Shown here: in pieces, positions 1 to 64,000 of the stretch | How the letters are laid out: each line of letters starts with the position of its first letter | How positions within the stretch are numbered: the first letter of the stretch is position 1 | NCBI RefSeq assembly: GCF_037126435.1 | Contig: NZ_CP147020.1 | Span: forward strand, 558,001 to 622,000 | DNA length: 64,000 bases | Direction: 5' to 3' | Source of the DNA: Bernardetia sp. ABR2-2B | Lineage (GTDB): Bacteria > Bacteroidota > Bacteroidia > Cytophagales > Bernardetiaceae | The notes under the pieces: generated by a model | Seen by the model: only the letters and a program-made list of their open reading frames with translations | Database searches by the model: none | What the model was told of the DNA's origin: nothing | Made by a program: the position numbers and the translations under genes

Positions 1-1
1 T

Positions 2-805
2 ATTTGGCTTTTACTTATTAAAAAATTCAAATGGACAGGCAAAAAAACTTATTTTTTGATGGGAACTGGAATCCTTACTTTTGCTTATTGGACACTTATT
101 GTTCTTTCTGCAAAACTAGCAAATGAAGCTGTTTGCCTTATCGGACTTGCTACAATACCTCTTTTTATCAGTATTTTACGACCCATTTTGGGAAAAGGAA
201 CTTTGTCAGTAGGAGAAATAATCACAGGACTAAATGCTATTTTTGGAATATATATTATCTACAGTTCTGATTTTGATTATGGGTTAGGCTTTTTCTTAGC
301 TCTTCTTGCTGCCTTTTTTGGTGCGTTAGTTACTATTTTTAATGCAGAGCTAGTAAAAAAAGAAGATTCACTGGTTATTACCTTCTATCAAATGTTAGGA
401 GCTAGTATTACAGCTTTTCTTCTTTTACTTTTTTCTACTTTTTGGGGAGGAGTAATAAGTGATTTTATTCCTGTAAAATGGAGTTTGACGTTACGTGATT
501 TTGTCTTGATATTTAGTTTAGCACTAGGAGTTTCTGTCTATGCGTATAGCGAATCAGTACGATTAATGAAGTTTCTAAACCCTTTTACAGTAGCGATGGT
601 TGGAAATTTAGTTCCACTTTATGGAATTGTGAGTGTAATTATTTTATCTTACCTTTTTAATTCAGTGGAAACTTCAAAAATGGATATTTATTTTTATGCA
701 GGTGGAATCATTTTGGTTTCTGCTGTGGTAGCTCGTCCGTTAGTGATTTGGTATTTTGAAGTTTATGATGTTAGTGAAAATATCAAAAATAAAACGAATC
801 AGTAA
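2..805 (+). CDS. EamA/DMT-type inner-membrane transporter (5' end outside window)
   Basis: The frame is open from the first bases, so the true start and the N-terminal half lie upstream. The visible 267 or so residues are almost wholly hydrophobic, with about seven membrane spans and short loops, the pattern of the later part of ten-span EamA drug/metabolite transporters. A short basic tail ends the protein. The substrate cannot be told from sequence. The gene converges on the histidine kinase gene, with about 30 bases between the two stops. The family call rests on hydropathy and general resemblance only. Confidence 0.6.
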   Translation: MWLLLIKKFKWTGKKTYFLMGTGILTFAYWTLIVLSAKLANEAVCLIGLATIPLFISILRPILGKGTLSVGEIITGLNAIFGIYIIYSSDFDYGLGFFLALLAAFFGALVTIFNAELVKKEDSLVITFYQMLGASITAFLLLLFSTFWGGVISDFIPVKWSLTLRDFVLIFSLALGVSVYAYSESVRLMKFLNPFTVAMVGNLVPLYGIVSVIILSYLFNSVETSKMDIYFYAGGIILVSAVVARPLVIWYFEVYDVSENIKNKTNQ

Positions 806-835
806 TCATTGTTTTATCAAAAGATGAAAGTATAG

Positions 836-3694
836 CTATCTCATAAATCGAATACTAAATATAGTTCCTTCATTCTCATTGCTTTCTAACCAAATTTTGC
901 CTTTTTTATCATTTACAGAATGAGCCTCTACAATTCGTTTGGCAATACTCAATCCCAAACCTGTTCCTTTTGGCTTTCGATTGTTCTTATCTCTAATTTG
1001 ATGAAACTTCTCAAAAATAGAAATTTGATTTTCTTTTGAAATTCCTTTTCCATTGTCAATAATGTTTATTTGCCAAAAATCTTTTTCAATTCTTGTTTCA
1101 ATTATGATTTTGTATAATAGATTCTTTCTACTTTCTGGAATTTCACTTTTATTAAATTTCATATGATTAATGGCATTCGAAACTAAATTAATAAGCACTT
1201 GTTCAATACGCTTTTCATCTGCCTGTACAATTAATTCTTTTTCATTATTTGTAAATGAAATTGCTAACTTTATATTTTTTTCTTCTGCTAATGGCTGCAT
1301 AATCGTATAGCCCTTTTCTATTAGCTTCTTTAAATCAAATGCTTCAATTTCTAATGGAAATGAATTATTTTTGGAATGATTATCAAAACTTTCAATATCC
1401 AAAATTTCATTTATTAGAAGGCTAAGACGCTCACATTCATTTACTACATTTTCTAAAAAATTCTGCCTTTCATCTTCCTCTAAATCAGGGTTTTGATAGA
1501 CAATTTCAGAAAGCGCACGGATTGCCGTAATAGGCGTTCGGAGTTCGTGGGTAACCGTAGAAATAAAATCATCTTTGATTCTGTCTTGTTCCTTTAATTT
1601 TTGATTAGATTCTTCTAATTCTTTTGTCAGTCGTCGTAATTCTGATGATTTTTGGCGTAGCTCTCTGTTAGTAGAAAGCACATCTTGAGACTCTTTTAAA
1701 ATTGTAATTACTTCTTCCATTGCGACAGTTTCCTGTTCGTGCAATAACGAAGAAACCAAAATACGAGCAGAAACAGCACCCACTACATTAGAAAGCATAC
1801 GTTCGGCAAGCGTCAGAAGACGAGAATCTGCTAAAACTATTTTTTCTTTATTTTGAGGTAAATCATTTTTCAAAACTTCCTCTTCTGTATTTGATTTTTG
1901 ATAATTTTCTAATAAAAAAGTGGTTCGTTTTTCTCCCAAAAAGCTATTTAAAAGTTCTTTTACCTCTGAAAAATAGGCTTTTCCTTTCCATAAAACAGCA
2001 CTTTCAAAACGATTAGAATATTTAAAAATATCTACAAAAATTTCGGCTTCGTTTCTTTCACTCGCAGGTTGAACACTCATTACAGAAACCAAAACATAAC
2101 AAAATCCATTGAAAGAAAGCGACCAAAAGACACTTTGAGAAACAGCATCTAGTCCATTCATTCCAAAAAGTGCATTTGGATTTAATAATTGCAGAAAAAC
2201 AGAATCAGAAATCCAAAACGTAGAAACATAACCGTTTTGAGCAAATGAGGGCAAAATAAGTGTATAACTCCAAACAACAAAACCTATAACAATTCCTACA
2301 AATGCACCTTTCTTAGTTCCCCTTTTCCAAAATATTCCCCCAAAAAAGGCAGGTGCTAGTTGTGCAATGGCAGCAAAAGAAACAATTCCAACAGAAACAA
2401 GAGAAGAAATCTCGCCCACTACTCTAAAATAAAAATACGCAAGAAAAAGAATAAGCAAAATCCCTAATCTTCTAAACCACTTTATTGAAGTAATCGCTTT
2501 TTGGTTCGGGTTTTTCCAATCAAAATCTGAAACCCAGTTGGGTAGTAATAAATTATTTGAAATCATTGTACTAAGAGCAGCCGTCGAAACAATAATCATA
2601 CTCGTTGCAGCCGAAAAACCACCAATATAAGAAAGCAAAGCTACCCAAGGGGAATTTGAAGCCAAAGGCAAACTTAGCATAAACATATCTGCATTGATAG
2701 AAGTAGAACCTTCAAACCAAATCTTGCCTCCTAAAGCGATTGGCAATACCAAAAAATTAATAGCTAAAAGATAGAGCGCAAAAATCCACATAGACGGAAT
2801 AATATGCTTTTCGTCTTCATTTTCTACGACCGAAACTTGAAACTGACGAGGCAAAAGAAAAATAGCCAAAGCAGACAAAAGCAAATACCAAAACCATTCA
2901 CCACTACTTTTTTGATGCTGAATAATAGTAAGTTTTTCTAGGTCTGGATTCAGAGTTGTTTTCTCAAAAATATCAATCATTCCATCAAACATTCCGTAGA
3001 TAATAAAGCAGCCAACAAGTAGAAACATAGAGAGTTTTATAACAGTCTCAAAGGCAATAGCAGCTATCATTCCCCTATTTTTGTTATCGCTTTGAAGGTT
3101 ACGAGTCGTAAACAAAATCGTAAAAAAGCCAAGAAAAAGTGTTGCATAAAACGCTGTATCCGTAATCCATAAATTACTAAAAAAAAGAGTTTCTTGCGAT
3201 TGTGTAAGTACATCAATACTCATCGAAATTGCCTTTATTTGTACAGAAATATAAGGTACAATTCCCAAGACACATAAAATGGTAATCAAACGACCTAACG
3301 CAACACTTTTTCCATAACGAGCCGAAATAAAATCTGCTAAAGTTGTGATTCCTTTTGCCTTACTGATTCGGATTATTTTACGAAGCACAAACCACCAAAG
3401 AGGAATCGTAAGCAAAACACCAATATAAGTAGTCAGAAATCCCAAACCAGAAGTTGCAGCCTGTCCGACACTTCCATAAAATGTCCAAGCTGTGCAATAA
3501 ACACTCATAGAAAGCGCATAAATAAGTGGCTTGGTATAGTTATTTTTTGATGTTTGTTTTGGTGTTTGCTTTGATTTTTTCTTGCTTCTCTTTTTCCAAA
3601 AAAATACACTTTGGTATTCTGTCCAGTATGCTATACCAAACAAAATAGCCAAATAGCTGATAGAAATAAGAAATAGTAGAAATTCGGAATACAA
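836..3694 (-). CDS. Sodium/solute symporter-histidine kinase fusion (CbrA-like sensor)
   Basis: This 952-residue protein joins an SLC5/SSS-type symporter domain of about 13 membrane spans (residues 1-560) to a cytoplasmic linker with a coiled coil and a histidine kinase. The phosphoacceptor H box is THELRTPIT near residue 716, followed by the N box (EQVLINLVSNAINH), G1 (DNGKGI) and G2 (GTGLGLSIAKR) of the ATPase domain. Known relatives such as CbrA sense or transport amino or organic acids; the ligand here is unknown. The neighbouring divergent gene encodes a lone receiver domain, a likely phosphorylation partner. The acetate symporter and acs nearby make organic-acid sensing a reasonable inference. 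Confidence 0.88.
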   Translation of the reverse strand: MYSEFLLFLISISYLAILFGIAYWTEYQSVFFWKKRSKKKSKQTPKQTSKNNYTKPLIYALSMSVYCTAWTFYGSVGQAATSGLGFLTTYIGVLLTIPLWWFVLRKIIRISKAKGITTLADFISARYGKSVALGRLITILCVLGIVPYISVQIKAISMSIDVLTQSQETLFFSNLWITDTAFYATLFLGFFTILFTTRNLQSDNKNRGMIAAIAFETVIKLSMFLLVGCFIIYGMFDGMIDIFEKTTLNPDLEKLTIIQHQKSSGEWFWYLLLSALAIFLLPRQFQVSVVENEDEKHIIPSMWIFALYLLAINFLVLPIALGGKIWFEGSTSINADMFMLSLPLASNSPWVALLSYIGGFSAATSMIIVSTAALSTMISNNLLLPNWVSDFDWKNPNQKAITSIKWFRRLGILLILFLAYFYFRVVGEISSLVSVGIVSFAAIAQLAPAFFGGIFWKRGTKKGAFVGIVIGFVVWSYTLILPSFAQNGYVSTFWISDSVFLQLLNPNALFGMNGLDAVSQSVFWSLSFNGFCYVLVSVMSVQPASERNEAEIFVDIFKYSNRFESAVLWKGKAYFSEVKELLNSFLGEKRTTFLLENYQKSNTEEEVLKNDLPQNKEKIVLADSRLLTLAERMLSNVVGAVSARILVSSLLHEQETVAMEEVITILKESQDVLSTNRELRQKSSELRRLTKELEESNQKLKEQDRIKDDFISTVTHELRTPITAIRALSEIVYQNPDLEEDERQNFLENVVNECERLSLLINEILDIESFDNHSKNNSFPLEIEAFDLKKLIEKGYTIMQPLAEEKNIKLAISFTNNEKELIVQADEKRIEQVLINLVSNAINHMKFNKSEIPESRKNLLYKIIIETRIEKDFWQINIIDNGKGISKENQISIFEKFHQIRDKNNRKPKGTGLGLSIAKRIVEAHSVNDKKGKIWLESNENEGTIFSIRFMR

Positions 3695-3845
3695 ATTGAG
3701 TTATAAATTATTAATTGTGAATGATGAATGAAATATAAATATAATCCTTATTTTGAGTTCTCAATGAACTTATAAGTATCTTTGAGAAATTCAATTTATA
3801 AAAATTCCCTTTAAGATAATTGTATTTACCAAATTTCCCTAAAAA

Positions 3846-4202
3846 ATGAAACGTATTTTGATTGCCGACGATGAGCCAAATATTTTACTGTCTTTAGATT
3901 TTTTGATGCGAAAAAATGGCTATGAAGTTTTTATTGCACGAGATGGAAAAGAAGCCATAGAAATCATCAAAAATAAGAAACCACAAGCCGTAATTTTAGA
4001 TATTATGATGCCTGAAATGGACGGTTACGAGGTTTGTCAGTTTATAAGAAATAATGATGAATTAAGAGATACAAAAGTAATTTTCCTGTCAGCCAAAACA
4101 CAACCAGCAGATATTGAAAAAGGTCTGACAATGGCAGACTCGTATATTACAAAGCCTTTTTCTACAAAGGATATTGTGAAGGAAGTAAAGAGTTTGATAT
4201 AA
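3846..4202 (+). CDS. Single-domain response regulator (CheY-like receiver)
   Basis: The 118-residue protein is one receiver domain with nothing attached. The acidic pair is in IADDEPN near the N-terminus, the phosphoacceptor Asp is in VILDIMMPEMDG (about residue 53), and the conserved Ser/Thr (FLSAK) and Lys (ITKPFS) follow. It starts 151 bases from the divergent symporter-histidine kinase gene and is probably its phosphorylation target. With no output domain it must act through protein contacts or as a phosphate sink. No DNA-binding part is present in any frame downstream. Confidence 0.9.
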   Translation: MKRILIADDEPNILLSLDFLMRKNGYEVFIARDGKEAIEIIKNKKPQAVILDIMMPEMDGYEVCQFIRNNDELRDTKVIFLSAKTQPADIEKGLTMADSYITKPFSTKDIVKEVKSLI

Positions 4203-4207
4203 AAAAA

Positions 4208-4236
4208 GAAGAACCACCTCAAAAAGATAGTTCTTC
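4208..4236 (+). terminator. Possible terminator after the receiver gene
   Basis: GAAGAAC and GTTCTTC form a 7-bp stem around a 15-base loop just after the receiver stop. There is no clear T-run after it, so this is weak. Confidence 0.35.
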
Positions 4237-4261
4237 ATTAGTTTCCGACATTGAAATCGTT

Positions 4262-4456
4262 TCAGCGTTTCCAGTGATAAATAATAACTATCAAAAGAGT
4301 GACTGAAACAAACCACACACCAAATAGATAAAAGAAAGCTGTCGGTACTTTCCCTACCCATTTTACCTTGTTGAATATTCCCAATATCGGATAATTGAAA
4401 AGCACCAACATTAGTGTAGTCAAAATCAATAAATCTCTTATTAACAGGCGATTCAT
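4262..4456 (-). CDS. Small two-span membrane protein
   Basis: I choose the start at MNRLLIRDLLIL, giving 64 residues. The frame stays open for 18 codons upstream, but that stretch is read from the AT-rich palindrome and is unlikely to be coding. Two hydrophobic segments (residues 5-24 and 38-60) flank a short polar loop containing KVKWVGKVP. It lies directly downstream of the symporter gene on the same strand, 28 bases past that gene's stop if read to the palindrome edge, so it could be a co-transcribed accessory subunit. I do not recognise the family. Confidence 0.55.
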   Translation of the reverse strand: MNRLLIRDLLILTTLMLVLFNYPILGIFNKVKWVGKVPTAFFYLFGVWFVSVTLLIVIIYHWKR

Positions 4457-4461
4457 AAAAC

Positions 4462-4530
4462 AAATGATTAGTGATAAATGGTAAATGATAAACGAAAAGT
4501 CATTTATCACTTACCATTTACAATTTATCG
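4462..4530. repeat. AT-rich imperfect palindrome
   Basis: Arms reading GATAAATGGTAAATGATAAA and the reverse complement of TTATCACTTACCATTTACAA fold into one long hairpin. Similar AT-rich intergenic palindromes occur at 6718-6840, 8281-8395 and 8762-8866. Confidence 0.5.
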
Positions 4531-4537
4531 TTTTTCC

Positions 4538-6310
4538 TTAATGGTCTACGGCTTCCCCAGCACCACGAGGCAAACGAATATCCTCTACAATATCTTGTAC
4601 TTCTTGTGGAGGTGCAGGCGTGAAGCTACTTATGACTACCGATACAATTACATTCAAGACCATTCCTAATGTTCCGATTCCTTCTGGAGAGATTCCGAAA
4701 AGCCAGTTTTCTGGAGTATTCATTTCTGGAGAAACAAATTTGAAATAAACGATGTAACCAATTGTGAAGGCAAGACCTACTACCATTCCTGCAATCGCTC
4801 CTTCTTTATTCATTCGTTTATAGAAAATTCCCATTACAATAACTGGAAAGAATGAAGCTGCTGCTAATCCGAAGGCAAAGGCGACTACTTCTGCTACAAA
4901 ACCAGGAGGATAAATTCCAAAAAGTCCTGCTATCGTAACAGCTACGGCTGCTGCGATACGTGCAGCAACAAGTTCACCTTTTTCAGAGATATTTGGCATT
5001 ACTACTTTTTTGAGTAAATCGTGAGAAACTGATGCAGAAATTACAAGTAAAAGCCCTGCAGCCGTAGAAAGTGCTGCTGCTAGTCCACCTGCTCCAATAA
5101 GTGCCACTACCCAGTTAGGAAGATTTGCAATTTCAGGATTGGCAAGTACCATAATATCTCTATCTATGTAGAGTTCATTTTTTGAAGAAGGGTCAGGGTT
5201 TGCTATTACTAATTCTCCGTGTTTTCCTTTTTGTCCTTCTACAAATTCAGGCTTACCTGTTACGGCTTTTCCTGCTACATACTGTATTTTTCCATCGTCA
5301 TTTTTATCTACCCAACCTAAAAGACCTGTCTTCTCCCAGTTGCTTACCCATTCTGGCATTGCAGAATATTCTTTATTACTAACTGTTTCGATAAGATTTG
5401 TACGAGCAAAAGCAGCAAGAGCAGGCGCAGTAGTATAAAGCAGAGCAATAAAAATAAGCGCATAACCACCCGAAATACGAGCATCTTTTACACGAGGAAC
5501 AGTAAAGAAACGAACAATTACGTGTGGAAGTCCTGCCGTTCCGACCATTAGCGCAGCCGTAATAAAGAAGACATCTATTGTACTTTTTGTGCCGTCCGTA
5601 TAAGGTGTAAACCCTAATTCTTGATTGAGACCATCTAATTTATCCAACAAATAAACATCACTTCCAACTACTGTTCCTCCAAAACCTAATTGTGGAATTG
5701 GATTTCCTGTTACTTGTATAGAAATGAAAATTACAGGTACTAAGAAAGCAAACATCAAAACACAATATTGTGCTACTTGTGTATAAGTAATTCCTTTCAT
5801 TCCACCCAAAACGGCATAGAAAAATACGATACACATTCCGATAACTACGCCCCATTCGACAGAAACCTCCAAGAAACGAGCAAACACAACGCCCACGCCA
5901 CGCATCTGACCAGCCACATACGTAAACGAAACAAAAAGCGCACAAACAACAGCTACCAAACGAGCCGTATCTGAATAATATCTATCACCTACAAAATCAG
6001 GAACAGTAAATTTTCCAAATTTTCGTAAGTAAGGTGCAAGTACCAAAGCCAAAAGTACATACCCTCCTGTCCAGCCCATTAGATAAACCGAACCATCATA
6101 TCCACTAAATGAAATAATCCCTGCCATAGAGATAAACGAAGCTGCCGACATCCAATCGGCTGCCGTTGCCATTCCGTTAGCGAGTGGCGAAACGCCTCCT
6201 CCAGCTACATAAAATTCTTTTGTCGAACCTGCTCTTGACCAAATCGCAATACCAATATAGAGAGCGAAAGTGATGCCTACAAGTATATATGTCCAAACTT
6301 GAATGCTCAT
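4538..6310 (-). CDS. Sodium:solute symporter, acetate/short-chain acid type
   Basis: This 590-residue inner-membrane protein has about 13 spans of the SSS family. Family-typical stretches include EFYVAGGGVSPLANGMATAA near the N-terminus and the helices around GLAAALSTAAGLLLVISASV. An inserted hydrophilic loop of about 75 residues (around residues 310-385, GWVDKNDDGKIQYVAGK) resembles that of the DUF4212-associated subclass. The DUF4212 small-subunit gene lies upstream on the same strand. Known relatives import acetate, propionate or pyruvate with sodium, which fits acs 3 kb away. The exact substrate is an inference. Confidence 0.85.
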   Translation of the reverse strand: MSIQVWTYILVGITFALYIGIAIWSRAGSTKEFYVAGGGVSPLANGMATAADWMSAASFISMAGIISFSGYDGSVYLMGWTGGYVLLALVLAPYLRKFGKFTVPDFVGDRYYSDTARLVAVVCALFVSFTYVAGQMRGVGVVFARFLEVSVEWGVVIGMCIVFFYAVLGGMKGITYTQVAQYCVLMFAFLVPVIFISIQVTGNPIPQLGFGGTVVGSDVYLLDKLDGLNQELGFTPYTDGTKSTIDVFFITAALMVGTAGLPHVIVRFFTVPRVKDARISGGYALIFIALLYTTAPALAAFARTNLIETVSNKEYSAMPEWVSNWEKTGLLGWVDKNDDGKIQYVAGKAVTGKPEFVEGQKGKHGELVIANPDPSSKNELYIDRDIMVLANPEIANLPNWVVALIGAGGLAAALSTAAGLLLVISASVSHDLLKKVVMPNISEKGELVAARIAAAVAVTIAGLFGIYPPGFVAEVVAFAFGLAAASFFPVIVMGIFYKRMNKEGAIAGMVVGLAFTIGYIVYFKFVSPEMNTPENWLFGISPEGIGTLGMVLNVIVSVVISSFTPAPPQEVQDIVEDIRLPRGAGEAVDH

Positions 6311-6350
6311 AATAAATAAAGTTTTTTTGTGGTGTGTGTATTTATTTTTT

Positions 6351-6425
6351 AACCATCAACGAGACTTCGCCGTCGTTGAGGATTGTAATTAAAACCTCGT
6401 TGACGGCAACGCCTCAACGACGGTT
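6351..6425. repeat. GC-richer inverted repeat between symporter and DUF4212 genes
   Basis: Two imperfect arms of about 31 bases (6351-6381 and 6395-6425) carry CGTCGTTGAGG-type units in both orientations. It is markedly richer in GC than its surroundings. It sits in the transcribed gap between two co-directional genes and could set their relative mRNA levels. Confidence 0.55.
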
Positions 6426-6438
6426 AAGAGATAGTTTG

Positions 6439-6708
6439 TTATTTTTCATCTACATCAAATTCCTTATCTAGCTTGTTCATAAGCCAAACATAGACAAAAA
6501 TCAAGATGACAAAAATGTAAATTGAGCCTTGTTGGGCAAACCAAAAACCTAGTTTGAAGCCTCCCATTCTGATGGTATTGAGTTCATCAACAAAAAGAAT
6601 TCCTGCGCCATACGAAACAATGAACCAAATAGTCAGCAAAATACCGAGATAAGAAAGGTTTTTCTTCCAGTATTTGTCCATTAGTTTTTTCTGTGTGTTG
6701 TCTTTCAT
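6439..6708 (-). CDS. DUF4212 small subunit of the sodium/solute symporter
   Basis: The 89-residue protein has two membrane spans (residues 18-38 and 60-80) linked by a segment with FVDELNTIRMGGFKLGFWFA, which is the hallmark of DUF4212. In many bacteria this small protein is encoded directly upstream of a large SSS symporter and is thought to be its partner subunit, exactly as seen here. The 129-base gap to the symporter start contains a GC-rich inverted repeat. No catalytic residues are expected. Confidence 0.85.
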   Translation of the reverse strand: MKDNTQKKLMDKYWKKNLSYLGILLTIWFIVSYGAGILFVDELNTIRMGGFKLGFWFAQQGSIYIFVILIFVYVWLMNKLDKEFDVDEK

Positions 6709-6717
6709 AATTTTATT

Positions 6718-6840
6718 AAATTGTGAGTGATGAATTATAAATGATGAATGAGTTGTGAATTATCAATATAGGAATGAAAATACGAAGTATGACATATAAT
6801 TTGTATTCATTCATAATTAACCATTAATAATTCACAATTT
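6718..6840. repeat. MITE-like AT-rich inverted repeat
   Basis: The unit begins AAATTGTGAGTGATGAATTA and ends with TTAATAATTCACAATTT, so the ends are inverted copies of each other over about 40 bases. It occupies nearly the whole gap between the DUF4212 and porin genes. A close relative lies at 8762-8866. Confidence 0.6.
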
Positions 6841-6844
6841 GTGT

Positions 6845-8161
6845 TTACAACCAAATATGTGTTTGAAGAATAATTTCTCCTCTTGAAGTATCTAAATTTC
6901 CTGCTGCATAAACAGGACGTTGAGAATATTGAAGTGTAATTTTGGCATGATGTCCGTTGATGAAATAATTTGCGCCAAAATCAAATTGAGTAGAAGGGTC
7001 GTTTAAGGCTTCAAAATCTTTATAAGTTACGGCTGCAAAAGGCTGAAACTGTGTTCCGTTTTGGAATTTTTTGAACGCATAACCAGCTTGTGTATAAAAA
7101 ATTGAACCTGTTCCGATGGTAGGTTGTGTATTTCCTCCGTTGCCAGAAATATTCATAATTCCTACATTACGCAAATAATTATCGCCAAAATCATAGCTAT
7201 AAAAAGCTGAGTAAGCCGTTATTCCTCCACTTCCCAAAGGCATATCTAAGAAAGCATCTACTGCAAAAAGTGAAATATCATTCAGTTCTGCTTCTGACTG
7301 CCCTACCTGTTTCGTACCTGTTGCATCTGCATGATAATGAAAACCTGCACCAAGATTAAAAATTTTCTTTGCACCCATATATGTTCCTACAAAATACGGT
7401 AGTTTATTCGATTCTTTATCAAAAAACTGATAATTAAAATATCCTTGTATGGCTGTATTTTCATTCAAAACATTTCTTGCTATGCCATCATCTGGAAGTT
7501 CTTCGGCTAATCCATCTGCTGCAAAAGGCTTATTGAGTGCAATACGATAATCAAACTTTCCGATTTTTCCTTTTGCGTACATTCCCATCTGACGAGCAAA
7601 TTGGTCTGTAAGTTCAATCGTTGCCCAGTTGAAAATAGGCGCATCTACTGCCAAAAAATTAAGTGTACTAGCGTTCGTCATTCTTGAAATTCCATTCCAA
7701 TAATGAAGTCCTGCACCTAAGTAAAGTTCATCAGCAATTTTATATTCTGTCCAAGCATCGTGCATAAAAAGTTGAGGTTTTTTGCCGTTTGCTCCTGTAA
7801 TCCCTCCATTTCTAAAAGTTTGATTATTGATACCAAAATGAGTCAGAATCAAAAAACGAGGCGAAACTTGTGCAAACATCAAGACACGAGAACGACGAAG
7901 ACCAATATCAAATGTATTATCTGAAGGTTGTCCAGCAATATCTACACTATTAGGATTATTTTGAGTAGAGCGAACCCAAAACTGATGCCACGTCAGAAAA
8001 CGAATATATTTATTTCCACTCTCATCTAGTTTCAGAGTAAGAGGTTTGTAAGAATGATCAACCTTTTCTTTTTCTTCTGTTTTTTCTTGAGCGAATAATT
8101 TTTGGCTAAAACAAATCAAAACCAAATAAAACGCAAGTAATTTTAAATTTAATAACTTCAT
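6845..8161 (-). CDS. Outer-membrane porin-like beta-barrel protein
   Basis: The 438-residue protein starts with a signal peptide (LLAFYLVLICFSQKLFAQ) and then shows alternating polar/aromatic strands throughout, ending in a hydrophobic strand (EIILQTHIWL) typical of outer-membrane barrels. Segments such as GLRRSRVLMFAQVSPRFLIL resemble the phosphate-selective porin (OprO/OprP) group of Bacteroidota. It lies upstream of the DUF4212-symporter pair on the same strand, so the three may form an uptake path across both membranes for an organic acid. That functional link is inference. Confidence 0.75.
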   Translation of the reverse strand: MKLLNLKLLAFYLVLICFSQKLFAQEKTEEKEKVDHSYKPLTLKLDESGNKYIRFLTWHQFWVRSTQNNPNSVDIAGQPSDNTFDIGLRRSRVLMFAQVSPRFLILTHFGINNQTFRNGGITGANGKKPQLFMHDAWTEYKIADELYLGAGLHYWNGISRMTNASTLNFLAVDAPIFNWATIELTDQFARQMGMYAKGKIGKFDYRIALNKPFAADGLAEELPDDGIARNVLNENTAIQGYFNYQFFDKESNKLPYFVGTYMGAKKIFNLGAGFHYHADATGTKQVGQSEAELNDISLFAVDAFLDMPLGSGGITAYSAFYSYDFGDNYLRNVGIMNISGNGGNTQPTIGTGSIFYTQAGYAFKKFQNGTQFQPFAAVTYKDFEALNDPSTQFDFGANYFINGHHAKITLQYSQRPVYAAGNLDTSRGEIILQTHIWL

Positions 8162-8280
8162 TGTATGGCAGGTTTGTGTTTATGTGAAATTTTATTTTGT
8201 GTTTATTTCCTCAATGATACACACAAGCCGACCTAATTGTCAAATGGTGGGTTGTTTTCTGTTAATTTAATATAGTTATT

Positions 8281-8395
8281 TTTGAATTGTGAATTGTGAG
8301 TTATTAATTATGAATGGAAAACCATTACTTGAATTACAAATGATTAGTTGTGAATTGTGAACGAATACAAACTAGTATTTCGCTTGAAATTCATT
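8281..8395. repeat. AT-rich repeat of the intergenic family
   Basis: It contains several TTGTGAATTGTGAA and ATTAATTATGAATG units related to the repeats at 6718-6840 and 8762-8866. It fills most of the 230-base gap between the porin start and the next gene. No ORF is seen. Confidence 0.45.
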
Positions 8396-8753
8396 ATTTG
8401 TTTAAATTTATTTTTGTCGTCTTTATAATACTTGTGATAATACTCATTACTTCGTCTGCATCTTTGTAGATATTATCAAATTGTTGTTCTGTTAAATAAT
8501 CCGTTTCTTTCAGTAATTCTAACCAGTAAAGAGTTTCGTTATTTTCCTTTTGAGCGATTGACATTTTATGTATAAAATCCTTTTTACTTTCAGCATGTAC
8601 AGCTTCTCTTACCATTGCTCCTATACTTGTTCCACTTCTCAATAATTGCTTTGATAAAGTATATTCTTTCTTCTCTTTTTCTAAAAACTTATATAATTTG
8701 ACTATTCTGACAGCTAAATTGAAACTTTTTTCTTTAACAGGATTAGATTGCAT
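8394..8753 (-). CDS. Four-helix-bundle protein (S23-like)
   Basis: I start at MQSNPVKEKSFN, giving 119 residues. Sixteen further codons are open upstream, but they are read through the intergenic repeat and are probably not translated. The pattern NLAVRIVKLYKFL, LLRSGTSIGAMVREA, SKKDFIHKMSIAQKENNET and YWLELL is that of the four-helix-bundle (23S rRNA-associated, S23-like) family common in Bacteroidota. The biochemical role of the family is not well established. It is flanked on both sides by AT-rich repeats. Confidence 0.8.
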   Translation of the reverse strand: MQSNPVKEKSFNLAVRIVKLYKFLEKEKKEYTLSKQLLRSGTSIGAMVREAVHAESKKDFIHKMSIAQKENNETLYWLELLKETDYLTEQQFDNIYKDADEVMSIITSIIKTTKINLNK

Positions 8754-8761
8754 AATGAATA

Positions 8762-8866
8762 AAATTGTGAGTGATGAGTTGTGAATGATGAATGAATACA
8801 AATTACTAATTAATTCATAATTTCATTCGTGTTCATTCACAAATCACCATTAATAATTCACAATTT
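8762..8866. repeat. MITE-like AT-rich inverted repeat
   Basis: It begins AAATTGTGAGTGATGAGTTG and ends TTAATAATTCACAATTT, the same end sequences as the copy at 6718-6840 with a diverged middle. It lies exactly between two minus-strand genes. Confidence 0.6.
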
Positions 8867-8868
8867 CA

Positions 8869-9291
8869 TCATAGTCTTTCCCACTTGATTATCATAAACT
8901 TATCTCCCAAAGGCGTTATCAAAATACTAGAATCCTCTAAGGCATTTTTTTCGTCTAAAAACTCTAATAACTCATTGTGTTTTAATACTTTATAAGTAGG
9001 CCGATATTCTCTCATTTTGGGACGAGAAATTTTATATTCTTTTACCCAGTTCATTACCGATACATGACTTACTCCGATAATTCGCTCAATTTCTCTGTAC
9101 GATAACCCCTCCAAGTAAAGCTGCAAAGCCTTGACTACATAATAGTTGTCAATGCGTTTTCCGTCTTTCTGAACAGTGAAGTAATAATTACAAGATTTAC
9201 ATAAAAAACGTTGTTTTTTTCGTATTGTGCCACTTTTTATAATCTGATTGCTTTGGCAACGTGGACAATCTGGAACTTTAAAAGTATTCAT
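8869..9291 (-). CDS. IS1-type zinc-ribbon/HTH protein, probably a domesticated regulator
   Basis: The 140-residue protein opens with a zinc ribbon (CPRCQSNQIIKSG and later CKSCNYYF), as in IS1 InsA and IS1595-type transposases, followed by a helix-turn-helix (LYLEGLSYREIERIIGVSHV). There is no DDE catalytic domain here or in any adjacent frame. The C-terminal 50 residues (LLEFLDEKNALEDSSILITP) look like a separate small domain. No terminal inverted repeats flank it as an IS. It is divergent from acs, so a role as a DNA-binding regulator is plausible, but an IS fragment cannot be excluded. Confidence 0.6.
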   Translation of the reverse strand: MNTFKVPDCPRCQSNQIIKSGTIRKKQRFLCKSCNYYFTVQKDGKRIDNYYVVKALQLYLEGLSYREIERIIGVSHVSVMNWVKEYKISRPKMREYRPTYKVLKHNELLEFLDEKNALEDSSILITPLGDKFMIIKWERL

Positions 9292-9358
9292 TTTTGATAA
9301 AAATTAATAAGAATTGTTGTGTGTTAGGTTTTATTATTCCATAATTTAATCAAAAAAA

Positions 9359-9390
9359 ATAGCTATCTAAAATTTACTTTAGATAGCTAT
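9359..9390. promoter_or_regulatory. Perfect 13-bp hairpin in the acs upstream gap
   Basis: ATAGCTATCTAAA and TTTAGATAGCTAT pair perfectly around six bases. Read on the minus strand the stem is followed by eight T, terminator-like, though no minus-strand gene ends here. It may be an attenuator for the zinc-ribbon gene. The rest of the 9292-9584 gap shows no gene. Confidence 0.45.
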
Positions 9391-9584
9391 ATCAATTTTG
9401 TATAACTATATCAATTTAGCAGAGTAATTTTTATAAAAATTAACAAAAACTATACTTTGCTAAAATACTATATTTTTTTAGGGAAACCGTTTTTATTTTT
9501 TTAGATTGAGGTATGAAAAGGTAGAATTAGTGAAATTTTACTTTTTCTAATATAATTACACACCTCAAAAAAATACACACAATC

Positions 9585-11480
9585 ATGAGAATCAGAACTT
9601 TAGAAGATTATACAACAGCCTACCGAAAGAGCGTAGAAAACCCTGAAAGATTTTGGGAAGAAGTAGCACGTACATTTTCTTGGCATAAAGGCTGGGACAA
9701 CGTTTTAGATTATAGTTTTGAAGACTATTCTGTAAAATGGTTTGAAGGAGCAAAATTCAATATTACTGAAAACTGTTTGGACAGACATTTACTCACAAAA
9801 GGTGATAAAGTAGCCTTAATATGGGAGCCCAACAGTCCAGATGATGACGAAATAGAATTTACATACAAGCAACTACATGAAAAAGTATGTCAGTTTGCCA
9901 ATGTCTTAAAAAATAATGGCGTTGAGAAAGGTGATAGAGTGGTTTTGTATATGCCAATGATTCCAGAACTTGCGATTGGAGTATTGGCTTGTGCTAGAAT
10001 TGGCGCAGTTCATTCGGTCGTTTTTGCAGGTTTTTCTTCTTCAGCTTTGGCAGATAGAATTAATGATGCACAAGCAAAAGTAGTTTTGAGTTCGGATGGG
10101 AATTTCAGAGGCACAAAAACTTTTGATGTTAAAAATGTAGTAGATGAAGCTCTTGAAAATTGTCCTTCTATCGAAAAACAAATCGTTTTGAAGAGAACAG
10201 AGTCAGAAATTACGATGAAAGAGGGCAGAGATATTTGGTGGAATGAAGAACTAGAAAAAGCCGACCCATTTTGTCCTGCTACAATTATTGATGCCGAAGA
10301 CCCTTTATTTATTCTTTATACTTCGGGTTCGACAGGAAAACCAAAAGGTGTTGTTCATCACGCTGGGGGGTATATGGTTTACACAAAATACAGTTTTGAA
10401 AACGTTTTTCAGCTTCAGGATAATGATGTGTATTGGTGTACTGCTGATATTGGTTGGATTACTGGACATTCATACATTGTCTATGCACCTCTTTTAGCTG
10501 GTTCTACGACAATGATGTTTGAGGGTGTTCCAACATTTCCTGATGCTGGGCGTTTTTGGGAAATTGTAGATAAATATAAGGTTTCCATTTTTTATACTGC
10601 TCCGACGGCGATTCGTGCGCTACAAGCAAAAGGATTAGAACATGTGAATAAGCATAATTTATCTTCATTAAGAGTTTTGGGAACAGTAGGCGAACCGATA
10701 AATGAAGAAGCATGGGATTGGTATCATCAACATATTGGAAAGGGGAACTGTCCGATTGTAGATACATGGTGGCAGACTGAAACAGGTGGAATTATGATTT
10801 CAAATTTGGCAGGAGTTACTCCAAACAAACCAACTTGTGCAACACTTCCACTTCCTGGTATTCAGCCTGTTTTGTTAGATGCAGAAGGCAATGAACTAAA
10901 AGGAAATAATGTAGAAGGAAATTTATGTATCAAATACCCTTGGCCTTCTATTTTACGCACAACTTATGGAGACCACGAGCGTTGCAAAAACACTTATTTT
11001 TCTACCTATAAAGGTTATTATTTTACTGGCGACGGTTGTAAAAGAGACCACGATGGAATGTACAGAATTTTAGGGCGTGTAGATGATGTAATCAACGTTT
11101 CTGGTCATAGAATGGGAACGGCAGAAGTAGAAGATGCCATCAATCAGCACGAAGACGTAATAGAATCAGCAGTAGTAGGCTATCCCCATGAAATAAAGGG
11201 GCAGGGAATTTATGCTTTTGTTATTTGCGATGAAAATTCTGATAAATCAGCAGAAGACTTGAAAGCAGAAATTTTGAAAACTGTTTCTCAACATATTGGA
11301 GCGATTGCAAAACCAGAAAAAATACAAGTCGTTTCTGGACTTCCAAAAACTCGTTCTGGAAAGATTATGCGTAGAATTTTGAGGAAAGTAGCTGAAGGAG
11401 ACGTTTCTAATCTTGGAGATACTTCTACTTTGGTCGATCCTTCTGTTGTAGATGAAATAAAAGAAGGTGCAGGGCTGTAA
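9585..11480 (+). CDS. acs: Acetyl-CoA synthetase (AMP-forming)
   Basis: The 631-residue protein activates acetate to acetyl-CoA through acetyl-AMP. The adenylate-forming P-loop YTSGSTGKPKG is near residue 245, WWQTETGG near 400, the hinge/A8 region GRVDDVINVSGHRMGTAEVE near 500, and the C-terminal catalytic lysine sits in SGKIMRR near residue 590. Length and order match full Acs. Its product feeds the TCA cycle, and it sits near an acetate-type symporter and pyruvate dehydrogenase E2. A strong bidirectional terminator follows. Confidence 0.96.
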   Translation: MRIRTLEDYTTAYRKSVENPERFWEEVARTFSWHKGWDNVLDYSFEDYSVKWFEGAKFNITENCLDRHLLTKGDKVALIWEPNSPDDDEIEFTYKQLHEKVCQFANVLKNNGVEKGDRVVLYMPMIPELAIGVLACARIGAVHSVVFAGFSSSALADRINDAQAKVVLSSDGNFRGTKTFDVKNVVDEALENCPSIEKQIVLKRTESEITMKEGRDIWWNEELEKADPFCPATIIDAEDPLFILYTSGSTGKPKGVVHHAGGYMVYTKYSFENVFQLQDNDVYWCTADIGWITGHSYIVYAPLLAGSTTMMFEGVPTFPDAGRFWEIVDKYKVSIFYTAPTAIRALQAKGLEHVNKHNLSSLRVLGTVGEPINEEAWDWYHQHIGKGNCPIVDTWWQTETGGIMISNLAGVTPNKPTCATLPLPGIQPVLLDAEGNELKGNNVEGNLCIKYPWPSILRTTYGDHERCKNTYFSTYKGYYFTGDGCKRDHDGMYRILGRVDDVINVSGHRMGTAEVEDAINQHEDVIESAVVGYPHEIKGQGIYAFVICDENSDKSAEDLKAEILKTVSQHIGAIAKPEKIQVVSGLPKTRSGKIMRRILRKVAEGDVSNLGDTSTLVDPSVVDEIKEGAGL

Positions 11481-11570
11481 TAAAAGTGGTAAAATTATTA
11501 CACCTTACTTCTTTGCAAAACTTATGTCATAATTCGTATATTAGACCTTTACAACTAACCTACCACTCAT

Positions 11571-11605
11571 AAAAAAAGCAACTTCTAAAAGAGGTTGCTT
11601 TTTTT
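11571..11605. terminator. Bidirectional rho-independent terminator
   Basis: AGCAACTTC and GAGGTTGCT form a stem flanked by seven A on the left and seven T on the right, so it can stop acs transcripts and anything arriving from the right. Confidence 0.85.
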
Positions 11606-11727
11606 GTTCCAACAATTAAAAAAGTAATAGAAATTACTAATTTAGAAGTTAGATGAGTAAAATATGTTTTGAGTTGCTTTATATAAAAAAAATAATCTTT
11701 GTAGTTATATCAAACACAAGTATATTT

Positions 11728-13434
11728 TTAAACTAACATTTTCAAAGGATTTTCCATAAACTCTTTCAAAGTCTGTAAAAATGCTGCACCAACAGCTCCA
11801 TCAACAACTCTATGGTCGCATGACAAAGTCATTTTCATAATATTTCCAACTACAATTTCGCCTTCTTTCACGATAGGCTGTTGGGTAATTGCACCGACAG
11901 CTAAAATACAAGCATTTGGCGCATTGATAATTGCTGTAAACTCTTCAATTCCGAACATTCCCAGATTAGAAATCGTAAATGTACTTCCTTCCCAATCTGA
12001 AGGCTGTAATTTTTTATCTTTTGCCTTTCCTGCGTAATCTTTTACTTCAGTATTGATTTGAGAAAGTGTTTTCATCTCTGCAAAGCGAACCACAGGAACT
12101 AATAAACCTTCATCTACTGCCACAGCAACACCCATATGGACATTGTCATGATAACGAATAACATCGCCTTGCCAAGAAGCATTTATAGCTGGGTGTTTTT
12201 TGAGAGCCAAAGCTGTTGATTTGATTACAATATCATTAAATGAAATTTTTGTATCAGAAAGACCATTTAACATTTTACGTGTTTCGATGGCTTTATCCAT
12301 ATTTACAGCAATCGTTAGATAAAAGTGAGGAGCTGTAAATTTACTAGCAGAAAGGCTCTTTGCAATTGCCTTACGCATCTGCGAAACCTTCTCGTCTTGT
12401 GTTCCCTCTTGTGCAAAAGCTGGTGCTGATTTTTGAGCAGATTGGACATCAGATTGATTATCAGAAACTTGTTTTGTTTCTGCTTTAGTAGCTTTTTGAG
12501 GAGTAAAGTTCTCTATATCTTTTTTAGTAATTCTTCCATTCTCACCACTTCCTTCTATTTGATTGATATCATATCCATTTTCTTCTGCCATTTTTTTGGC
12601 TAAAGGAGATATAAAAATACGTCCTTCTGAGCTTTCATTAGAAGAACTAGAACTATCAGAATCGGAACTAGAAACTGATTTTGTTTCTTGTTTAGTTTTT
12701 GTTTGCTCTTCTTCCTCACTATCAGAATTAGAACTACTATCAGTATCTGAATTTTCAGCATCTAAAAGAGCTTGATAATCTGCTCCTTTTTCACCAATAA
12801 CTGCGATGGGTGCATCAATAGGAACACTATCGCCTTCTTCAGCTGCTAAATATAAAACTTCGCCATCATCATAAATATCAAAATCCATTGTAGCCTTGTC
12901 TGTTTCTACTTCGGCAATGACATCTCCAGATTTGAGTTTGTCGCCTACTTTTACGAGCCAAGATGCCAAAACCCCCTCTTCCATAGTATCAGTCATTTTT
13001 CTCATACGAAGAACAACAGCATTGATAGAGGAAGTATCAATTTTTTTAGCAGAAGATTTTTCTTGCTTTGGCTGTTCTACTTCTTTTTTAGGCTCTTTTT
13101 GCATTTCTTTTTCGTCTGACTTTTCCTTACCTCCTTCTTGAGAAGATTCACTATTTGCTGTCCCAAATTTTGCTTTTAAGTCTGAAATATCTTCTCCCTT
13201 TTTGCCCAAAATCAAAACTGGGTCATTTACAGGAACTCCCTCTCCTTCACTAACGCCAATATATAAGACTTCGCCATCAACGAAACTTTCCCATTCCATG
13301 GTTGCTTTATCAGTTTCAATTTCAGCTAAAAGGTCGCCTGATTTTATTGTGTCACCTTCTTTTACGAGTATACTTGCTACAACGCCTTCTTCCATGGTAT
13401 CAGTAAGGCGTGGCATAATAAGGATTTCAGCCAT
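11728..13434 (-). CDS. pdhC: Pyruvate dehydrogenase E2, dihydrolipoamide acetyltransferase
   Basis: The 568-residue protein transfers the acetyl group from the lipoyl arm to CoA in the pyruvate dehydrogenase complex. Two lipoyl domains are present, with the lipoylated lysines in ETDKATMEWES (about residue 43) and ETDKATMDFDI (about 180), separated by Glu/Lys/Ser-rich linkers. A peripheral-subunit-binding domain lies around residues 275-310 (ISPLAKKMAEENGYD). The catalytic domain ends with SCDHRVVDGA near residue 541, carrying the active-site His and Asp. The E1 genes are not adjacent in the window. Confidence 0.95.
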   Translation of the reverse strand: MAEILIMPRLTDTMEEGVVASILVKEGDTIKSGDLLAEIETDKATMEWESFVDGEVLYIGVSEGEGVPVNDPVLILGKKGEDISDLKAKFGTANSESSQEGGKEKSDEKEMQKEPKKEVEQPKQEKSSAKKIDTSSINAVVLRMRKMTDTMEEGVLASWLVKVGDKLKSGDVIAEVETDKATMDFDIYDDGEVLYLAAEEGDSVPIDAPIAVIGEKGADYQALLDAENSDTDSSSNSDSEEEEQTKTKQETKSVSSSDSDSSSSSNESSEGRIFISPLAKKMAEENGYDINQIEGSGENGRITKKDIENFTPQKATKAETKQVSDNQSDVQSAQKSAPAFAQEGTQDEKVSQMRKAIAKSLSASKFTAPHFYLTIAVNMDKAIETRKMLNGLSDTKISFNDIVIKSTALALKKHPAINASWQGDVIRYHDNVHMGVAVAVDEGLLVPVVRFAEMKTLSQINTEVKDYAGKAKDKKLQPSDWEGSTFTISNLGMFGIEEFTAIINAPNACILAVGAITQQPIVKEGEIVVGNIMKMTLSCDHRVVDGAVGAAFLQTLKEFMENPLKMLV

Positions 13435-13898
13435 AAGAATATATTATTTTATGTGGTTTGCTTTTGTGTTTTATTTACTTGTGTGATTTCTAGTATTTTT
13501 TTGATTGAATTTCAAATTTCTTATTTAAAAGAATTAGTAAAAAGTGAAAATTCAATCCTTCTACTTCAAAGATAAGAATTTAATCTGTGAAGGCAATTTT
13601 AGCCTAAATTTTATTAGTGATTTTTTTGAGTATATCTGATGTACCATACTATTGGACATTTTGAGATAAATGCAGTCCTAAAGGGCAGCCTATCTTTATA
13701 AAACTAAAAACAGGCAAAATGCATTATTAAACAGTCTGCTCTATGAGACTGACCTATGCAGAAATATAAGAATGATAATTAAAAGAACACACAGTTATAA
13801 ATAGTAACACTTTAGGGTACACAATCTAAGGGTATATAGTAATTTTTACACCTTTATCTTAGTTTAAATTTAGCAAAAAACACGCTTTAAAGCAAAAA
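13435..13898. other. Intergenic stretch left of element E1
   Basis: This 460-base gap between the pdhC start and the left attachment site contains no convincing gene on either strand. It should hold the pdhC promoter. A short palindromic tract GTCTGCTCTATGAGACTGAC lies near 13732. Confidence 0.5.
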
Positions 13899-13926
13899 AA
13901 AGGCATATACGGATGTATATGCCTTT
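13899..13926. terminator. Perfect 12-bp hairpin beside the left attachment site
   Basis: AAAGGCATATAC and GTATATGCCTTT pair perfectly around GGAT, preceded by A-rich and followed by weakly T-rich sequence. It lies five bases outside the att core. A different hairpin with AAAAGGCTT/AAGCCTTTT arms lies near the right att. Confidence 0.6.
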
Positions 13927-13930
13927 AACA

Positions 13931-13945
13931 TTGTGATTCCTTCAG
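13931..13945. repeat. Left attachment site core (attL)
   Basis: TTGTGATTCCTTCAG is identical to 57114-57128 at the other end of the element. The flanking bases differ, so the identity is exactly 15 bp. It is not inside a recognisable tRNA or protein gene. Confidence 0.8.
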
Positions 13946-14044
13946 GATAACAAAAATGGCTTATAAATAACGACAAAGGCGTTTTTGTAATACAGTAACC
14001 TATAATGTTACCAAGATACAAATACCTTTTAGGCAAGTAGGAAA

Positions 14045-14509
14045 CTACTCTCCAAAATTCAAACTAAATAAGTTTAACTCTTCATTTGTAGGTAGTGTCG
14101 CTTTTTTACTACTTGCCTTACCCTTTCCCAGCTCAAGACCTTCTATTTTTAGGTCTTTGGTTATTAGATGCTCATACAAAGTATTTATTTTTTTACGTAA
14201 CTCCGAAACTGTATCTTTTAGATTAGATATTTCTGCTTCTGCTTTTAAAGCTCTGTCTTTCCATTTGCTACTCTCTTTTTCTTCAAAAGTTGTATTTTTG
14301 TTTAGCATTTCTCCATTTCCACTAATTAACCATTCAGTATTAATCCCCTCGCTTTTTAGAAACATCAAATACTTTACATTGGGTTTGGCAGTCTTTCCTA
14401 ATTCCATTTTACTTACAGAATTTTGACTAATACCTATTTTTATTGATGCTTCTGTTTGGGATAAGCCTAAAAATTCCCTTGCGTTTTTAAATCTAATTCC
14501 TTGATTCAT
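14045..14509 (-). CDS. XRE-family repressor of E1
   Basis: The 154-residue protein has an N-terminal helix-turn-helix (FLGLSQTEASIKIGISQNSV, residues 13-32), then a segment found in phage-type repressors (GINTEWLISGNGEML), a coiled coil (about residues 80-115) and a Lys/Ser-rich tail. There is no LexA-type peptidase domain. It is transcribed divergently from the early genes across a palindromic operator, the usual lysogeny switch arrangement. The protein at the matching place of E2 has the same length and layout but a clearly different recognition helix, so the two elements probably do not share immunity. Confidence 0.85.
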   Translation of the reverse strand: MNQGIRFKNAREFLGLSQTEASIKIGISQNSVSKMELGKTAKPNVKYLMFLKSEGINTEWLISGNGEMLNKNTTFEEKESSKWKDRALKAEAEISNLKDTVSELRKKINTLYEHLITKDLKIEGLELGKGKASSKKATLPTNEELNLFSLNFGE

Positions 14510-14548
14510 AAGTATTTAGAGTTTTTTGAGTAAAAAAGTTTAATATTT

Positions 14549-14592
14549 TACTCTAAAAAGTTTTTTGTTTACAACTTTTAGAGTATATTTGC
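14549..14592 (+). promoter_or_regulatory. E1 early promoter overlapped by a palindromic operator
   Basis: TACTCTAAAAAGT (14549-14561) and ACTTTTAGAGTA (14574-14585) are near-perfect inverted arms. The right arm abuts TATATTTG (14584-14591), a match to the Bacteroidota -7 motif TAnnTTTG, with TTTG at 14564-14567 as a -33 candidate. A further half site TTTAGAGT is at 14515-14522 next to the repressor start. Confidence 0.6.
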
Positions 14593-14653
14593 ATTATAGA
14601 TAATGATATTTACACAAAGTTACGCATAAGTAATGAAAAAAGTTTACTAATCA

Positions 14654-14908
14654 ATGGAACAATCTCAAAAAACTAAAATAGCGACGATTAATGCGAAAGT
14701 AAATGCAGACTTAAAAGATGATTTTACACACGCCTTATTAGAGGAACATGTAGCTAGTCAGACTTATTTTTTTGAGTGGGCAATGCAATTAGCAATCGAA
14801 CACCGTAAAGATTTTTTTGAATTTATGCGAAGCAAAAAACTATCTGATAAATATGTCCACCAAAAAATACCACAACTTAACACAGGAGCAGAAAGCTCAA
14901 ATGTATGA
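14654..14908 (+). CDS. Small early protein, possibly ribbon-helix-helix
   Basis: This is the first gene of the rightward early operon, 84 residues. The N-terminal part (KIATINAKVNADLKDDFTHA) has the strand-then-helix pattern of ribbon-helix-helix DNA-binding proteins, followed by a Glu/His-containing helix (FFEWAMQLAIEHRKDFFEF). Its place next to the repressor and the divergent operator suits a Cro-like or partner regulator. The corresponding E2 gene at 57836 also looks ribbon-helix-helix-like. Function is inferred from position and pattern only. Confidence 0.55.
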   Translation: MEQSQKTKIATINAKVNADLKDDFTHALLEEHVASQTYFFEWAMQLAIEHRKDFFEFMRSKKLSDKYVHQKIPQLNTGAESSNV

Positions 14909-15044
14909 GTTACAATGTGAATACGACAGTTATTCTAAGCAAATGAAAAAAGCCTTAAACGAGGGAGATACAGAAAAGTATGACTACTATGAAAATCTTA
15001 GAAGTCAGATACCTGCTAAAAAGCTAAAAGTCAAAAACTCTTAG
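14853..15044 (+). CDS. Small charged early protein, unknown
   Basis: I take the start at MSTKKYHNLTQEQ, giving 63 residues; an ATG 36 bases upstream is also in frame. The gene overlaps the end of the preceding one in another frame, as is common in packed phage early regions. The protein is highly charged and helical (ELQCEYDSYSKQMKKALNEG) with a basic C-terminus (AKKLKVKNS). No family is recognised. Confidence 0.5.
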   Translation: MSTKKYHNLTQEQKAQMYELQCEYDSYSKQMKKALNEGDTEKYDYYENLRSQIPAKKLKVKNS

Positions 15045-15087
15045 TAATTCTATTCAATCAGAAAGACAAATTTTAATCATTCCAAAA

Positions 15088-15111
15088 CCCAACTAAATAC
15101 TCAAAATTATG
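15088..15111 (+). promoter_or_regulatory. Recurrent leader CCCAACTAAA...AATTATG (first of a set)
   Basis: CCCAACTAAATACTCAAAAT directly precedes the ATG at 15109. Closely similar leaders end at the starts of four other E1 genes: 15652-15675, 16341-16366, 19329-19356 and 20807-20831. A shortened form CAACTAAA occurs before E2 genes near 59306 and 59997. It probably serves translation initiation in a host without strong Shine-Dalgarno use. Confidence 0.6.
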
Positions 15112-15387
15112 TCAGACTTTAAGCCTCAAACGTCAGATTTCAAAGAAATGTACAATAAACTTGTTTTAGAAAACGCAAAATTGGTAGAACAAAACAGGGA
15201 ACTGAAATATCAAGCAGACCTCAAAGATTATGCTATGGAAAAGGTAGCATTAGTAGAAATAGAGGTAGAAGAAACGGCTAAACAACGCAATGCTTATCGT
15301 CATAAAGCTCACAAGCTAGAATATGAAGTGTCTAATTTAAGAACAGAATTAGAGTTTGTGAAAAAAAAGTATGAAGCATCAAAATAG
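15109..15387 (+). CDS. Coiled-coil early protein, unknown
   Basis: The 92-residue protein is almost entirely one predicted coiled coil (from MYNKLVLENAKLVEQNRELK to LRTELEFVKKKYEASK). It begins right after one of the repeated CCCAACTAAA leaders, which supports the chosen start. Nothing else is recognisable. A tRNA-like sequence follows in the 285-base gap downstream. Confidence 0.55.
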   Translation: MSDFKPQTSDFKEMYNKLVLENAKLVEQNRELKYQADLKDYAMEKVALVEIEVEETAKQRNAYRHKAHKLEYEVSNLRTELEFVKKKYEASK

Positions 15388-15554
15388 TGTTTGTATGTGC
15401 AAGAACAAATTTTTAAACTAAAAAGAAAGTATTTGTGTGCTTTAAGAAGGTAGAAATACTGTTTCTATTTTCTTTCAAGAAAAGCGATTGAACATTGTAA
15501 TATGAGGATTTTCCTTGTCCTCTAAAAAGGAAATATTATAAAGTAAAATCGCCA

Positions 15555-15625
15555 GCTAGGTTAGTATAGTGGTCAGTACGCTGATAACGAAGTCAGTAGC
15601 AGGAGTTCGAGTCTCCTACCTAGTG
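15555..15625 (+). tRNA. tRNA-like cloverleaf with an abnormal anticodon arm
   Basis: GCTAGGT and ACCTAGT form the acceptor stem (first pair G-U), GTAT..GTAC with AGTGGTCA forms the D arm, and AGGAG-TTCGAGT-CTCCT forms a perfect T arm. The anticodon arm does not give a normal 5-bp stem and 7-base loop: CTGAT/GTCAG leaves a 6-base loop AACGAA, and CTGA/TCAG leaves eight bases. ACG could be read as an arginine anticodon, but position 33 is not U. The 3' end is not CCA-encoded. It is transcribed with the early genes. Confidence 0.6.
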
Positions 15626-15672
15626 CAAGAGAAAATTTTAATCATTCATAACCCAACTAAAATACTTGAATT

Positions 15673-15942
15673 ATGGGAAAGGGAAATAAAATCAAAAAAG
15701 AAATACAGCGCAATGAAGACCACATGAATAATATCAAAACAATGATAACTGATTATTGCAATAAAGAAAATATCAGCTTAGTGGGTCATGTTGCAGCGAT
15801 TGATAACAAACATCTTAAAAAAGGAAAACACGCTGCTTTAGTAGCTCATATTGGAGTTGGAAATATAAAAGCACTAAAGCCTTTGCAGATGGGATTATAC
15901 GCTACTATTGGTTTACAGCTTGAGAAAGAATTAGAAGAGTAG
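15673..15942 (+). CDS. Unknown small early protein
   Basis: The 89-residue product has a basic N-terminus (MGKGNKIKKEIQRNEDHMNN) and a more compact C-terminal part with GHVAAIDNKHLKKGKHAALV and a hydrophobic helix. It follows the recurrent CCCAACTAAA leader, which fixes the start. It lies between the two tRNA-like genes. No family is recognised. Confidence 0.55.
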   Translation: MGKGNKIKKEIQRNEDHMNNIKTMITDYCNKENISLVGHVAAIDNKHLKKGKHAALVAHIGVGNIKALKPLQMGLYATIGLQLEKELEE

Positions 15943-15994
15943 TGTTTGTGCAACGATAAATCTAAGTGTAGGGAACAAACACTTAGTTGGACAA

Positions 15995-16083
15995 TGCCTA
16001 TTAGCTCAGTGCAATTAAGGTAGAGCGTTATTACTTAGCTAGAAAAGTAGTAAAGGTCGGGAGTTCGAATCTCTCATAGGCAT
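15995..16083 (+). tRNA. Second tRNA-like cloverleaf with extended anticodon arm
   Basis: TGCCTAT and ATAGGCA make a perfect 7-bp acceptor stem, GCTC..GAGC the D stem (with GG in a long loop), and GGGAG-TTCGAAT-CTCTC the T arm. Between D and T arms the sequence folds into a long stem, TTATTACTT with AAGTAGTAA (one G-U), around AGCTAGAA. CTA sits in the loop but is preceded by G instead of U33. So the fold is tRNA-like but decoding ability is doubtful. It is longer than a class I tRNA. Confidence 0.6.
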
Positions 16084-16187
16084 CAAATATCAATTTTTGA
16101 TATTGTTATTTGGGTAAAATAACGGAATAAAGTAGTTGGGAAGCTACTTTATTCTTCCTAATAATTTATCAAATCACTAAATAAAAA

Positions 16188-16328
16188 ATGAATCTAATAG
16201 TACAAATAATACTTTTCGTTTTAGCTTTTCTTACTTGTTTATGTGGTGTTGCTATGCTTATAGATGCCGTTATCATAGACTTTATGCCAAGAAAAATACA
16301 GGACTGGTGGGAACATCATTACTGGTAA
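16188..16328 (+). CDS. 46-residue single-span membrane protein
   Basis: ATG at 16188 opens a 46-codon frame. The product has one long hydrophobic helix (IVQIILFVLAFLTCLCGVAM), then a short polar tail rich in Trp and His (KIQDWWEHHYW). The next gene begins 35 bases downstream after a CCCAACTAAA leader. Small proteins of this shape are common in phage early regions, sometimes in membrane takeover or exclusion, but nothing specific can be said. Confidence 0.5.
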   Translation: MNLIVQIILFVLAFLTCLCGVAMLIDAVIIDFMPRKIQDWWEHHYW

Positions 16329-16363
16329 AATAAATCAAAACCCAACTAAATACTCAAAAAATT

Positions 16364-16681
16364 ATGCTTTTTATTAATAAACCCACACAGCCAAGAAGAC
16401 TTGTAAAATTCTATGCTCAACTAAATACAGAGTTTAAAAATTGCAAAATAAGTGCAGAGAGAATACAAGATTGTAATCTCAATCTCACTCTTTTTGATGA
16501 AACTCTTATTCAGAAAAACGGAAACGAGCCAAGTTTGAATCTGCTCCGTGAGCTAGACTTCATACAAAGAAGTGATGAGGTAAAACTACAAATAGCAGAA
16601 GCTGTTACAAAAATACTTCGCAAAGAATTATTAAAGCGTGTTACTTATTTTGCTCATCTAAATAACTACCAATATGGCTAA
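16364..16681 (+). CDS. Unknown early protein
   Basis: The 105-residue protein is mainly helical and mixed in charge (AERIQDCNLNLTLFDETL, LNLLRELDFIQRSDEVKL). The start is supported by the CCCAACTAAA leader ending at the ATG. Its stop overlaps the next gene by 8 bases, so the two are probably translationally coupled. I do not recognise it. Confidence 0.6.
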   Translation: MLFINKPTQPRRLVKFYAQLNTEFKNCKISAERIQDCNLNLTLFDETLIQKNGNEPSLNLLRELDFIQRSDEVKLQIAEAVTKILRKELLKRVTYFAHLNNYQYG

Positions 16682-16961
16682 ACAGAGATTACCCTACCAG
16701 ATGAAAATGCAGGAACGTAATGCTAAAGCAGTTATGATGAACCGTGCATTGAAGGCTCTTGTAAGTCATAAAATTGAATGTAGTAAAGCAAGAAAAGCAG
16801 AAGAGCCAGAGCCTTATTTGAAGCTATCAGAAGTAGAAGTACAAACATTAATAGATGCTTGTGGACTTGCAAAAGATGCTCTCAAAGGTATTCAGATAGA
16901 AATGTTCAACTCAAAACCAATAAAACGATGCCAAGAGGTTATACAAGACACGAACGAGTAG
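16674..16961 (+). CDS. Unknown early protein
   Basis: The 95-residue product has a basic N-terminal half (MAKQRLPYQMKMQERNAKAV) and a helical second half (LKLSEVEVQTLIDACGLAKD). It overlaps both its upstream neighbour (8 bases) and the next gene (34 bases), forming a tight early operon. No family is recognised. Confidence 0.55.
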   Translation: MAKQRLPYQMKMQERNAKAVMMNRALKALVSHKIECSKARKAEEPEPYLKLSEVEVQTLIDACGLAKDALKGIQIEMFNSKPIKRCQEVIQDTNE

Positions 16962-17389
16962 CCTATCAGTACAAAAAAATAGACTATCATTATCAGCAGT
17001 TAGTTCGTTTAGGCGAATCAACGGATAAAATCTTAGAAAAGATGCTTATGAGCCAAGCTCTCCAACAGGAAGAGGCGAAACCAGAAGTAGAAGAGCCAAA
17101 AGAAGTTGTACAACTTACAGGCTATCTAAAGTACGTAAAAGAATATGTAGAAGGCAAATATCAATCTATGTTTGTCAAAGAAGGAGAAGAGCGCAGTAGT
17201 ATTCAATTATTCTATAAGCAAAATGAATCAATACTATTTGATTTAGAACGCTTACAGAATATGGAACTCAACGGTATAAAAGTAGTCGTAAAAGCCATTC
17301 AAAACGGTTATACGTCCACAGATAAACCGATTATGAATGTAGTATCAGTTCAGAATTATAAGGAGTTTTTGAAAGAACAAAAAAGCTAA
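16928..17389 (+). CDS. TGYL-domain protein shared by E1 and E2
   Basis: I start at MPRGYTRHERVAYQYKK, giving 153 residues; the frame is open further upstream but that part lies inside the preceding gene. The C-terminal 90 residues open with VVQLTGYLKYVKEYVEGKY and end with KPIMNVVSVQNYKEFLK. The E2 protein at 61690 has TGYLRHVNNSRGELTATF and VPIVEVTSIKEYKQIK in the same places, so the two are homologous. The pattern is beta-rich and could be an OB-like nucleic-acid-binding fold, but this is a guess. Confidence 0.6.
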   Translation: MPRGYTRHERVAYQYKKIDYHYQQLVRLGESTDKILEKMLMSQALQQEEAKPEVEEPKEVVQLTGYLKYVKEYVEGKYQSMFVKEGEERSSIQLFYKQNESILFDLERLQNMELNGIKVVVKAIQNGYTSTDKPIMNVVSVQNYKEFLKEQKS

Positions 17390-17393
17390 TTTT

Positions 17394-17672
17394 ATGGAAA
17401 ACGAATTAATCAGATTTATACTATCCATCGCAATAGCTGCTCCTATGGTATTTATGCTTCTTAAAATTCTTATCAGAGGAGAAGAAATTAAGATAAATGA
17501 ATTGCACGAAAAAAACAGCAGGTTGAAACGTGAGAATCAATCTCTTATGAGAATCAACAATGACAATGCTGAACATATAGAAACTCTACACAGAGCCGTA
17601 GATGAAGAATATGATAAGAAAGTAAGAAGACAGGAATTCATGTCTTTTCTAAAGCAAAACAGACTAGATTAA
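17394..17672 (+). CDS. Membrane-anchored coiled-coil protein
   Basis: The 92-residue protein has one N-terminal membrane span (FILSIAIAAPMVFMLLKILI) followed by a charged coiled coil (ELHEKNSRLKRENQSLMRIN). The gene starts two bases after the preceding stop. A membrane-anchored cytoplasmic coiled coil may tether other early proteins. Nothing more can be said. Confidence 0.55.
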   Translation: MENELIRFILSIAIAAPMVFMLLKILIRGEEIKINELHEKNSRLKRENQSLMRINNDNAEHIETLHRAVDEEYDKKVRRQEFMSFLKQNRLD

Positions 17673-17697
17673 AATCAATCAAAACTTTACAAAAACT

Positions 17698-17976
17698 ATG
17701 ACCTATTTACTTATTTTTTTACTCGTTGTTTGTCTATTTTTTTTGATAAAAAAGTCAATACAATTGAGGAGACAAAAAAACAGCTTTATGCAACTTTCCT
17801 TAGAAAAAGGACAGATACATGCTTTATTCAAGGATTACGTGTTCAATAGAAATCTACAAAACGAAATGGCTACTTTCGATTATTTCAAACAGCACGGTTT
17901 GGGAGAGGACGGAGAGCCAGAAGAGGTCAGAGTTTATGATACTCTTGCACAACATTTTGAAAACATAGAACAATAG
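17698..17976 (+). CDS. Small membrane protein, unknown
   Basis: This 92-residue protein begins with a hydrophobic span (YLLIFLLVVCLFFLIKKSIQ) and continues with a soluble part (residues 35-92, ending VYDTLAQHFENIEQ). It lies in a run of membrane-protein genes, five bases before the large membrane protein at 17982. No family is recognised. Confidence 0.55.
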   Translation: MTYLLIFLLVVCLFFLIKKSIQLRRQKNSFMQLSLEKGQIHALFKDYVFNRNLQNEMATFDYFKQHGLGEDGEPEEVRVYDTLAQHFENIEQ

Positions 17977-17981
17977 GAATT

Positions 17982-19151
17982 ATGAAAACAACAGACAAAA
18001 TACTGCAAGCGTTTGGTAATTTGGGACGGAAGCCATCAGAAAATCATAGTGGCGACCCATTTCAGCAGGCCCTCAACGAAACCAAAGCAAAAGGCTATTA
18101 CGAACAAGCTGCTCAAAAGCTCACACCGACCACACAAGCGCAAAAAAGGCGTGGTTCATTCAAGATAGTGAAGTCTTTGAAAGGGTTCTATCACATCGTT
18201 TCTTTCCTTCTGGGATTGATAACAGCTTATTTGGTAGGTAAGCAATTTGCACCAAACTTTGAGAGTGTAGAAATGATAGCAATGGCTATTTTGATAGGAT
18301 TATTTGCCATCGGAATATTCTATGCACTAGAAAAAATGAAAGCCGAATCTGCTCAATCTATTGCCCAAGCAAAAGCAATAGGCGACGGAACAAGTTTAAT
18401 GGCGTGGATTGGTCTGCTAACTTGTACACTTGCCAGTATTGTAATTTCGGCAACAGGTGGAGCGCATATTTCAGCTACTCTGCAAGATAAAAGTACAGAA
18501 ATTACAGCTACATCTAATCAAGAAGCTGATAGTATCAAAAGTGGTTTTTCTAAACAAATAAGTAGTTATGATTTGCTTATTGAGAGTGCAAATGAAACTC
18601 TAAAAACGAATAAGAAAAATTGGCAAGCTGTAACAGCTCGTAAAGATTTGAAGGAAGCACAAGCAGAAAAAAATAAACTCTTAGAAATGCAAACAACAGC
18701 TTTATCAGAAATCAAATCAAATAAGAAAACGTCCCTATCAGTAAATGAACAAGACGGAACAAAGAATGCTGCAATAGCAGGAATCATAATTTTAGTGTTA
18801 GAAATACTTTGTATTTATGGTTACTTCTATGAATATTCATATTATCGTTTTGCACTTGATGAAGGTGTTGCTTTTAATATCATACCTCCAGTTACCATCT
18901 TTCCAAATGCTCAATATCAACAGCAAAGTTTAGGAGGTTTTCAAGCTCAACACCAACATAAAAATCCGATTGGTTTTGGTAATCAAAATTCAAATCGTAA
19001 TCCTCAAGCAAGTCATCAAAATCACACTTGCAGAAAATGTGGTACTAGCCTAAATAATAAGCGTTCTGATGCCGTTTTCTGCTCTAGCAATTGTAGAACT
19101 CTACATTATAGAAGTGGAGGAGGAGGAATAAAAGGACAAGTATATAAATAG
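17982..19151 (+). CDS. Polytopic membrane protein with C-terminal zinc ribbon
   Basis: The 389-residue protein has two membrane spans around residues 68-120, a third near 140-165, a long helical stretch (about 170-250) rich in Ser, Lys and Glu, and a fourth span near 265-290. The C-terminus is a Gln/Asn-rich linker and a zinc ribbon (CRKCGTSLNNKRSDAVFCSS). E2 has a membrane protein of similar layout at 60502, though without the zinc ribbon. Its 3' end directly borders the iteron region, so a link between replication and the membrane is possible but unproven. Confidence 0.6.
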   Translation: MKTTDKILQAFGNLGRKPSENHSGDPFQQALNETKAKGYYEQAAQKLTPTTQAQKRRGSFKIVKSLKGFYHIVSFLLGLITAYLVGKQFAPNFESVEMIAMAILIGLFAIGIFYALEKMKAESAQSIAQAKAIGDGTSLMAWIGLLTCTLASIVISATGGAHISATLQDKSTEITATSNQEADSIKSGFSKQISSYDLLIESANETLKTNKKNWQAVTARKDLKEAQAEKNKLLEMQTTALSEIKSNKKTSLSVNEQDGTKNAAIAGIIILVLEILCIYGYFYEYSYYRFALDEGVAFNIIPPVTIFPNAQYQQQSLGGFQAQHQHKNPIGFGNQNSNRNPQASHQNHTCRKCGTSLNNKRSDAVFCSSNCRTLHYRSGGGGIKGQVYK

Positions 19152-19177
19152 AAAAAAAACGTTCAGTAAAAAAAAGT

Positions 19178-19309
19178 GTAACGGATAATTGTAACGGCTA
19201 GTAACGGATAACAACGGCTAGAACGGCTACAAAGGCACTTTGTAACGGCTATGTAACGGTTAAAATTATCCGTTACACAAACGTTACATAAACGTTCGCT
19301 AACCGTTAC
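19178..19309. repeat. GTAACGG iteron array, candidate origin or operator
   Basis: Seven direct copies of (G)(T)AACGG(C/A/T)TA lie at 19178, 19191, 19201, 19212, 19221, 19242 and 19253. Inverted copies lie at 19267-19276 (TATCCGTTAC) and 19300-19309 (TAACCGTTAC), with a degenerate one at 19281. Spacings of about 10-13 bases put several on one helix face. The initiator-like gene lies 1.5 kb downstream. An iteron-type replication origin or a multi-site operator fits. Confidence 0.75.
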
Positions 19310-19353
19310 ACAGTATTTTTAATCAATTCCCAACTAAAAATCAGTTTAAAATT

Positions 19354-19641
19354 ATGGAAAATCAAACTCAAACTCCAGAAACAAATACAAATCCGAACGA
19401 ATCAAAAACGGATAAAGTTGTAGCAGAAAAATTTGCACAAACAATTACCGAATTATGGTTATCAAATACTAACAAGAAAAGTTTTCTTTATACAGTAATT
19501 CGTAATCAAGATGAAAAAGTAATTAAGGATTTTAAAGCTCCTTTGCCAAAGACTACCACTAGGGATTTCTTAGACCAACCTGCATTTGCAGATTTAAACA
19601 TAAGAATGGAAAAAAGTTATACAGTAGTTCGTATGCCTTAG
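19354..19641 (+). CDS. Unknown protein downstream of the iterons
   Basis: The 95-residue protein follows the iteron array and a CCCAACTAAA leader. The N-terminal 25 residues are polar and disordered (QTQTPETNTNPNESKTDKVV); the rest is a compact mixed fold (FAQTITELWLSNTNKKSFLY). A hairpin terminator follows, so it is probably expressed alone from a promoter inside or beside the iterons, which may autoregulate it. No family is recognised. Confidence 0.6.
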   Translation: MENQTQTPETNTNPNESKTDKVVAEKFAQTITELWLSNTNKKSFLYTVIRNQDEKVIKDFKAPLPKTTTRDFLDQPAFADLNIRMEKSYTVVRMP

Positions 19642-19671
19642 AAAAACACAATGATTGTAATAAGTCAAAAC

Positions 19672-19698
19672 CCCTATTCTTTTGGGATAGGGTGTTTT
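19672..19698 (+). terminator. Rho-independent terminator
   Basis: CCCTAT and ATAGGG form a stem with one bulged C, followed by GTGTTTTTA. It separates the gene at 19354 from the next transcription unit. Confidence 0.6.
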
Positions 19699-19734
19699 TA
19701 AAACGAGTATTAATCACTTATAAATTTCAAACAA

Positions 19735-20301
19735 ATGACTTCACAAACAGCAGAAAGTTACAAACCAAATAGTGCAACTGTTATACGTATTTTAGATAAT
19801 ATACTCCCAAAGATAAAACACTTACAAAGTCTATCCTATACAGAAGCAAATAAAATACTCAATGATGAATATTTTATTTCCCAATGGAAAGGTAGAAAAA
19901 AAGCATTTGGTAGTCTATTTTTGAATTTAGATGATAAGAATATAGTAAAAATGCTAAACTATTTAGGAATAGAATTGTCAGAGCCAAAAAAACAACACGA
20001 AGAAAGCGACAATGACAGACTAGATTTTACTCTTCAATCTGCAACTAAAGGAGAAAAAGATAAAGAGCATCAAGAAGCTATTGCAAGACTTCTTAGAGAA
20101 AATGTTAAGGCTAAGTTTCCCTACGAATTTTTTCCGATAGAACAAGCAGTAGTCAAAGACTTCTGTATTTATGCTCTCAATAACAGCCGTACCATTGGAA
20201 AAAAACACTACATCGACGTCAAAGGGTGGATAGCATTGTATTCAAAAATGAGTGCCAATGAAAAAATAGAATTTGCAAATACTTTAATTGAGTACAAATA
20301 A
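19735..20301 (+). CDS. Unknown protein in the replication region
   Basis: The 188-residue protein is soluble and mostly helical. It has an N-terminal part (SATVIRILDNILPKIKHLQS) and a C-terminal compact part ending with KGWIALYSKMSANEKIEFAN, joined by a charged linker. Its stop overlaps the next start (TAATG). Position between iterons and the initiator-like gene suggests a replication or partition accessory role; this is inference from location. Confidence 0.55.
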   Translation: MTSQTAESYKPNSATVIRILDNILPKIKHLQSLSYTEANKILNDEYFISQWKGRKKAFGSLFLNLDDKNIVKMLNYLGIELSEPKKQHEESDNDRLDFTLQSATKGEKDKEHQEAIARLLRENVKAKFPYEFFPIEQAVVKDFCIYALNNSRTIGKKHYIDVKGWIALYSKMSANEKIEFANTLIEYK

Positions 20302-20579
20302 TGAGTATCGAAGACCAATTGAAACAACTACTTGCTCCTGTTCTTAAAGAGTTTATAGACCTTCATAAACTTGATGCAGCAACAGAGCAGTATAACAAGC
20401 ATAGAGGGTGCAAACGAAATGTTAGTGTTTTCTTAGACGAAAAAGGAAATTTAGGTATTCTATATTGTTCTGCTGACAATTACCCAGATAATTTTGTAGT
20501 ATCTGACACTATTAGAGGATTGAAACACGAAATTGAAACTATAAACACAAACAAATGGAAGGAAACGAGAAAAGACTAA
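20301..20579 (+). CDS. Unknown small protein
   Basis: The 92-residue protein overlaps its upstream neighbour by one base and its downstream neighbour by 25 bases, so it is translationally coupled on both sides. It contains a helical N-terminus (QLKQLLAPVLKEFIDLHKLD) and a beta-like part (VSVFLDEKGNLGILYCSADN). No family is recognised. Confidence 0.55.
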   Translation: MSIEDQLKQLLAPVLKEFIDLHKLDAATEQYNKHRGCKRNVSVFLDEKGNLGILYCSADNYPDNFVVSDTIRGLKHEIETINTNKWKETRKD

Positions 20580-20794
20580 GTTTTGAGCAGCTTCAAGAGT
20601 TATCCAAAATTAACCGATTTGATGTTGGTTTCTATGTAGAAAAAGCCATACCTAAAGAAACTATTGAGCATATAGGTATTACTATAACCCACAAAAACGA
20701 AATTATCTATCAAAGGGAAGTAAAAGATGGTATTGCAATGGTAAAGAGAGTATCTATTTCTGAATATAAAGTCAATAACAATGAACAAAGATAA
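20555..20794 (+). CDS. Unknown small protein
   Basis: The 79-residue product (MEGNEKRLSFEQLQELSKIN...) is predicted as a helix followed by beta strands (HIGITITHKNEIIYQREVKD). It overlaps the preceding gene by 25 bases, and ends 34 bases before the initiator-like gene, whose own CCCAACTAAA leader fills the gap. No family is recognised. Confidence 0.5.
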   Translation: MEGNEKRLSFEQLQELSKINRFDVGFYVEKAIPKETIEHIGITITHKNEIIYQREVKDGIAMVKRVSISEYKVNNNEQR

Positions 20795-20828
20795 ATTCAA
20801 ACAAACCCCAACTAAAAACTCAAATTAA

Positions 20829-21542
20829 ATGAATCAAGCACAAGCACCACCAGTAAAAGCAAAACCGAATCATATTGCTTACGAAAAAATGCACCGTAGT
20901 CTGTTATCAGATTTAGATGACTACAATGACGGAAAAGAAGTAGGAGAAGCCATTAATTCCAACGAACAAGCTACTTTATTCTTTATTTATGACACATTTG
21001 TTCGGCTTTACAAAGATAAGAGTAAAGACACCAAACTCATCACATGGACGAATGGAAAGCAATATGCCTGTTTGGTTACCAACAATCAATCTCTAGCTAC
21101 TCAACGTGGTGTCAAATCCGAGAAAACAATGCGTAATCATATTAAAAAATTGATTAAAGCAGGGTTTATGTTTAAGCCAAAAAAAGGAGAAGACCCTTAT
21201 CGTAAATGGTTTAACTTCTCTATTTTTCTCAATCCAAAACACCTCATTACGTATGCAGGATACACGATTGCAGAAGCCAAAACGAAGCTGCCCCAAATGC
21301 AAAAATTCTACCGTCTGAAAGAAGACTTTTGCAGCATTGAAGGAATACCAGAAGAGCAAAAACAGAACATAAGAAAGTTCTCTTTGCAGTCATTTACACA
21401 CGGTACAAATTCATTAGTCATTGAGTGTTCTAAACAAGCCTTTGAAGGCATAAAAAACACTCCAGAATCAAAAATATATACTACTTTGATAGAAAACTTC
21501 TTTGGTAAGAACGTGTCCGTACAACACGTTTTTAACGCATAA
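20829..21542 (+). CDS. Winged-helix replication-initiator-like protein
   Basis: The 237-residue protein resembles plasmid/phage initiators of the winged-helix type. Residues 50-75 form a helical domain (NEQATLFFIYDTFVRLYKDK), and residues 90-115 an HTH-like unit (NQSLATQRGVKSEKTMRNHI) followed by a wing (FMFKPKKGEDPYRKWFNFSI). The E2 protein at 62342 has the same arrangement (KEQSIATHLQCNPKTIQRSL). No polymerase, primase or helicase of replication type is nearby, so replication would rely on host enzymes. The iterons lie 1.5 kb upstream and an A-rich noncoding tract follows. The assignment rests on pattern and context. Confidence 0.55.
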   Translation: MNQAQAPPVKAKPNHIAYEKMHRSLLSDLDDYNDGKEVGEAINSNEQATLFFIYDTFVRLYKDKSKDTKLITWTNGKQYACLVTNNQSLATQRGVKSEKTMRNHIKKLIKAGFMFKPKKGEDPYRKWFNFSIFLNPKHLITYAGYTIAEAKTKLPQMQKFYRLKEDFCSIEGIPEEQKQNIRKFSLQSFTHGTNSLVIECSKQAFEGIKNTPESKIYTTLIENFFGKNVSVQHVFNA

Positions 21543-21947
21543 GAATCAATATCATTTTTTCTAAAATTTTAAAAAGTTGCTCAAAAGCGACCCTAAAAAG
21601 AACACCCTAAAAAAAGTGTCAAAAACGAATAATACGGAAAAAATTACCACTATTATAGTGTTTTTATGTAATATTTCTCTGTATATATAAATACTTAAAA
21701 ATACATGTAAAGTCGGTAAATTTTTCCTTTTCGTGGGGATGTGTCAAACACAGAAAAAAAAATACACTAGGAAAAATACATCTGTATAAAAAAAATTACA
21801 GAAAAAGAGTTTGCTCCCTAAAGCTAATAGGTGGACAGACAAAAACAGAAAAAGAAAAAAGCCAAATGCACGGAAAAAGTGAGAAGATACGGGACTTTGA
21901 AAAAAAAAGTAAAAAGTACCGAGTTTTTGTAAAAAATAGGCAAAAAA

Positions 21948-21974
21948 AATCTTACTAAGCGTGTTAGTAAGATT
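21948..21974 (+). promoter_or_regulatory. Perfect 11-bp hairpin
   Basis: AATCTTACTAA and TTAGTAAGATT pair perfectly around GCGTG, after a run of eight A. Read on the minus strand it has terminator form; it could also be an operator. CCCAACTAAA follows at once. Confidence 0.55.
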
Positions 21975-22017
21975 GCCCAACTAAAACTGTAAAAAAATTA
22001 CAAAATTAGCTTTGAGG

Positions 22018-22045
22018 TTGAAGTTGCTCTCCAGCAGAGCTTCAA
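22018..22045 (+). promoter_or_regulatory. Bulged hairpin in the leader of the gene at 22066
   Basis: TTGAAG-TT-GCTCT pairs with AGAGC-TTCAA around CCAGC, giving a stem of about ten pairs with a two-base bulge, 20 bases before the ATG. It may control translation of the next gene. Confidence 0.5.
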
Positions 22046-22065
22046 GGCAAATATACAACAAAATT

Positions 22066-22635
22066 ATGAATCAAACAACACAATCACGAGTTCCAAACAA
22101 TAAAAATAAAGTTCCTTGTAGGTATAAACTCGTTTTGTATTTCAATGAACAGGAGCTAAATAATGAAGGTGGATTTGTGGATAAAAAACGAGCTTTATAT
22201 GCCAATTTTTATGACCACATTCCAGAAAAGGTTTTAGCTTATTTTAAAGACTTTGTAGATAAGATAATCAAAAATCCTATTCAGTATAAAGTCAAGTATG
22301 GAACTACTCTGAAAACGGCTATAATCGTAGATAGACACGAAAGTCAAGTTATTTGGAAGCATACAGTTCAAAAATCCTTACCTACATATTTCCCAGAAAC
22401 AAGTGAAACGAGTGAAGCTCACGAAGACCCAAAAGAAGAGTTTGCTTCAGAACAGGAAATAAAAATAGCTCTTGATGCAGTAGAAGAGTGCTACATCGCA
22501 AATAATGGCGTAGAAATGCCAAATGAGGAATATGAAGCAGCTAAAAAAGATTTTAGTATTTGTAACTCTAAAATGCTTGAAAGTATGCTACAATTCAAAA
22601 TTAAAATGATTAATCACTTAGCAAATCCTAAATAA
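22066..22635 (+). CDS. Backbone protein conserved after the initiator in E1 and E2
   Basis: I start at MNQTTQSRVPNNK (189 residues), preceded by AAAATT as for other genes here; an ATG 54 bases upstream falls in the hairpin. The segment VPCRYKLVLYFNEQEL, and later LKTAIIVDRHESQVIWKH, match VPCKWEIIIYIRELDY and VKALIFDRETDENVFQY in the E2 protein at 63298, so the two are homologous and hold the same position. The C-terminal third is acidic and helical. Function unknown; a nucleic-acid role is a guess. Confidence 0.65.
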   Translation: MNQTTQSRVPNNKNKVPCRYKLVLYFNEQELNNEGGFVDKKRALYANFYDHIPEKVLAYFKDFVDKIIKNPIQYKVKYGTTLKTAIIVDRHESQVIWKHTVQKSLPTYFPETSETSEAHEDPKEEFASEQEIKIALDAVEECYIANNGVEMPNEEYEAAKKDFSICNSKMLESMLQFKIKMINHLANPK

Positions 22636-22643
22636 AACTCCCT

Positions 22644-22682
22644 AAAAAAGTCTTCAGTATTAAAAATATTGAAGACTTTTTT
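22644..22682. terminator. Rho-independent terminator closing the left arm
   Basis: AAAAAAGTCTTCA and TGAAGACTTTTTT form a long stem around AT-rich loop sequence, with T-run. It separates the backbone genes from the cargo block. Confidence 0.8.
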
Positions 22683-22706
22683 AGTTTTCTATTTATTTTA
22701 ATTGTA

Positions 22707-22790
22707 TTTTATCTGTTTCTTGTCTGTTCCTTATCTATTTTTATCTGTTTCTTGTCTGTTCCCTATCTATTTTTATCTGTTTCTTATCTA
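22707..22790 (+). repeat. Tandem 32-bp repeat, 2.6 copies
   Basis: Units beginning TTTTATCTGTTTCTTGTCTG start at 22707, 22739 and (partial) 22771. They are nearly identical and pyrimidine-rich, and end just before the start codon at 22802. There are no spacers, so it is not a CRISPR array. Confidence 0.8.
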
Positions 22791-22801
22791 TAAAAAAAAC
22801 T

Positions 22802-23161
22802 ATGAAAGACCTACTTATCCTAATTTTAGCTTTCTCAATGGCTGTTTTATCCTATTTATTGGTAGAGAAAAACAATACTTCTTCAGAAGAAGAACCTAAA
22901 CCTTGTCAAATAGACTATTATGCGAACTCAAATACTCCTTATCAAATAGATTATTTCTTGAAAAATGATAATATAGAAGATTCTGTTCTATTTATCAATG
23001 GTGGTTACTATGACGTAATAGATGATGGTCTTATCCTAGAAAATCCTCCTACTGGAGTTTATGAATTGGGAACTATTGAGGATTTTCTTCCTAGAACTAA
23101 AATTTTTGAAATTAAGAAAGAAGCTAATGTAAAAATGATTAATTTTGATAATACTTATTAA
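22802..23161 (+). CDS. Small membrane-anchored protein, unknown
   Basis: The 119-residue protein has an N-terminal hydrophobic span or signal anchor (LLILILAFSMAVLSYLLVEK), followed by an acidic, probably periplasmic domain. It contains two copies of a short motif (CQIDYYANSNTPYQ, then PYQIDYFLKNDN). It stands just after the 32-bp tandem repeat, 12 bases before the next gene, and opens the cargo block. No family is recognised. Confidence 0.55.
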   Translation: MKDLLILILAFSMAVLSYLLVEKNNTSSEEEPKPCQIDYYANSNTPYQIDYFLKNDNIEDSVLFINGGYYDVIDDGLILENPPTGVYELGTIEDFLPRTKIFEIKKEANVKMINFDNTY

Positions 23162-23173
23162 ACTATATTTCTA

Positions 23174-23983
23174 ATGAAAAAAATTGCAGAAAAAAAATAT
23201 TTTGCTAGACTAAAAAAATACTTAACATATAGTAATATAGCTTTGTTACTATGTATTTTTATAACTATCCTCAGCGTAATTTATAGTGAATTTTTTCGTG
23301 GAGACTTTCGCTATATCGTTTATGCTCCAGTTGCTTTAATGGTTATAGTTATAGCAATGAAAGTCCAATTTTTTCTTAACTCGGACAAAGCTACACAAGA
23401 ACATCAACACGTTAGAGTATCATTTGTAAAGGACTGTATTGAGATTATAGCTTTTATATGTGCTGGGATATACTTTTTATATCAACTTGTTGGAAATGTT
23501 GATATTACAAACATGGATTTAGAAGTAAAAGCACAAAGGTTAGAAATTAACCAAGATGACGACCATTTGGCAGTAGAAGTCAAACTAAAGAAAGGAGATA
23601 TTGCATCAGTATATCTACACGACATCAAAGGTTTTATATATGATGCTCAGTCTAATAAATTTGTTGATACATTACTCTTTCATGGATTATCAAGAGTTAC
23701 TATTCCCATGAAAGATTCTACTAAAATAGAGGAAGGTTATACAACATTTGCTAAAGTTGATTCTACTCCAAAGTATAGAATAGCAAGTAATGAAAGTACC
23801 CAATTTTCAGCATATCAAGAAATTAGCCACAAAGGAGCTTATCGTGTTGATATAATTGTCATTACTGAAAGAATGAAATTACTACATAATGTACAATCAC
23901 AATACAGAGCATCAACTATTACACTACCTATACAGAGTAAAAAAATAAAGACAACTGTTCAAGATTCATTAAATAGTAATTAA
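23174..23983 (+). CDS. Three-span membrane protein of the cargo block, unknown
   Basis: The 269-residue protein has spans at about residues 17-38, 46-65 and 88-108, then a beta-rich C-terminal domain of about 150 residues (LEINQDDDHLAVEVKLKKGD). It is in an operon with the preceding small membrane protein and 105 bases upstream of hsdM. Membrane proteins next to restriction genes are sometimes defence factors, but there is no motif to prove it. Confidence 0.5.
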   Translation: MKKIAEKKYFARLKKYLTYSNIALLLCIFITILSVIYSEFFRGDFRYIVYAPVALMVIVIAMKVQFFLNSDKATQEHQHVRVSFVKDCIEIIAFICAGIYFLYQLVGNVDITNMDLEVKAQRLEINQDDDHLAVEVKLKKGDIASVYLHDIKGFIYDAQSNKFVDTLLFHGLSRVTIPMKDSTKIEEGYTTFAKVDSTPKYRIASNESTQFSAYQEISHKGAYRVDIIVITERMKLLHNVQSQYRASTITLPIQSKKIKTTVQDSLNSN

Positions 23984-24088
23984 TATATCCTATACAGTTT
24001 TTTATAAATCAATTATTTATCTTTTTGAGTATTTGTTTACTATATTTGATTTTTAAAAATTAGTCTTGTAGGTTTACAAATACTCAAC

Positions 24089-25678
24089 ATGTCAGAAGAA
24101 CAAAGACGTTTGCTTGAACGCAAACTATGGGATATTGCCGATGAATTGCGTGGAAAAATGGACGCAGACGAATATAGAGATTATATTTTAGGCTTTATTT
24201 TCTACAAATACCTTTCAGAAAAACAATATATTTTTGCTAATAATCTTCTCCAATACGAAGAGCAAAAAGATTATAGAAAAATAAAAGACCAAGGTTCGTT
24301 AGATGTTATAAAAGATGAATCTATTGGTACGCTCGGTTTTTTTCTAAAACCAAATGAACTTTTTTCTTCTGTGGTGGAAAAAGGTCTTCGAAAACGCAAT
24401 GATGATGTTTCTGAGGAAGAACAACAAGAAAACTTTGTTATAAACGACTTATCAACTATTCTTCTCAATGTACAGAGTAGTACAATGGGACAAGAAAGTG
24501 AAGAAGAATTTGATAATCTTTTCGAAGATTTAGACCTTCATAGCACTAAATTAGGTAGAAGTCCAAAAGATAGAAATATCTTAATTGTAAAAATATTAGC
24601 GCATTTGGATAAGATTGATTTTCAATTAGAAAATCTTGAAGCTGATGTTTTGGGAGATGCCTATGAATATCTTATTGGACAGTTTGCATCTGGAGCAGGA
24701 AAAAAAGCAGGAGAATTTTATACTCCTCAAGAAGTTTCTACTATTTTGGCTCGTTTGGTTACGATTGGAAAAAAGAAACTCAAAACCGTTTATGACCCTA
24801 CTTGTGGTTCTGGTTCTTTGCTTTTACGTGTGCGTAGGCAAGTGGAAAAAGTAGGCGAATTTTATGGTCAAGAACTCAACCGTACTACCTACAACCTTGC
24901 TCGTATGAATATGATTTTGCACGATGTGCATTATACACAATTCAATATCCAACAAGCTGATACATTAGAAGACCCAAAACACACAGATTTACAGTTTGAG
25001 GCGATTGTCGCTAACCCTCCTTTTTCGGCTAAATGGACTGGTAAGAAAAACCCTTTATTTAGTAATGATGACCGTTTTAGTCAGTACGGCTCATTAGCTC
25101 CATCAAGTAAAGCCGATTTTGCTTTTGTACAACACATGATTTATCATTTGGCTGATAACGGAACAATGGCGTGTGTACTTCCTCACGGTGTTTTGTTTAG
25201 AGGAGCTGCCGAAGGTCGCATTCGTGAGTACATTATCAAAGAAATGAATTACTTAGATGCTGTCATTGGCTTACCTGCTAATATTTTCTATGGTACAAGT
25301 ATTCCTACTTGTATTTTGGTATTGAGTAAGTGCCGAGTAAATAGTGATAATGTCCTTTTTATTGATGCTAGTAATCATTTTGCAAAGGAAAAGAATCAAA
25401 ATAAGCTATTACCAAGTGATATTGAGCGCATTTTGAATGCTTATACAGAACGTAAAAACATAGATAAATACGCTTATGTTGCTTCATTAGAAGAGATAGC
25501 TGAAAATGATTATAACCTCAATATTCCTCGCTATGTAGATACATTTGAGGAAGAGGAAAAAATTGATGTAGATGCTGTATTGAAAGAATTAAAAGAAGTA
25601 GAAACAGAGCTTTCTAGCACTGATACTACTATTGATAGTTTTTGTAAAGAATTAGGAATCGAAAACCCTTTTAACTAA
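24089..25678 (+). CDS. hsdM: Type I restriction-modification methyltransferase subunit HsdM
   Basis: The 529-residue subunit methylates adenine in the target site as part of HsdM2S and the full HsdR2M2S complex. The N-terminal HsdM helical domain (RKLWDIADELRGKMDADEYR) is followed by the SAM-binding motif DPTCGSGSLLL near residue 236 and the catalytic NPPF (VANPPFSAKW, about 308). Length is normal. TATATTTG at 24041 fits the Bacteroidota -7 box, 48 bases before the ATG. Its stop overlaps the hsdS start (TAATG). Confidence 0.95.
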   Translation: MSEEQRRLLERKLWDIADELRGKMDADEYRDYILGFIFYKYLSEKQYIFANNLLQYEEQKDYRKIKDQGSLDVIKDESIGTLGFFLKPNELFSSVVEKGLRKRNDDVSEEEQQENFVINDLSTILLNVQSSTMGQESEEEFDNLFEDLDLHSTKLGRSPKDRNILIVKILAHLDKIDFQLENLEADVLGDAYEYLIGQFASGAGKKAGEFYTPQEVSTILARLVTIGKKKLKTVYDPTCGSGSLLLRVRRQVEKVGEFYGQELNRTTYNLARMNMILHDVHYTQFNIQQADTLEDPKHTDLQFEAIVANPPFSAKWTGKKNPLFSNDDRFSQYGSLAPSSKADFAFVQHMIYHLADNGTMACVLPHGVLFRGAAEGRIREYIIKEMNYLDAVIGLPANIFYGTSIPTCILVLSKCRVNSDNVLFIDASNHFAKEKNQNKLLPSDIERILNAYTERKNIDKYAYVASLEEIAENDYNLNIPRYVDTFEEEEKIDVDAVLKELKEVETELSSTDTTIDSFCKELGIENPFN

Positions 25679-26757
25679 TGGAAAAAGTAAAAAAGAACAT
25701 TCCTACTTTGCGTTTTCCTCAATTTGAAGGAAAATGGGAAACAAAGAAAATAGGTCAAATTTTACAAATAGGTTCTGGTAAAGATTTTAAACATCTAAAA
25801 AAAGGCAATATTCCTGTATTTGGTACTGGAGGGTTAATGGATAAGGTTGATACTGCTCTTTATACAGGAGAAACGGTATTTATTGGTCGTAAAGGCACAA
25901 TAGATAAACCTGTCTATTTCAATGGTAGTTTTTGGACAGTTGATACTTTGTTTTATACTTATGATTTCAATTTGTCATACCCTAAGTTTGTATATGCTCT
26001 TTTTCAGAGAATAAATTGGTATGCACATAATGAAGCATCTGGCGTTCCAAGTTTATCAAAAACAACTATAAATAGTTTGAAAATAAACCTCCCCTCTTTA
26101 TCTGAACAACAAAAAATAGCCAATTTTCTAACTACCACAGATAAACGTATTGAGTTACTTACCAAAAAGAAAGAACTCTGTCAGCAGTATAAAAAGGCAA
26201 TGATGCAAAAGCTATTCAGTCAAGAACTACGCTTTAAAGATGAGAATGGGAAGAATTTTCCTAAGTGGGAAACTAAGAAGTTAAGGGAAATAACTGAAAG
26301 TCTTTCTTCTGGAAAAACAAAGCCACAAAATGAAGGGAGTATAAATGTTTATGGTTCAATGGGAATAATCGGAAAATGTATTGATGCAACCCACAAAGGA
26401 GAATATATTTTAATAGCAAGAGTTGGAGCAAATGCAGGGACTTTATTTGTAATTAATGATGAGTTTAGTGTAACAGATAATACTTTAATTTTAAAATTAA
26501 ATGAGAGAAGTATATTAAAATTTATTGCCTATTCTCTTGATAAATTAAATTTAAATAAATTAGTTTTTGGTTCTGGGCAACCTTTAATTACAGCAGGACA
26601 ACTTAAACAATTAAAAATAAATCTTCCATCACTCCAAGAACAGAAAAAAATAGCAGGTTTTTTAACTGCTTTAGATAAAAAAGTAGAATTGGTAGAGAAA
26701 CAAATTCAATTCTCTGAGCAATTCAAAAAGTATTTATTGCAGAATTTATTTGTGTAA
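25678..26757 (+). CDS. hsdS: Type I specificity subunit HsdS
   Basis: The 359-residue protein has two target-recognition domains (about residues 15-140 and 195-320), each followed by a conserved helix (LPSLSEQQKIANFLTTTDKR and LPSLQEQKKIAGFLTALDKK) that measures the spacer between half sites. The two recognition domains differ in sequence, implying an asymmetric bipartite site. It is slightly shorter than typical HsdS but appears complete. It overlaps hsdM by one base. Confidence 0.93.
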   Translation: MEKVKKNIPTLRFPQFEGKWETKKIGQILQIGSGKDFKHLKKGNIPVFGTGGLMDKVDTALYTGETVFIGRKGTIDKPVYFNGSFWTVDTLFYTYDFNLSYPKFVYALFQRINWYAHNEASGVPSLSKTTINSLKINLPSLSEQQKIANFLTTTDKRIELLTKKKELCQQYKKAMMQKLFSQELRFKDENGKNFPKWETKKLREITESLSSGKTKPQNEGSINVYGSMGIIGKCIDATHKGEYILIARVGANAGTLFVINDEFSVTDNTLILKLNERSILKFIAYSLDKLNLNKLVFGSGQPLITAGQLKQLKINLPSLQEQKKIAGFLTALDKKVELVEKQIQFSEQFKKYLLQNLFV

Positions 26758-26828
26758 AAATTAAAAAATTAAAAATAATTAGTTTGTTTCACTTAAAAGT
26801 GAAACGAGATTTGATAATATAGAGTTAT

Positions 26829-27350
26829 ATGAATACATTTGCGTTAGAAATTTTTGACGATGAAGGCAAAAAGTGTACTTTTTATACAGTTCGTTGGGAC
26901 GATATAGAAGTGAGCGAAACCGAGAAGTTTTTTTCTAAGTTTCGTCAAGATGCTGATTTAAAGCCTTCATTACTAAACTTAGCCAAATTCATTGAAATCG
27001 TAATCGGCGATGAAAAGGGAGCGATAGAAGCCTACTTTCGTTTTGAAAACACAGCCGATGGACTTCCTCCCTCCAAAAAATTCAGAATAGAAAAGCAAAC
27101 TATCAATTTTGGCAATCGTTTTCCTTTACGTTTGTATTGCCTTCGCTTGTCCGACGAATTAGTTATTCTTTTTAATGGAGAAAGAAAAACAAGCCAGTCA
27201 GCACAAGACGGAGATACAAGTATGGTTTTTCACGATGCCAATGTCTTTGCTGAACGTATCTTGAAAGCCAAAGAAGACGGAGAGATTATCATCAAAGGCA
27301 GAATAATACAAAACTACAATGGTAGTACAGATGAAATTCTAATTTATTAG
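26829..27350 (+). CDS. Putative RelE/HigB-like toxin inside the hsd operon
   Basis: The 173-residue protein has an N-terminal part (FALEIFDDEGKKCTFYTVRW) and a central block FPLRLYCLRLSDELVILFNG followed by ERKTSQSAQ and an ANVFAERIL helix. The strand-strand-basic-helix order recalls HigB/RelE ribonuclease toxins (RIFYF..LLHGF.KKT..A). It stands just before a helix-turn-helix antitoxin candidate and a SecB-like gene. That order fits a toxin-antitoxin-chaperone module. The toxin assignment is inferred from context and weak similarity. Confidence 0.5.
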   Translation: MNTFALEIFDDEGKKCTFYTVRWDDIEVSETEKFFSKFRQDADLKPSLLNLAKFIEIVIGDEKGAIEAYFRFENTADGLPPSKKFRIEKQTINFGNRFPLRLYCLRLSDELVILFNGERKTSQSAQDGDTSMVFHDANVFAERILKAKEDGEIIIKGRIIQNYNGSTDEILIY

Positions 27351-27389
27351 TTTTTATTTTTATCTATCTGTTCCAAAATCCAAACTATT

Positions 27390-27818
27390 ATGAGAAATAA
27401 ATTATTCCAAGAAATACTAGATGAAGCTACTCCAGACGTAGAAATTTACGTGCGTCTGTATGGTAACATCGTTGCAAGAGTACATACTCTTCTCAAACAA
27501 AAAGGTATGACACCAAAAGGACTTGCCGACCAAATGGGTAAACGTCCTTCTGAAATTCATAAATGGCTCAATGGAGAGCATAATTTTACGTTGCGTTCTA
27601 TTGCCAAATTAGAAGCCGAATTAGGCGAAACTATTTTAGAAGTGCCAAAAGAGAAGGAGGAAGTAGTAGTAATAAAATCTATTGTACCAAACCAACCTAA
27701 TACTACATTTTCAAACCAAGAGAGGAAAGAAGCTACCAAAACTATATCTTTTGGAGAAAGAACTTTGGAACAAGTAAATTTGGAACAAACAAGAAAATTA
27801 CAATATTATGGATACTAA
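27390..27818 (+). CDS. XRE-type antitoxin candidate with C-terminal extension
   Basis: The 142-residue protein carries a helix-turn-helix at about residues 34-70 (MTPKGLADQMGKRPSEIHKW) and an N-terminal segment typical of HigA-like antitoxins. Residues 85-142 form a polar extension ending in LEQTRKLQYYGY. In toxin-antitoxin-chaperone systems such an extension is the chaperone-addiction segment. It overlaps the SecB-like gene by 11 bases, so the two are coupled. It probably represses its own operon. Confidence 0.65.
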   Translation: MRNKLFQEILDEATPDVEIYVRLYGNIVARVHTLLKQKGMTPKGLADQMGKRPSEIHKWLNGEHNFTLRSIAKLEAELGETILEVPKEKEEVVVIKSIVPNQPNTTFSNQERKEATKTISFGERTLEQVNLEQTRKLQYYGY

Positions 27819-28269
27819 AGATAAAAAGCATATTATTAATCTTAACTTAATTCATATAACAGGTGTAGGAGTTTTAAAAGAAGATTTAACTATTCCCTCC
27901 GAATTTGATATTCAAAAAGTGGATAAGTTTGATTCTAAACTAACCCCCTCTATTGAGGTGGGTAAAACTGATAAAAATGTAAGAGTTATCTTAAATATTT
28001 CTATTTCCACATTAGGAAAAAATAAGGAAAATGCTACTATTGAACTTCAAATTGGAGTACAATATGTTGTTGAAAATATACATGATTTAATAGTAGAAAA
28101 TGAAGAAGGTCTATTTCCTGATATTAATCTTTTTGGTGTTTTAGTAGGTACAGCTTATTCGACAGTTCGTGGTATTTTGATGACACGCTTACAATATACA
28201 CCGTTTAATAATTTTATACTCCCCATTATCAGTCCTTATATTTTTTTGGAAAAAGCCAAAAATGATTAA
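27808..28269 (+). CDS. SecB-like chaperone of the toxin-antitoxin module
   Basis: The 153-residue protein has the length and shape of SecB. Central beta strands (NATIELQIGVQYVVEN) are followed by a helix with AYSTVRGILMTRLQYTPFNN and the Pro-rich strand FILPIISPYIFLE near the C-terminus, as in SecB-like proteins that guard antitoxins. It follows the antitoxin candidate with an overlap and ends three bases before hsdR. Its role would be to fold the antitoxin until conditions such as infection disturb it; that is inference from known TAC systems. Confidence 0.6.
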   Translation: MDTKDKKHIINLNLIHITGVGVLKEDLTIPSEFDIQKVDKFDSKLTPSIEVGKTDKNVRVILNISISTLGKNKENATIELQIGVQYVVENIHDLIVENEEGLFPDINLFGVLVGTAYSTVRGILMTRLQYTPFNNFILPIISPYIFLEKAKND

Positions 28270-28272
28270 CTT

Positions 28273-31095
28273 ATGACTACGCAACCAGAAGCATTACTTG
28301 AAAACGAACTCATAGCACAGTTAGAAAATGAATTGCGTTATGAGCGTGTCAAAATAAAAGACGAAGCTGCTCTTATTGTTAATCTAAAAAAACAGTTAGA
28401 GAAGCATAATAATTTGTCTTTATCTGAAAAGGAATTTGCTCAAATCTTGAATCATTTGAGAAAAGGAAATTCGTTTGAGAAAGCTAAAACGTTGCGTGAT
28501 AAAGTTCAGTACAAAAAAGATGACGGTAGTACCTATTATTTGGAATTACTCAACCTAGAACATTGGTGTCAAAATGAATTTCAAGTAACTAGCCAAGTTA
28601 CTATGAAAGGCACACGTACTAATCGTTATGATGTTACTTTACTCATTAATGGATTGCCATTAGTGAGTATTGAACTCAAAAAACGAGGTTTAGAGTTAAA
28701 AGAAGCCTTCAAACAAAATATACGTTATACAGCCAAGACTTTTCCAGCAGGATATGGCTTGTTTCAATATGTCCAGTTATTTATCATCAGTAATGGAGTG
28801 AATACAAAGTATTATGCTCACAATCGTGTCAATAAACAGGAGTTCAAACAGACTTTTTATTGGAATGATAAAGACAACAAAAAAATATCAAATCTTAATG
28901 ATTTTGCAGAGGTGTTTTTAGAGCCGTGTCATATCTCTAAAATGATAACTAAATATGTTGTTTTGAATGAAACTGAAAAAATGTTGATGGTACTTCGTCC
29001 TTATCAATATTATGCAACAGAAGCTATCATTAATCAAGTCAAAAACAACGATAAAAACGGTTATATTTGGCATACAACAGGGTCAGGCAAAACCCTAACT
29101 TCTTATAAAGCAAGTCAGATTCTGACACATCTACCAAAGGTTCACAAGGTACTTTTTGTAGTAGATAGAAAAGACTTAGATTATCAGACTATCAAAGAAT
29201 TTAATAGTTTTAGTAGTGGAAGTATTGACGGAACAAGTGATACAAAAACATTAGTAAAACAGCTTACAGATGATACTCCTCTCATTGTTACGACCATTCA
29301 AAAACTAAATACAGCAATCAGTAAGAAAAGGTATTTAAGTCAAGTAGAATCGTTACAAGACAAAAAGATAGTTTTTATTTTTGACGAATGCCACCGTAGT
29401 CAGTTTGGAGAAACTCACAAACGAATTACAAAGTTTTTTACAAATTCTCAATTATTTGGTTTCACAGGAACACCAATTTTTGCAGATAATGCCGTCAGAA
29501 ATACACAAGGAAAACGAACTACCAAAGATTTATTTGATGAATGTTTGCACAAATACGTCATCACAAATGCAATCCGTGATGAAAATGTATTGAAGTTTTC
29601 AGTAGAATACATTAACACCGTCAAGAAAAAAGAGGATATTCAAGACATAAATGTAGAAGACATTGACAAAGCTGAAGTGATGGAAGCTCCTCAACGATTA
29701 GAGAATGTAGTTGATTATATCATCGCTAATCACAACCGAAAAACCCACGGAAAAAGGTTTACAGCTATTTTCTGTACTCCTAATATCAAGACACTCATTA
29801 AGTATTATGATATTTTACAAGAAAAGAAAGAAGCTGGAGAACACGACTTGCGAATAGGTACTATTTTTTCTTATGGAGCAAATAATGAAGTAGATTCTGA
29901 AGAGGAAGACGAAGCAAACTTTGAAGCCTACGACGATGATACTTATACTTCTGAACGAGATAAATTAGATACCTATATTGGTCATTATAATCAAATGTTT
30001 GGTACAAACTATTCTACAAAAGATAGTCAGACTTTTTACAACTATTACAACGATATTTCCAAACGAGTAAAGAATAAGCAAGTAGATATTTTGCTAGTTG
30101 TCAGTATGTTTCTGACTGGTTTTGATAGTAAAAGTCTTAATACTTTATATGTAGATAAAAACCTCAAACATCACGGACTAATACAAGCCTACTCACGTAC
30201 AAATCGTATTTTAGATGAAGTCAAATCACAAGGAAATATTGTTGTTTTCCGTAATCTAAAAAAGGCTACTGATGATGCTATTGCTCTTTTTTCTAACCCA
30301 AAGGCAAAAGAAGAGATTTTATTAGAACCGTATGAGGATTATATCGAAAAGTTCAATGAAGCTCATTCTAAACTAACCAACATTACGCCTACTCACGAAA
30401 GCGTAGATGATTTAGTAACCGAAGAAGACGAACTGGAATTTGTAAAAGCATTTAGGGAGCTAATGCGAGTTAAAAACGTACTAGAGAGCTTCACAGAGTT
30501 CAAGTATGAAGATATAGAAATGGAAGAGCAGACTTTTAGTGATTTCCAAAGTAAATATTTAGACTTGTACGATAAAGTCAAAACAAGCACGTACAAAGAA
30601 AAAGTATCTATCCTTGACGATATAGATTTTGAAATTGAGTTAATGCACAGGGACGAGATAAATGTAGCTTACATTTTACGTTTATTAGGAGAGCTTAAAG
30701 ATACCAAAACACCAAAAGAAAGAGCTAAGAAAGAAAAAGCCATTTTGGACACTCTTTCAAGCGAGGTTGAGTTACGTAGCAAACGTACTCTAATTGAGAA
30801 GTTTATGAGCCAACATCTACCAATGATTCAAGATAGTGAGGACATAGAAGAAAGATTTGATTTGTTCATTAGTGAAGAGAAAAAGAAAACATTTGATTTA
30901 CTAGCTCAAGAAGAGAATCTTGACCCTGTAAAATTAGAAACTCTAATCACTAATTACTTATTTATGGGTAAAACTCCTCAACGCAATGATATTATCGGAG
31001 CAGTAAACGGAGTTGTAGGACTGAAAGAGCGCAAAACCATTGGCGAACGAATTATGGATAGAATCAATGATTTTGTTGATACTTATGAGAAATAA
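28273..31095 (+). CDS. hsdR: Type I restriction endonuclease subunit HsdR
   Basis: The 940-residue motor-nuclease subunit cuts unmodified DNA after ATP-driven translocation. The PD-(D/E)xK nuclease core is at LVSIELKKRG (about residue 134), Walker A at HTTGSGKTLTS (about 268), the DEAD-type box at FIFDECHRSQ (about 370), and helicase motifs GFTGTPIF and QAYSRTNRIL follow. Length is normal and no frameshift is seen. It is separated from hsdS by the three-gene toxin-antitoxin-chaperone-like insert but on the same strand and closely spaced. Confidence 0.95.
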   Translation: MTTQPEALLENELIAQLENELRYERVKIKDEAALIVNLKKQLEKHNNLSLSEKEFAQILNHLRKGNSFEKAKTLRDKVQYKKDDGSTYYLELLNLEHWCQNEFQVTSQVTMKGTRTNRYDVTLLINGLPLVSIELKKRGLELKEAFKQNIRYTAKTFPAGYGLFQYVQLFIISNGVNTKYYAHNRVNKQEFKQTFYWNDKDNKKISNLNDFAEVFLEPCHISKMITKYVVLNETEKMLMVLRPYQYYATEAIINQVKNNDKNGYIWHTTGSGKTLTSYKASQILTHLPKVHKVLFVVDRKDLDYQTIKEFNSFSSGSIDGTSDTKTLVKQLTDDTPLIVTTIQKLNTAISKKRYLSQVESLQDKKIVFIFDECHRSQFGETHKRITKFFTNSQLFGFTGTPIFADNAVRNTQGKRTTKDLFDECLHKYVITNAIRDENVLKFSVEYINTVKKKEDIQDINVEDIDKAEVMEAPQRLENVVDYIIANHNRKTHGKRFTAIFCTPNIKTLIKYYDILQEKKEAGEHDLRIGTIFSYGANNEVDSEEEDEANFEAYDDDTYTSERDKLDTYIGHYNQMFGTNYSTKDSQTFYNYYNDISKRVKNKQVDILLVVSMFLTGFDSKSLNTLYVDKNLKHHGLIQAYSRTNRILDEVKSQGNIVVFRNLKKATDDAIALFSNPKAKEEILLEPYEDYIEKFNEAHSKLTNITPTHESVDDLVTEEDELEFVKAFRELMRVKNVLESFTEFKYEDIEMEEQTFSDFQSKYLDLYDKVKTSTYKEKVSILDDIDFEIELMHRDEINVAYILRLLGELKDTKTPKERAKKEKAILDTLSSEVELRSKRTLIEKFMSQHLPMIQDSEDIEERFDLFISEEKKKTFDLLAQEENLDPVKLETLITNYLFMGKTPQRNDIIGAVNGVVGLKERKTIGERIMDRINDFVDTYEK

Positions 31096-31136
31096 GTTGT
31101 AAATTAATCATCTCACCATCATAAAAAAATAAATAT

Positions 31137-32090
31137 ATGCTAAATAAGATATTACTAATAATAGCCTTGCTTTTAATAACTGGATGTAATCTTTTTTCAG
31201 ATAAAGATAAAGAAATAGAATCATCAGACTCCTATACATTTGTTATTGACTCTACAAATCAAAAAATACAGTTATCAAAATCTCCAATTAGCAATGTTAA
31301 AATTACTACTAAAAGCACAAATAACACATCTGCATTTGAGTGGTTTAAGACAATTGTTATAATTATTATGCCAGTTGTAGTTATCTATCTTAAAGATTTG
31401 TATGATGAAAGAAAAATTAAAAAGGGCATAGAAAAAGAATTACATAGTTTAAAAATACTGCCTAATAGTATTGATAAACAAATAGTTTCATTGAAAAAGT
31501 ATCTTAAAAGTCGTTTTACGGATAGAAGGTTAGAGGTAAAATTAAAAGCCAATATTTTTAAAGAACTAACTCATGGAAATCTTCATACTTATCTAAAATC
31601 TCATGCTAAAGAGAAAAAAGATGCTCTTGTATTGACAAATCAAATATTTGGATATATAGATTCATTATCTACTCTGTATGAAAGTGTTTTAAAAATACAG
31701 GAGAATCATATTAAATATACAGAAGAAGAGTATAAACTTTTCTTAAAAAATATATATGTCATAAAATATCATTTGGATTTGTATCCTGTTAGTCCTCATG
31801 ACCCTAACTTACAAGATGTAAAAACTAACTTTAACTCTTTAATGTTAAAGGTGGTACATATTAAAGTAGGTTATGAGGACTTAAATATTTTTTATATGCT
31901 ATTAGTACATAATTTAACATCAATTAATGACCTAAAGGTAATATTACAACATACTAGTGAAGCAATGGCAAATTTAAGATATATATTAATACAAGAAGAA
32001 ACTACACGAAATTCAATTAACGATGCAATACAGGCATATCACGAGAGAAAAAGGGAAATAAAAGCATTATTAGAAAAAGTAACATTTTAA
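31137..32090 (+). CDS. Lipoprotein-like membrane protein downstream of hsdR
   Basis: The 317-residue protein has a signal with lipobox (LLITGC, Cys at residue 17), a short exported part, a membrane span near residues 63-82 (WFKTIVIIIMPVVVIYLKDL), and a long helical cytoplasmic-type region to the end. The arrangement of lipobox and a later span is odd. It starts 41 bases after hsdR and shares its terminator, so it may belong to the defence block. No family is recognised. Confidence 0.55.
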   Translation: MLNKILLIIALLLITGCNLFSDKDKEIESSDSYTFVIDSTNQKIQLSKSPISNVKITTKSTNNTSAFEWFKTIVIIIMPVVVIYLKDLYDERKIKKGIEKELHSLKILPNSIDKQIVSLKKYLKSRFTDRRLEVKLKANIFKELTHGNLHTYLKSHAKEKKDALVLTNQIFGYIDSLSTLYESVLKIQENHIKYTEEEYKLFLKNIYVIKYHLDLYPVSPHDPNLQDVKTNFNSLMLKVVHIKVGYEDLNIFYMLLVHNLTSINDLKVILQHTSEAMANLRYILIQEETTRNSINDAIQAYHERKREIKALLEKVTF

Positions 32091-32099
32091 CTTAAAAAT

Positions 32100-32132
32100 G
32101 CCTATTCTCAAAAAAAGAATAGGCGTTTTTTT
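32100..32132 (+). terminator. Rho-independent terminator of the hsd block
   Basis: GCCTATTCT and AGAATAGGC form a perfect 9-bp stem around seven bases, followed by seven T. Confidence 0.85.
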
Positions 32133-32136
32133 ATGC

Positions 32137-32184
32137 TTAATATTCAAGTAGGACACCGTCCAAAAGTTCTCTAATAATTTTTAA
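32137..32184 (-). pseudogene. 3' remnant of a gene like the one at 33710
   Basis: Read on the minus strand these bases encode LKIIRELLDGVLLEY and a stop, matching LRIIREHLDGVPIEY at the C-terminus of the intact protein encoded at 33710-33985 in 11 of 15 positions. A stop codon interrupts the frame just upstream. It is a truncated relic that marks a past duplication or recombination junction. Confidence 0.7.
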
Positions 32185-32435
32185 TTAAGACCTGCTAATT
32201 TTTTAATTATATAAAGACTGTTTTATTAAGTTCAAATTGTTAATATTAATGCTAGGCAATCCATTGAGTGAATATCAATCATAATTTATAGTATTAATTT
32301 TATATTAATAGTCTAAGTTTTTTTTCTAATTAGTTGTATTGGATACAATTATTTATTATAATTGTGCAATTAATAAAGGCTTTAGTAAGCTAATTAATTT
32401 ATTTTCACAATTTTTTATTCAATCCTATCACAACT
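32185..32435. other. AT-rich intergenic stretch
   Basis: About 250 bases with no supported gene. It presumably contains the promoter of the lipoprotein gene at 32436; GTATTGGATACAA near 32336 is a small palindrome. Confidence 0.4.
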
Positions 32436-32951
32436 ATGTTAAAATTAAATCTGTTATTTTGTGTGTTCGCAATCGCATTATTTTTTACTTCATGTCAAAA
32501 ACAAAATGAAGTTAGTCCTACTATTCCTAATTATACAATCGAATCTTTAGTTGAAGCTGGAGGATTAGATAATCTTACAGCTCAAAATTATGCTAAAAAA
32601 TTGTATCAATTACGAGCTGATGGTAGTTTAACAGATGAAGAAATTGCATCTGTTGGTCAGAGAAATGACCTTAATTTAGAACTAGCATTATTAGTTACAA
32701 ACAAATTTAAAGAAACTGAAAATTTGTGGATTAATTCTATATCAGAAGATGATAATAGTAATGAAAGAACAGAGGGTACTTATTACCGTTGGACAGGAGG
32801 AAGTAGCAAATGGTGTTGGACATGTTTTTGTACAAAGTATCCAGTAGAAAAACTTGTAGGTTTTTCATTGTATTGTAATGCAGCTTCAATTAGCACTACT
32901 TGGAAAAGTTGTTCTAAAATAGACTGTAATGTTCCTTCTTCTTGTGATTAG
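32436..32951 (+). CDS. Cysteine-rich lipoprotein, unknown
   Basis: The 171-residue protein has a lipoprotein signal (AIALFFTSCQKQ, lipid-bearing Cys about residue 20), a helical middle (SLVEAGGLDNLTAQNYAKKL) and a C-terminal domain of about 50 residues with seven cysteines and several Trp (KWCWTCFC, then four more Cys). The Cys-rich end probably forms disulfides outside the cell membrane. It is alone between two terminators. It could be a surface exclusion factor or a secreted effector; there is no proof. Confidence 0.6.
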   Translation: MLKLNLLFCVFAIALFFTSCQKQNEVSPTIPNYTIESLVEAGGLDNLTAQNYAKKLYQLRADGSLTDEEIASVGQRNDLNLELALLVTNKFKETENLWINSISEDDNSNERTEGTYYRWTGGSSKWCWTCFCTKYPVEKLVGFSLYCNAASISTTWKSCSKIDCNVPSSCD

Positions 32952-33007
32952 TTTGTACTAAGAGGAAACTCCTTCAGTACTAGAAAGTACCTAAATCAAT
33001 ACCACAA

Positions 33008-33039
33008 AAAAGCCTTTCAAATTCACCTTGAAAGGCTTT
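33008..33039. terminator. Bidirectional terminator
   Basis: AAAGCCTTTCAA and TTGAAAGGCTTT form a perfect 12-bp stem between two converging genes. Confidence 0.85.
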
Positions 33040-33067
33040 ATTTATTTTTTTAACTACACTTCAACTA

Positions 33068-33640
33068 TCATTTAATGTTGTTTTGTTTCAACCATATTTC
33101 ATCTATTGAAGGATAGAGTAAAACTATTTGTTTCTTATATCCAAGTGAAATTAATTGCTTTTTTATAGCTTCTCTAGCTTTAAAAACTCTATTTTTAACT
33201 GTTCCAACAGGAATATGTAGTATATCAGCAATTTCTTTGCAGGTGTATCCACGAAATACCATGATAAAAGGTGTTTTATGCGACTCTTGCACCTGCTCAA
33301 TAACATTCCATATAACTTCTAAACTTATTTGTTCAATAGCTTTGTTTTTAGCAGTATTTCTAAGTAAATACTCATCTATGGCTTCAACATAAGATGTGTT
33401 TCTTTGTGTCTTATTAGCTCTTTTACTATCAAGAAATGTATTTCTAGCGATTCTATGAAGCCAAGCTGACAGGTTTGTTCCTACCTTGAAGTTCTTTTTA
33501 TACTTAAAGGCTTTATAAAAAACTTCCTGTAAAATATCCTCTGCTTTATTCTTATCTTTTGTGAATTTCAAGCAATATCTTTCTAGTTTTGGTTGCAATG
33601 CAATGACTTGCTCTTCAAAAGTTAGTTTTTTTGTTTTCAT
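33068..33640 (-). CDS. ECF-type RNA polymerase sigma factor
   Basis: The 190-residue protein has sigma region 2 (AEDILQEVFYKAFKYKKNF and LSAWLHRIARNTFLDSKRAN, residues 30-80) and region 4 (GYTCKEIADILHIPVGTVKN, about residues 125-150). There is no anti-sigma gene beside it. It lies just left of the rightward virion module and points away from it. It may be ordinary cargo or the late-gene activator of the element. No alternative -35/-10 pattern could be confirmed by eye. Confidence 0.88.
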   Translation of the reverse strand: MKTKKLTFEEQVIALQPKLERYCLKFTKDKNKAEDILQEVFYKAFKYKKNFKVGTNLSAWLHRIARNTFLDSKRANKTQRNTSYVEAIDEYLLRNTAKNKAIEQISLEVIWNVIEQVQESHKTPFIMVFRGYTCKEIADILHIPVGTVKNRVFKAREAIKKQLISLGYKKQIVLLYPSIDEIWLKQNNIK

Positions 33641-33671
33641 TTTTTTTTAAATAGAGTTTTAATGAAAAAAT

Positions 33672-33698
33672 AAAAGCTATCTAAAAATGATAGCTTTT
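33672..33698 (-). terminator. Hairpin terminator of the small HTH gene
   Basis: AAAAGCTATC and GATAGCTTTT pair perfectly around seven bases, downstream of the minus-strand gene at 33710. Confidence 0.65.
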
Positions 33699-33709
33699 AA
33701 ATGAATTAA

Positions 33710-33985
33710 TCAATACTCAATTGGCACACCGTCCAGATGCTCTCTAATAATCCTCAAATCTCTGGCAAAAAAAGTCTTCTTATTCTGATAGTCTAGCTTA
33801 TCAAGTATTGGCTCTAACCATTTTTTAAAAGTCTTATAGGAAACATTGTAAAAAGATTTTAATTCTCCTTTAGTCATTGGTCGGTTTACAGGAAGTGTTC
33901 CCTCTAAATTCATTCTTCTAAAATTTTTGTGAGGACACTTAGTGTGCGATGCGATGGGTTGGTTTGCAGCAGCAGCACTATTCAT
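33710..33985 (-). CDS. Small DNA-binding-like protein
   Basis: The 91-residue protein contains a short helical region that resembles a helix-turn-helix (MTKGELKSFYNVSYKTFKKW, residues 38-57), followed by a compact helical end (DLRIIREHLDGVPIEY). An additional degraded copy of its 3' end lies at 32137-32184. It is divergent from the virion module start by 270 bases and could regulate it. The extreme N-terminus (MNSAAAANQPIASHTKCPHK) is uncertain. Confidence 0.55.
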   Translation of the reverse strand: MNSAAAANQPIASHTKCPHKNFRRMNLEGTLPVNRPMTKGELKSFYNVSYKTFKKWLEPILDKLDYQNKKTFFARDLRIIREHLDGVPIEY

Positions 33986-34255
33986 AATTGAAAGAGGTTT
34001 GTGGTAAGTAAAGTAAAAGTAGTGTAGAAGTATTTGTATTATTTATAGTTGCAAGTTACGAATAATCAAAGGTTTAGCCTATAAAAAGTAGTGGAAATTT
34101 GTGGGAGTGAGTGGGAATGTGTAGGAGTTTTTAGGAATATTTCTCTATTCGTGTCTATTCGTGGGAAGTGAGGTTTGCTACTACCGTAAGTTTGTAGTAT
34201 AGATTAAGCGCAAAAAACGATTTAATTCATTATTCACTTAACTCTTTTTACAACG

Positions 34256-34675
34256 ATGAGAATTTTTCAATTTCTTTGTGTCATGCTTCTTTTTGCTTTT
34301 GGTATTTTGATAAATGCCTTTGCAGAAAGTGAAGAACCTTCTGACCAAACAACTACAACTATTGTTATTGGAGAACATCAAGCTGCCGTTGATGCTGCTA
34401 AAGTTTTAGCAACAACATCAACAATGCCTGTTATTGTTATTTCCAAAAAGCAAGAACCTAGTTGTAATCCCTACATTTTATCTGATGATTACTTTGTTGC
34501 ACCAACAAGGCAATTAGATATATATAGGTCAGATTCTAATTTTCTTACTACTCCTTTTTTACCATTGGTACAACGGTCTTACTCAAAAGTATCTGTAAAA
34601 GATAGGACAAGCCATAAAGCTAATGTAATACCCACAAGGAACATACTTTTTCCTTTACGAATAAGTATGAGTTAG
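34256..34675 (+). CDS. Secreted protein, unknown
   Basis: The 139-residue protein has a signal peptide (FLCVMLLFAFGILINAFA) and a Thr/Val-rich mature part (TTTTIVIGEHQAAVDAAKVL). The C-terminal half is polar with no recognised domain. It is followed by a strong hairpin terminator, so it is separate from the main structural operon. It may be a surface or lysogenic-conversion protein; this is speculation. Confidence 0.5.
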   Translation: MRIFQFLCVMLLFAFGILINAFAESEEPSDQTTTTIVIGEHQAAVDAAKVLATTSTMPVIVISKKQEPSCNPYILSDDYFVAPTRQLDIYRSDSNFLTTPFLPLVQRSYSKVSVKDRTSHKANVIPTRNILFPLRISMS

Positions 34676-34704
34676 TAGTAAACATAGAACAATAGAACAC
34701 ATTT

Positions 34705-34746
34705 AAAAAACTCTATCATTAAAAGATAGTGATAGAGTTTTTTTTG
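34705..34746. terminator. Rho-independent terminator
   Basis: AAAAAACTCTATCA and TGATAGAGTTTTTT form a perfect stem around an AT-rich loop, with A-run and T-run on either side. Confidence 0.85.
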
Positions 34747-34802
34747 ATTCTCATATCATTTTTATCAATCAATTTTGAAATATTTTAATATATCATACGA
34801 CT

Positions 34803-35177
34803 ATGAACAAGCCACTATATACAGGTAATTTAGGTACACTAGAAGTACAAGCCTTTTTTAGAAACTTAGGTGCATTTGCTACTACACTTGGCGATGTTTT
34901 GAAAGATGGCACTATTGACTTTTCCGAAGGAATCAAAATAGCTGTTGCTCTCGTTCCTTTTGGTTCATCTGTCAATGGTTTCAGAGAAAAAACGATTCCT
35001 CAAATTAAGGATTTGTATAAAGCAGAAATACAAGCCGTAGTAAATGCTTTTATACAACAATTCAAGTTGGCTAATATGCTTGTAGAAGAGTTTGTTGGTG
35101 CTTGTATTGATTATGCTCTTTCTGGAGTAGCTCTATTCAATTTAGGTAGTCGTCTTTTTGCAAAAAAAAGCAACTAG
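34803..35177 (+). CDS. First gene of the virion-like module, unknown
   Basis: The 124-residue protein is amphipathic-helical with moderately hydrophobic stretches (FFRNLGAFATTLGDVLKDGT and IKIAVALVPFGSSVNGF). It has no signal peptide. It lies just left of the Arg-rich protein gene. A small palindrome AGCCTTTAAAGGCT follows at 35193. The family is not recognised; a small virion or holin-related protein is possible. Confidence 0.5.
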   Translation: MNKPLYTGNLGTLEVQAFFRNLGAFATTLGDVLKDGTIDFSEGIKIAVALVPFGSSVNGFREKTIPQIKDLYKAEIQAVVNAFIQQFKLANMLVEEFVGACIDYALSGVALFNLGSRLFAKKSN

Positions 35178-35269
35178 CCTTCAAAAAAACAGCCTTTAAA
35201 GGCTTTGGATAAGACTTTCATTTCTACCCACACCCTCCGAACCCGTAGAACACATGAAAGAATTTAGTA

Positions 35270-36004
35270 ATGATTAGGAACGATTATTTTGATGACGATA
35301 CTCCTACCGATGAGCCACACGAACTAAACGGAAGAAGACGCAGACGTAGAAAACGTAAAAAACGTAGTAGTCGTAGCACTAGAAGACGAAGACGTAAGGC
35401 ACGAAAGAAAGCACGAAAAACCAAACGCAAGACCCGTAGGTCAAAACGTCGTACAAGAAGACGTAAAAAAGGTGGTTTTTTCAAGCGAGTATGGCGAGGT
35501 TTCAAACGTTTTAATCCTGCGACAATAGCTATACGAAATGGTATTTTGGCAGCAGCCAAATTAGACCTCAAAAAGATGAGTTCTAGGTTGCGATATGGGT
35601 ATCTGACATCTACCCAAGCGAAACGTTTAGGGGTAGATATGACCAAACACCAAAAAATCAAGCGTGCGCTTTCCAAACTTGAACGCAAGTTCAAAAAGCT
35701 CGGTGGACGAACACGAAACCTAAAGAAAGCAATCCTCAAAGGTCGTGGCAACAGGGACAGAAAAGTACCACTCTCTGGGTTCTCCTCCGACGATATATTC
35801 GTTCCTAATATTGCTAATGAAGAGCTAGGCGAAGTAGCAGCAGCTACGGTCATTGCAGCAGCAACACCTGTTTTAGTTGCCCTACTCAAAATGCTTAGTA
35901 AAGCTGGTGTCAGAACTGAACAAGATATGTATCCAGAAGAACAGTATGACGACTATGGCTACCAAGAAGAATATGAAGAGGAAGGGGGATATTATGACGA
36001 ATAA
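35270..36004 (+). CDS. Protamine-like Arg/Lys-rich protein with conserved core
   Basis: The 244-residue protein has three parts: an acidic start (residues 1-20), an extreme Arg/Lys block (residues 22-68, NGRRRRRRKRKKRSSRSTRR and onward), a structured basic domain of about 95 residues (FKRFNPATIAIRNGILAAAK, LRYGYLTSTQAKRLGVDMTK), then a hydrophobic helix and an acidic Tyr/Glu tail. The block resembles protamines and viral core proteins that condense DNA, so packaging or core condensation is likely. It overlaps the next gene by 11 bases. The codons are mostly AGA/CGT/AAA, in keeping with neighbours. Confidence 0.6.
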   Translation: MIRNDYFDDDTPTDEPHELNGRRRRRRKRKKRSSRSTRRRRRKARKKARKTKRKTRRSKRRTRRRKKGGFFKRVWRGFKRFNPATIAIRNGILAAAKLDLKKMSSRLRYGYLTSTQAKRLGVDMTKHQKIKRALSKLERKFKKLGGRTRNLKKAILKGRGNRDRKVPLSGFSSDDIFVPNIANEELGEVAAATVIAAATPVLVALLKMLSKAGVRTEQDMYPEEQYDDYGYQEEYEEEGGYYDE

Positions 36005-36491
36005 AACAATTGGCATAACAGCTATTGCAGGAGCAGGACTTGTCTTTGCAGCCGTAAAAGTTAGCAACCTCAAAAGAGCAGGAGACAAAATCGTTCTTCA
36101 TACCAAACCTACGGTATCACGAGGGACAGTCTATGTAGAAGTTAGAGTTCAGAACCCCACTTCTACGAGCCTCACGGTCTCGCACCCTTTTGTACGTGTT
36201 TTCAAATCACAGGAAGACATGGCACGTAATGAGCCACTTATTTCCACCACGATAGAAAACCGTCAGCACACTATCAAAGGGAATGAAGAAACCAAGTTTC
36301 GCATTCGCATTGGAACGATAGAAGATATTTTACTTGCTCTAGCAAGGTCTATTTTTTCTATCCTCAAAAATGCTCTTCAAACAGGTAGTAGAGAACAAAA
36401 GGTGTTCATTCATACCGAGCTTCGTGTAAACGAGCGTATTCCCTACTCCAAACTAGACGAATTTACAATTATCAAACCTAAACAAAAGTAA
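35994..36491 (+). CDS. Single-span membrane protein with WHy/LEA-like beta domain
   Basis: I start at MTNKTIGITAIAGAGLVFAA, 165 residues, where the ATG overlaps the stop of the preceding gene; the longer open frame upstream is the shadow of that gene. The N-terminal span (residues 5-22) is followed by a beta sandwich (VYVEVRVQNPTSTSLTVSHP, then NEETKFRIRIG), which recalls LEA14/WHy domains. A membrane-bound virion protein is a reasonable guess. Confidence 0.55.
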   Translation: MTNKTIGITAIAGAGLVFAAVKVSNLKRAGDKIVLHTKPTVSRGTVYVEVRVQNPTSTSLTVSHPFVRVFKSQEDMARNEPLISTTIENRQHTIKGNEETKFRIRIGTIEDILLALARSIFSILKNALQTGSREQKVFIHTELRVNERIPYSKLDEFTIIKPKQK

Positions 36492-36495
36492 GATT

Positions 36496-37080
36496 ATGCT
36501 ACTACGCAAGTATAGACCTTTACCAGATTCTAAGGTAGAATATATTGTAATTCATACCTCTGCAAGTCCACAAAAATATACATGGCAATGGCTACTTCAT
36601 TTCTTTCTCAACATTTTGAATTGGAGTGTAGCAGGCTATCACGTTTTTATTGAAGAAACAGGCTTAGTAAAAAGACTTGTGCCTCATGGTAAACAATCTA
36701 ACGGTGTAAAAGCCTTTAGAGCTAAAGATATTTTTATCAGTAATCGCAACGCAATACATATTTGTTGGGAAGGTGGTATTGATAAAAATGGAGAGCCAAC
36801 AGATAATCGTACAGAAATTCAAGAGTTGGAGCTTATTCGTGTTTTAGAATGGTATCTATGGAAATATCCAAATGCTAAAGTTCTAGGACATAATCAAGTA
36901 GCTTTAAAATATTGCCCTTGCTTTAATGTCATTGAATGGGCAAGAAAGATAGAATACACAGATTTACACACACAAAATCGTCGCATAGGCATTCCAGAGG
37001 AACGCATTTATAAAGGCGACAATTTCAAAGTTTTAAGTTACCATTTCGGATATGATAGCAAACGGAAAACGTCAGCTTAA
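36496..37080 (+). CDS. N-acetylmuramoyl-L-alanine amidase (T7-lysozyme type)
   Basis: The 194-residue protein is an Amidase_2/PGRP-fold enzyme that cleaves the bond between MurNAc and L-Ala in peptidoglycan. Zinc ligands are visible: His in YIVIHTSASP (about residue 20), His in LGHNQVALKYCPCF (about 134) and Cys in the same block (about 143). No signal peptide is present, so it needs a holin or acts from the virion. It overlaps the next gene by 29 bases. A hydrophobic segment (WLLHFFLNILNWSVAG) may bind membrane. Confidence 0.85.
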   Translation: MLLRKYRPLPDSKVEYIVIHTSASPQKYTWQWLLHFFLNILNWSVAGYHVFIEETGLVKRLVPHGKQSNGVKAFRAKDIFISNRNAIHICWEGGIDKNGEPTDNRTEIQELELIRVLEWYLWKYPNAKVLGHNQVALKYCPCFNVIEWARKIEYTDLHTQNRRIGIPEERIYKGDNFKVLSYHFGYDSKRKTSA

Positions 37081-39187
37081 ATCTGGCAAACGATACGACC
37101 ATCTGATTCCGAAACCCAATTTTCAAAACACAAAACTTTCAGATTTAATTGAAGTAGGATTTACCGTTAAATCAATGAAAAACATCGTTCGTGCTACCCA
37201 CACGGACGTTACCAAATTAGCACAAGTCCTCAAAGGACAAACGATAACAGAGACGTGTTCAAACATCTTTCATTTTGTTTACAATCATATTCAATATGTA
37301 AAGGACAAAACAGGGATTGAAGAAATACGAACACCTGCTAGAATTTGGGCAGACCGTAAGGGAGATTGTGATTGTTACAGCACACTTATAGGAGCAATTC
37401 TATATAGCTTGAAAATTCCTTTTGCCTTTCGAATAACCAAATACTCTTTAGACTGGCAACACGTTTACATTATCGTTTATAATCAAAACGCCCCCAATCG
37501 CAAAGAACTCAAAACTTTCCTAGATGAAGAAACAGGAGAGGAATATGAAAAAGTAGTTCGTACCAACAAGCCAAAAGGCTACAATATCATTGACCCAGTT
37601 GTTGATGATGACGACTATGAAGTAGAATTTACTGATAAACAAGACCATAAGATGAGTACACTAATGCTTTCTGGGATAGATGACGATGTTATTGATGATT
37701 ACGGAACAACCACAGTTGAGGAAGATTTAGGCGATTTGGGTCGTAGAAAAAGACGAAGACGCAAGAAAAGACGAGCCAAAAGAAAAAAGAAGAAAAAAAG
37801 AGGTGGTTTACTCAACCGATTCAGAAAGAAACGTAAGGCACGTCGTAGTAAGCGAAAAAAGAAAAAAGCAGCCAAGCGAACAGCTAGGAGTGCTAGAATA
37901 GGTCTTACAAAAAAGTCTCTCAATGACCTTATTACAGCCTATAAAACGAATCGTTCGGTACTAAAAGATAAAACACGTCAAGCTGTTTTTAAACAGTTTT
38001 TGGCAAGAGCTAAAAGAGACAAGAGTTATAAAGCAGAACTACAACGCATTTCTACTTCTACTCAAACTCGTAAAATATGGGAATCAATCTTGAAGGATTA
38101 TACTTTCAAAAAAATATATAACGAGTATAAAAAAAATACAGATTCAACAGCTACAAAAGGTAAAAAAAGAGGACTGTTTAAACGTTTTCGCAGAAAGAAA
38201 AGAGGCAGAAAGAAGAAGAAGCGTGGTGGTATTTTTAACCGACTTCGCAGGAAGAATAAAGGCAAGAAAAAACGTGGTGGTATCTTCTCTAAGCTTAAAA
38301 ACAAGATAAAGGAGAGAAAGAAGAAACGTAAAGTAAGGCGTAAGAAAAAGAGAGCTGATAAAGCTAAAAATGGTAAAACTAACTTCTTACAACGTTGGAA
38401 AAACAGACGTAAAAAACGTAGAAACACTAAACGTATCAAGAGAGATGCGAAGAGACAGGTAAAAAATACGAAAAAACAAACACCTGTTGTTACAAGGGAC
38501 AAAATCAATCCTATCAAAATAGACCATCAAAATGACATCGTAACAGATGATTTCAACTTAGATGATTTTGACACTGATTCTACTAACACAACCTCAAAAG
38601 GAGGAGCAGGAAAAAACTGGTTTGAAGATGATGGAGAAACGTGGAATAGTGAAGGAGACTGGGGAGCTGATAGTCCAGAAGTTACTACGCAAAAAAATGA
38701 TACTTCAACTTCAGAAGAAAAGGAAAATGATATTTTCTTTGATACTTCAGAAATTGAAAAAGGCATTGATGACGATTTAGATTTTGATATGCAACAATCA
38801 TCAAAAGAGGTAGAAGCTGCAACAAAAAACCTTACTAAAAATCTACCAATGCTCAAAGATGACTTTGCAGCCATCATAGATGATGAAGATGGACTTTTAG
38901 ATGAAGGAGATGACTTTGCCGATGCTAAATTTGACGAACTAGATGAGTTTGATGGCGAAGAGCCAAAAGAGCCTAATATCTTTCAAAAAGGTATTGAGTG
39001 GGCAAAGGAAAATCCTAAAGCAGCCACAGGAGTAGCGATTGGTACAACAGTCATTATTGGTGGAACAGTATATTTCCTCACACGCCCTAAGAAACCAACT
39101 TCCTTTCAACCTTATAAGCCACGTAGTAGAGGTAAAAAAGGTAAAAAGTCTTTAAACGGAACAGCATCTTTTGCAGGATTCCAATAA
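37052..39187 (+). CDS. Transglutaminase-fold protease fused to basic and acidic regions
   Basis: The 711-residue protein begins with a transglutaminase-like cysteine peptidase domain (residues 40-190): catalytic Cys in KGDCDCYST (about 105), His in WQHVYIIV (about 136), Asp in IIDPVVDDDD (about 188). Residues 230-275 and 370-470 are dense Lys/Arg blocks (RRKKRRAKRKKKKKRGG) separated by a helical domain. The region from about 490 is Asp/Glu-rich. A membrane span lies near residues 665-682 (ATGVAIGTTVIIGGTVYFLT), and the end reads KSLNGTASFAGFQ. A virion maturation protease or core protein is proposed. Confidence 0.6.
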   Translation: MIANGKRQLKSGKRYDHLIPKPNFQNTKLSDLIEVGFTVKSMKNIVRATHTDVTKLAQVLKGQTITETCSNIFHFVYNHIQYVKDKTGIEEIRTPARIWADRKGDCDCYSTLIGAILYSLKIPFAFRITKYSLDWQHVYIIVYNQNAPNRKELKTFLDEETGEEYEKVVRTNKPKGYNIIDPVVDDDDYEVEFTDKQDHKMSTLMLSGIDDDVIDDYGTTTVEEDLGDLGRRKRRRRKKRRAKRKKKKKRGGLLNRFRKKRKARRSKRKKKKAAKRTARSARIGLTKKSLNDLITAYKTNRSVLKDKTRQAVFKQFLARAKRDKSYKAELQRISTSTQTRKIWESILKDYTFKKIYNEYKKNTDSTATKGKKRGLFKRFRRKKRGRKKKKRGGIFNRLRRKNKGKKKRGGIFSKLKNKIKERKKKRKVRRKKKRADKAKNGKTNFLQRWKNRRKKRRNTKRIKRDAKRQVKNTKKQTPVVTRDKINPIKIDHQNDIVTDDFNLDDFDTDSTNTTSKGGAGKNWFEDDGETWNSEGDWGADSPEVTTQKNDTSTSEEKENDIFFDTSEIEKGIDDDLDFDMQQSSKEVEAATKNLTKNLPMLKDDFAAIIDDEDGLLDEGDDFADAKFDELDEFDGEEPKEPNIFQKGIEWAKENPKAATGVAIGTTVIIGGTVYFLTRPKKPTSFQPYKPRSRGKKGKKSLNGTASFAGFQ

Positions 39188-39196
39188 CCTAAACTG

Positions 39197-39225
39197 ACCG
39201 TTGTCAGTCCCCCACTAACAACGGT
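39197..39225 (+). terminator. Hairpin between the protease-fusion and Asp-rich genes
   Basis: ACCGTTGT and ACAACGGT make an 8-bp stem around 13 bases, followed by TTTTGC. It could be a partial terminator or an mRNA processing site. Confidence 0.5.
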
Positions 39226-39274
39226 TTTGCACACCCACGCACCTCTTTTTAGGATTATTTATTTTAAAAAAGCT

Positions 39275-40243
39275 ATGAGCAAAAAATCTAAAAACGAAAT
39301 TCAAAAACTTTTTACGGAAAAAACAGAAAAAAATGTAAAAGCATCAGCCGTACAAGCAGTAGCTCACGCAGTCTGTTCCGTAGCAGGAGGTGCATTTGGT
39401 GCAACCATTGGGAAACCCTCATTATTAGCATCTCTTCCTATCCTCTTTGCAGGAAAGTATTTTGAACAAGACTATATAACTACTCTAGGTGCAGGAATGG
39501 CTGCAAATGTTACGACACCTAAATCTGTAAACGGAATAGATGGTATAGAAGGAATAAAAGATGCCTTTGACCCTAAAGCAGCCTTAGAACGACTTAAAGG
39601 ATATGCTTCAGAAGTTAAACACGCAGCTTATTTAGGCGAAGCACCAGAAATTAATTCATATTCACACTACATTTCTGATGATGATTCAGATGTGTATCAA
39701 CTCCCCCAACACGAAATGAGCCAATTAGCGCAACACATGGAAGGTCTAGCTGATAACCTAGATGACTTTGATGCCTACTTAGAAGGCGAAGACGAAGAAG
39801 ATGGCATTGTCCTCTCTGATGTATTACAAGGTCTGAAAGGTAATTTAGAGGCAATTAGAGACACCGTACATACTAATCCAGACCTTTTAGAAGAAGGTAG
39901 TTTTGATGAGGAAGCAATGGAAGTTATTGAAGGATTAGCAGGTATTATTAATGGTGCATCAATGGCAGGTCTGAATGGACATGATGATGACTTCTTAGAT
40001 GAAGTTGCTGATGGTGTGGGTGCATTAGAAGGTCTCTTAGGAATTGATGACGATGACGATGACGACGATGATGATGATGATGACTTAGAAGGCTTTGACG
40101 ATGACGATTATGATGGAGAAGACGAAGATGATGAAGACTTTGACGAAGCTGCCTATGACAATCATGAAGAAGGCATTGAAGGCTTTGACGATGATGATGA
40201 TATGTATTTAGAAGGTACACACGATGAAAATGACATCTTTTAG
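39275..40243 (+). CDS. Membrane-associated Asp-rich protein
   Basis: I start at MSKKSKNEIQKLF, 322 residues. The N-terminal 30 residues are basic, then a Gly/Ala-rich hydrophobic region (AVCSVAGGAFGATIGKPSLL, residues 37-75) looks membrane-inserted. The C-terminal half is extremely acidic, with a run of ten Asp (DDDDDDDDDD near residue 264) and several DDD/DED clusters. Motifs VNGIDGIEG (about residue 84) and MAGLNG (about 229) belong to the recurrent set in this module. An acidic scaffold or DNA-mimic that counters the basic core proteins is conceivable. Confidence 0.55.
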   Translation: MSKKSKNEIQKLFTEKTEKNVKASAVQAVAHAVCSVAGGAFGATIGKPSLLASLPILFAGKYFEQDYITTLGAGMAANVTTPKSVNGIDGIEGIKDAFDPKAALERLKGYASEVKHAAYLGEAPEINSYSHYISDDDSDVYQLPQHEMSQLAQHMEGLADNLDDFDAYLEGEDEEDGIVLSDVLQGLKGNLEAIRDTVHTNPDLLEEGSFDEEAMEVIEGLAGIINGASMAGLNGHDDDFLDEVADGVGALEGLLGIDDDDDDDDDDDDDLEGFDDDDYDGEDEDDEDFDEAAYDNHEEGIEGFDDDDDMYLEGTHDENDIF

Positions 40244-40290
40244 ACTTCTATAAAAGACAACTATACCACTTACTTATTTTATTTCACTTT

Positions 40291-40313
40291 GTTGCTTCCC
40301 TCCAAGAAGCAAC
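40291..40313 (+). promoter_or_regulatory. Hairpin in the leader of the candidate capsid gene
   Basis: GTTGCTTC and GAAGCAAC pair perfectly around CCCTCCA, 18 bases before the ATG at 40331. Its presence argues that the upstream in-frame ATG at 40289 is not the start. It may stabilise the capsid mRNA. Confidence 0.6.
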
Positions 40314-40330
40314 CCAAACAAACTAAACGT

Positions 40331-41017
40331 ATGGACGAATTAATGGGACTTGAAGGGCGTGCAGCTATGAAAGCACGTAAAGCTGGACGCAGAGCTAAAA
40401 ACCCTATGCGTATCGCTACTCGCAAAGCACAAGAGTATGCAGAAACTAACTCATCTCGTATTGCATTTATGCAGTATATGGAGAGTAAAGAGTTTGATAC
40501 AAATCTAGCTCGTAAAATCACGAATAACGATGCTCGTCTTGTAGATGAAGGTATCTATTCTGTAAAAAAGTTAGAAAAAGTAACAAAATTCTTTAATTCA
40601 GCTGACCAGAAAGATTTTGGTATTACTAATCTTGATGGTTCTCGCTTACCAAAAGGCGAAGCAATGGTAGCTACTGGCGTTGTATTACTTCGTGCAGAAA
40701 TTACAGCAGCAGGTAGTACGCCAACACCAGACGAAATTAAACAAGCCGTTTTCGGAGCTTGGAAAGGTATCAAAGGAGATGCACTAGCAGTAATTACGGC
40801 AAAAGCACATAAGAAAGAAATCGTGTCAGAACTTCCTTGTTATGTTTTTCTGAATGATGCAAACACACAAGTGTCTTTTCATCAGCTTGAAAACCCTCGT
40901 CTTATCAAAGATGAAGGCGAAATTGAGCTTGAACTCACTATGCCAACAATGACAGGAGTTACAGCAAACACATATGTTTGTGCCATCTTAATTGGCACTC
41001 GTGCTATCCCTAGATAG
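40331..41017 (+). CDS. Candidate major capsid protein
   Basis: The start MDELMGLEGRAAMKARKAGR gives 228 residues; 14 further codons upstream belong to a hairpin leader. The N-terminal 35 residues are a basic arm, followed by a helical part (IAFMQYMESKEFDTNLARKI) and a beta-rich C-terminal two-thirds (EIVSELPCYVFLNDANTQVS, GEIELELTMPTMTGVTANTY). The gene has its own leader hairpin and is followed at once by the strongest terminator in the module, as for highly expressed capsid genes. The C-terminal strand pattern is shared in spirit with the small beta proteins downstream. The capsid call is an inference. Confidence 0.4.
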   Translation: MDELMGLEGRAAMKARKAGRRAKNPMRIATRKAQEYAETNSSRIAFMQYMESKEFDTNLARKITNNDARLVDEGIYSVKKLEKVTKFFNSADQKDFGITNLDGSRLPKGEAMVATGVVLLRAEITAAGSTPTPDEIKQAVFGAWKGIKGDALAVITAKAHKKEIVSELPCYVFLNDANTQVSFHQLENPRLIKDEGEIELELTMPTMTGVTANTYVCAILIGTRAIPR

Positions 41018-41062
41018 TAGAAACTAAAACACATTAAAGACGAAAATTCGGAGCGATGGGTT

Positions 41063-41107
41063 AAAAGGCACACACCACAAGTAATTGTGTGTGTCGTGCC
41101 TTTTTTT
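41063..41107 (+). terminator. Very strong terminator after the candidate capsid gene
   Basis: AAAAGGCACACACAC-like arms (AAAAGGCACACACCACAA with TTGTGTGTGTCGTGCCTTTT) form a stem of about 15 pairs followed by seven T. Confidence 0.9.
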
Positions 41108-41154
41108 ATTAATCCACTTTAATTTTCATTTAAAAAAAATTGACTTTCTGAAAA

Positions 41155-41535
41155 ATGAATATTACAATTACTAAGGTATCTTATAAGCAGTACACTTTTA
41201 ATATAAATAGCACTACTATTATAGATAAAAAGTTTGAACTACCTTCTGAAGCAAAAAAAGTAACAGGTATTCGTTTGGATTCTCCAGATGAAGTATTACT
41301 TGCAACAAGAGGTTCTTGTCGTATTGAATTATCAAACAGAGAATTATTTCCAGAAGAATTTCCTGCTCGTTTTTTACAATTTGGTAGAGAAGTACCAGCA
41401 GACCAGAGAATGCACACCTTAGATGAGGTTTTGACAGCGTTTAATTTGAAGATTCGTTTTCAAGACCAACCTGCTCCTTCTTCTCCTGCGCTTGTTCCTT
41501 ATTCTGTTACAATAATTGTAAGATATGAAGTCTAA
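41155..41535 (+). CDS. Small beta protein, paralogue 1 (minor capsid candidate)
   Basis: The 126-residue protein is beta-rich. FELPSEAKKVTGIRLDSPDE and the C-terminal VTIIVRYEV correspond to FRIPTDATKITGVSAICNE and VTLILRYE in the next gene product, so the two are paralogues. They are encoded in tandem with an 11-base overlap just after the candidate capsid gene. Small tandem paralogues of this type could be penton, spike-base or minor capsid proteins. No database family is recognised. Confidence 0.5.
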   Translation: MNITITKVSYKQYTFNINSTTIIDKKFELPSEAKKVTGIRLDSPDEVLLATRGSCRIELSNRELFPEEFPARFLQFGREVPADQRMHTLDEVLTAFNLKIRFQDQPAPSSPALVPYSVTIIVRYEV

Positions 41536-41959
41536 ATACCTTGTCCATAAATTACAAATGGACTTAAATAAAGTAGTTAAAGATTCTTTTCGTATTCCGA
41601 CAGATGCAACAAAAATCACAGGTGTATCTGCAATTTGTAACGAAACAAATGATTACTATAAAGTTGATTTAAAAGCTATTGCAACGCTTTCAGTCTGTTT
41701 AAATACAGAAATGTCTGCTTTCCTACGTATTAATGTTCCTTTGCCAAGTGGAATAATACGAAAGAAAGAAGAACTAGAAAATATCTATCTACCAGTAAAT
41801 GCTGGCGATATGATAGAAGTAGTTGCTACGGATTTGCTCAATAAAAAATATTATTGCCAAGATGCTTTTAATAGTGGCTTTAGCAATGGTTTTGGTTCTA
41901 TTCCAAAATTCTGTCCAGACCCCAAATATAAAGTAACTCTAATATTACGATACGAATGA
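41525..41959 (+). CDS. Small beta protein, paralogue 2 (minor capsid candidate)
   Basis: The 144-residue protein is a paralogue of its left neighbour, sharing the opening strand (FRIPTDATKITGV) and the last strand (YKVTLILRYE). It has an extra loop with Asn/Gly/Phe (AFNSGFSNGFGSIPKF). It overlaps both neighbours (11 and 4 bases). The single-domain beta pattern would suit a single jelly-roll-like virion protein, but this needs structure prediction to support it. Confidence 0.5.
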   Translation: MKSKYLVHKLQMDLNKVVKDSFRIPTDATKITGVSAICNETNDYYKVDLKAIATLSVCLNTEMSAFLRINVPLPSGIIRKKEELENIYLPVNAGDMIEVVATDLLNKKYYCQDAFNSGFSNGFGSIPKFCPDPKYKVTLILRYE

Positions 41960-42282
41960 TTCCAGATTATATCAAATTTCGCATAAAAGAACTAGGTCTA
42001 AAAGACTATGCTGTTCGCATCAAAATTCTAAACTTTGAGCCAGAAGAGGAGAAAGAAATAAACACTCATTATGGCGAATTTTGGATTATTGATAACGACA
42101 ATACAGATTTTGGGATTATTCTACAAAGCGATAAGGGTTTTTATGGACGATTTGGTAAAGAAACCAATGAAACAGTATTAGAACATTCTGGAGCAATAGA
42201 AATAGAAAATATTTTATACTCAAGACAAAGTCTTCAATTTTGGCAAGTTTTGGATTTATCCAAAGACAAGAAAAAAAGCTGA
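41956..42282 (+). CDS. Small protein with possible frameshifted tail
   Basis: The 108-residue protein has a beta-rich core (GEFWIIDNDNTDFGIILQSD) and ends in a Lys-rich tail DKKKS. A run of seven A at 42271-42277 lies six bases before the stop; shifting by +1 there opens a 19-codon tail (AEEKKVETTEEKITPTPSK) that stops 9 bases before the next gene. The extended form would be about 126 residues. The gene overlaps its predecessor by four bases (ATGA). Confidence 0.5.
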   Translation: MIPDYIKFRIKELGLKDYAVRIKILNFEPEEEKEINTHYGEFWIIDNDNTDFGIILQSDKGFYGRFGKETNETVLEHSGAIEIENILYSRQSLQFWQVLDLSKDKKKS

Positions 42283-42346
42283 GGAGAAAAAAGTAGAAAC
42301 AACTGAAGAAAAAATAACACCCACCCCCTCCAAATAGATTTTAATT

Positions 42347-43186
42347 ATGGCAAGTAGCACAACAATAAACAAAACTTACTCTGATAAAGAAGTAGATATT
42401 CTTCTACGTATCATACAACAATCTAATAGAGATTATGATGTTGAAATTGATGGAACAACAGTTATTTCACGTACTGATGATACGAATAGATATTACGATT
42501 TGGTAGATTTTATTTTGCCTACCACAAAGTTTGTAACGATACGAATTTTCAAAGGAGCTAGCCGTAATTATGACCGTACTGTTTTGATTATGCTACAAAA
42601 TGGACTTAATGGGACACCACAAATAGAAGCTCTAAATGCCTACGATGCAAAACCAAAGGTAGATACAAATAAATTAAAAGCTGAATGGGAAAAGGATAGA
42701 TTAATTGAAGACTTAAAGAAAGAAAAAGTAGCCTTAGAAGCTGAAAACAAGCGTATCAAGCAGGAAACAAAAGAACAGATACGAGAGATAGAAACAGATG
42801 CAAAACAGCAAATACAAGATATAAAAGATAGGCAAAACAGTTTATCTGGTATGATAGAAACTGTTGCACCTGCATTAGCGCAAACTCTTTCTACTTCTAA
42901 ATTAGCACAAAGTTATCCAATGTTGGGAGCATTAGGGACAGTAGATAGACAAGAACAAACGCCTCCTATCCAAAATAACGAAGCTGGCTCATCTGAAGTA
43001 AAATTCAAACCCAAAAATACTAATCCTAATGATGACAAACTATTAGGTTTAGTACAAGACCTTAAAGACAATTTTGAGATAATTGAGTTAGAAACAATTT
43101 TTAATTTTCTGCATCATGCATCTCAAGACAAATCACTTTTACTAGAATTAGAAACCTTAACCCCTAACGAAAATGCCGACTTATAA
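42347..43186 (+). CDS. Coiled-coil structural-module protein
   Basis: The 279-residue protein has a beta-rich N-terminal domain (residues 1-95, DVEIDGTTVISRTDDTNRYY) containing NGLNGT, a long coiled coil (about residues 110-165, KLKAEWEKDRLIEDLKKEKV) and a helical C-terminal part (DNFEIIELETIFNFLHHASQ). It overlaps the next gene by 14 bases. A fibre, spike base or scaffold role is possible. No family is recognised. Confidence 0.5.
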   Translation: MASSTTINKTYSDKEVDILLRIIQQSNRDYDVEIDGTTVISRTDDTNRYYDLVDFILPTTKFVTIRIFKGASRNYDRTVLIMLQNGLNGTPQIEALNAYDAKPKVDTNKLKAEWEKDRLIEDLKKEKVALEAENKRIKQETKEQIREIETDAKQQIQDIKDRQNSLSGMIETVAPALAQTLSTSKLAQSYPMLGALGTVDRQEQTPPIQNNEAGSSEVKFKPKNTNPNDDKLLGLVQDLKDNFEIIELETIFNFLHHASQDKSLLLELETLTPNENADL

Positions 43187-43370
43187 TTTTGAACAATTTG
43201 ATGCCGAATTTGAAGCAAAAGACGACAAAGAAGCACAGCAAATAATGAATGCTTTTCATAAAATCCTAAAAAAATTCAAAGGAAATAATGAAGGTCTTTT
43301 GAAAGTATCTGACCACATTATCAAAGAAAGCAGACAATTCAAGATGTTGAAAAAACTGGCTTTAAAGTAA
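43173..43370 (+). CDS. Small charged protein, unknown
   Basis: The 65-residue helical protein (NFEQFDAEFEAKDDKEAQQI...) overlaps its upstream neighbour by 14 bases. It has no membrane span. Possibly an assembly partner of the coiled-coil protein because of the overlap. Nothing else can be said. Confidence 0.45.
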   Translation: MPTYNFEQFDAEFEAKDDKEAQQIMNAFHKILKKFKGNNEGLLKVSDHIIKESRQFKMLKKLALK

Positions 43371-43422
43371 TCCAAACAGCTAATCCGAATGATATTACTC
43401 ATTTACTTACTCTTACTACTTT

Positions 43423-43782
43423 TTGATAATGATACTGGAAATTTTACAAATAAAAACGGTAACACTCGGCGCACTCTTAGATTTTGGGCAAACCTCTGGT
43501 CTTTTTACTTTAACTGGCTTTATGTTTCGACAGTTTCTCGCTTTCAGAGATATGAAAAGAGATGTAGCCGACCTAAAAGAAGCTAAAAACAAAGCCGAAC
43601 AAGAAGCTAAAGAACTCGCTGATAAAAATGAGGAAAAAGAGTTGCAACGTGAAGCTGTCTATCAACAAATACTGGAGGAAGTTAGAGAAGTCAAGGTAGA
43701 GTTCAGAGAAGTGAAAGTAGAATTTAGACTTTTAAAAGGACAAAAAAATGAAACTACAACTCCTCAAAAAACTGATTCCTAG
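43423..43782 (+). CDS. Membrane protein with coiled coil and short repeats
   Basis: The 119-residue protein has an N-terminal hydrophobic part (LGALLDFGQTSGLFTLTGFM), then a highly charged coiled coil. A seven-residue unit is repeated (VREVKVE-FREVKVE-F). The ATG at 43429 is an equally good start. It overlaps the next gene by 35 bases. It is one of a cluster of small membrane proteins that could populate a virion membrane. Confidence 0.5.
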   Translation: MIMILEILQIKTVTLGALLDFGQTSGLFTLTGFMFRQFLAFRDMKRDVADLKEAKNKAEQEAKELADKNEEKELQREAVYQQILEEVREVKVEFREVKVEFRLLKGQKNETTTPQKTDS

Positions 43783-43930
43783 CATTGCAGCAGTCGTTTT
43801 GCAGCTTCTTCAGAAGAAAAAACAAAACTACGCTACTAAGCAGGATATAGAAAGATTAGAGCTACGTCTTAAAAATGTAGAAGAACAAAATTATCTACTC
43901 AAAGAACTCATTAAAAAATCAGATAACTGA
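43748..43930 (+). CDS. Small coiled-coil protein
   Basis: The 60-residue protein has a hydrophobic start (LLKKLIPSIAAVVLQLLQKK) and a charged coiled coil (DIERLELRLKNVEEQNYLLK). It overlaps the preceding gene by 35 bases and ends two bases before the next. No family is recognised. Confidence 0.45.
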   Translation: MKLQLLKKLIPSIAAVVLQLLQKKKQNYATKQDIERLELRLKNVEEQNYLLKELIKKSDN

Positions 43931-43932
43931 TT

Positions 43933-44331
43933 ATGAACCCACTACTTGCCAAAAAATTTGCTGATGTACTTCCTACCGTTTTAGGTGTTTCGGTTGCGAT
44001 TGGTGTACCGTTTGGAACTGCCTTTTTGGTCAAGAATTACGTTCGTACCTCACAAAAGAATACGAATTACTCCAACGCCACCGATGCAGAAAAACCAGAG
44101 TTTTATGCTATCCAATTTGAAAATTCGTTGCCTACGGAATTTTATGATTTTACAGCTGACGAAGAAGAAATATATAGATTACTTCGTGCAATGCCTAACA
44201 ATGATTTCTTTTCCAAGGTAAATAAATCATATCAACGAATGGTAGGCAGAACATTGATGGAAGACCTCAAAATGGTAGGTTCTGACGACTACAAAATAGT
44301 CATAAAGCTCATTCAAGAAATTCCAAACTAG
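43933..44331 (+). CDS. Single-span membrane protein, unknown
   Basis: The 132-residue protein has an N-terminal span (VLPTVLGVSVAIGVPFGTAF, residues 12-31) and a soluble acidic domain (TEFYDFTADEEEIYRLLRAM). It belongs to the tightly packed membrane-protein cluster between the coiled-coil proteins and the peptidoglycan-binding protein. No family is recognised. Confidence 0.5.
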   Translation: MNPLLAKKFADVLPTVLGVSVAIGVPFGTAFLVKNYVRTSQKNTNYSNATDAEKPEFYAIQFENSLPTEFYDFTADEEEIYRLLRAMPNNDFFSKVNKSYQRMVGRTLMEDLKMVGSDDYKIVIKLIQEIPN

Positions 44332-44340
44332 AAAGAAACT

Positions 44341-45210
44341 ATGAAAACAGAACACGGATTAATGCTTGCAGGTGGTGCTATTGCGCTTGGTGTAGGTGGT
44401 TACGTTTACGATAAAGAAACTGGTAAAATCTCCAAACTATTAGGAAAAAATAAAGCTACTGGAAATAGTCAAGTCCCACCCTATAAAGGAGGTTCTCCTA
44501 TCAAGTATAGTGGAGGTTCTTATACTGGTAGTGGTATCACGCCACGCAGTTCAAAGAGCCAAATAAAACAACTACAAATAGCTTTGATTGCATCTGGACA
44601 TCTTTCAGCGATGCAAAAGAGCCGTACAGGTAAAATGGTTTCTAGTGCTGACGGTATTTGGGGAAAGATGACAAGCGCAGCCGTTTCTAAAGCTGGCTTG
44701 AAATCGCCTGTTACGATGGCACAACTTAGTTCCCTTAAAAGTAAAGGTTCAGTTATTAAAATTTCTACTTCTAAAGATTTTGCTGCAATTGCTGCATTTA
44801 TATCAAAAGAACTAAGAAGTTTTACAACAGATTATGCTCTTATTTTAGAAAAGCTAAAAGACAAAACTTCTTCTCAAATCAAACAGATTGATTTGGAGTA
44901 TAGAAAATACAGTCCAAAAGGTCTTAAAAAAGATTTTGCCTATACGACTGATGGAGGTAAAGTTTCCTTTAAAACGCACAATGTTACTGCTATCCGTGAA
45001 ATACTTAGCGATTCTAGTTTGTCTGGAGTACAATATTTAGTTCGTACAGTAAGACCTACCACAATAGCAGACGAAAACAAAGGAAATATCATTGTAGAAA
45101 AGAACATCATTTTAGGTAGAGCTATCAAAGAAAACAACGGAAAAACACTTATCCAAGCCAAAGACAATGCTCTGCTCATTGCTATTACAAAGGACTTGAT
45201 AAAACACTAG
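44341..45210 (+). CDS. Membrane-anchored peptidoglycan-binding protein
   Basis: The 289-residue protein has a Gly-rich membrane span near the N-terminus (LMLAGGAIALGVGGYVYDKE), then a PG_binding_1-type domain (residues 75-125, IKQLQIALIASGHL and SADGIWGKMTSAAV). A helical domain follows (residues 140-200; FISKELRSFTTDYALILEKL) that faintly recalls annexin-like repeats. It precedes a peptidoglycan hydrolase-like gene by 4 bases. A role in virion binding to or crossing the cell wall is plausible. Confidence 0.6.
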   Translation: MKTEHGLMLAGGAIALGVGGYVYDKETGKISKLLGKNKATGNSQVPPYKGGSPIKYSGGSYTGSGITPRSSKSQIKQLQIALIASGHLSAMQKSRTGKMVSSADGIWGKMTSAAVSKAGLKSPVTMAQLSSLKSKGSVIKISTSKDFAAIAAFISKELRSFTTDYALILEKLKDKTSSQIKQIDLEYRKYSPKGLKKDFAYTTDGGKVSFKTHNVTAIREILSDSSLSGVQYLVRTVRPTTIADENKGNIIVEKNIILGRAIKENNGKTLIQAKDNALLIAITKDLIKH

Positions 45211-45214
45211 CATT

Positions 45215-45865
45215 ATGCAACTTGCTAATTATCTTAAAAAAGCAAACTGGATAGTTTACGAACGTCCATATCAATTAAACCTTGTTGGTTTTCGCTCAAA
45301 TAGTGTGAAAGCAAATAAATTTGATGATACTTTTGTTTGTTTTTTTAAGGATAATCGTAATAAGTGGATTACGCTAAAATGGAGTTGCACAACTGATACA
45401 GGAACATATTGGCTAGAGAATCCAATGATGGAAAAAGGAACAGCCATGTTAATGGCAGGTCAGTATGTAGATGCGTATGCTCTAGGTTATCATAGAGGAC
45501 AGTACCGTGCATTGGTGCAAGTCCGTCCTGTTAAAATCCGTAGGGACTATAACCGTAATGCAAAACTTGATTTTTTAAACGGTAGAATCTATGAAGGATT
45601 ATTTGGAATTAATATTCACAGAGCTAGAGCTTACGGAACAACACTCAACATTGATAAGTACAGCGCAGGTTGTCAAGTATTAGACAATGCTAATAATTTC
45701 AATGAACTAATAGATTTAGCAGAATATCACGAAAGTCAATATGGTAATAAGTTTACTTATGGATTGATTGACGAACGAATGCAACGCAGAACCCTCCACC
45801 GAAGACTGACTTATGGAGCTAGTCTATTAGCAGCTAGTTCAGTTATTTACTCACACTACAAATAA
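45215..45865 (+). CDS. YkuD-like cysteine enzyme with C-terminal anchor (lytic candidate)
   Basis: The 216-residue protein carries GINIHRARAYG (His about residue 134) followed by DKYSAGCQV (Cys about 153), the H...SxGC arrangement of L,D-transpeptidase/YkuD-type catalytic sites, found also in some phage endolysin-like proteins. The C-terminal 25 residues form a membrane span (TYGASLLAASSVIYSHY). It would act on peptidoglycan cross-links or peptides during entry or exit. The precise reaction is not certain. Confidence 0.55.
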   Translation: MQLANYLKKANWIVYERPYQLNLVGFRSNSVKANKFDDTFVCFFKDNRNKWITLKWSCTTDTGTYWLENPMMEKGTAMLMAGQYVDAYALGYHRGQYRALVQVRPVKIRRDYNRNAKLDFLNGRIYEGLFGINIHRARAYGTTLNIDKYSAGCQVLDNANNFNELIDLAEYHESQYGNKFTYGLIDERMQRRTLHRRLTYGASLLAASSVIYSHYK

Positions 45866-45872
45866 AGACTTT

Positions 45873-46676
45873 ATGGCACTAGGAAGCAGAGCAGCCACTC
45901 AACGCAATAATAACTTTTTAAATATTCTAATTCACACAGGAATAAAAAAAGGGTTTTTACCTTCTACTTTCAAAAAAGTAATTGGAAGAAATACAAATCC
46001 TTTCATTTGGCAAGAAGCATATAACGATGGATTAGATAACGGTTTTGAGTATGCTAAATATGGACAAGCTGATACAGATTTTTTCAAAATGTATTGGAAG
46101 CCACAATACAGACAGATTATGAATAATCATACTGCAATTTGGCGAAGTCGTCCGTATAGAAATTTTGAAGGACGTGCAAAGATAATTGTTAGAGTATTGG
46201 TTCAAAAGACACCATCTTTAATTGCTACATTCTCTAAAATAATGGTTCATATTCTTAGAAATAAAATTGAACTTAGTACAGAAGCACAGCGAATTATTGC
46301 ACAAGTTACTGGCGTGGATTTGAATGTAACTACACAAAGTCAAAACCAAGAAGTCATACCTCAATGCCAATGTGTTAAAACTGGAATGAATGGACTTAGT
46401 GGTGGACAAGTAGCAGAGCCAAATAAAGTAAACTGGGGAAATGTAGCCAAGACAGTTTTATTAGGAGGTGCAGCAGGTTTCGGAGTTCACAAAGCAATTG
46501 ATTATTTCACAAGTACGCCAAAAAAATCAACTGGATTATCTGGACTTTCGGCAGGACAACGCAAAGGCTATAATAAACTCAAACAAATTACAGCAAGAGC
46601 TAGAAAAATTCAAGATAAAAGTCCACGCAAAAAATGGACGACTTGTATTAGTCAAGCTGCTAAAGAATTGAAGTAA
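45873..46676 (+). CDS. Structural-module protein with two GLSG-type motifs
   Basis: The 267-residue protein has a basic N-terminal domain (ILIHTGIKKGFLPSTFKKVI), a helical middle, then MNGLSGGQ (about residue 172), a hydrophobic stretch (VLLGGAAGFGVHKAIDYF) and a second motif STGLSGLSAGQRKG (about 220) leading into a basic C-terminal domain. The motifs bracket the membrane-like segment, as expected if they were processing sites. No family is recognised. Confidence 0.5.
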   Translation: MALGSRAATQRNNNFLNILIHTGIKKGFLPSTFKKVIGRNTNPFIWQEAYNDGLDNGFEYAKYGQADTDFFKMYWKPQYRQIMNNHTAIWRSRPYRNFEGRAKIIVRVLVQKTPSLIATFSKIMVHILRNKIELSTEAQRIIAQVTGVDLNVTTQSQNQEVIPQCQCVKTGMNGLSGGQVAEPNKVNWGNVAKTVLLGGAAGFGVHKAIDYFTSTPKKSTGLSGLSAGQRKGYNKLKQITARARKIQDKSPRKKWTTCISQAAKELK

Positions 46677-46839
46677 GTTTTTATAATAAAAACTTCACTT
46701 TTAAGAACCTTCTCAAAAAGCACTTATAAGGTGTTCTTTAACATCACACAAATGCACTTTTGGAAAATCTGTTATAAAAAAAGATACTTTCAGAACCATT
46801 CAGCTTCTCCAATTTAAACTAAAATCATCAAGTAAGAAA
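46677..46839. other. Gap before the methyltransferase gene
   Basis: AAGTTTTTA and TAAAAACTT (46677-46694) form a small hairpin. The rest holds no gene. A promoter for the methyltransferase-helicase genes may lie here. Confidence 0.35.
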
Positions 46840-47493
46840 ATGAGCTATTCCGAAGGAAATCGAAAAGGAAAAAAAATACTAAATGCTTACTTTACTCCAA
46901 AAGAAATATGTGAGCAAATGTGGGAATTAGCAAAAGTTCATGGTTATGATGGTGGAACAGTCTTAGAGCCGTCGGTTGGAACAGGAAATATGATTGTTCA
47001 TGCTCCAAATAAAACAAAAGTTACAGGACTTGAAACAGAAGCAGAATATTTTGAAACTGTTAAAGACCGTTTCCCTACTTCTACTTTTTATAATGTTTTC
47101 TTCGAACAAGTTTTTTTACAGCCAGAACGCTATCGTAGTGATTACGAAGGCAACACCACTTGGCTCAAAGGCTATCCTTTTGATTTGATAATCGGAAATC
47201 CTCCGTATGGAAAATTTACTGGACGTTGGGCCTCTTACTTTCCACGTAGAGGAGAACCCAAATTTCAGAATTATGAATATTTCTTTATGTGGTATGGATT
47301 GAAGTTACTTAAAAAAGGTGGATTGCTTGTTTATATCATTCCTCAAAATTTCCTCAACACAGGATTCAATAGCTACAAAAAACAAAAAGAAGCTATCCTA
47401 AAAGTAGCAACTTTAGTAGATGCCTATGAGATGGGTAGTATTTTCAAAGATACCAAAGTACCTACTCATATCATCGTACTCAAAAAGAAATAA
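46840..47493 (+). CDS. Adenine-N6 DNA methyltransferase
   Basis: The 217-residue enzyme has the SAM-binding motif VLEPSVGTGNM (about residue 47) and the catalytic NPPY in LIIGNPPYGKF (about 124), typical of gamma-class N6-adenine methyltransferases. Earlier YFTPKEICEQMW resembles the start of type I and Eco57I-like enzymes. No target-recognition domain is attached. It is followed by a small gene and then the giant SNF2 helicase. A split DarB-like methylase/helicase protecting injected DNA is the suggested role. Confidence 0.85.
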   Translation: MSYSEGNRKGKKILNAYFTPKEICEQMWELAKVHGYDGGTVLEPSVGTGNMIVHAPNKTKVTGLETEAEYFETVKDRFPTSTFYNVFFEQVFLQPERYRSDYEGNTTWLKGYPFDLIIGNPPYGKFTGRWASYFPRRGEPKFQNYEYFFMWYGLKLLKKGGLLVYIIPQNFLNTGFNSYKKQKEAILKVATLVDAYEMGSIFKDTKVPTHIIVLKKK

Positions 47494-47498
47494 TTTTT

Positions 47499-47696
47499 AT
47501 GGAAAAAGAAGTTAGAGAAGCAATAAAAAGAGCATTGGATAAATGCGATGGAACAAAAACCCCTCAAATATGTGCTTTAAAAAGTACAAAAGAAGGCTAT
47601 TTAAAAGTGGAATCTGATATTATTAATATTATGATTAAAAATAATCTCACTCCTTCTGAAGCTATTGCTCACGTAGAAAACTATCTCAATGACTAA
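47499..47696 (+). CDS. Small helical protein, unknown
   Basis: The 65-residue protein (EVREAIKRALDKCDGTKTPQ...) is soluble and helical and ends LTPSEAIAHVENYLND. It begins 5 bases after the methyltransferase stop and overlaps the helicase gene by 8 bases. It may be an adaptor between the two enzymes. No family is recognised. Confidence 0.5.
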   Translation: MEKEVREAIKRALDKCDGTKTPQICALKSTKEGYLKVESDIINIMIKNNLTPSEAIAHVENYLND

Positions 47697-50600
47697 TTAT
47701 TATTCTGAACGTATCGGACTTATAGAACATATTTCTGCACAAATGCGAAGGTATGGACAAGATAAGGATAAAGCAACCTCACAAGATTATAAGGCATTGC
47801 AATATGGTTTTGTGTCTTCTTTTGTTCGTTCAGAATATGACCAGTTTGAAGAGTTAGAAAGATATGATAAATCAGTTGAGCCAACTCAAGAGGAACTTTG
47901 CTCGTATGGTAATTTCTTCAATAAATACCCTAATAAAACAGTAGATAAAAAATTTCTTTCCACTTCTTTTTACTTCTCAGTTCAGTCAAAAGCTACACTC
48001 ACAGAAAGTATAGAGATGCTCAAACGAGAAATTGAGAAACTCAAAAAAACAAAATCTACTCCACCTATATCAAAAGTTAAAATGAAAATGAAAGCCAAAG
48101 CCTTACAATTACGTCGTAAACGTGCCTTGGCACTCCTAAAAATGGAATCAAATGGACTAAGTGGCTTAGACGGTGTTTTAGGTTCTTTAGGAGAAGTTGA
48201 TAAAAAAGAAATTTCTAAAAACAAGAGTAGATTAGCAAGTCTCATTGCCAAAGAAAATACGAATAAGAAGCTAATAAATAGCTTTGATGATAACTTCAAA
48301 AGATATAACAAAGGCATTACTGAAGGCGAAATTAAAGCGTGGGTTTGGTACAAACAAAGTCAAGGTTCGCCCATGTACGGTTGGGAAAAATACTTTCTTA
48401 AAGCTACTGGAAAAGTAGAAGAGGTATTAGTAACAACAAAAGCTACTATCATCAAAGACAATCATTTTAGAGATGAAGGAACAGTTCCTTCTGATTCAAT
48501 TTTAGGCAAGCCTAGTCGTTTTACGAATGAATACGATAAAAAGGTTTATCAAATTTATACGGATAAAGAAGGAAATAAAAAATTTGTAAACAAATCTCAT
48601 GTCAAATTACAGCGTACAAGTGCAACGGCTGACCCAAAAGAACTAGATAAGTTTGTAAGAGAAGGATTGTTGTTTTTTGGAGAAGCAGACCTTTTACCTT
48701 TACCTTTATTTACCTTTGGCAATATCTATGACAAGATACTTGCACTAGAAAAACAAAAAGAACACATTATCAAAGAATACGGACAATCTGTATATGATGA
48801 TCATGTCCGTGTTTTAAACGAAGCTAAACCTCGTCCATTATCTGTACTAAATCCAGACGCAAGTAAGCGTTTGAAAATATTACCTTTTTCTGAATTTGCT
48901 TTAAAATATAAAGTAGAAGAAGATGCTGAAGGTAATCCAGTAGAAGAGGATTTGAATGAATTTTTCAAAACTTGGTTAAATGTAAATGCAAATTTAATTG
49001 AAGTTGATGGTATTTCGGCTCGTAATATTATCCATGTTTATTTAGAAGGTGGGCGTAAATCAAAGGAAGAAAAAGAATTTTTAGAAAAGCATACACGAGA
49101 AGAAGGAGATAGATTATTTGACATTTTTCTCAATACAGGCATATCAATAAATGACCAAAAAAGGTTGGATATGTCTTGGAATCGACAATACAATGGTTTT
49201 GCAAAATTAAACTATAAACGTATTCCGATTGGACTAGCTACCTGTGCTTTATTTAAAGGAATGCCTTTAGCTTTCATGGAAGCACAACGTGAAGCGATTG
49301 CATTTATTGATGCTGTTGGTTCTGGTTGTTTAGCTTATGATGTAGGTGTGGGTAAAACAATGGCTGCTATTTTAATTGCAGCACAAAACATTCAGAATGG
49401 AACGTACAAACGTCCTGTAATTGTTGTTCCAAAACCTACTTATCAAAAGTGGATTAATGAAATTGTAGGCTATACAGACAAAGAAGGAAACTTTATAGAA
49501 GGTATTCTTTCTCATTTAGACATAAAAATCAATTCCCTTGGGAATATGGGTAAGAGATATATTAATCCTAAAACAGTAAATAAACAACTAGAAGAAGGAA
49601 GTATATCAATTATCACTTATGAAGGTTTTGCAAAAATTGGTTTTTCTGAACAATTAGAAGTAGAACTATTTGATTCTCTCGCAAAAATACTATTACATGT
49701 TGATGCTGATGATAATGATTCAGCAAGAGAAAAAGAAAAGCAGTTTGAAAAATTGAGATACCTTATTGGACGTAGTGCAAAAGGCACTATTGCTGATATT
49801 GATGTACTCGGTTTTGATGCTATTATCATTGACGAAGCTCATAATTTTAGAAATGTATTTTCGTATGTTCCTGCACAAGAAGGAACAAAAAGATATAGTC
49901 TAAATGGACAAACTTCTGGTAGAGCGCAACTCGCTTTTATGCTTTGTAATTACATTCAGACCAAGCACGGTGGAAATATTGTGTTACTGACTGCAACACC
50001 TTTCAATAATAGTCCTTTAGAGGTTTATTCCATGTTGTCTCTTATTGCTCTCAATAAAATGGAAAAAGCAGGTATCAGTTCTATTACTGAATTTATGGAA
50101 ACATTTATTCAAGAAACGGCTGAATATGTAGTATCTTCTACCAATAAACTTACTCAAAGACCTGTTGTAAAGTCATTTCAAAATAAACGTTCATTACAAT
50201 CGTTGGTATTCAATTATATCAATTTTAAATCTGGAGAAGATGCAGGAGTTCGTCGTCCTGTTAAAATAAATTTACCTAGACTTTCATTCAAAGATGCTAA
50301 TGGAAATACTGTCCAATTACCACCAAAAGAACAAATAGTCACCTATTTAAAAATGAATGAGATGCAAGAGATGTATCAAAAAGAAGCGATACGAGTTGCA
50401 GAAAGTGGAAAAGGACTTAAAGAACGTGGAGCAAATACACTTCGTGGAATGAGCTTGAGCCGTAAAAATGCCTTCAGTCCGTTTATGGTAAGCAAAGAAG
50501 AGCCAGAAGATTTTGAAGATTTCGTTATTAATAGTCCAAAGATTTTATACACAATGGAGTGTATCAAATCAGTACAAGCACACCACAAAAAGACAAATAC

Positions 50601-51948
50601 ACCTCTATCTGGACAGGTTATTTACTCAAATATAGGCAAAGATTATTTTCCACTCATCAAGGAATACTTAGAGAAAAGATTAGGCTTTAAAACTGGTGTT
50701 ACTTTTAACAACAGAAAGTTTGATGAGGTAGAAATGATAACAGGTGGTGGAAATGCAGATAAGAAAGAAGCTATCAAAGATGCGTTTCTTGCAGGAGTGG
50801 TAAAAGTGGTCATTGGTTCTTCTACAATTCGTGAAGGAATTGATTTGCAAAAAAGAGGAAGCGTACTCTACAACCTATACCCAGATTTCAATCCTACTGA
50901 TGTTAGACAACTTGAAGGTAGAATTTGGCGACAAGGAAATTGGTTTGGTTATGTACGTGTTGTTATGCCACTTGTTCAAAATAGTATGGACGTGTTTATT
51001 TTCCAAAAATTAGAGGAGAAATCGGCTCGTATAAATGATATTTGGTCAAAAGCTGATGACGATACAAATGTGCTTGACCAAGAGAGTTTAAACCCAGAAG
51101 CTATCAAATATGCTCTTTTTACAGATTTGAATAAACTTACAGGTTTGAGAATTGAGGAAATTCGAAAAGATATTTCAAAATCTAAAGTAAAATTAGAAAA
51201 TGAATTAGATACACTTTTGAAAATAAATGCTGCACAATCAGTAGCTGAAGAATCGAAAAAAAGAGTGCTAGAAAAAGTATATTCTCTGAAACTAAAACTA
51301 ATTGACTTCTTAGAATTACATAGAAAGACAGAAAGTAAAGATAAAGACTTTAAGAAAAAGATTGATAAATATAAAAAGCTAGTTGATAGCATTAATGACT
51401 TTGATGGTGTAGATAATAAAGCACTCGTAAAGTTAGGAATCAAAATACAAAAAATGGATGACCATTCATATAGTTATTTTGTTTACCAATCAAGTGATAG
51501 GTTAGGACTTTTTAGAGCTTCATTAACTGTAATCAATCAATCTGCTGACATTGTAGCAAGGTATGATAATTTAGAACAAGCTATTAGTTCAATAAAAAAT
51601 TCTTTAAGAAAACAACAGGCAGAACTTGAAGAAACAGCAACACCAGAATATCAAATCAAAATTTGGGCAGAAATTCGTGATGAGAAAAAGAAACTCAATA
51701 TCACAGGTCGTTATCCACAAGAAGCAGCCAAAGACTTTGCTAGTCTAAACTACCTACTAAACTATAAAATGGCTGATGTAGATGATGTAAATGGAAACCC
51801 ATTACCTACTGATAAACCAAAATCAGCTAAGTCAGTCAAGTTAATTCCTCCGACTGAAAACAAAACTAAAATTAAACTCAAAATGAAGGCAAAAGCACTT
51901 CAATTACGTCGTAAACGTGCCTTAGCTTTACTTAAATTAGCATCATAA
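47689..51948 (+). CDS. Giant SNF2-type helicase with duplicated basic peptide
   Basis: The 1419-residue protein has an SNF2/DEAD motor in its middle: Walker A AYDVGVGKTMA (about 550), DEAH in IIIDEAHNF (about 712), LLTATPFNN (about 766) and the arginine-finger block GRIWRQGNW (about 1080). A 19-residue basic peptide (KMKAKALQLRRKRALALLK) occurs at residues 133-151 and again at 1398-1416, identical in protein but with eight synonymous codon differences. The first copy is followed by SNGLSGLDG. C-terminal coiled coils lie at 1170-1320. Relatives of such motors accompany methylases in DarB-like anti-restriction proteins. Confidence 0.8.
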   Translation: MTNYYSERIGLIEHISAQMRRYGQDKDKATSQDYKALQYGFVSSFVRSEYDQFEELERYDKSVEPTQEELCSYGNFFNKYPNKTVDKKFLSTSFYFSVQSKATLTESIEMLKREIEKLKKTKSTPPISKVKMKMKAKALQLRRKRALALLKMESNGLSGLDGVLGSLGEVDKKEISKNKSRLASLIAKENTNKKLINSFDDNFKRYNKGITEGEIKAWVWYKQSQGSPMYGWEKYFLKATGKVEEVLVTTKATIIKDNHFRDEGTVPSDSILGKPSRFTNEYDKKVYQIYTDKEGNKKFVNKSHVKLQRTSATADPKELDKFVREGLLFFGEADLLPLPLFTFGNIYDKILALEKQKEHIIKEYGQSVYDDHVRVLNEAKPRPLSVLNPDASKRLKILPFSEFALKYKVEEDAEGNPVEEDLNEFFKTWLNVNANLIEVDGISARNIIHVYLEGGRKSKEEKEFLEKHTREEGDRLFDIFLNTGISINDQKRLDMSWNRQYNGFAKLNYKRIPIGLATCALFKGMPLAFMEAQREAIAFIDAVGSGCLAYDVGVGKTMAAILIAAQNIQNGTYKRPVIVVPKPTYQKWINEIVGYTDKEGNFIEGILSHLDIKINSLGNMGKRYINPKTVNKQLEEGSISIITYEGFAKIGFSEQLEVELFDSLAKILLHVDADDNDSAREKEKQFEKLRYLIGRSAKGTIADIDVLGFDAIIIDEAHNFRNVFSYVPAQEGTKRYSLNGQTSGRAQLAFMLCNYIQTKHGGNIVLLTATPFNNSPLEVYSMLSLIALNKMEKAGISSITEFMETFIQETAEYVVSSTNKLTQRPVVKSFQNKRSLQSLVFNYINFKSGEDAGVRRPVKINLPRLSFKDANGNTVQLPPKEQIVTYLKMNEMQEMYQKEAIRVAESGKGLKERGANTLRGMSLSRKNAFSPFMVSKEEPEDFEDFVINSPKILYTMECIKSVQAHHKKTNTPLSGQVIYSNIGKDYFPLIKEYLEKRLGFKTGVTFNNRKFDEVEMITGGGNADKKEAIKDAFLAGVVKVVIGSSTIREGIDLQKRGSVLYNLYPDFNPTDVRQLEGRIWRQGNWFGYVRVVMPLVQNSMDVFIFQKLEEKSARINDIWSKADDDTNVLDQESLNPEAIKYALFTDLNKLTGLRIEEIRKDISKSKVKLENELDTLLKINAAQSVAEESKKRVLEKVYSLKLKLIDFLELHRKTESKDKDFKKKIDKYKKLVDSINDFDGVDNKALVKLGIKIQKMDDHSYSYFVYQSSDRLGLFRASLTVINQSADIVARYDNLEQAISSIKNSLRKQQAELEETATPEYQIKIWAEIRDEKKKLNITGRYPQEAAKDFASLNYLLNYKMADVDDVNGNPLPTDKPKSAKSVKLIPPTENKTKIKLKMKAKALQLRRKRALALLKLAS

Positions 51949-53519
51949 TGACTTATCAAAACTACTTAGACAACTATAAAAATGTCAATTTTAGCACAGC
52001 TAATTTTGATAAAGAAATTATAAATGTATTCAAGGAAGGGCATTCTATGATTACCGAGCTTGCAGAAAATGGTATGTTAGAAGATACTGACTTTAAACAA
52101 GATGTAAAGGAACATTATGATATGTTTACTCAAATGCTCAAAAAAATAGGTAGTTCTACATCTAAAAAAAAGCCGACAAAGAAAGCTCCAGTAAAAAAAA
52201 CTACCACTCGTAGAAAATCTACTTCAAAGAAAACAACTACAAGAAGAAAAACACCAGCTAAAAAAACAACAACTAGAAGAAATCTTCCAAGTCTTGTAAA
52301 AAACGCCAAAAAAGTTACTACCAAAAGAAGTAGCCCAATGGAAAGTGAGTTGGGCCTGGCCCTAATTCGTAGGTTCTTAAATATGATAGGGAAAAAGAAA
52401 ACACGTAATAGTGTACAACTTCTTTTAAATCGTATCAATAAAGCAGCCGTAAACAAGGAAATTCGCTTGAAAAGTCAGTATGCAGAACCATTGAAGTTTG
52501 TAGGAGAAAGTCTTGCTAATGCTTTAAACACTTCTTATGCTACTTTTAAGTTCAAACTAGAAAAGCAAGGAGCAGAACTACTAGAACCCTACATGAACGA
52601 TAAAGAAGCGACTTCTATTCGCCTGTTACGCCAGTTCTACAATGCCCAAAACAAGAAGTTCACAGAAAGATACGAGAAACTCATTGAGAACTTAAAGAAA
52701 GTAGATAAAGACGATGCTTTTTATGTAGATGTGAAAGCAGCTATCAAAACACTTCAGACGGCAAGACAAAACAGAAAAGTGATTAAAGCCACACGAGCAA
52801 CACTAAAAGGATTAGACGGAATTTGTAAAAAAAAAAGTAGTCTAAACGGATTAGATGGTGCAGGTTTACACCCAGCCATTGCAGGAGCAGTTGGTGGTGC
52901 AGCTTCTGGTATTGTAGGTGGTGCAGTTTATCGTGCATTATCTGGACAAGATATTATTGATTCCACTTATGAATCAATTCCTTTGCCTAGTAAGTATAGG
53001 GGAATAGGTCTTGACGACATTCCTTACAATGCTTCTATTCTGATGTATGCGTATTCTGGATATGGAAAATCTACACTGGCATTAGAGTTTGCACAAGAAT
53101 TCTCAGCATTTGGTAGGACTGCTTATGTTTCCTACGAAGAATTTACTTCAGACGGACGTGCAACAGGTGGACTTAGAAATAGATTAAAGAGAATGAAGGA
53201 CAATATAGGTATATCTAAAAATGTGGATTACTTTTCATCTATGGAAGCATTTGATATTAATGATTACCAATTCATCTTCATTGATTCTATTGATGATGCA
53301 GATATGACCATAAAGGACTGGGAAGAACTTAGAGCAATGTACCCAACGAAATTTTTTGTCTTGATTGCACAGGTTACTAAAAATGGAATGTTCAGAGGAA
53401 GTAACAGATGGGCGCACAAGGTAGATGTTGTATTTGAGTTTCCAAAAATTGGAGTTGCAGTTGGTAGAAAAAGATACGGAACAGGTACTTATGACTTCTT
53501 TAATCCAAAATACGCTTAG
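51948..53519 (+). CDS. Membrane-anchored RecA/RadA-like ATPase with histone-like region
   Basis: The 523-residue protein has a helical start, then a Lys/Thr/Arg-rich H1-like stretch (residues 63-110, KKTTTRRKSTSKKTTTRRKT), a helical domain, two LDG motifs (GLDG about 287 and SLNGLDGAG about 297), a Gly/Ala-rich hydrophobic segment (AIAGAVGGAASGIVGGAVYR) and a C-terminal RecA-type ATPase: Walker A SGYGKSTLA (about 372), Walker B FIFIDSID (about 443), and HKVDVVFEF near the end as in RadA/DnaB-like folds. As the only ATPase besides the helicase it is the candidate genome-packaging motor. Confidence 0.65.
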   Translation: MTYQNYLDNYKNVNFSTANFDKEIINVFKEGHSMITELAENGMLEDTDFKQDVKEHYDMFTQMLKKIGSSTSKKKPTKKAPVKKTTTRRKSTSKKTTTRRKTPAKKTTTRRNLPSLVKNAKKVTTKRSSPMESELGLALIRRFLNMIGKKKTRNSVQLLLNRINKAAVNKEIRLKSQYAEPLKFVGESLANALNTSYATFKFKLEKQGAELLEPYMNDKEATSIRLLRQFYNAQNKKFTERYEKLIENLKKVDKDDAFYVDVKAAIKTLQTARQNRKVIKATRATLKGLDGICKKKSSLNGLDGAGLHPAIAGAVGGAASGIVGGAVYRALSGQDIIDSTYESIPLPSKYRGIGLDDIPYNASILMYAYSGYGKSTLALEFAQEFSAFGRTAYVSYEEFTSDGRATGGLRNRLKRMKDNIGISKNVDYFSSMEAFDINDYQFIFIDSIDDADMTIKDWEELRAMYPTKFFVLIAQVTKNGMFRGSNRWAHKVDVVFEFPKIGVAVGRKRYGTGTYDFFNPKYA

Positions 53520-53521
53520 AA

Positions 53522-53806
53522 ATGAAAATATACCAAAAAAACGGATTCGTACAAATAGTAGAAAATGGAGTTATCACAGACAGTATTCCAATAACAGATG
53601 TACGAATCACTCGCTCAAAACTGGGCGTTCTTATAACAAGCAAAGAACACAATTTCTACCGAAAAGTAGAAAAAATAGAAGACGAACTAGGAAATACTTA
53701 CGAGACAGTTGATGAGGCCCTAAGCTACTTAACTGAAAATTTAGGTAACAACAAAATTGACGAACCTCGTGAGTTTTCTGATGAATATTCAGATGAGTTT
53801 GCTTAA
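53522..53806 (+). CDS. Small beta protein, unknown
   Basis: The 94-residue protein is beta-rich at the start (KIYQKNGFVQIVENGVITDS) and acidic at the end (EPREFSDEYSDEFA). It begins two bases after the ATPase stop. The layout of short strands then an acidic tail gives no family. It may be a minor virion protein. Confidence 0.5.
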   Translation: MKIYQKNGFVQIVENGVITDSIPITDVRITRSKLGVLITSKEHNFYRKVEKIEDELGNTYETVDEALSYLTENLGNNKIDEPREFSDEYSDEFA

Positions 53807-53838
53807 AAATATTACAAAAACCACTTACTTATAATACT

Positions 53839-54240
53839 ATGAGTGCAATTACAAATCTATCTACTGCCAATTTTGTAGATGGCGAGAAAAAAGGAATCAC
53901 AGCAGCCAAACTAAGAGCAGGGTTTGAATTAGTAGATACACAACTTACAGAAAAAACAGATGCTATTCTACGACCAATTTCATTTGTAGCAGAATCTACA
54001 AGTTCAGTTTTGGATATAGCCAATCCTTACCCTTCAAAAACACTTGCTACGATTACCGTTTACAAGCAACTCTATGTAAATGGAGTAGATACTGAAATTG
54101 GCTATCAACAAGTTATTCCTACCTCAATTACAAAAAATGTAGCTGTTCAGAACGATAGATACAAAATTGAAGGTTTGCCAGATGGAAAGTATCATATTGT
54201 TTTCTCTCCAGCAGCCGTATTCGTTCCTTATACGGTATAA
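53839..54240 (+). CDS. Spike-type beta protein, paralogue of 55231
   Basis: The 133-residue protein has a helical N-terminus (FVDGEKKGITAAKLRAGFEL) and a beta-rich C-terminal domain ending in YKIEGLPDGKYHIVFSPAAV and FVPYTV. The last part matches YKIEVENAVDGEYQVLFNSA and SFVPHN in the protein at 55231. The two flank the fibre-like protein, an arrangement that suggests they are parts of one receptor-binding vertex. Confidence 0.55.
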   Translation: MSAITNLSTANFVDGEKKGITAAKLRAGFELVDTQLTEKTDAILRPISFVAESTSSVLDIANPYPSKTLATITVYKQLYVNGVDTEIGYQQVIPTSITKNVAVQNDRYKIEGLPDGKYHIVFSPAAVFVPYTV

Positions 54241-54309
54241 AAAACACTTACTTATTTTTCAAGAAAGTAAATAGATAACTGTTTACTGATAACTGACAAC
54301 TGAAATATT

Positions 54310-55200
54310 ATGGGAATCATAAAACAAACTTCTGATAATTTTATCATTGATAACGTTAGTGAGCTTATTACTCCTGCAAGTGTAAGACAGGTAAATGATG
54401 TCATTGATGCACAAGTAGTAGGAATAGAAACTTCTATCACTACAATAAATGAAAGTATCACTACACTTTCTAGCAATACTATCCCTACTGGTGGCTTGGA
54501 GGGTCAAATTCTAGCTAAACGTTCTAACACAGATAACGATGTAGAATGGATAGCTCCCCCTTCTGGTGGTGGAAACTTTTTACCCCTTTCTGGTGGAGCT
54601 ATGACTGGAGCTATTGATATGCAGGAGAATATCATTTCAAACTTCAAAAAACTTGAAAATACAAAAGTTGATGGGTATTCAACTACAAATATGTTTTTTG
54701 AAGTTGATGAAGATGAGTATGATTTTATATTTGGCTCGACAAATACTGCAAATTTTGATTTTAGAAATGTTGCAGGTGTAATTTCAAGAGATAGTCAAGG
54801 AAATATTCAAGGTAACGCTGACTTTTATTTTGGTATATATACAAAAAACAAAGCTAATAATAATTACACTTCATTTAATCTAAATACAAACACCTACGAA
54901 GATTCTGAAGACAAACCACTTAAATATGCAGCAGATTACTCTGCAAATTACACAGCTAGAAGTTTAGTCGATAAAGGTTTTTTTGATGGCAAAGTAAAGC
55001 TATTTAAACAAACAACCTCTACACCACCAAATACTACTGTACCGATTGAGTTTGCACACCCTTACGGAGATGACTTGCCTATTTATAAACTGTACAAAGG
55101 CACACAAGAAGTATCATTTACAGCAACTCTAAGTACAGGTAGTATAAACTTTGGAAATATAGGAAGTGGTTCATACACACTTGTAGCCTATTTTATTTAA
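54310..55200 (+). CDS. Receptor-binding fibre/spike-like protein
   Basis: The 296-residue protein carries LPLSGGAMTGAIDMQENIIS (about residues 96-115), the LPLSGG-MTG-I repeat typical of phage tail-fibre and spike proteins, preceded by a helical coiled-coil trunk with SITTINESITTL. A beta-rich C-terminal domain ends GSYTLVAYFI. It lacks any tail-protein neighbour. The probable role is host recognition from the virion surface. Confidence 0.65.
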   Translation: MGIIKQTSDNFIIDNVSELITPASVRQVNDVIDAQVVGIETSITTINESITTLSSNTIPTGGLEGQILAKRSNTDNDVEWIAPPSGGGNFLPLSGGAMTGAIDMQENIISNFKKLENTKVDGYSTTNMFFEVDEDEYDFIFGSTNTANFDFRNVAGVISRDSQGNIQGNADFYFGIYTKNKANNNYTSFNLNTNTYEDSEDKPLKYAADYSANYTARSLVDKGFFDGKVKLFKQTTSTPPNTTVPIEFAHPYGDDLPIYKLYKGTQEVSFTATLSTGSINFGNIGSGSYTLVAYFI

Positions 55201-55230
55201 TTTTACTCACTTATTTATTTTACAAAAAAA

Positions 55231-55629
55231 ATGAAAACTACAACAACAAGTACAACCAGTACAGCAACACAAACGGAAACACAAGATTGTTGCAACGAAC
55301 AAAACAAAACAGTTATAGGCAATTGCGTAAATAACGTAATTACTCTACCATGTCCATTTGCAGGAGTGAATGGAATATCTGATAAGATTGCTCATGTTTC
55401 TGTGTTTATGCAGAATTACACGCCTCAAAGTCCAAGTGCGATAGTTTCAATTACAGAATTAAAGGTTCTTGCTGTTGAGCGTACTGTTGGGTATAACGTT
55501 ACTTATAAAATTGAGGTAGAAAATGCAGTTGATGGAGAATATCAAGTTCTTTTTAATTCTGCTTCTTTTGTTCCACACAATCCCCCAATGGGTTATGGTG
55601 GGCCTCAAATCGTAGGCGATATAGGTTAA
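55231..55629 (+). CDS. Spike-type beta protein with Cys-containing stem
   Basis: The 132-residue protein starts with a Thr/Ser/Gln-rich stretch (TTTTSTTSTATQTETQDCCN), then a short Cys-containing segment (CVNNVITLPCPF) and a beta domain ending with a Pro/Gly-rich tail. Its C-terminal domain is paralogous to that at 53839. It is the last gene of the virion-like operon, followed by a terminator. Confidence 0.55.
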   Translation: MKTTTTSTTSTATQTETQDCCNEQNKTVIGNCVNNVITLPCPFAGVNGISDKIAHVSVFMQNYTPQSPSAIVSITELKVLAVERTVGYNVTYKIEVENAVDGEYQVLFNSASFVPHNPPMGYGGPQIVGDIG

Positions 55630-55667
55630 TTGTTTAATCTTTACAGCTCTATTGCTTAAACAAAATC

Positions 55668-55701
55668 AAAAAGCTATGTTTGAAAAAATGTAGCTTTTTT
55701 T
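55668..55701. terminator. Terminator of the virion-like operon
   Basis: AAAAAGCTA and TAGCTTTTT pair (9 bp) with partial pairing inward, followed by seven T. It separates the rightward operon from the convergent integrase gene. Confidence 0.8.
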
Positions 55702-55757
55702 GTGTCCGAAAAATTGCGTGTATTAAGGGTACACACAAGACAAGAGAATAAATAAGT

Positions 55758-56918
55758 TTACTTATTACGGAACACTCTATCAAATTCATTTTTAACACCC
55801 CAAGTATGTATCATTTTAGCATAAACCTTTTCGGTTGTCTTGATGCTACTATGACCTAGAACTTTTTGTACAACATTTATATCAATACCACTATTTAGGA
55901 AAAATGCTCCTGCTGTATGCTTTCCAAAGTGTGAACGCATGTATTTATCAATTCTTGCCCTATACATACAAATACGGATATTTTGATTATAGGTGTGATT
56001 TGCCGTAGGTGTTGTGTTGTACTCTAGCTTTTTCAAGAGTTCAAGAGCTTCTGGAAGCAAAGGAATATAATGTATTCCATTAGTCTTACCTCGTTTTTGT
56101 AAAATCCACTCCCAGTCGTCAGTTTCAATATGGTTTTTCTTTACATTAAAGTCTTTTAGCTCTCCATAGCTCAAAGAGGTATAACATTGTACTAGAAATA
56201 AATCTCTAGCTAATTCTAAATGCTTTTCTCTTTCAGAAAAGGTTAGTTCTGCAAATCGTTTTAACTCTTCAATATCAAGATAAACGTATTCTCTTTTTTT
56301 GTGTTTTATATTCAGAGAATATTGAGCTACTGCATCTTTTTCTAGTAATTCCATAGAATAACCTAGTTTTACGGCTGCTTTCACTCTAGCTAAAGACTTT
56401 TCTAAGTATTCAGTAGATTTGATTTTTCCACTATCAAGCATAAAGTTTTTGAGTTGCTCCAAGTGCTTGTAATTAAAATGCCTTGCTTCCATATTTAAGT
56501 TACCAATACTTTTTAAGTAAGGTTTGAGCCAGTTTTTCTTAAAATTGTTATAAATAGTTATTGTTCCTCTCGCAACTCCAACACTTCGTTTTTCTACCAG
56601 TTTGTCATACAAATCAAGCATTGATATTTGTGGACTTTCTTTTTTTAAATAAAAATCTGCTATCTCTTGTATATGTGAAATTGTAGATTTGTATTGATTG
56701 AATAAATCTGTAAGGTCTGCTCTCAAATTATCTAATCCATCATTGATAGGCTTTGAATTTTGTCCAGAAGCATACTTTTTTTGCCAAAGATGCTCATATA
56801 CTCGTATTCCACTACTTGCTTTCTTTGAACGCATACCGTTGTGTGAAATGTACCAGTAGATAACAGCTAATCCATTCTTACTTTTTTGGTCTTTTCGGAG
56901 GGAAAAAACAACATTCAT
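55758..56918 (-). CDS. Tyrosine recombinase (integrase) of E1
   Basis: The 386-residue enzyme has the Bacteroidota-type arm-binding start (MNVVFSLRKDQKSKNGLAVI), a SAM-like core-binding domain and a C-terminal catalytic domain with the nucleophile Tyr in KTTEKVYAKM (about 368) and LGHSS before it. The usual first Arg is Ser (TSLSYGEL, about 246), as reported for IntDOT, and the second Arg is Lys (HFGKHTAG, about 331). It lies 195 bases from the right att core and points inward. It should integrate and excise the element, alone or with an unseen excisionase. Confidence 0.9.
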   Translation of the reverse strand: MNVVFSLRKDQKSKNGLAVIYWYISHNGMRSKKASSGIRVYEHLWQKKYASGQNSKPINDGLDNLRADLTDLFNQYKSTISHIQEIADFYLKKESPQISMLDLYDKLVEKRSVGVARGTITIYNNFKKNWLKPYLKSIGNLNMEARHFNYKHLEQLKNFMLDSGKIKSTEYLEKSLARVKAAVKLGYSMELLEKDAVAQYSLNIKHKKREYVYLDIEELKRFAELTFSEREKHLELARDLFLVQCYTSLSYGELKDFNVKKNHIETDDWEWILQKRGKTNGIHYIPLLPEALELLKKLEYNTTPTANHTYNQNIRICMYRARIDKYMRSHFGKHTAGAFFLNSGIDINVVQKVLGHSSIKTTEKVYAKMIHTWGVKNEFDRVFRNK

Positions 56919-57036
56919 AAAGCGATTTTTTTTAACATAATACTATTTAGGGTTGTATAAAAAAAATGAATTGCAAAAGTACAGTAACCAGTAATTTTGA
57001 ATAGTAACCTAAATAGTGTCTTCTATACAGAAGTAA

Positions 57037-57075
57037 TAAAAAAAGGCTTATAGAGTAATTTCTACAAGCCTTTTT
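57037..57075. terminator. Hairpin near the right attachment site
   Basis: AAAAGGCTT-A-TAGA pairs with TCTA-C-AAGCCTTTT, with A-run and T-run flanks. The other element end has a hairpin with the same AAAGGC...GCCTTT edges at 13899-13926. Confidence 0.65.
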
Positions 57076-57113
57076 ATTTAAAAAAACGTCGCTATTTATA
57101 TAAATATAGCCTT

Positions 57114-57128
57114 TTGTGATTCCTTCAG
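57114..57128. repeat. Right attachment site core (attR of E1, junction with E2)
   Basis: TTGTGATTCCTTCAG is identical to 13931-13945. Because a related element begins immediately to the right, this copy also serves as the left att of E2. Confidence 0.8.
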
Positions 57129-57224
57129 ATTCCGAATGTTGCACTCAAAACCATCAAAAACCCACATTTTAAAAACGAGATACCTTAGGAGATACCAAAT
57201 GTATTGCAGCACATCTATATACTA

Positions 57225-57689
57225 TTATATAGATGCAGGAACATAAGACAGCCCCAAAGCAAAACTATTATTTTGTCTTGCGTTTGGGACGGCTGCATTC
57301 TTATGCTCCGATTGCTTTCCCGAAATGTCATGAATCATTTCTAAAAACTTTACTCTTTGCTCTTCAAACCTTTTTTCAAATCGCTGTTCCATTTCTTTCA
57401 TTTTCTCTTTTAAATAAGAGTTCTCACTTTGGAGTTTTTCATAATCAGATGGGATTTTATTATTGTCCTTTTTCATCATTTCTCCTTCTCCATGCAAAAG
57501 CCAGTCAGAGTTCACTCCTTTCCTTTCAAGTAACTTTACATAATATGCATTGGGAGAGATAGATTGCCCACTTTCTATTGCTGATACAGCTCCTCTACCA
57601 AATCTGTCAATTTTTACTTTTTTTGCAATACTTGCTTGACTTTCGTCAAAATGCTTTCTTGCTGCTTTAAATCTGTCTTTTAATTCCAT
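57225..57689 (-). CDS. XRE-family repressor of E2
   Basis: This 154-residue protein has the same length and design as the E1 repressor: N-terminal helix-turn-helix (ARKHFDESQASIAKKVKIDR), a block GVNSDWLLHGEGEMM matching GINTEWLISGNGEML in E1, a coiled coil and a polar Asn-rich tail. The recognition-helix residues differ, as does the operator sequence, so the two elements probably have different immunity. It is divergent from the early genes. Confidence 0.85.
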   Translation of the reverse strand: MELKDRFKAARKHFDESQASIAKKVKIDRFGRGAVSAIESGQSISPNAYYVKLLERKGVNSDWLLHGEGEMMKKDNNKIPSDYEKLQSENSYLKEKMKEMEQRFEKRFEEQRVKFLEMIHDISGKQSEHKNAAVPNARQNNSFALGLSYVPASI

Positions 57690-57737
57690 ATATAATTGAG
57701 TTTTGAATGTATTTTTGAATAAATTTTAATTTTTATA

Positions 57738-57779
57738 TGCAAGTATAGTTGCATTAATAAAAAATAGTTGTATATTTGA
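57738..57779 (+). promoter_or_regulatory. E2 early promoter with palindromic operator
   Basis: ATGCAA-GTATAG-TTGCAT (57738-57755) is a perfect 6-bp inverted repeat. Its right arm contains TTG (57750-57752) as -33 element, 19 bases before TATATTTG (57772-57779), a -7 match to TAnnTTTG. Repressor binding here would block the early promoter. Confidence 0.6.
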
Positions 57780-57835
57780 AGTATAGAAAGTCAAACAAGC
57801 GTACACAACGTACGCAAATATACTAAAATGAACGT

Positions 57836-58156
57836 ATGAAAGCACAAAAAGATGCAAGTATTGATGAATTAGTTGGCAACGACACTAAAAAAGTGTCAAA
57901 AAATACTGCAAAAAAGCCTAAAACGGTGCAGTTCTCAACAACTGTGTCAATTGAACTTTTTGATAAAATCGAAGAATTGGAAAATAGAGGTTTTGATAGA
58001 ACAGGACTTCTAACACGTTTCTTTGAACGCTGTACGTCAGATGAAGAATATTTGAAAGACTTTGTATTTCCTGACAGTGAACAAACTGAGCAGGAGCAAA
58101 TCACAACTAAACTAATTACAGATGGAAGCAAGCAGGAAACTAATCTTGACATCTAA
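57836..58156 (+). CDS. Small regulator-like early protein (ribbon-helix-helix pattern)
   Basis: The 106-residue protein has a polar N-terminal arm and a central VQFSTTVSIELFDKIEELEN followed by GFDRTGLLTRFFERC, which is a strand-helix-helix pattern of ribbon-helix-helix proteins. It is the first rightward gene of E2 and corresponds in position to 14654 in E1. A Cro-like or accessory regulatory role is inferred from position. Confidence 0.55.
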   Translation: MKAQKDASIDELVGNDTKKVSKNTAKKPKTVQFSTTVSIELFDKIEELENRGFDRTGLLTRFFERCTSDEEYLKDFVFPDSEQTEQEQITTKLITDGSKQETNLDI

Positions 58157-58313
58157 TATTTCAAATGGTGTCAATCATCGTGAAGCTGCAAGAAGTGCAG
58201 CAAAACGAGCAGAAGTAAAAGGAGACAGCAAAACACAAAAAAAATTCTTGAAAGAAATGAAAAACTGGCAAGAACAGATAAATGGTTGGAGGGAGGAGCT
58301 TCAATCGTTATGA
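58122..58313 (+). CDS. Small charged early protein, unknown
   Basis: The 63-residue protein (VNHREAARSAAKRAEVKGDS...) is helical and rich in Lys, Glu and Ala. It overlaps the preceding gene by 35 bases and the next by four. No family is recognised. Confidence 0.5.
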   Translation: MEASRKLILTSNISNGVNHREAARSAAKRAEVKGDSKTQKKFLKEMKNWQEQINGWREELQSL

Positions 58314-58498
58314 ATGCTAACTATGTAAGAATCAAAACGCATACTCCAGAAGAACGAAAGAGAATTTTAGAACGAAAAATCTCTTATAGAAAAAAACAAG
58401 TTTTGGAAATGACTGCTCAAATTGAGCTATCTAAAAAACGAGTAGATTTTTTCACAAAGGAAATTCAAAAGCTAGAGGAGGAGCTAGAAAAGCTATGA
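58310..58498 (+). CDS. Small coiled-coil early protein
   Basis: I start at MNANYVRIKTHTPEERKR, where ATGA overlaps the stop of the gene before; 62 residues. The rest is a continuous charged coiled coil (MTAQIELSKKRVDFFTKEIQ). Its end overlaps the zinc-ribbon gene by four bases (ATGA again). No family is recognised. Confidence 0.5.
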   Translation: MNANYVRIKTHTPEERKRILERKISYRKKQVLEMTAQIELSKKRVDFFTKEIQKLEEELEKL

Positions 58499-58791
58499 GA
58501 ATTGAATGCCCTGAATGCTATGAATTCACAGATATTGACGAAGAAAATGATTCTCATATCTGTAATCAATGTGATGCGATTTTTCATTACGACAAAGAAG
58601 AATTAACAGTAAGAGCAAATACAACATTTGAAATAAATGCTACTTGCCCTCATTGTGAAACTTTTCAAGACTTGAATGAGCGTTATTCTGCTGAATTAGG
58701 TGAGCTAGGTTTAAATAATGAAGACTTAGATTTTGAAGTAGAATGCAAAAAATGTAAGAAACCTTTTTTTATAGAAGCAATAGACCATTAA
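58495..58791 (+). CDS. Double zinc-ribbon protein
   Basis: The 98-residue protein has two zinc-ribbon units: CPECYEFTDI with CNQCDAIF, and CPHCETFQDL with CKKCKKPFF. Such paired ribbons bind nucleic acid or other proteins. It sits in the middle of the packed early operon, overlapping the preceding gene. The function is unknown. Confidence 0.65.
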   Translation: MRIECPECYEFTDIDEENDSHICNQCDAIFHYDKEELTVRANTTFEINATCPHCETFQDLNERYSAELGELGLNNEDLDFEVECKKCKKPFFIEAIDH

Positions 58792-58798
58792 GTTATTT

Positions 58799-58990
58799 AT
58801 GAATGCAGTAGCCAAGAAAATTGAAATTTTGGAAGGTATAAAGAATGTTTATAACAACATGCTTAAAGACTCTCCTCACAAAAAAAAATCAGTAGTCCGA
58901 AAGTGGATTTACGAAATAGAGATGAAAATAGTAGCTCAACAGGCTATTATAAGTAATCGTAATGACACTGTTTGCTTGTCAAATAGTTAA
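58799..58990 (+). CDS. Small helical early protein, unknown
   Basis: The 63-residue protein (KKIEILEGIKNVYNNMLKDS...) has a helical N-terminal half and basic middle. It is the last gene of the first E2 early cluster, followed by about 330 noncoding bases with two hairpins. No family is recognised. Confidence 0.45.
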   Translation: MNAVAKKIEILEGIKNVYNNMLKDSPHKKKSVVRKWIYEIEMKIVAQQAIISNRNDTVCLSNS

Positions 58991-59117
58991 GTTGTGAAAG
59001 TTGGGCAGGGCTATTTTGGTCTTGCTCACTTCATAGCTACAAAGAAATCAGGTTTTGATTGCCCTGTTTTAATTCAATCATACTAACACGATTTACTTCG
59101 TCTTTGGAATAAAAATA

Positions 59118-59146
59118 AAAATGAGTGTTTTTTAAACGCTCATTTT
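59118..59146 (+). terminator. Rho-independent terminator
   Basis: AAAATGAGTGTTT and AAACGCTCATTTT pair with one wobble around TTT. It ends the first E2 early cluster. Confidence 0.7.
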
Positions 59147-59159
59147 ATCTAAGAAATTA

Positions 59160-59300
59160 AAGAAAGTACGTAAGGAGAAAGAGTGCAAACTTGAAGAAAC
59201 ACGCCTTGCTTCACACTACTACTAGCAACGTCAATAAGATAATTTTGGCACGGCTGCCTATGTTGCACACCAAAGTTTTAGAAGGTAGCCATTTTTATTT
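59160..59300 (+). ncRNA. Possible small structured RNA
   Basis: After the preceding terminator, a 130-base tract without ORF ends with GGCTGCC (59252-59258) pairing GGTAGCC (59284-59290), followed by ATTTTTATTT, like an intrinsic terminator. It occupies the position where E1 carries its tRNA-like genes. No known RNA family is recognised. Confidence 0.3.
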
Positions 59301-59324
59301 ATCACAACTAAATGTAACAAAATT

Positions 59325-59510
59325 ATGGCAAACGGTGTGAAGGCGTTTATCGAAGAGAATCTAACTGTAAAGCAAAAAAGAGAGTTTTTGCAATACGATA
59401 TAGATGGATTTAAAGATGTTCAAAAAGGATATAAAAAAGGAGGTATTGCCTTCAATTTATTCCAAAAACGGATACAGGAAAAACAAAAAGAATTAGACGA
59501 ATTAGAATAA
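59325..59510 (+). CDS. Small charged protein, unknown
   Basis: The 61-residue protein (ANGVKAFIEENLTVKQKREF...) is helical and charged. The leader CAACTAAA...AAAATTATG just upstream resembles that of E1 genes and supports the start. No family is recognised. Confidence 0.5.
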   Translation: MANGVKAFIEENLTVKQKREFLQYDIDGFKDVQKGYKKGGIAFNLFQKRIQEKQKELDELE

Positions 59511-59593
59511 GCAGGTAGTAAGGTGTGTAAGTTTTTAAAAAGGTAGATAAATTCTATCTGCCTTTTTTTTCTCAACTCTAAATTTATTTTTTT

Positions 59594-59989
59594 ATGATCC
59601 GTGGATACCACCAGATGAAAATGCGCCAAGATTTGGATTTGCGATTTCGTGATTACAAACAAGACTGGGAGCATAAAGACAAAATAGAAATAGGCTCATT
59701 CATTCCTCAAATAGAAATTGATGAGATTGAAACTAGATTGCTTTGTCAGATGTGCGATCACGCTATCAAGCTGAATATATTTCAAACTGAAATAGTACAA
59801 GAAATTGAGGGTTTAAAAACTTTACTTTCTTCTAAACTACAAAGGTTTCAAGATTCTGAAAAAATGGAGAGCTGCGAAACTATCTTAGATAAAGAAGAGC
59901 AGTTAGAAACAATAATTTTCATTCTTGTAGCCTCAAGAAGCGAAATTATTCAAACTCAAAAAAATAAAGGGCAAATAACCTTTTTTTAA
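59594..59989 (+). CDS. Unknown early protein
   Basis: The 131-residue protein is helical and charged (DEIETRLLCQMCDHAIKLNI, EGLKTLLSSKLQRFQDSEKM) and ends in QKNKGQITFF. No membrane span is seen. The hydrophobic ITFF end resembles short peptides that bind a sliding clamp or single-strand binding partner, which is only suggestive. Confidence 0.5.
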   Translation: MIRGYHQMKMRQDLDLRFRDYKQDWEHKDKIEIGSFIPQIEIDEIETRLLCQMCDHAIKLNIFQTEIVQEIEGLKTLLSSKLQRFQDSEKMESCETILDKEEQLETIIFILVASRSEIIQTQKNKGQITFF

Positions 59990-60013
59990 TTCACAACTAA
60001 ACTAACTACTGTT

Positions 60014-60160
60014 ATGCTATTACTAAGCGAATTTTTGGAGCTGAGAGAGTTTCTCTTATACCCAAGCTTTTATGAAAAATGGTCTGTTGCAGACTTGTTT
60101 TTTATCGTGGTCTGTTCTTGCTGCATCGCTTTTATAATAAGAGCAATACGCAAGAAATAA
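60014..60160 (+). CDS. 48-residue single-span membrane protein
   Basis: ATG at 60014 opens a 48-codon frame after the leader CACAACTAAACTAACTACTG. The product has an acidic amphipathic start (LLLSEFLELREFLLYPSFYE) and one membrane span (VADLFFIVVCSCCIAFIIRA). It corresponds in size to the small membrane protein at 16188 in E1. Function unknown. Confidence 0.45.
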   Translation: MLLLSEFLELREFLLYPSFYEKWSVADLFFIVVCSCCIAFIIRAIRKK

Positions 60161-60247
60161 AAAAAGCCTATCAATAGTGTGAAGCTAGATAGGCTAATTA
60201 TTCATCAATGCTCTTACGAGCAAATCCAAATGTAACAGAACAAAGAT

Positions 60248-60505
60248 ATGGAAATTCACCCAAAACTACAACTATTTCTTATGCTATTTGGAGCAATACA
60301 TATTTTATTTTATGCAGTTTTTTATACTTGGTGGTTGCTATCAGGGCTGTATAAAAGTGTATTTGCACGAAGCAAAAAGAAACTTTCTTTTAGAAGTTTT
60401 TTAGCTAAAAGAATAGCTCCTACACCAAGGCGCAGAAAAAGAAATTCAAAACCTAAAACGCAACCTACAAAAGTTGTACAGCTAGGGAGGAGCAAGGCAG
60501 TATGA
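60248..60505 (+). CDS. Membrane protein with basic tail
   Basis: The 85-residue protein has one span (FLMLFGAIHILFYAVFYTWW) and a strongly basic C-terminal half (KRIAPTPRRRKRNSKPKTQP). It overlaps the next gene by four bases. A membrane anchor with a basic cytoplasmic tail could bind DNA. No family is recognised. Confidence 0.5.
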   Translation: MEIHPKLQLFLMLFGAIHILFYAVFYTWWLLSGLYKSVFARSKKKLSFRSFLAKRIAPTPRRRKRNSKPKTQPTKVVQLGRSKAV

Positions 60506-61455
60506 ACAACCCAAAACCTCAAACTCAAATCCCAGTAGTTCAAAAAATAGAACTAAAAGAAAGTTTTTTAAACAACTGGATAGATTCAATTTCGAACCAC
60601 GTAGGCACAAACTCGGTGTTACTAGGATTTATAGTTAGGCTAATCTTGTTTTTTGTTGTCGCAAGTTTGATAATAAAAATCTTTTGGGAAGATTATCCTT
60701 GGCTTGCAGGAGGAATTGTCGCACTTATATTTTTTGCAGATGTAGGATTCACTTTGTCAGCTTTAATGGCTGCCAAATTTTACAACTCAAGAGTAATGCT
60801 ATATGCTAGGATTTTCTTTGGAATATCTGTATTTGGGTTATTTTTTATCTGTTGGAAACTGTACGATTTTACAGATTCATTTTACCCATCAGATAGCAAC
60901 CCAGAAACAGAATATCTTAAATATTCTCTAAATGCGATATTCTTTACATCGGCTATTTTAGCTTTCCTTTTTACAGAAGGGGGAGCGTATATGATTTTCT
61001 CTCTGACTTCCAAAGAAAAGCCGAAACACGAAACAAGCGAAACACGAAACACCGAAACAGGCGAGAAACAGGCTGAAAACGATGTTTCGGGAGAATCCGA
61101 AGAAACACAGGGCAAAATTGAAGATATGCCTTTGCCAAATAAAATTTCAAAAACTGAAGAAAATAAATTCTCAATAAATGATGAATTGCCAAAAGACTTA
61201 ACTGGATATAAAGGTAATGCACGAGCGCACGCCAGTAAAATGCGAAGATTTTTAGAAAAAGGCGAGTACAGAAACGCACGTAAATCCGAAGTTTGGGCAG
61301 ACTATTATAGTGCGATTGTCGCAATAATAGAAGAAGAGGAAGGTAAAAATAAAACTTCTTGGACAGTCTATCCAAATGGTTCTTTGCAAGTAGAGTCAGA
61401 ACCAAAAAAAGAAACAAACGGACATAAACTTGAACCCGAATTTTTTAATCAATGA
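60502..61455 (+). CDS. Polytopic membrane protein of the E2 early region
   Basis: The 317-residue protein has about five spans in residues 33-165 (LGFIVRLILFFVVASLIIKI, GIVALIFFADVGFTLSALMA), followed by an acidic linker and a helical C-terminal domain (NARAHASKMRRFLEKGEYRN). It matches the general layout and place of the E1 membrane protein at 17982, but lacks a zinc ribbon. It overlaps its neighbours by four bases on each side. Function is unknown. Confidence 0.55.
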   Translation: MNNPKPQTQIPVVQKIELKESFLNNWIDSISNHVGTNSVLLGFIVRLILFFVVASLIIKIFWEDYPWLAGGIVALIFFADVGFTLSALMAAKFYNSRVMLYARIFFGISVFGLFFICWKLYDFTDSFYPSDSNPETEYLKYSLNAIFFTSAILAFLFTEGGAYMIFSLTSKEKPKHETSETRNTETGEKQAENDVSGESEETQGKIEDMPLPNKISKTEENKFSINDELPKDLTGYKGNARAHASKMRRFLEKGEYRNARKSEVWADYYSAIVAIIEEEEGKNKTSWTVYPNGSLQVESEPKKETNGHKLEPEFFNQ

Positions 61456-61700
61456 TGCCACAACAACAACAACAGGCGACTGACTTACAGAGCCTAAGAA
61501 CATTAGTTTTTGCTTCAATGCTTCTTTTATTATGTCTTGCTTTCTTTATGTCAGGATTGTATATATCAAATACAGACTTTAGAAGTAAAGAAGAGCTACA
61601 AGCGAATGCAAATTTCGTTAAACAAGAAGAGCAAAGTAACTGGAGTGTAGATTTCAGTTTGCTTAATCTGAAAATAAAGAAAGGAGGAAGTGATGAGTAG
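61452..61700 (+). CDS. Single-span membrane protein
   Basis: The 82-residue protein begins with a Gln-rich stretch (MMPQQQQQATDLQ), has one membrane span (TLVFASMLLLLCLAFFMSGL) and a polar C-terminal region ending in KIKKGGSDE. It overlaps the genes on both sides. No family is recognised. Confidence 0.5.
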   Translation: MMPQQQQQATDLQSLRTLVFASMLLLLCLAFFMSGLYISNTDFRSKEELQANANFVKQEEQSNWSVDFSLLNLKIKKGGSDE

Positions 61701-62352
61701 TGTCATAACAGGTTATTTGCGACACGTGAATAATAGTCGTGGAGAACTAACAGCTACATTCACAACTGATTTATCGAAACCAGCTTATCAATATGAATTT
61801 TATTTACTCTTTCCTGAAAAGGAAAAAGAAATGAATAGTTCTGAATACGCTCAACGCTTTGCAGTATATCAAAATTTTGCAAATCATCATACAAAAATAT
61901 CAGTCACTTACGAGCCTCCTAAAAGATTTACAAGTTCAGGTGTTCCAATAGTAGAAGTAACATCTATCAAGGAATACAAGCAAATAAAAAGAGAAAAAGC
62001 AGAAGAGATTCTAAAAGAGAGCTTTAAATCTAAAAAAATATCCACACTTTCAGCTCTACACTTAGAAGCTAAAGAGCGCATTGCAGTCATAGAAGCAGCC
62101 GAACAAGCTGAAAAGAATTGGTTGCTTAATATTTCTGGACACGCAGGAGAAAAAAGTTGTTTTTGGAAACATGAGTACACTAAAATAGCTATATATGATT
62201 TTCAGATACTATGTTCAAAACCTGTTATTTTTTGTGAAAAGACAAGAGAAGACCTCTATAAAAAAATAATAGAATACGGAGAAATGAAACGACAAGCAAC
62301 TGCAAAGCAATCATTACTCTGTAAAAAATATAAGGAGGAGAATGATGAGTGA
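61690..62352 (+). CDS. TGYL-domain protein of E2
   Basis: The 220-residue protein opens with VITGYLRHVNNSRGELTATF and has VPIVEVTSIKEYKQIK near residue 95, matching the E1 protein at 16928 over its C-terminal domain. Here the domain is N-terminal and followed by a helical region (residues 100-220) with a Cys/His-containing segment (HAGEKSCFWKHEYTK). It overlaps the initiator-like gene by 11 bases, which strengthens a role in replication. Confidence 0.55.
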   Translation: MMSSVITGYLRHVNNSRGELTATFTTDLSKPAYQYEFYLLFPEKEKEMNSSEYAQRFAVYQNFANHHTKISVTYEPPKRFTSSGVPIVEVTSIKEYKQIKREKAEEILKESFKSKKISTLSALHLEAKERIAVIEAAEQAEKNWLLNISGHAGEKSCFWKHEYTKIAIYDFQILCSKPVIFCEKTREDLYKKIIEYGEMKRQATAKQSLLCKKYKEENDE

Positions 62353-62848
62353 AGCTGCACAAGCTCCACAGGAGCAACCAAAGAAAGAACCTTACACCTA
62401 TTACGATTCAGCTAAAACGCTGCATAATGTAGAAATGTATTTGAGAAAATACAACGAAGATAAGGACTTGAAAGAACAGATAAGAGCATCAAGAGTGCCT
62501 ATTCTGCTGCGTATTTACAGACTTGCAATTTTGAAACACAATAAAAAAAGCAAAGACGTAAAAACGATTACAACGCAACGAAGAGACGATGAAGGCAATT
62601 CCTATACATTCAAAACATTAGGATTTGTTACAAAAGAGCAAAGCATAGCGACACATTTACAATGCAATCCAAAGACTATACAGCGTAGTCTAAAAGTCTT
62701 GACAGGAGAAGTAGCCAAAAGGGCTAACGTAGCACCTCCTGCATTATTAGAGCGTTTTGAGACAAGTTGCTACGGACTAACACTGCTGTTAAACCCTGCC
62801 TTCTTAGTGCCTTCAGGGCGTAAGGAGAAGGATTTAGAGAGTGTTTAA
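62342..62848 (+). CDS. Winged-helix replication-initiator-like protein of E2
   Basis: The 168-residue protein has a helical start (YDSAKTLHNVEMYLRKYNED) and a helix-turn-helix block (FVTKEQSIATHLQCNPKTIQ) followed by a wing and a hydrophobic LTLLLNPAFLVPSG end. The layout parallels NQSLATQRGVKSEKTMRNHI in the E1 initiator. It is shorter than the E1 protein. Its gene is followed by 450 noncoding bases rich in palindromes, as expected for an origin. The assignment rests on pattern and context. Confidence 0.5.
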   Translation: MMSEAAQAPQEQPKKEPYTYYDSAKTLHNVEMYLRKYNEDKDLKEQIRASRVPILLRIYRLAILKHNKKSKDVKTITTQRRDDEGNSYTFKTLGFVTKEQSIATHLQCNPKTIQRSLKVLTGEVAKRANVAPPALLERFETSCYGLTLLLNPAFLVPSGRKEKDLESV

Positions 62849-63297
62849 GGCTTAAATTTGACGTACCACGAACCCCAAGCAGACCGACAGAAAAAACAAA
62901 ATACTTCAAAACGGTACTGCTTTACTATGCACTTTGTTTAAGGGTATTAGGGACAAAATGTCCACCCTTTTACCAGTATTTATATAGAATTTATCTAGAC
63001 TATTTAAAAGCTATTTAAATGCTATGTAAATAGCTTTTAAATAGCTTTTAAATTTCTGTTGTAAATCCCCTTATTTTTCCAAGCCTTTGCAGATAGTGAA
63101 CTTTGTTTTAAAAAGTTATTTAATCACAAAGCAAAAAAAATACGGTAAACAGAAATTACTTAGTAAAATAGGCGGGGGAGGGCGTGGCGCAAAAAAAAAT
63201 CCTTCAACACGGAAGGATTAAAAATTTTTTTTCTGCAATAGGTTGATCGGATTTGACAAAGGGTAAGTCGCACCGACAACACAAACATACAAAAATT
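62849..63297. other. E2 noncoding tract with palindromes, candidate origin
   Basis: No gene is supported. It holds GGACAAAATGTCC (62951-62963), AAAAGCTATTTA (63006-63017) with two inverted copies TAAATAGCTTTT (63027-63038 and 63038-63049), and an unusual GC-rich island GGCGGGGGAGGGCGTGGCGC at 63171-63190 in otherwise AT-rich DNA. E1 has a similar tract at 21543-22065. Confidence 0.5.
63198..63219 (+). terminator. Hairpin with T-run in the E2 noncoding tract
   Basis: AATCCTTC and GAAGGATT pair around AACACG, with an A-run before and eight T shortly after. It lies just right of the GC-rich island. Confidence 0.65.
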
Positions 63298-64000
63298 ATG
63301 AATACTAGTCAAGTAGAATCACTAAAAGAATTTGAATTTAAAGGCAAAATAAGAGACGCATTTTTAGTAGAAGGTCGTATAGTTTGGTTTTTACAATCGT
63401 ACCCAGACTTTCTTACTGTCAATAAGGATTTTTATGGCAGCGATGAAAAAGATAACGCAAAACGTATGTTTTGGCTTAAATGCAAAAAGATACAGCGTGA
63501 GAATAACTTCAGATGTGTAATTGGCAAAAACAAAAAGCCAATTTGGAAAAATGGAAAAGCTCAAATTTCGGATGTTCCTTGTAAGTGGGAAATTATAATA
63601 TATATCCGTGAGCTTGATTACCCAATAAAGTTTTGTAAAAATTTCTTTGACCACGATAGCTTGAGAACGATTCAGGATTTTTTGGTCAAAGAAATTTTTG
63701 GGCGTATTAATCCAAACGGTCAAATCAAAAGACAGAGACCAGATCAAACATTTGTAAAAGCTCTTATCTTTGACAGAGAAACCGATGAAAATGTTTTTCA
63801 ATATCCTGCGCCTGGTATTATGATTCTTGATGTAGAAGAAAGTAGAAAAGAATTGCTACGAGTGTGTAAGCACTTCAAAGAAAAAAAATCGTTTCCTCCA
63901 CAGGAGCATTACAGTTTGCCTGATTTGAGTGAGCAGGAGTTCAAGGCAACTCCAAAGATTTTCAAAGAAGATACGACAGATTACAGCACTATATTTCTAC
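63298..64000 (+). CDS. Backbone protein of E2, 3' end outside the window
   Basis: ATG at 63298, preceded by AAAATT, opens a frame that stays open for 234 codons to the window edge. VPCKWEIIIYIRELDY (about residue 96) and VKALIFDRETDENVFQY match the protein at 22066 in E1, which holds the same position after the noncoding tract. No catalytic motif is evident. The function is unknown, but the conserved position points to a core role in the element's cycle. Confidence 0.65.
   Translation, partial: MNTSQVESLKEFEFKGKIRDAFLVEGRIVWFLQSYPDFLTVNKDFYGSDEKDNAKRMFWLKCKKIQRENNFRCVIGKNKKPIWKNGKAQISDVPCKWEIIIYIRELDYPIKFCKNFFDHDSLRTIQDFLVKEIFGRINPNGQIKRQRPDQTFVKALIFDRETDENVFQYPAPGIMILDVEESRKELLRVCKHFKEKKSFPPQEHYSLPDLSEQEFKATPKIFKEDTTDYSTIFL

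Follow-up and report, generated by a model that had tools for sequence, protein, structure and literature searches.

Matched, element-specific C-terminal tags on a DarB-like helicase and its partner suggest a virus-private docking system in Bacteroidota

Introduction

How phages choose the proteins that travel with their DNA has been worked out for few systems. Encapsulin cargo proteins bear short C-terminal cargo-loading peptides that bring them into the shell, and the shell protein serves as the receptor. In phage T4, a short N-terminal capsid targeting sequence on internal proteins suffices to route a foreign protein to the capsid, and in phage P1 the capsid targeting signal of DarB lies within the N-terminal 30 residues (PMC9024508). 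The same account counts DdrB among the P1 virion proteins and treats a common Dar signal as suspected but not found, BLAST of the Dar N termini having given its authors no consensus (PMC9024508). DarB is also among the seeds for the polyvalent proteins, which are large and are delivered by phages and conjugative elements; the parts of that account on domains, peptidase processing, and transfer mention no shared terminal tag (PMC5512222).

We analyzed a 64,000-nucleotide stretch of the Bernardetia sp. ABR2-2B genome (contig NZ_CP147020.1, positions 558,001 to 622,000; here referred to as the window), in which an earlier note had described a basic peptide occurring identically at both ends of a helicase. 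We propose, with a probability of roughly 0.6, that a virus-private tag and its receptor take this DarB-like helicase and a partner protein to viral DNA; the purpose would probably be packaging. Among titles and abstracts of open-licence papers, we found no report of such a tag.

Results

The helicase (ORF 47689-51948, 1,419 aa) is encoded in a prophage together with the other features of Table 1. It matches phrog_1685 (1.9e-73), phrog_11801 (7.9e-60), and the DarB-like phrog_10089 (7.5e-31), as well as SNF2-rel_dom (1.3e-17), similarity that marks it as DarB-like, and the neighboring methylase aligns with the methylase portion of these PHROGs, as in a DarB-like pair. The protein is best read as a DarB-like antirestriction helicase, with virion entry and antirestriction activity predicted. 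The candidate capsid protein was modeled by AlphaFold2 with eight strands (mean pLDDT, 72.8); its best VIA-align hit, SPV1 6oj0_A, has a Z of 7.9, which is below the tool's caution line and compatible with other folds, the top Foldseek rows are furin, and no matching phage record was found. Portal, terminase, and tail genes were sought as well, because the element might be a tailless jelly-roll virus: PHROGs searches with 20 window proteins (28273-31095 lies outside the element; small ORFs partly covered) gave no portal or terminase match and a single minor-tail match (9e-4), on 54310-55200.

Table 1. Coordinates of features in the window
Feature	Position	Strand	Remarks
Candidate jelly-roll capsid protein	40331..41017	+	weak evidence
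N6-adenine methylase	46840..47493	+	separate gene; other half of DarB-like pair
N-terminal partner domain	47689..48084	+	residues 1-132; own gene in other families
Tag copy 1, internal	48085..48141	+	arm KMKAKAL, 48085-48105; 12-codon allele cassette QLRRKRALALLK, 48106-48141
NGLSGLDG junction behind copy 1	48151..48174	+	possible processing site, unproven
SNF2-type DarB-like helicase core	49315..50937	+	SNF2-rel_dom, residues 543-723; Helicase_C, 1012-1083
Tag copy 2, C-terminal end of helicase	51880..51936	+	arm, 51880-51900; cassette, 51901-51936
NY domain, three-helix, candidate tag receptor	51948..52139	+	N terminus of downstream protein 51948-53519
Lys/Arg-rich disordered linker	52155..52343	+	downstream protein residues 70-132
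RecA/RadA-like ATPase part	52968..53477	+	downstream protein residues ~341-510
Integrase near prophage end	55758..56918	-	element ~34.2-56.9 kb; synteny with second prophage

Viral contigs yielded no relative, either with the window helicase alone or with an acidic-group profile; no phage record covered 80% of the window helicase, and no plasmid record covered 80% of the L067 helicase. A genome-contig scan returned one locus, on a contig equal in length to G003:C28 and with the same helicase, and a sampled scan of the phylum gave hits in 2 of 395 genomes, at already-known places only.

The 19-residue peptide KMKAKALQLRRKRALALLK occurs at residues 133-151 and again at 1398-1416 of the helicase, as the earlier note had reported, and its count of at least 8 differing codons also holds: 8 of the 19 differ, by 10 nucleotides, all of them silent. 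In simulations, 10 random nucleotide changes would be expected to alter ∼6.8 residues, and 0 of 5,000 runs left every residue intact; a mid-repeat stretch of 23 nucleotides that is identical in the two copies qualifies this silent divergence. Of three matches to a 30-residue query in the whole host genome, two are the copies in the window, and the third lies in another, related prophage.

Relatives from other families encode the N-terminal domain of the helicase in a gene of its own, and the tags at the ends of the two proteins match. Because domain and helicase are separate yet equally tagged there, fusion of two tagged proteins is the best reading of the window gene, and the peptide, judged from these comparisons, is an element-specific C-terminal tag rather than a conserved peptide. 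When each locus was scanned with the last 35 residues of its helicase, the best match in every one of 28 elements (all scores, ≥40) was the C terminus of a neighbor or an internal copy; this set comprises tag-type elements with a complete neighborhood, picked after tags had been seen and including close relatives. Outside this set are L066, L071/L080, L134, L138, and L121, in which a partner or one end is missing; loci L034 and L038 did not enter the study. At 88 loci with distant DarB-like helicases, no partner tail reached a score of 40, and two internal stretches did (both 41). All seven newly fetched complete elements were matched as well, and one of these, L135, is another fusion, its tags acidic. 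Two tagged partners bear a domain known from families of delivered proteins (ddrB-ParB in L041, LPD1 in L042).

The pairing is specific to each element. Across 16 elements (those remaining of 22 after removal of the near-duplicates L006, L010, L017, L021, L040, and L068, the tails of the G300 pair coming from separate contigs, two in number, that belong to a single genome and were treated as one element), similarity was 66.9 within pairs versus 28.8 between them (permutation p, 5e-5). The highest-scoring partner was an element's own in 13 of 16 rows and in 12 of 16 columns; G058 (L039) scored higher with tags of other elements than with that of its own. When the residues of one tag per pair were shuffled (500 shuffles), the summed alignment score of the 16 pairs dropped from 1071 to 401 on average (maximum, 458), so that the match exceeds shared composition.

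Silent differences recur in fused genes: in 6 of 8 fused pairs, 8 to 14 nucleotides differ and at most 1 residue does (the others, 6 nucleotides and 1 residue and 9 nucleotides and 2 residues). In split pairs, similar tags stand on separate genes with 17 to 44 nucleotide differences, in stretches chosen as best local alignments, a choice that favors few residue changes. Both sets of pairs lend good support to the earlier note's view that selection on the peptide, not recent duplication, keeps the copies alike. They also speak against concerted evolution, by which gene conversion would keep the copies alike in DNA and matching would arise without functional need. The 23-nucleotide identical run and the joint change of both copies in G003:C63, described below, are what conversion would leave behind, but the downstream NY domain switches along with the tags and opposes their charge, and we regard conversion as a distinctly improbable explanation.

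The tags themselves vary between elements, and some are acidic rather than basic. Contrary to the earlier note's picture of a conserved sequence, conservation lies in the match between an element's two copies: in homologues, the copies resemble each other, whereas the sequence they share differs by element. Homologues with a scrambled peptide, which that note regarded as telling against its claim, are represented in part by the fused L035 and L039, whose first copy is weak (scores, 47 and 40); the remaining fused forms have two concordant copies. Of its suggestion of a targeting signal, the targeting role stands as the best reading. Its simplest form, a basic tail with unspecific affinity for DNA or membrane that is kept for charge alone, would suit the window's tag, which has a charge of +9 across the last 24 residues, but 12 of 24 elements have acidic tags (−4 to −9) and matching exceeds composition. 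Because homologous tags differ in this way, a general basic binder is very unlikely indeed.

Most tags alternate polar and nonpolar residues, and the strand-type moment exceeds the helical one in 29 of 32 (shuffle P, ≤0.05 in 15 of 32). Such alternation, and the likeness of the tags, would be expected if tags bound one another or built mixed strand assemblies that join helicase and partner with no receptor. Like-charged tags should repel, however, self-association would be superfluous in fused forms, and NY charge opposes tag charge, which makes this arrangement improbable. An amphipathic-helix tag is unsupported, the helical moment reaching a shuffle P of ≤0.05 in 0 of 32 tags. Cleavage at the NGLSGLDG junction was also considered; NGLSGLDG-like motifs occur in two other prophage proteins, and cleavage is unproven because several unfused helicases also have GLG-type stretches near their start.

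The candidate receptor, the NY domain, sorts by tag allele in 7 of 7 elements of the genus (two read at the N terminus only). In one closely related prophage pair, G004 and G003:C63, the NY allele changes with both tags. The N-domain (99% of 110 residues), the core (96% of 1,241), the 40 residues before tag 2 (100%), and the middle domain adjoining NY (97% of 190) are nearly the same, whereas both 12-residue cassettes are switched and identity falls to 36% of 64 in the NY domain and 44% of 190 at the ATPase end of the NY protein; G003:C63 also carries a longer stretch ahead of copy 1. Co-resident elements differ in allele in each of two polylysogenic Bernardetia genomes (A/B for the two in G000; A/B/B′ for the three in G003). 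In G1211, two elements have near-identical tags, which counts against private codes.

Tag 2 adjoins the NY domain, and a single recombination tract could carry both; copy 1 alone, at a distance of 3.8 kb, is unlinked.

Tag charge and NY charge are opposed (r, −0.81; n = 24, with no tree correction; L066, L080, L134, and L138 included). We distrust raw correlations because helicase windows reach −0.74 uncorrected. Phylogenetic contrasts, from a tree in which L138 is absent, gave an r of −0.72 (p, 1.2e-4), with 15 of 22 contrasts of the expected sign, 4 opposite, and 3 zero. Well-supported independent charge reversals number only two, both concordant (sign test p, 0.5). Under the same correction, controls ranged from −0.32 to +0.38 (32 helicase windows), −0.54 to +0.52 (13 other windows of the NY protein), and −0.26 to +0.19 (4 methylase windows), with −0.01 for the partner domain. 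The partner's own tag gave −0.64 against NY charge (n = 20); in L136, a +7 tag accompanies an NY charge of only −1.

These controls bear on a further possibility, that the tag is a targeting signal read by some other virion or secretion component and the NY domain is merely linked to tag 2. The adjacency of tag 2 and NY would fit, as would L041, L042, and L072, whose tags match without a recognized NY domain; an NY-like domain was sought beside L041 and not found. (Among downstream genes, that of L037 is cut by a fetch boundary and that of L130 contains masked bases; in L039, no such gene lies on the same strand.) The tree-corrected opposition is nevertheless stronger for NY than for every one of the helicase, other NY-protein, methylase, and partner-domain controls, and another receptor seems unlikely, if still to be taken seriously.

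Discussion

We favor a reading in which the peptide serves as a C-terminal docking tag that each element has in a private version. Two cargoes, the DarB-like antirestriction helicase and the partner, an HPEKI-G domain protein, would end in the same tag; in Bernardetia, fusion of the partner ahead of the helicase would have made the first tag internal and left the second C-terminal. Its receptor would be the three-helix NY domain of the protein whose gene follows immediately downstream. That protein also bears a very basic linker and, in the window, a RecA-like ATPase, and it may thereby hold the two cargoes on viral DNA. The cargoes would then most likely be packaged together and delivered, shielding incoming DNA from restriction. 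Tag and receptor would co-evolve, and their alleles would consequently switch together.

More broadly, Bacteroidota viruses may use private lock-and-key loading codes, in which a cassette-like C-terminal tag on the proteins for delivery is paired with a cognate three-helix receptor carried by a DNA-bound scaffold. The two would diversify together, charge reversals included, and prophages sharing a host would thereby each load their own cargo; we hold this tentatively, at slightly less than even odds. If tag and receptor are interchangeable alleles, cargo selection would become directly testable by swaps, cargo could be predicted from sequence in uncharacterized viruses, and orthogonal protein-loading signals could be obtained.

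Compared with encapsulins, the C-terminal position of the tag is alike, and the three-helix domain that is the candidate receptor here belongs to a separate protein. The polyvalent proteins meet this system in the ddrB-ParB and LPD1 domains of tagged partners. The matched tags are C-terminal, or internal by fusion, and thus differ from the N-terminal cargo signals of P1 and T4; they are also allelic. With the Dar system of phage P1, the locus has in common a DarB-like helicase with a methylase and a short signal proposed for loading, and the tagged partner in L041 bears a ddrB-ParB domain; the tag described here, by comparison, is C-terminal, common to two proteins, and different in each element.

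A matched tag at both ends of the helicase

Besides an integrase, lysis-type genes, an N6 methylase and a candidate jelly-roll capsid protein, the prophage in the window encodes a DarB-like SNF2 helicase that carries the same peptide near both ends (Table). As the earlier note had claimed, all 19 residues agree between the two copies and 8 of the 19 codons differ. For the capsid candidate, the model gives weak evidence (best VIA score, Z 7.9, to a virus jelly-roll; furin at the top Foldseek rank).

In relatives from other families, the counterpart of the window protein's N-terminal domain has a gene of its own, immediately upstream of the helicase gene; in these split elements this partner and the helicase both end in matching tags. 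An alignment of the partner domain covers 21 elements and centres on HPEKI-G and TTS--FP. The repeat in the window corresponds to two C-termini, and fusion of two tagged proteins is the best reading of the window protein. L135, an element of another family, encodes a fusion with acidic tags. The second tagged protein of the elements L041, L042 and L072 is not the partner-domain protein but a different large protein (one with a ddrB-ParB domain, one with LPD1 and one without a Pfam match), so the tag rides on nonhomologous cargo.

Table. Coordinates of features and sequences of tags; positions are in the window unless a locus (L-number) is named, and tails are those of partner and helicase
Feature	Position	Sequence or remark
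DarB-like SNF2 helicase (1419 aa)	47689-51948	KMKAKALQLRRKRALALLK at residues 133-151 and 1398-1416
NY protein	51948-53519	directly downstream of the helicase
Allele A, three elements		QLRRKRALALLK
Allele B, three elements		KLLQLQAQAELE
Allele B', one element		ELLQLQA[KR]AKLK
L033 tails		LEAEAVALALELFLLDL and IEVEALALELELALLEI
L065 tails		IAIAKAKAKAIKMRIKLL and LRLAKAKAKALKIKLKLIA
L070 tails		VKLKAKAAKAKLLLLEL and LKLRAKAAKAKLLLLNLN
L081 (IMG/VR viral contig) tails		LEIAKAKAIAVKIKLKLATKK and IQIAKAKAIAIKIKLKLAKAKLSA
Type I restriction R subunit	28273-31095	few kilobases from the prophage with the antirestriction-like helicase
Prophage protein	35270-36004	long Arg/Lys-rich, protamine-like stretches
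Prophage protein	37052-39187	long Arg/Lys-rich, protamine-like stretches; transglutaminase-like domain
Asp-rich protein	39227-40243	very Asp-rich C-terminal part; just before capsid candidate; scaffold-like; present in L004 and L006; similar one precedes capsid relative in L037
GL(S/D)G-type motifs, three neighbouring prophage proteins	46389-46406; 48151-48174; protein 51948-53519	near Cys residues twice; possible processing sites
Tagged DarB-like helicase	L041:9562-14385	additional Zeta toxin-like kinase domain
NY protein as shorter separate gene	L033:6944-8185; L040:9448-10620	ATPase-like gene next

Tag matching is element specific

For each helicase, the last 35 residues were scored against the tails of all ORFs at the locus and against the first 400 residues of the helicase itself. 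All 28 tag-type elements, which were picked after inspection and include close relatives, scored at least 40 (42 to 94 in 18 split elements, 71 to 116 in eight fused ones, and 47 and 40 in the fused L035 and L039). Among 88 IMG/VR loci whose helicases are more distant, no partner tail reached 40 (best, 37) and two internal stretches did (41); eight loci of another type (L073-L079 and L137) all scored ≤34. Pairing scores across 16 elements averaged 66.9 within and 28.8 between elements (p = 5e-5; 20000 permutations), with the own partner the best match in 13/16 rows and 12/16 columns; for the 11 unfused elements only, the values were 63.7 versus 28.3, and the own partner was best in nine. Tags also matched in all seven complete elements fetched later.

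The eight fused pairs differ at 6 to 14 nucleotides and at 0, 0, 0, 0, 1, 1, 1 and 2 residues, where 4.3 to 8.6 were expected. Residue changes fell below neutral expectation in 11 of 12 split pairs (P of 0.021 or less, on best-local-alignment stretches, a bias toward this result); the L065 pair did not (P = 0.22). Several distant phage DarB-like helicases (L087-L104) have a recurrent C-terminal sequence of the (Y/F/I)-x-RKSA type, perhaps another tail signal, and that of L104 also starts with KKSAL.

Tags and the NY domain switch together

A second prophage in the same genome encodes a helicase 68% identical to that of the window, with KLKMKAKALKLLQLQAQAELEL at both places; its copies match each other and differ from those of the window. 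Within the tag, a 12-residue cassette has three alleles among seven genus elements, and the same allele stands at both helicase ends in 7/7, with one residue differing between ends in the B element L006 and likewise in the B' element.

The protein encoded downstream starts with the NY domain, a candidate tag receptor of about 64 residues, which AlphaFold2 models as three helices (3-12, 22-40 and 50-67; block pLDDT, 74-92), followed by a disordered basic linker, a helical middle part and a RecA/RadA-like ATPase (whole-model pLDDT, 69.1). This protein is likely a fusion too: the shorter NY proteins of L033 and L040 have tails (LNGI-C, LNGLNGIC) that resemble its middle (LKGLDGIC).

In genus elements, the NY domain sorts by tag allele and the remainder of the protein follows the element: NY identity is 75% between the window and the element G004 (both A) and 91% between G003:C28 and G000-2 (both B), versus 39% between the window and G003:C28. 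The cleanest case of co-switching is G004 (A) versus contig G003:C63 (B'), which share 99% of the N-domain, 96% of 1241 helicase-core residues, 100% of the 40 residues before tag 2 (the helicase C-terminus) and 97% of the NY middle domain; both cassettes are switched and the NY domain is 36% identical over 64 residues. Two points call for caution: the pair also diverges at the ATPase end (44%), and tag 2 and the NY domain, being adjacent, may move in one tract. Tag 1, the internal copy, is the unlinked part, 3.8 kb away.

Opposed charges of tag and NY domain

Net charges of the helicase tag and the NY domain are opposed (r = -0.81; 24 elements, 12 with acidic tags). Contrasts on the helicase tree (n = 22) gave r = -0.72 (p = 1.2e-4), or -0.82 with unit branches, their signs being as expected in 15, the other way in 4 and zero in 3. 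As controls under tree correction, 32 helicase windows ranged from -0.32 to +0.38 and 13 other NY-protein windows from -0.54 to +0.52; four methylase windows gave -0.26 to +0.19, and for the partner domain the value was -0.01. With the tag of the partner itself in place of the helicase tag, the correlation with NY charge was -0.64 (n = 20). Tag sign changed at least three times on the tree, and only two reversals were independent on well-supported branches; each was concordant, but two cases are not enough for a sign test. Element L136 fits poorly (tag, +7; NY, -1).

Proposed mechanism and known systems

We observed matching, element specificity, split and fused forms, co-switching and charge opposition. 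In the mechanism that we propose, the NY domain would bind both tags, the basic linker and RecA-like part of its protein would sit on viral DNA, and the cargoes would be packaged and enter the next host together with the genome; there, the methylase and the DarB-like helicase would protect against restriction, as is believed for P1 DarB (PMC9024508). Since three elements have matched tags without a recognised NY domain, other receptors may exist.

P1 DarB is loaded via its N-terminal 30 residues, and the study that describes this could not identify a consensus in the N-termini of Dar proteins (PMC9024508). The polyvalent-protein survey describes the protein class and, in its accessible portions, names no shared C-terminal tag (PMC5512222); our literature searches found no description of one. 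Cargo targeting as such is known; the candidate receptor and the allele structure of this system look new.
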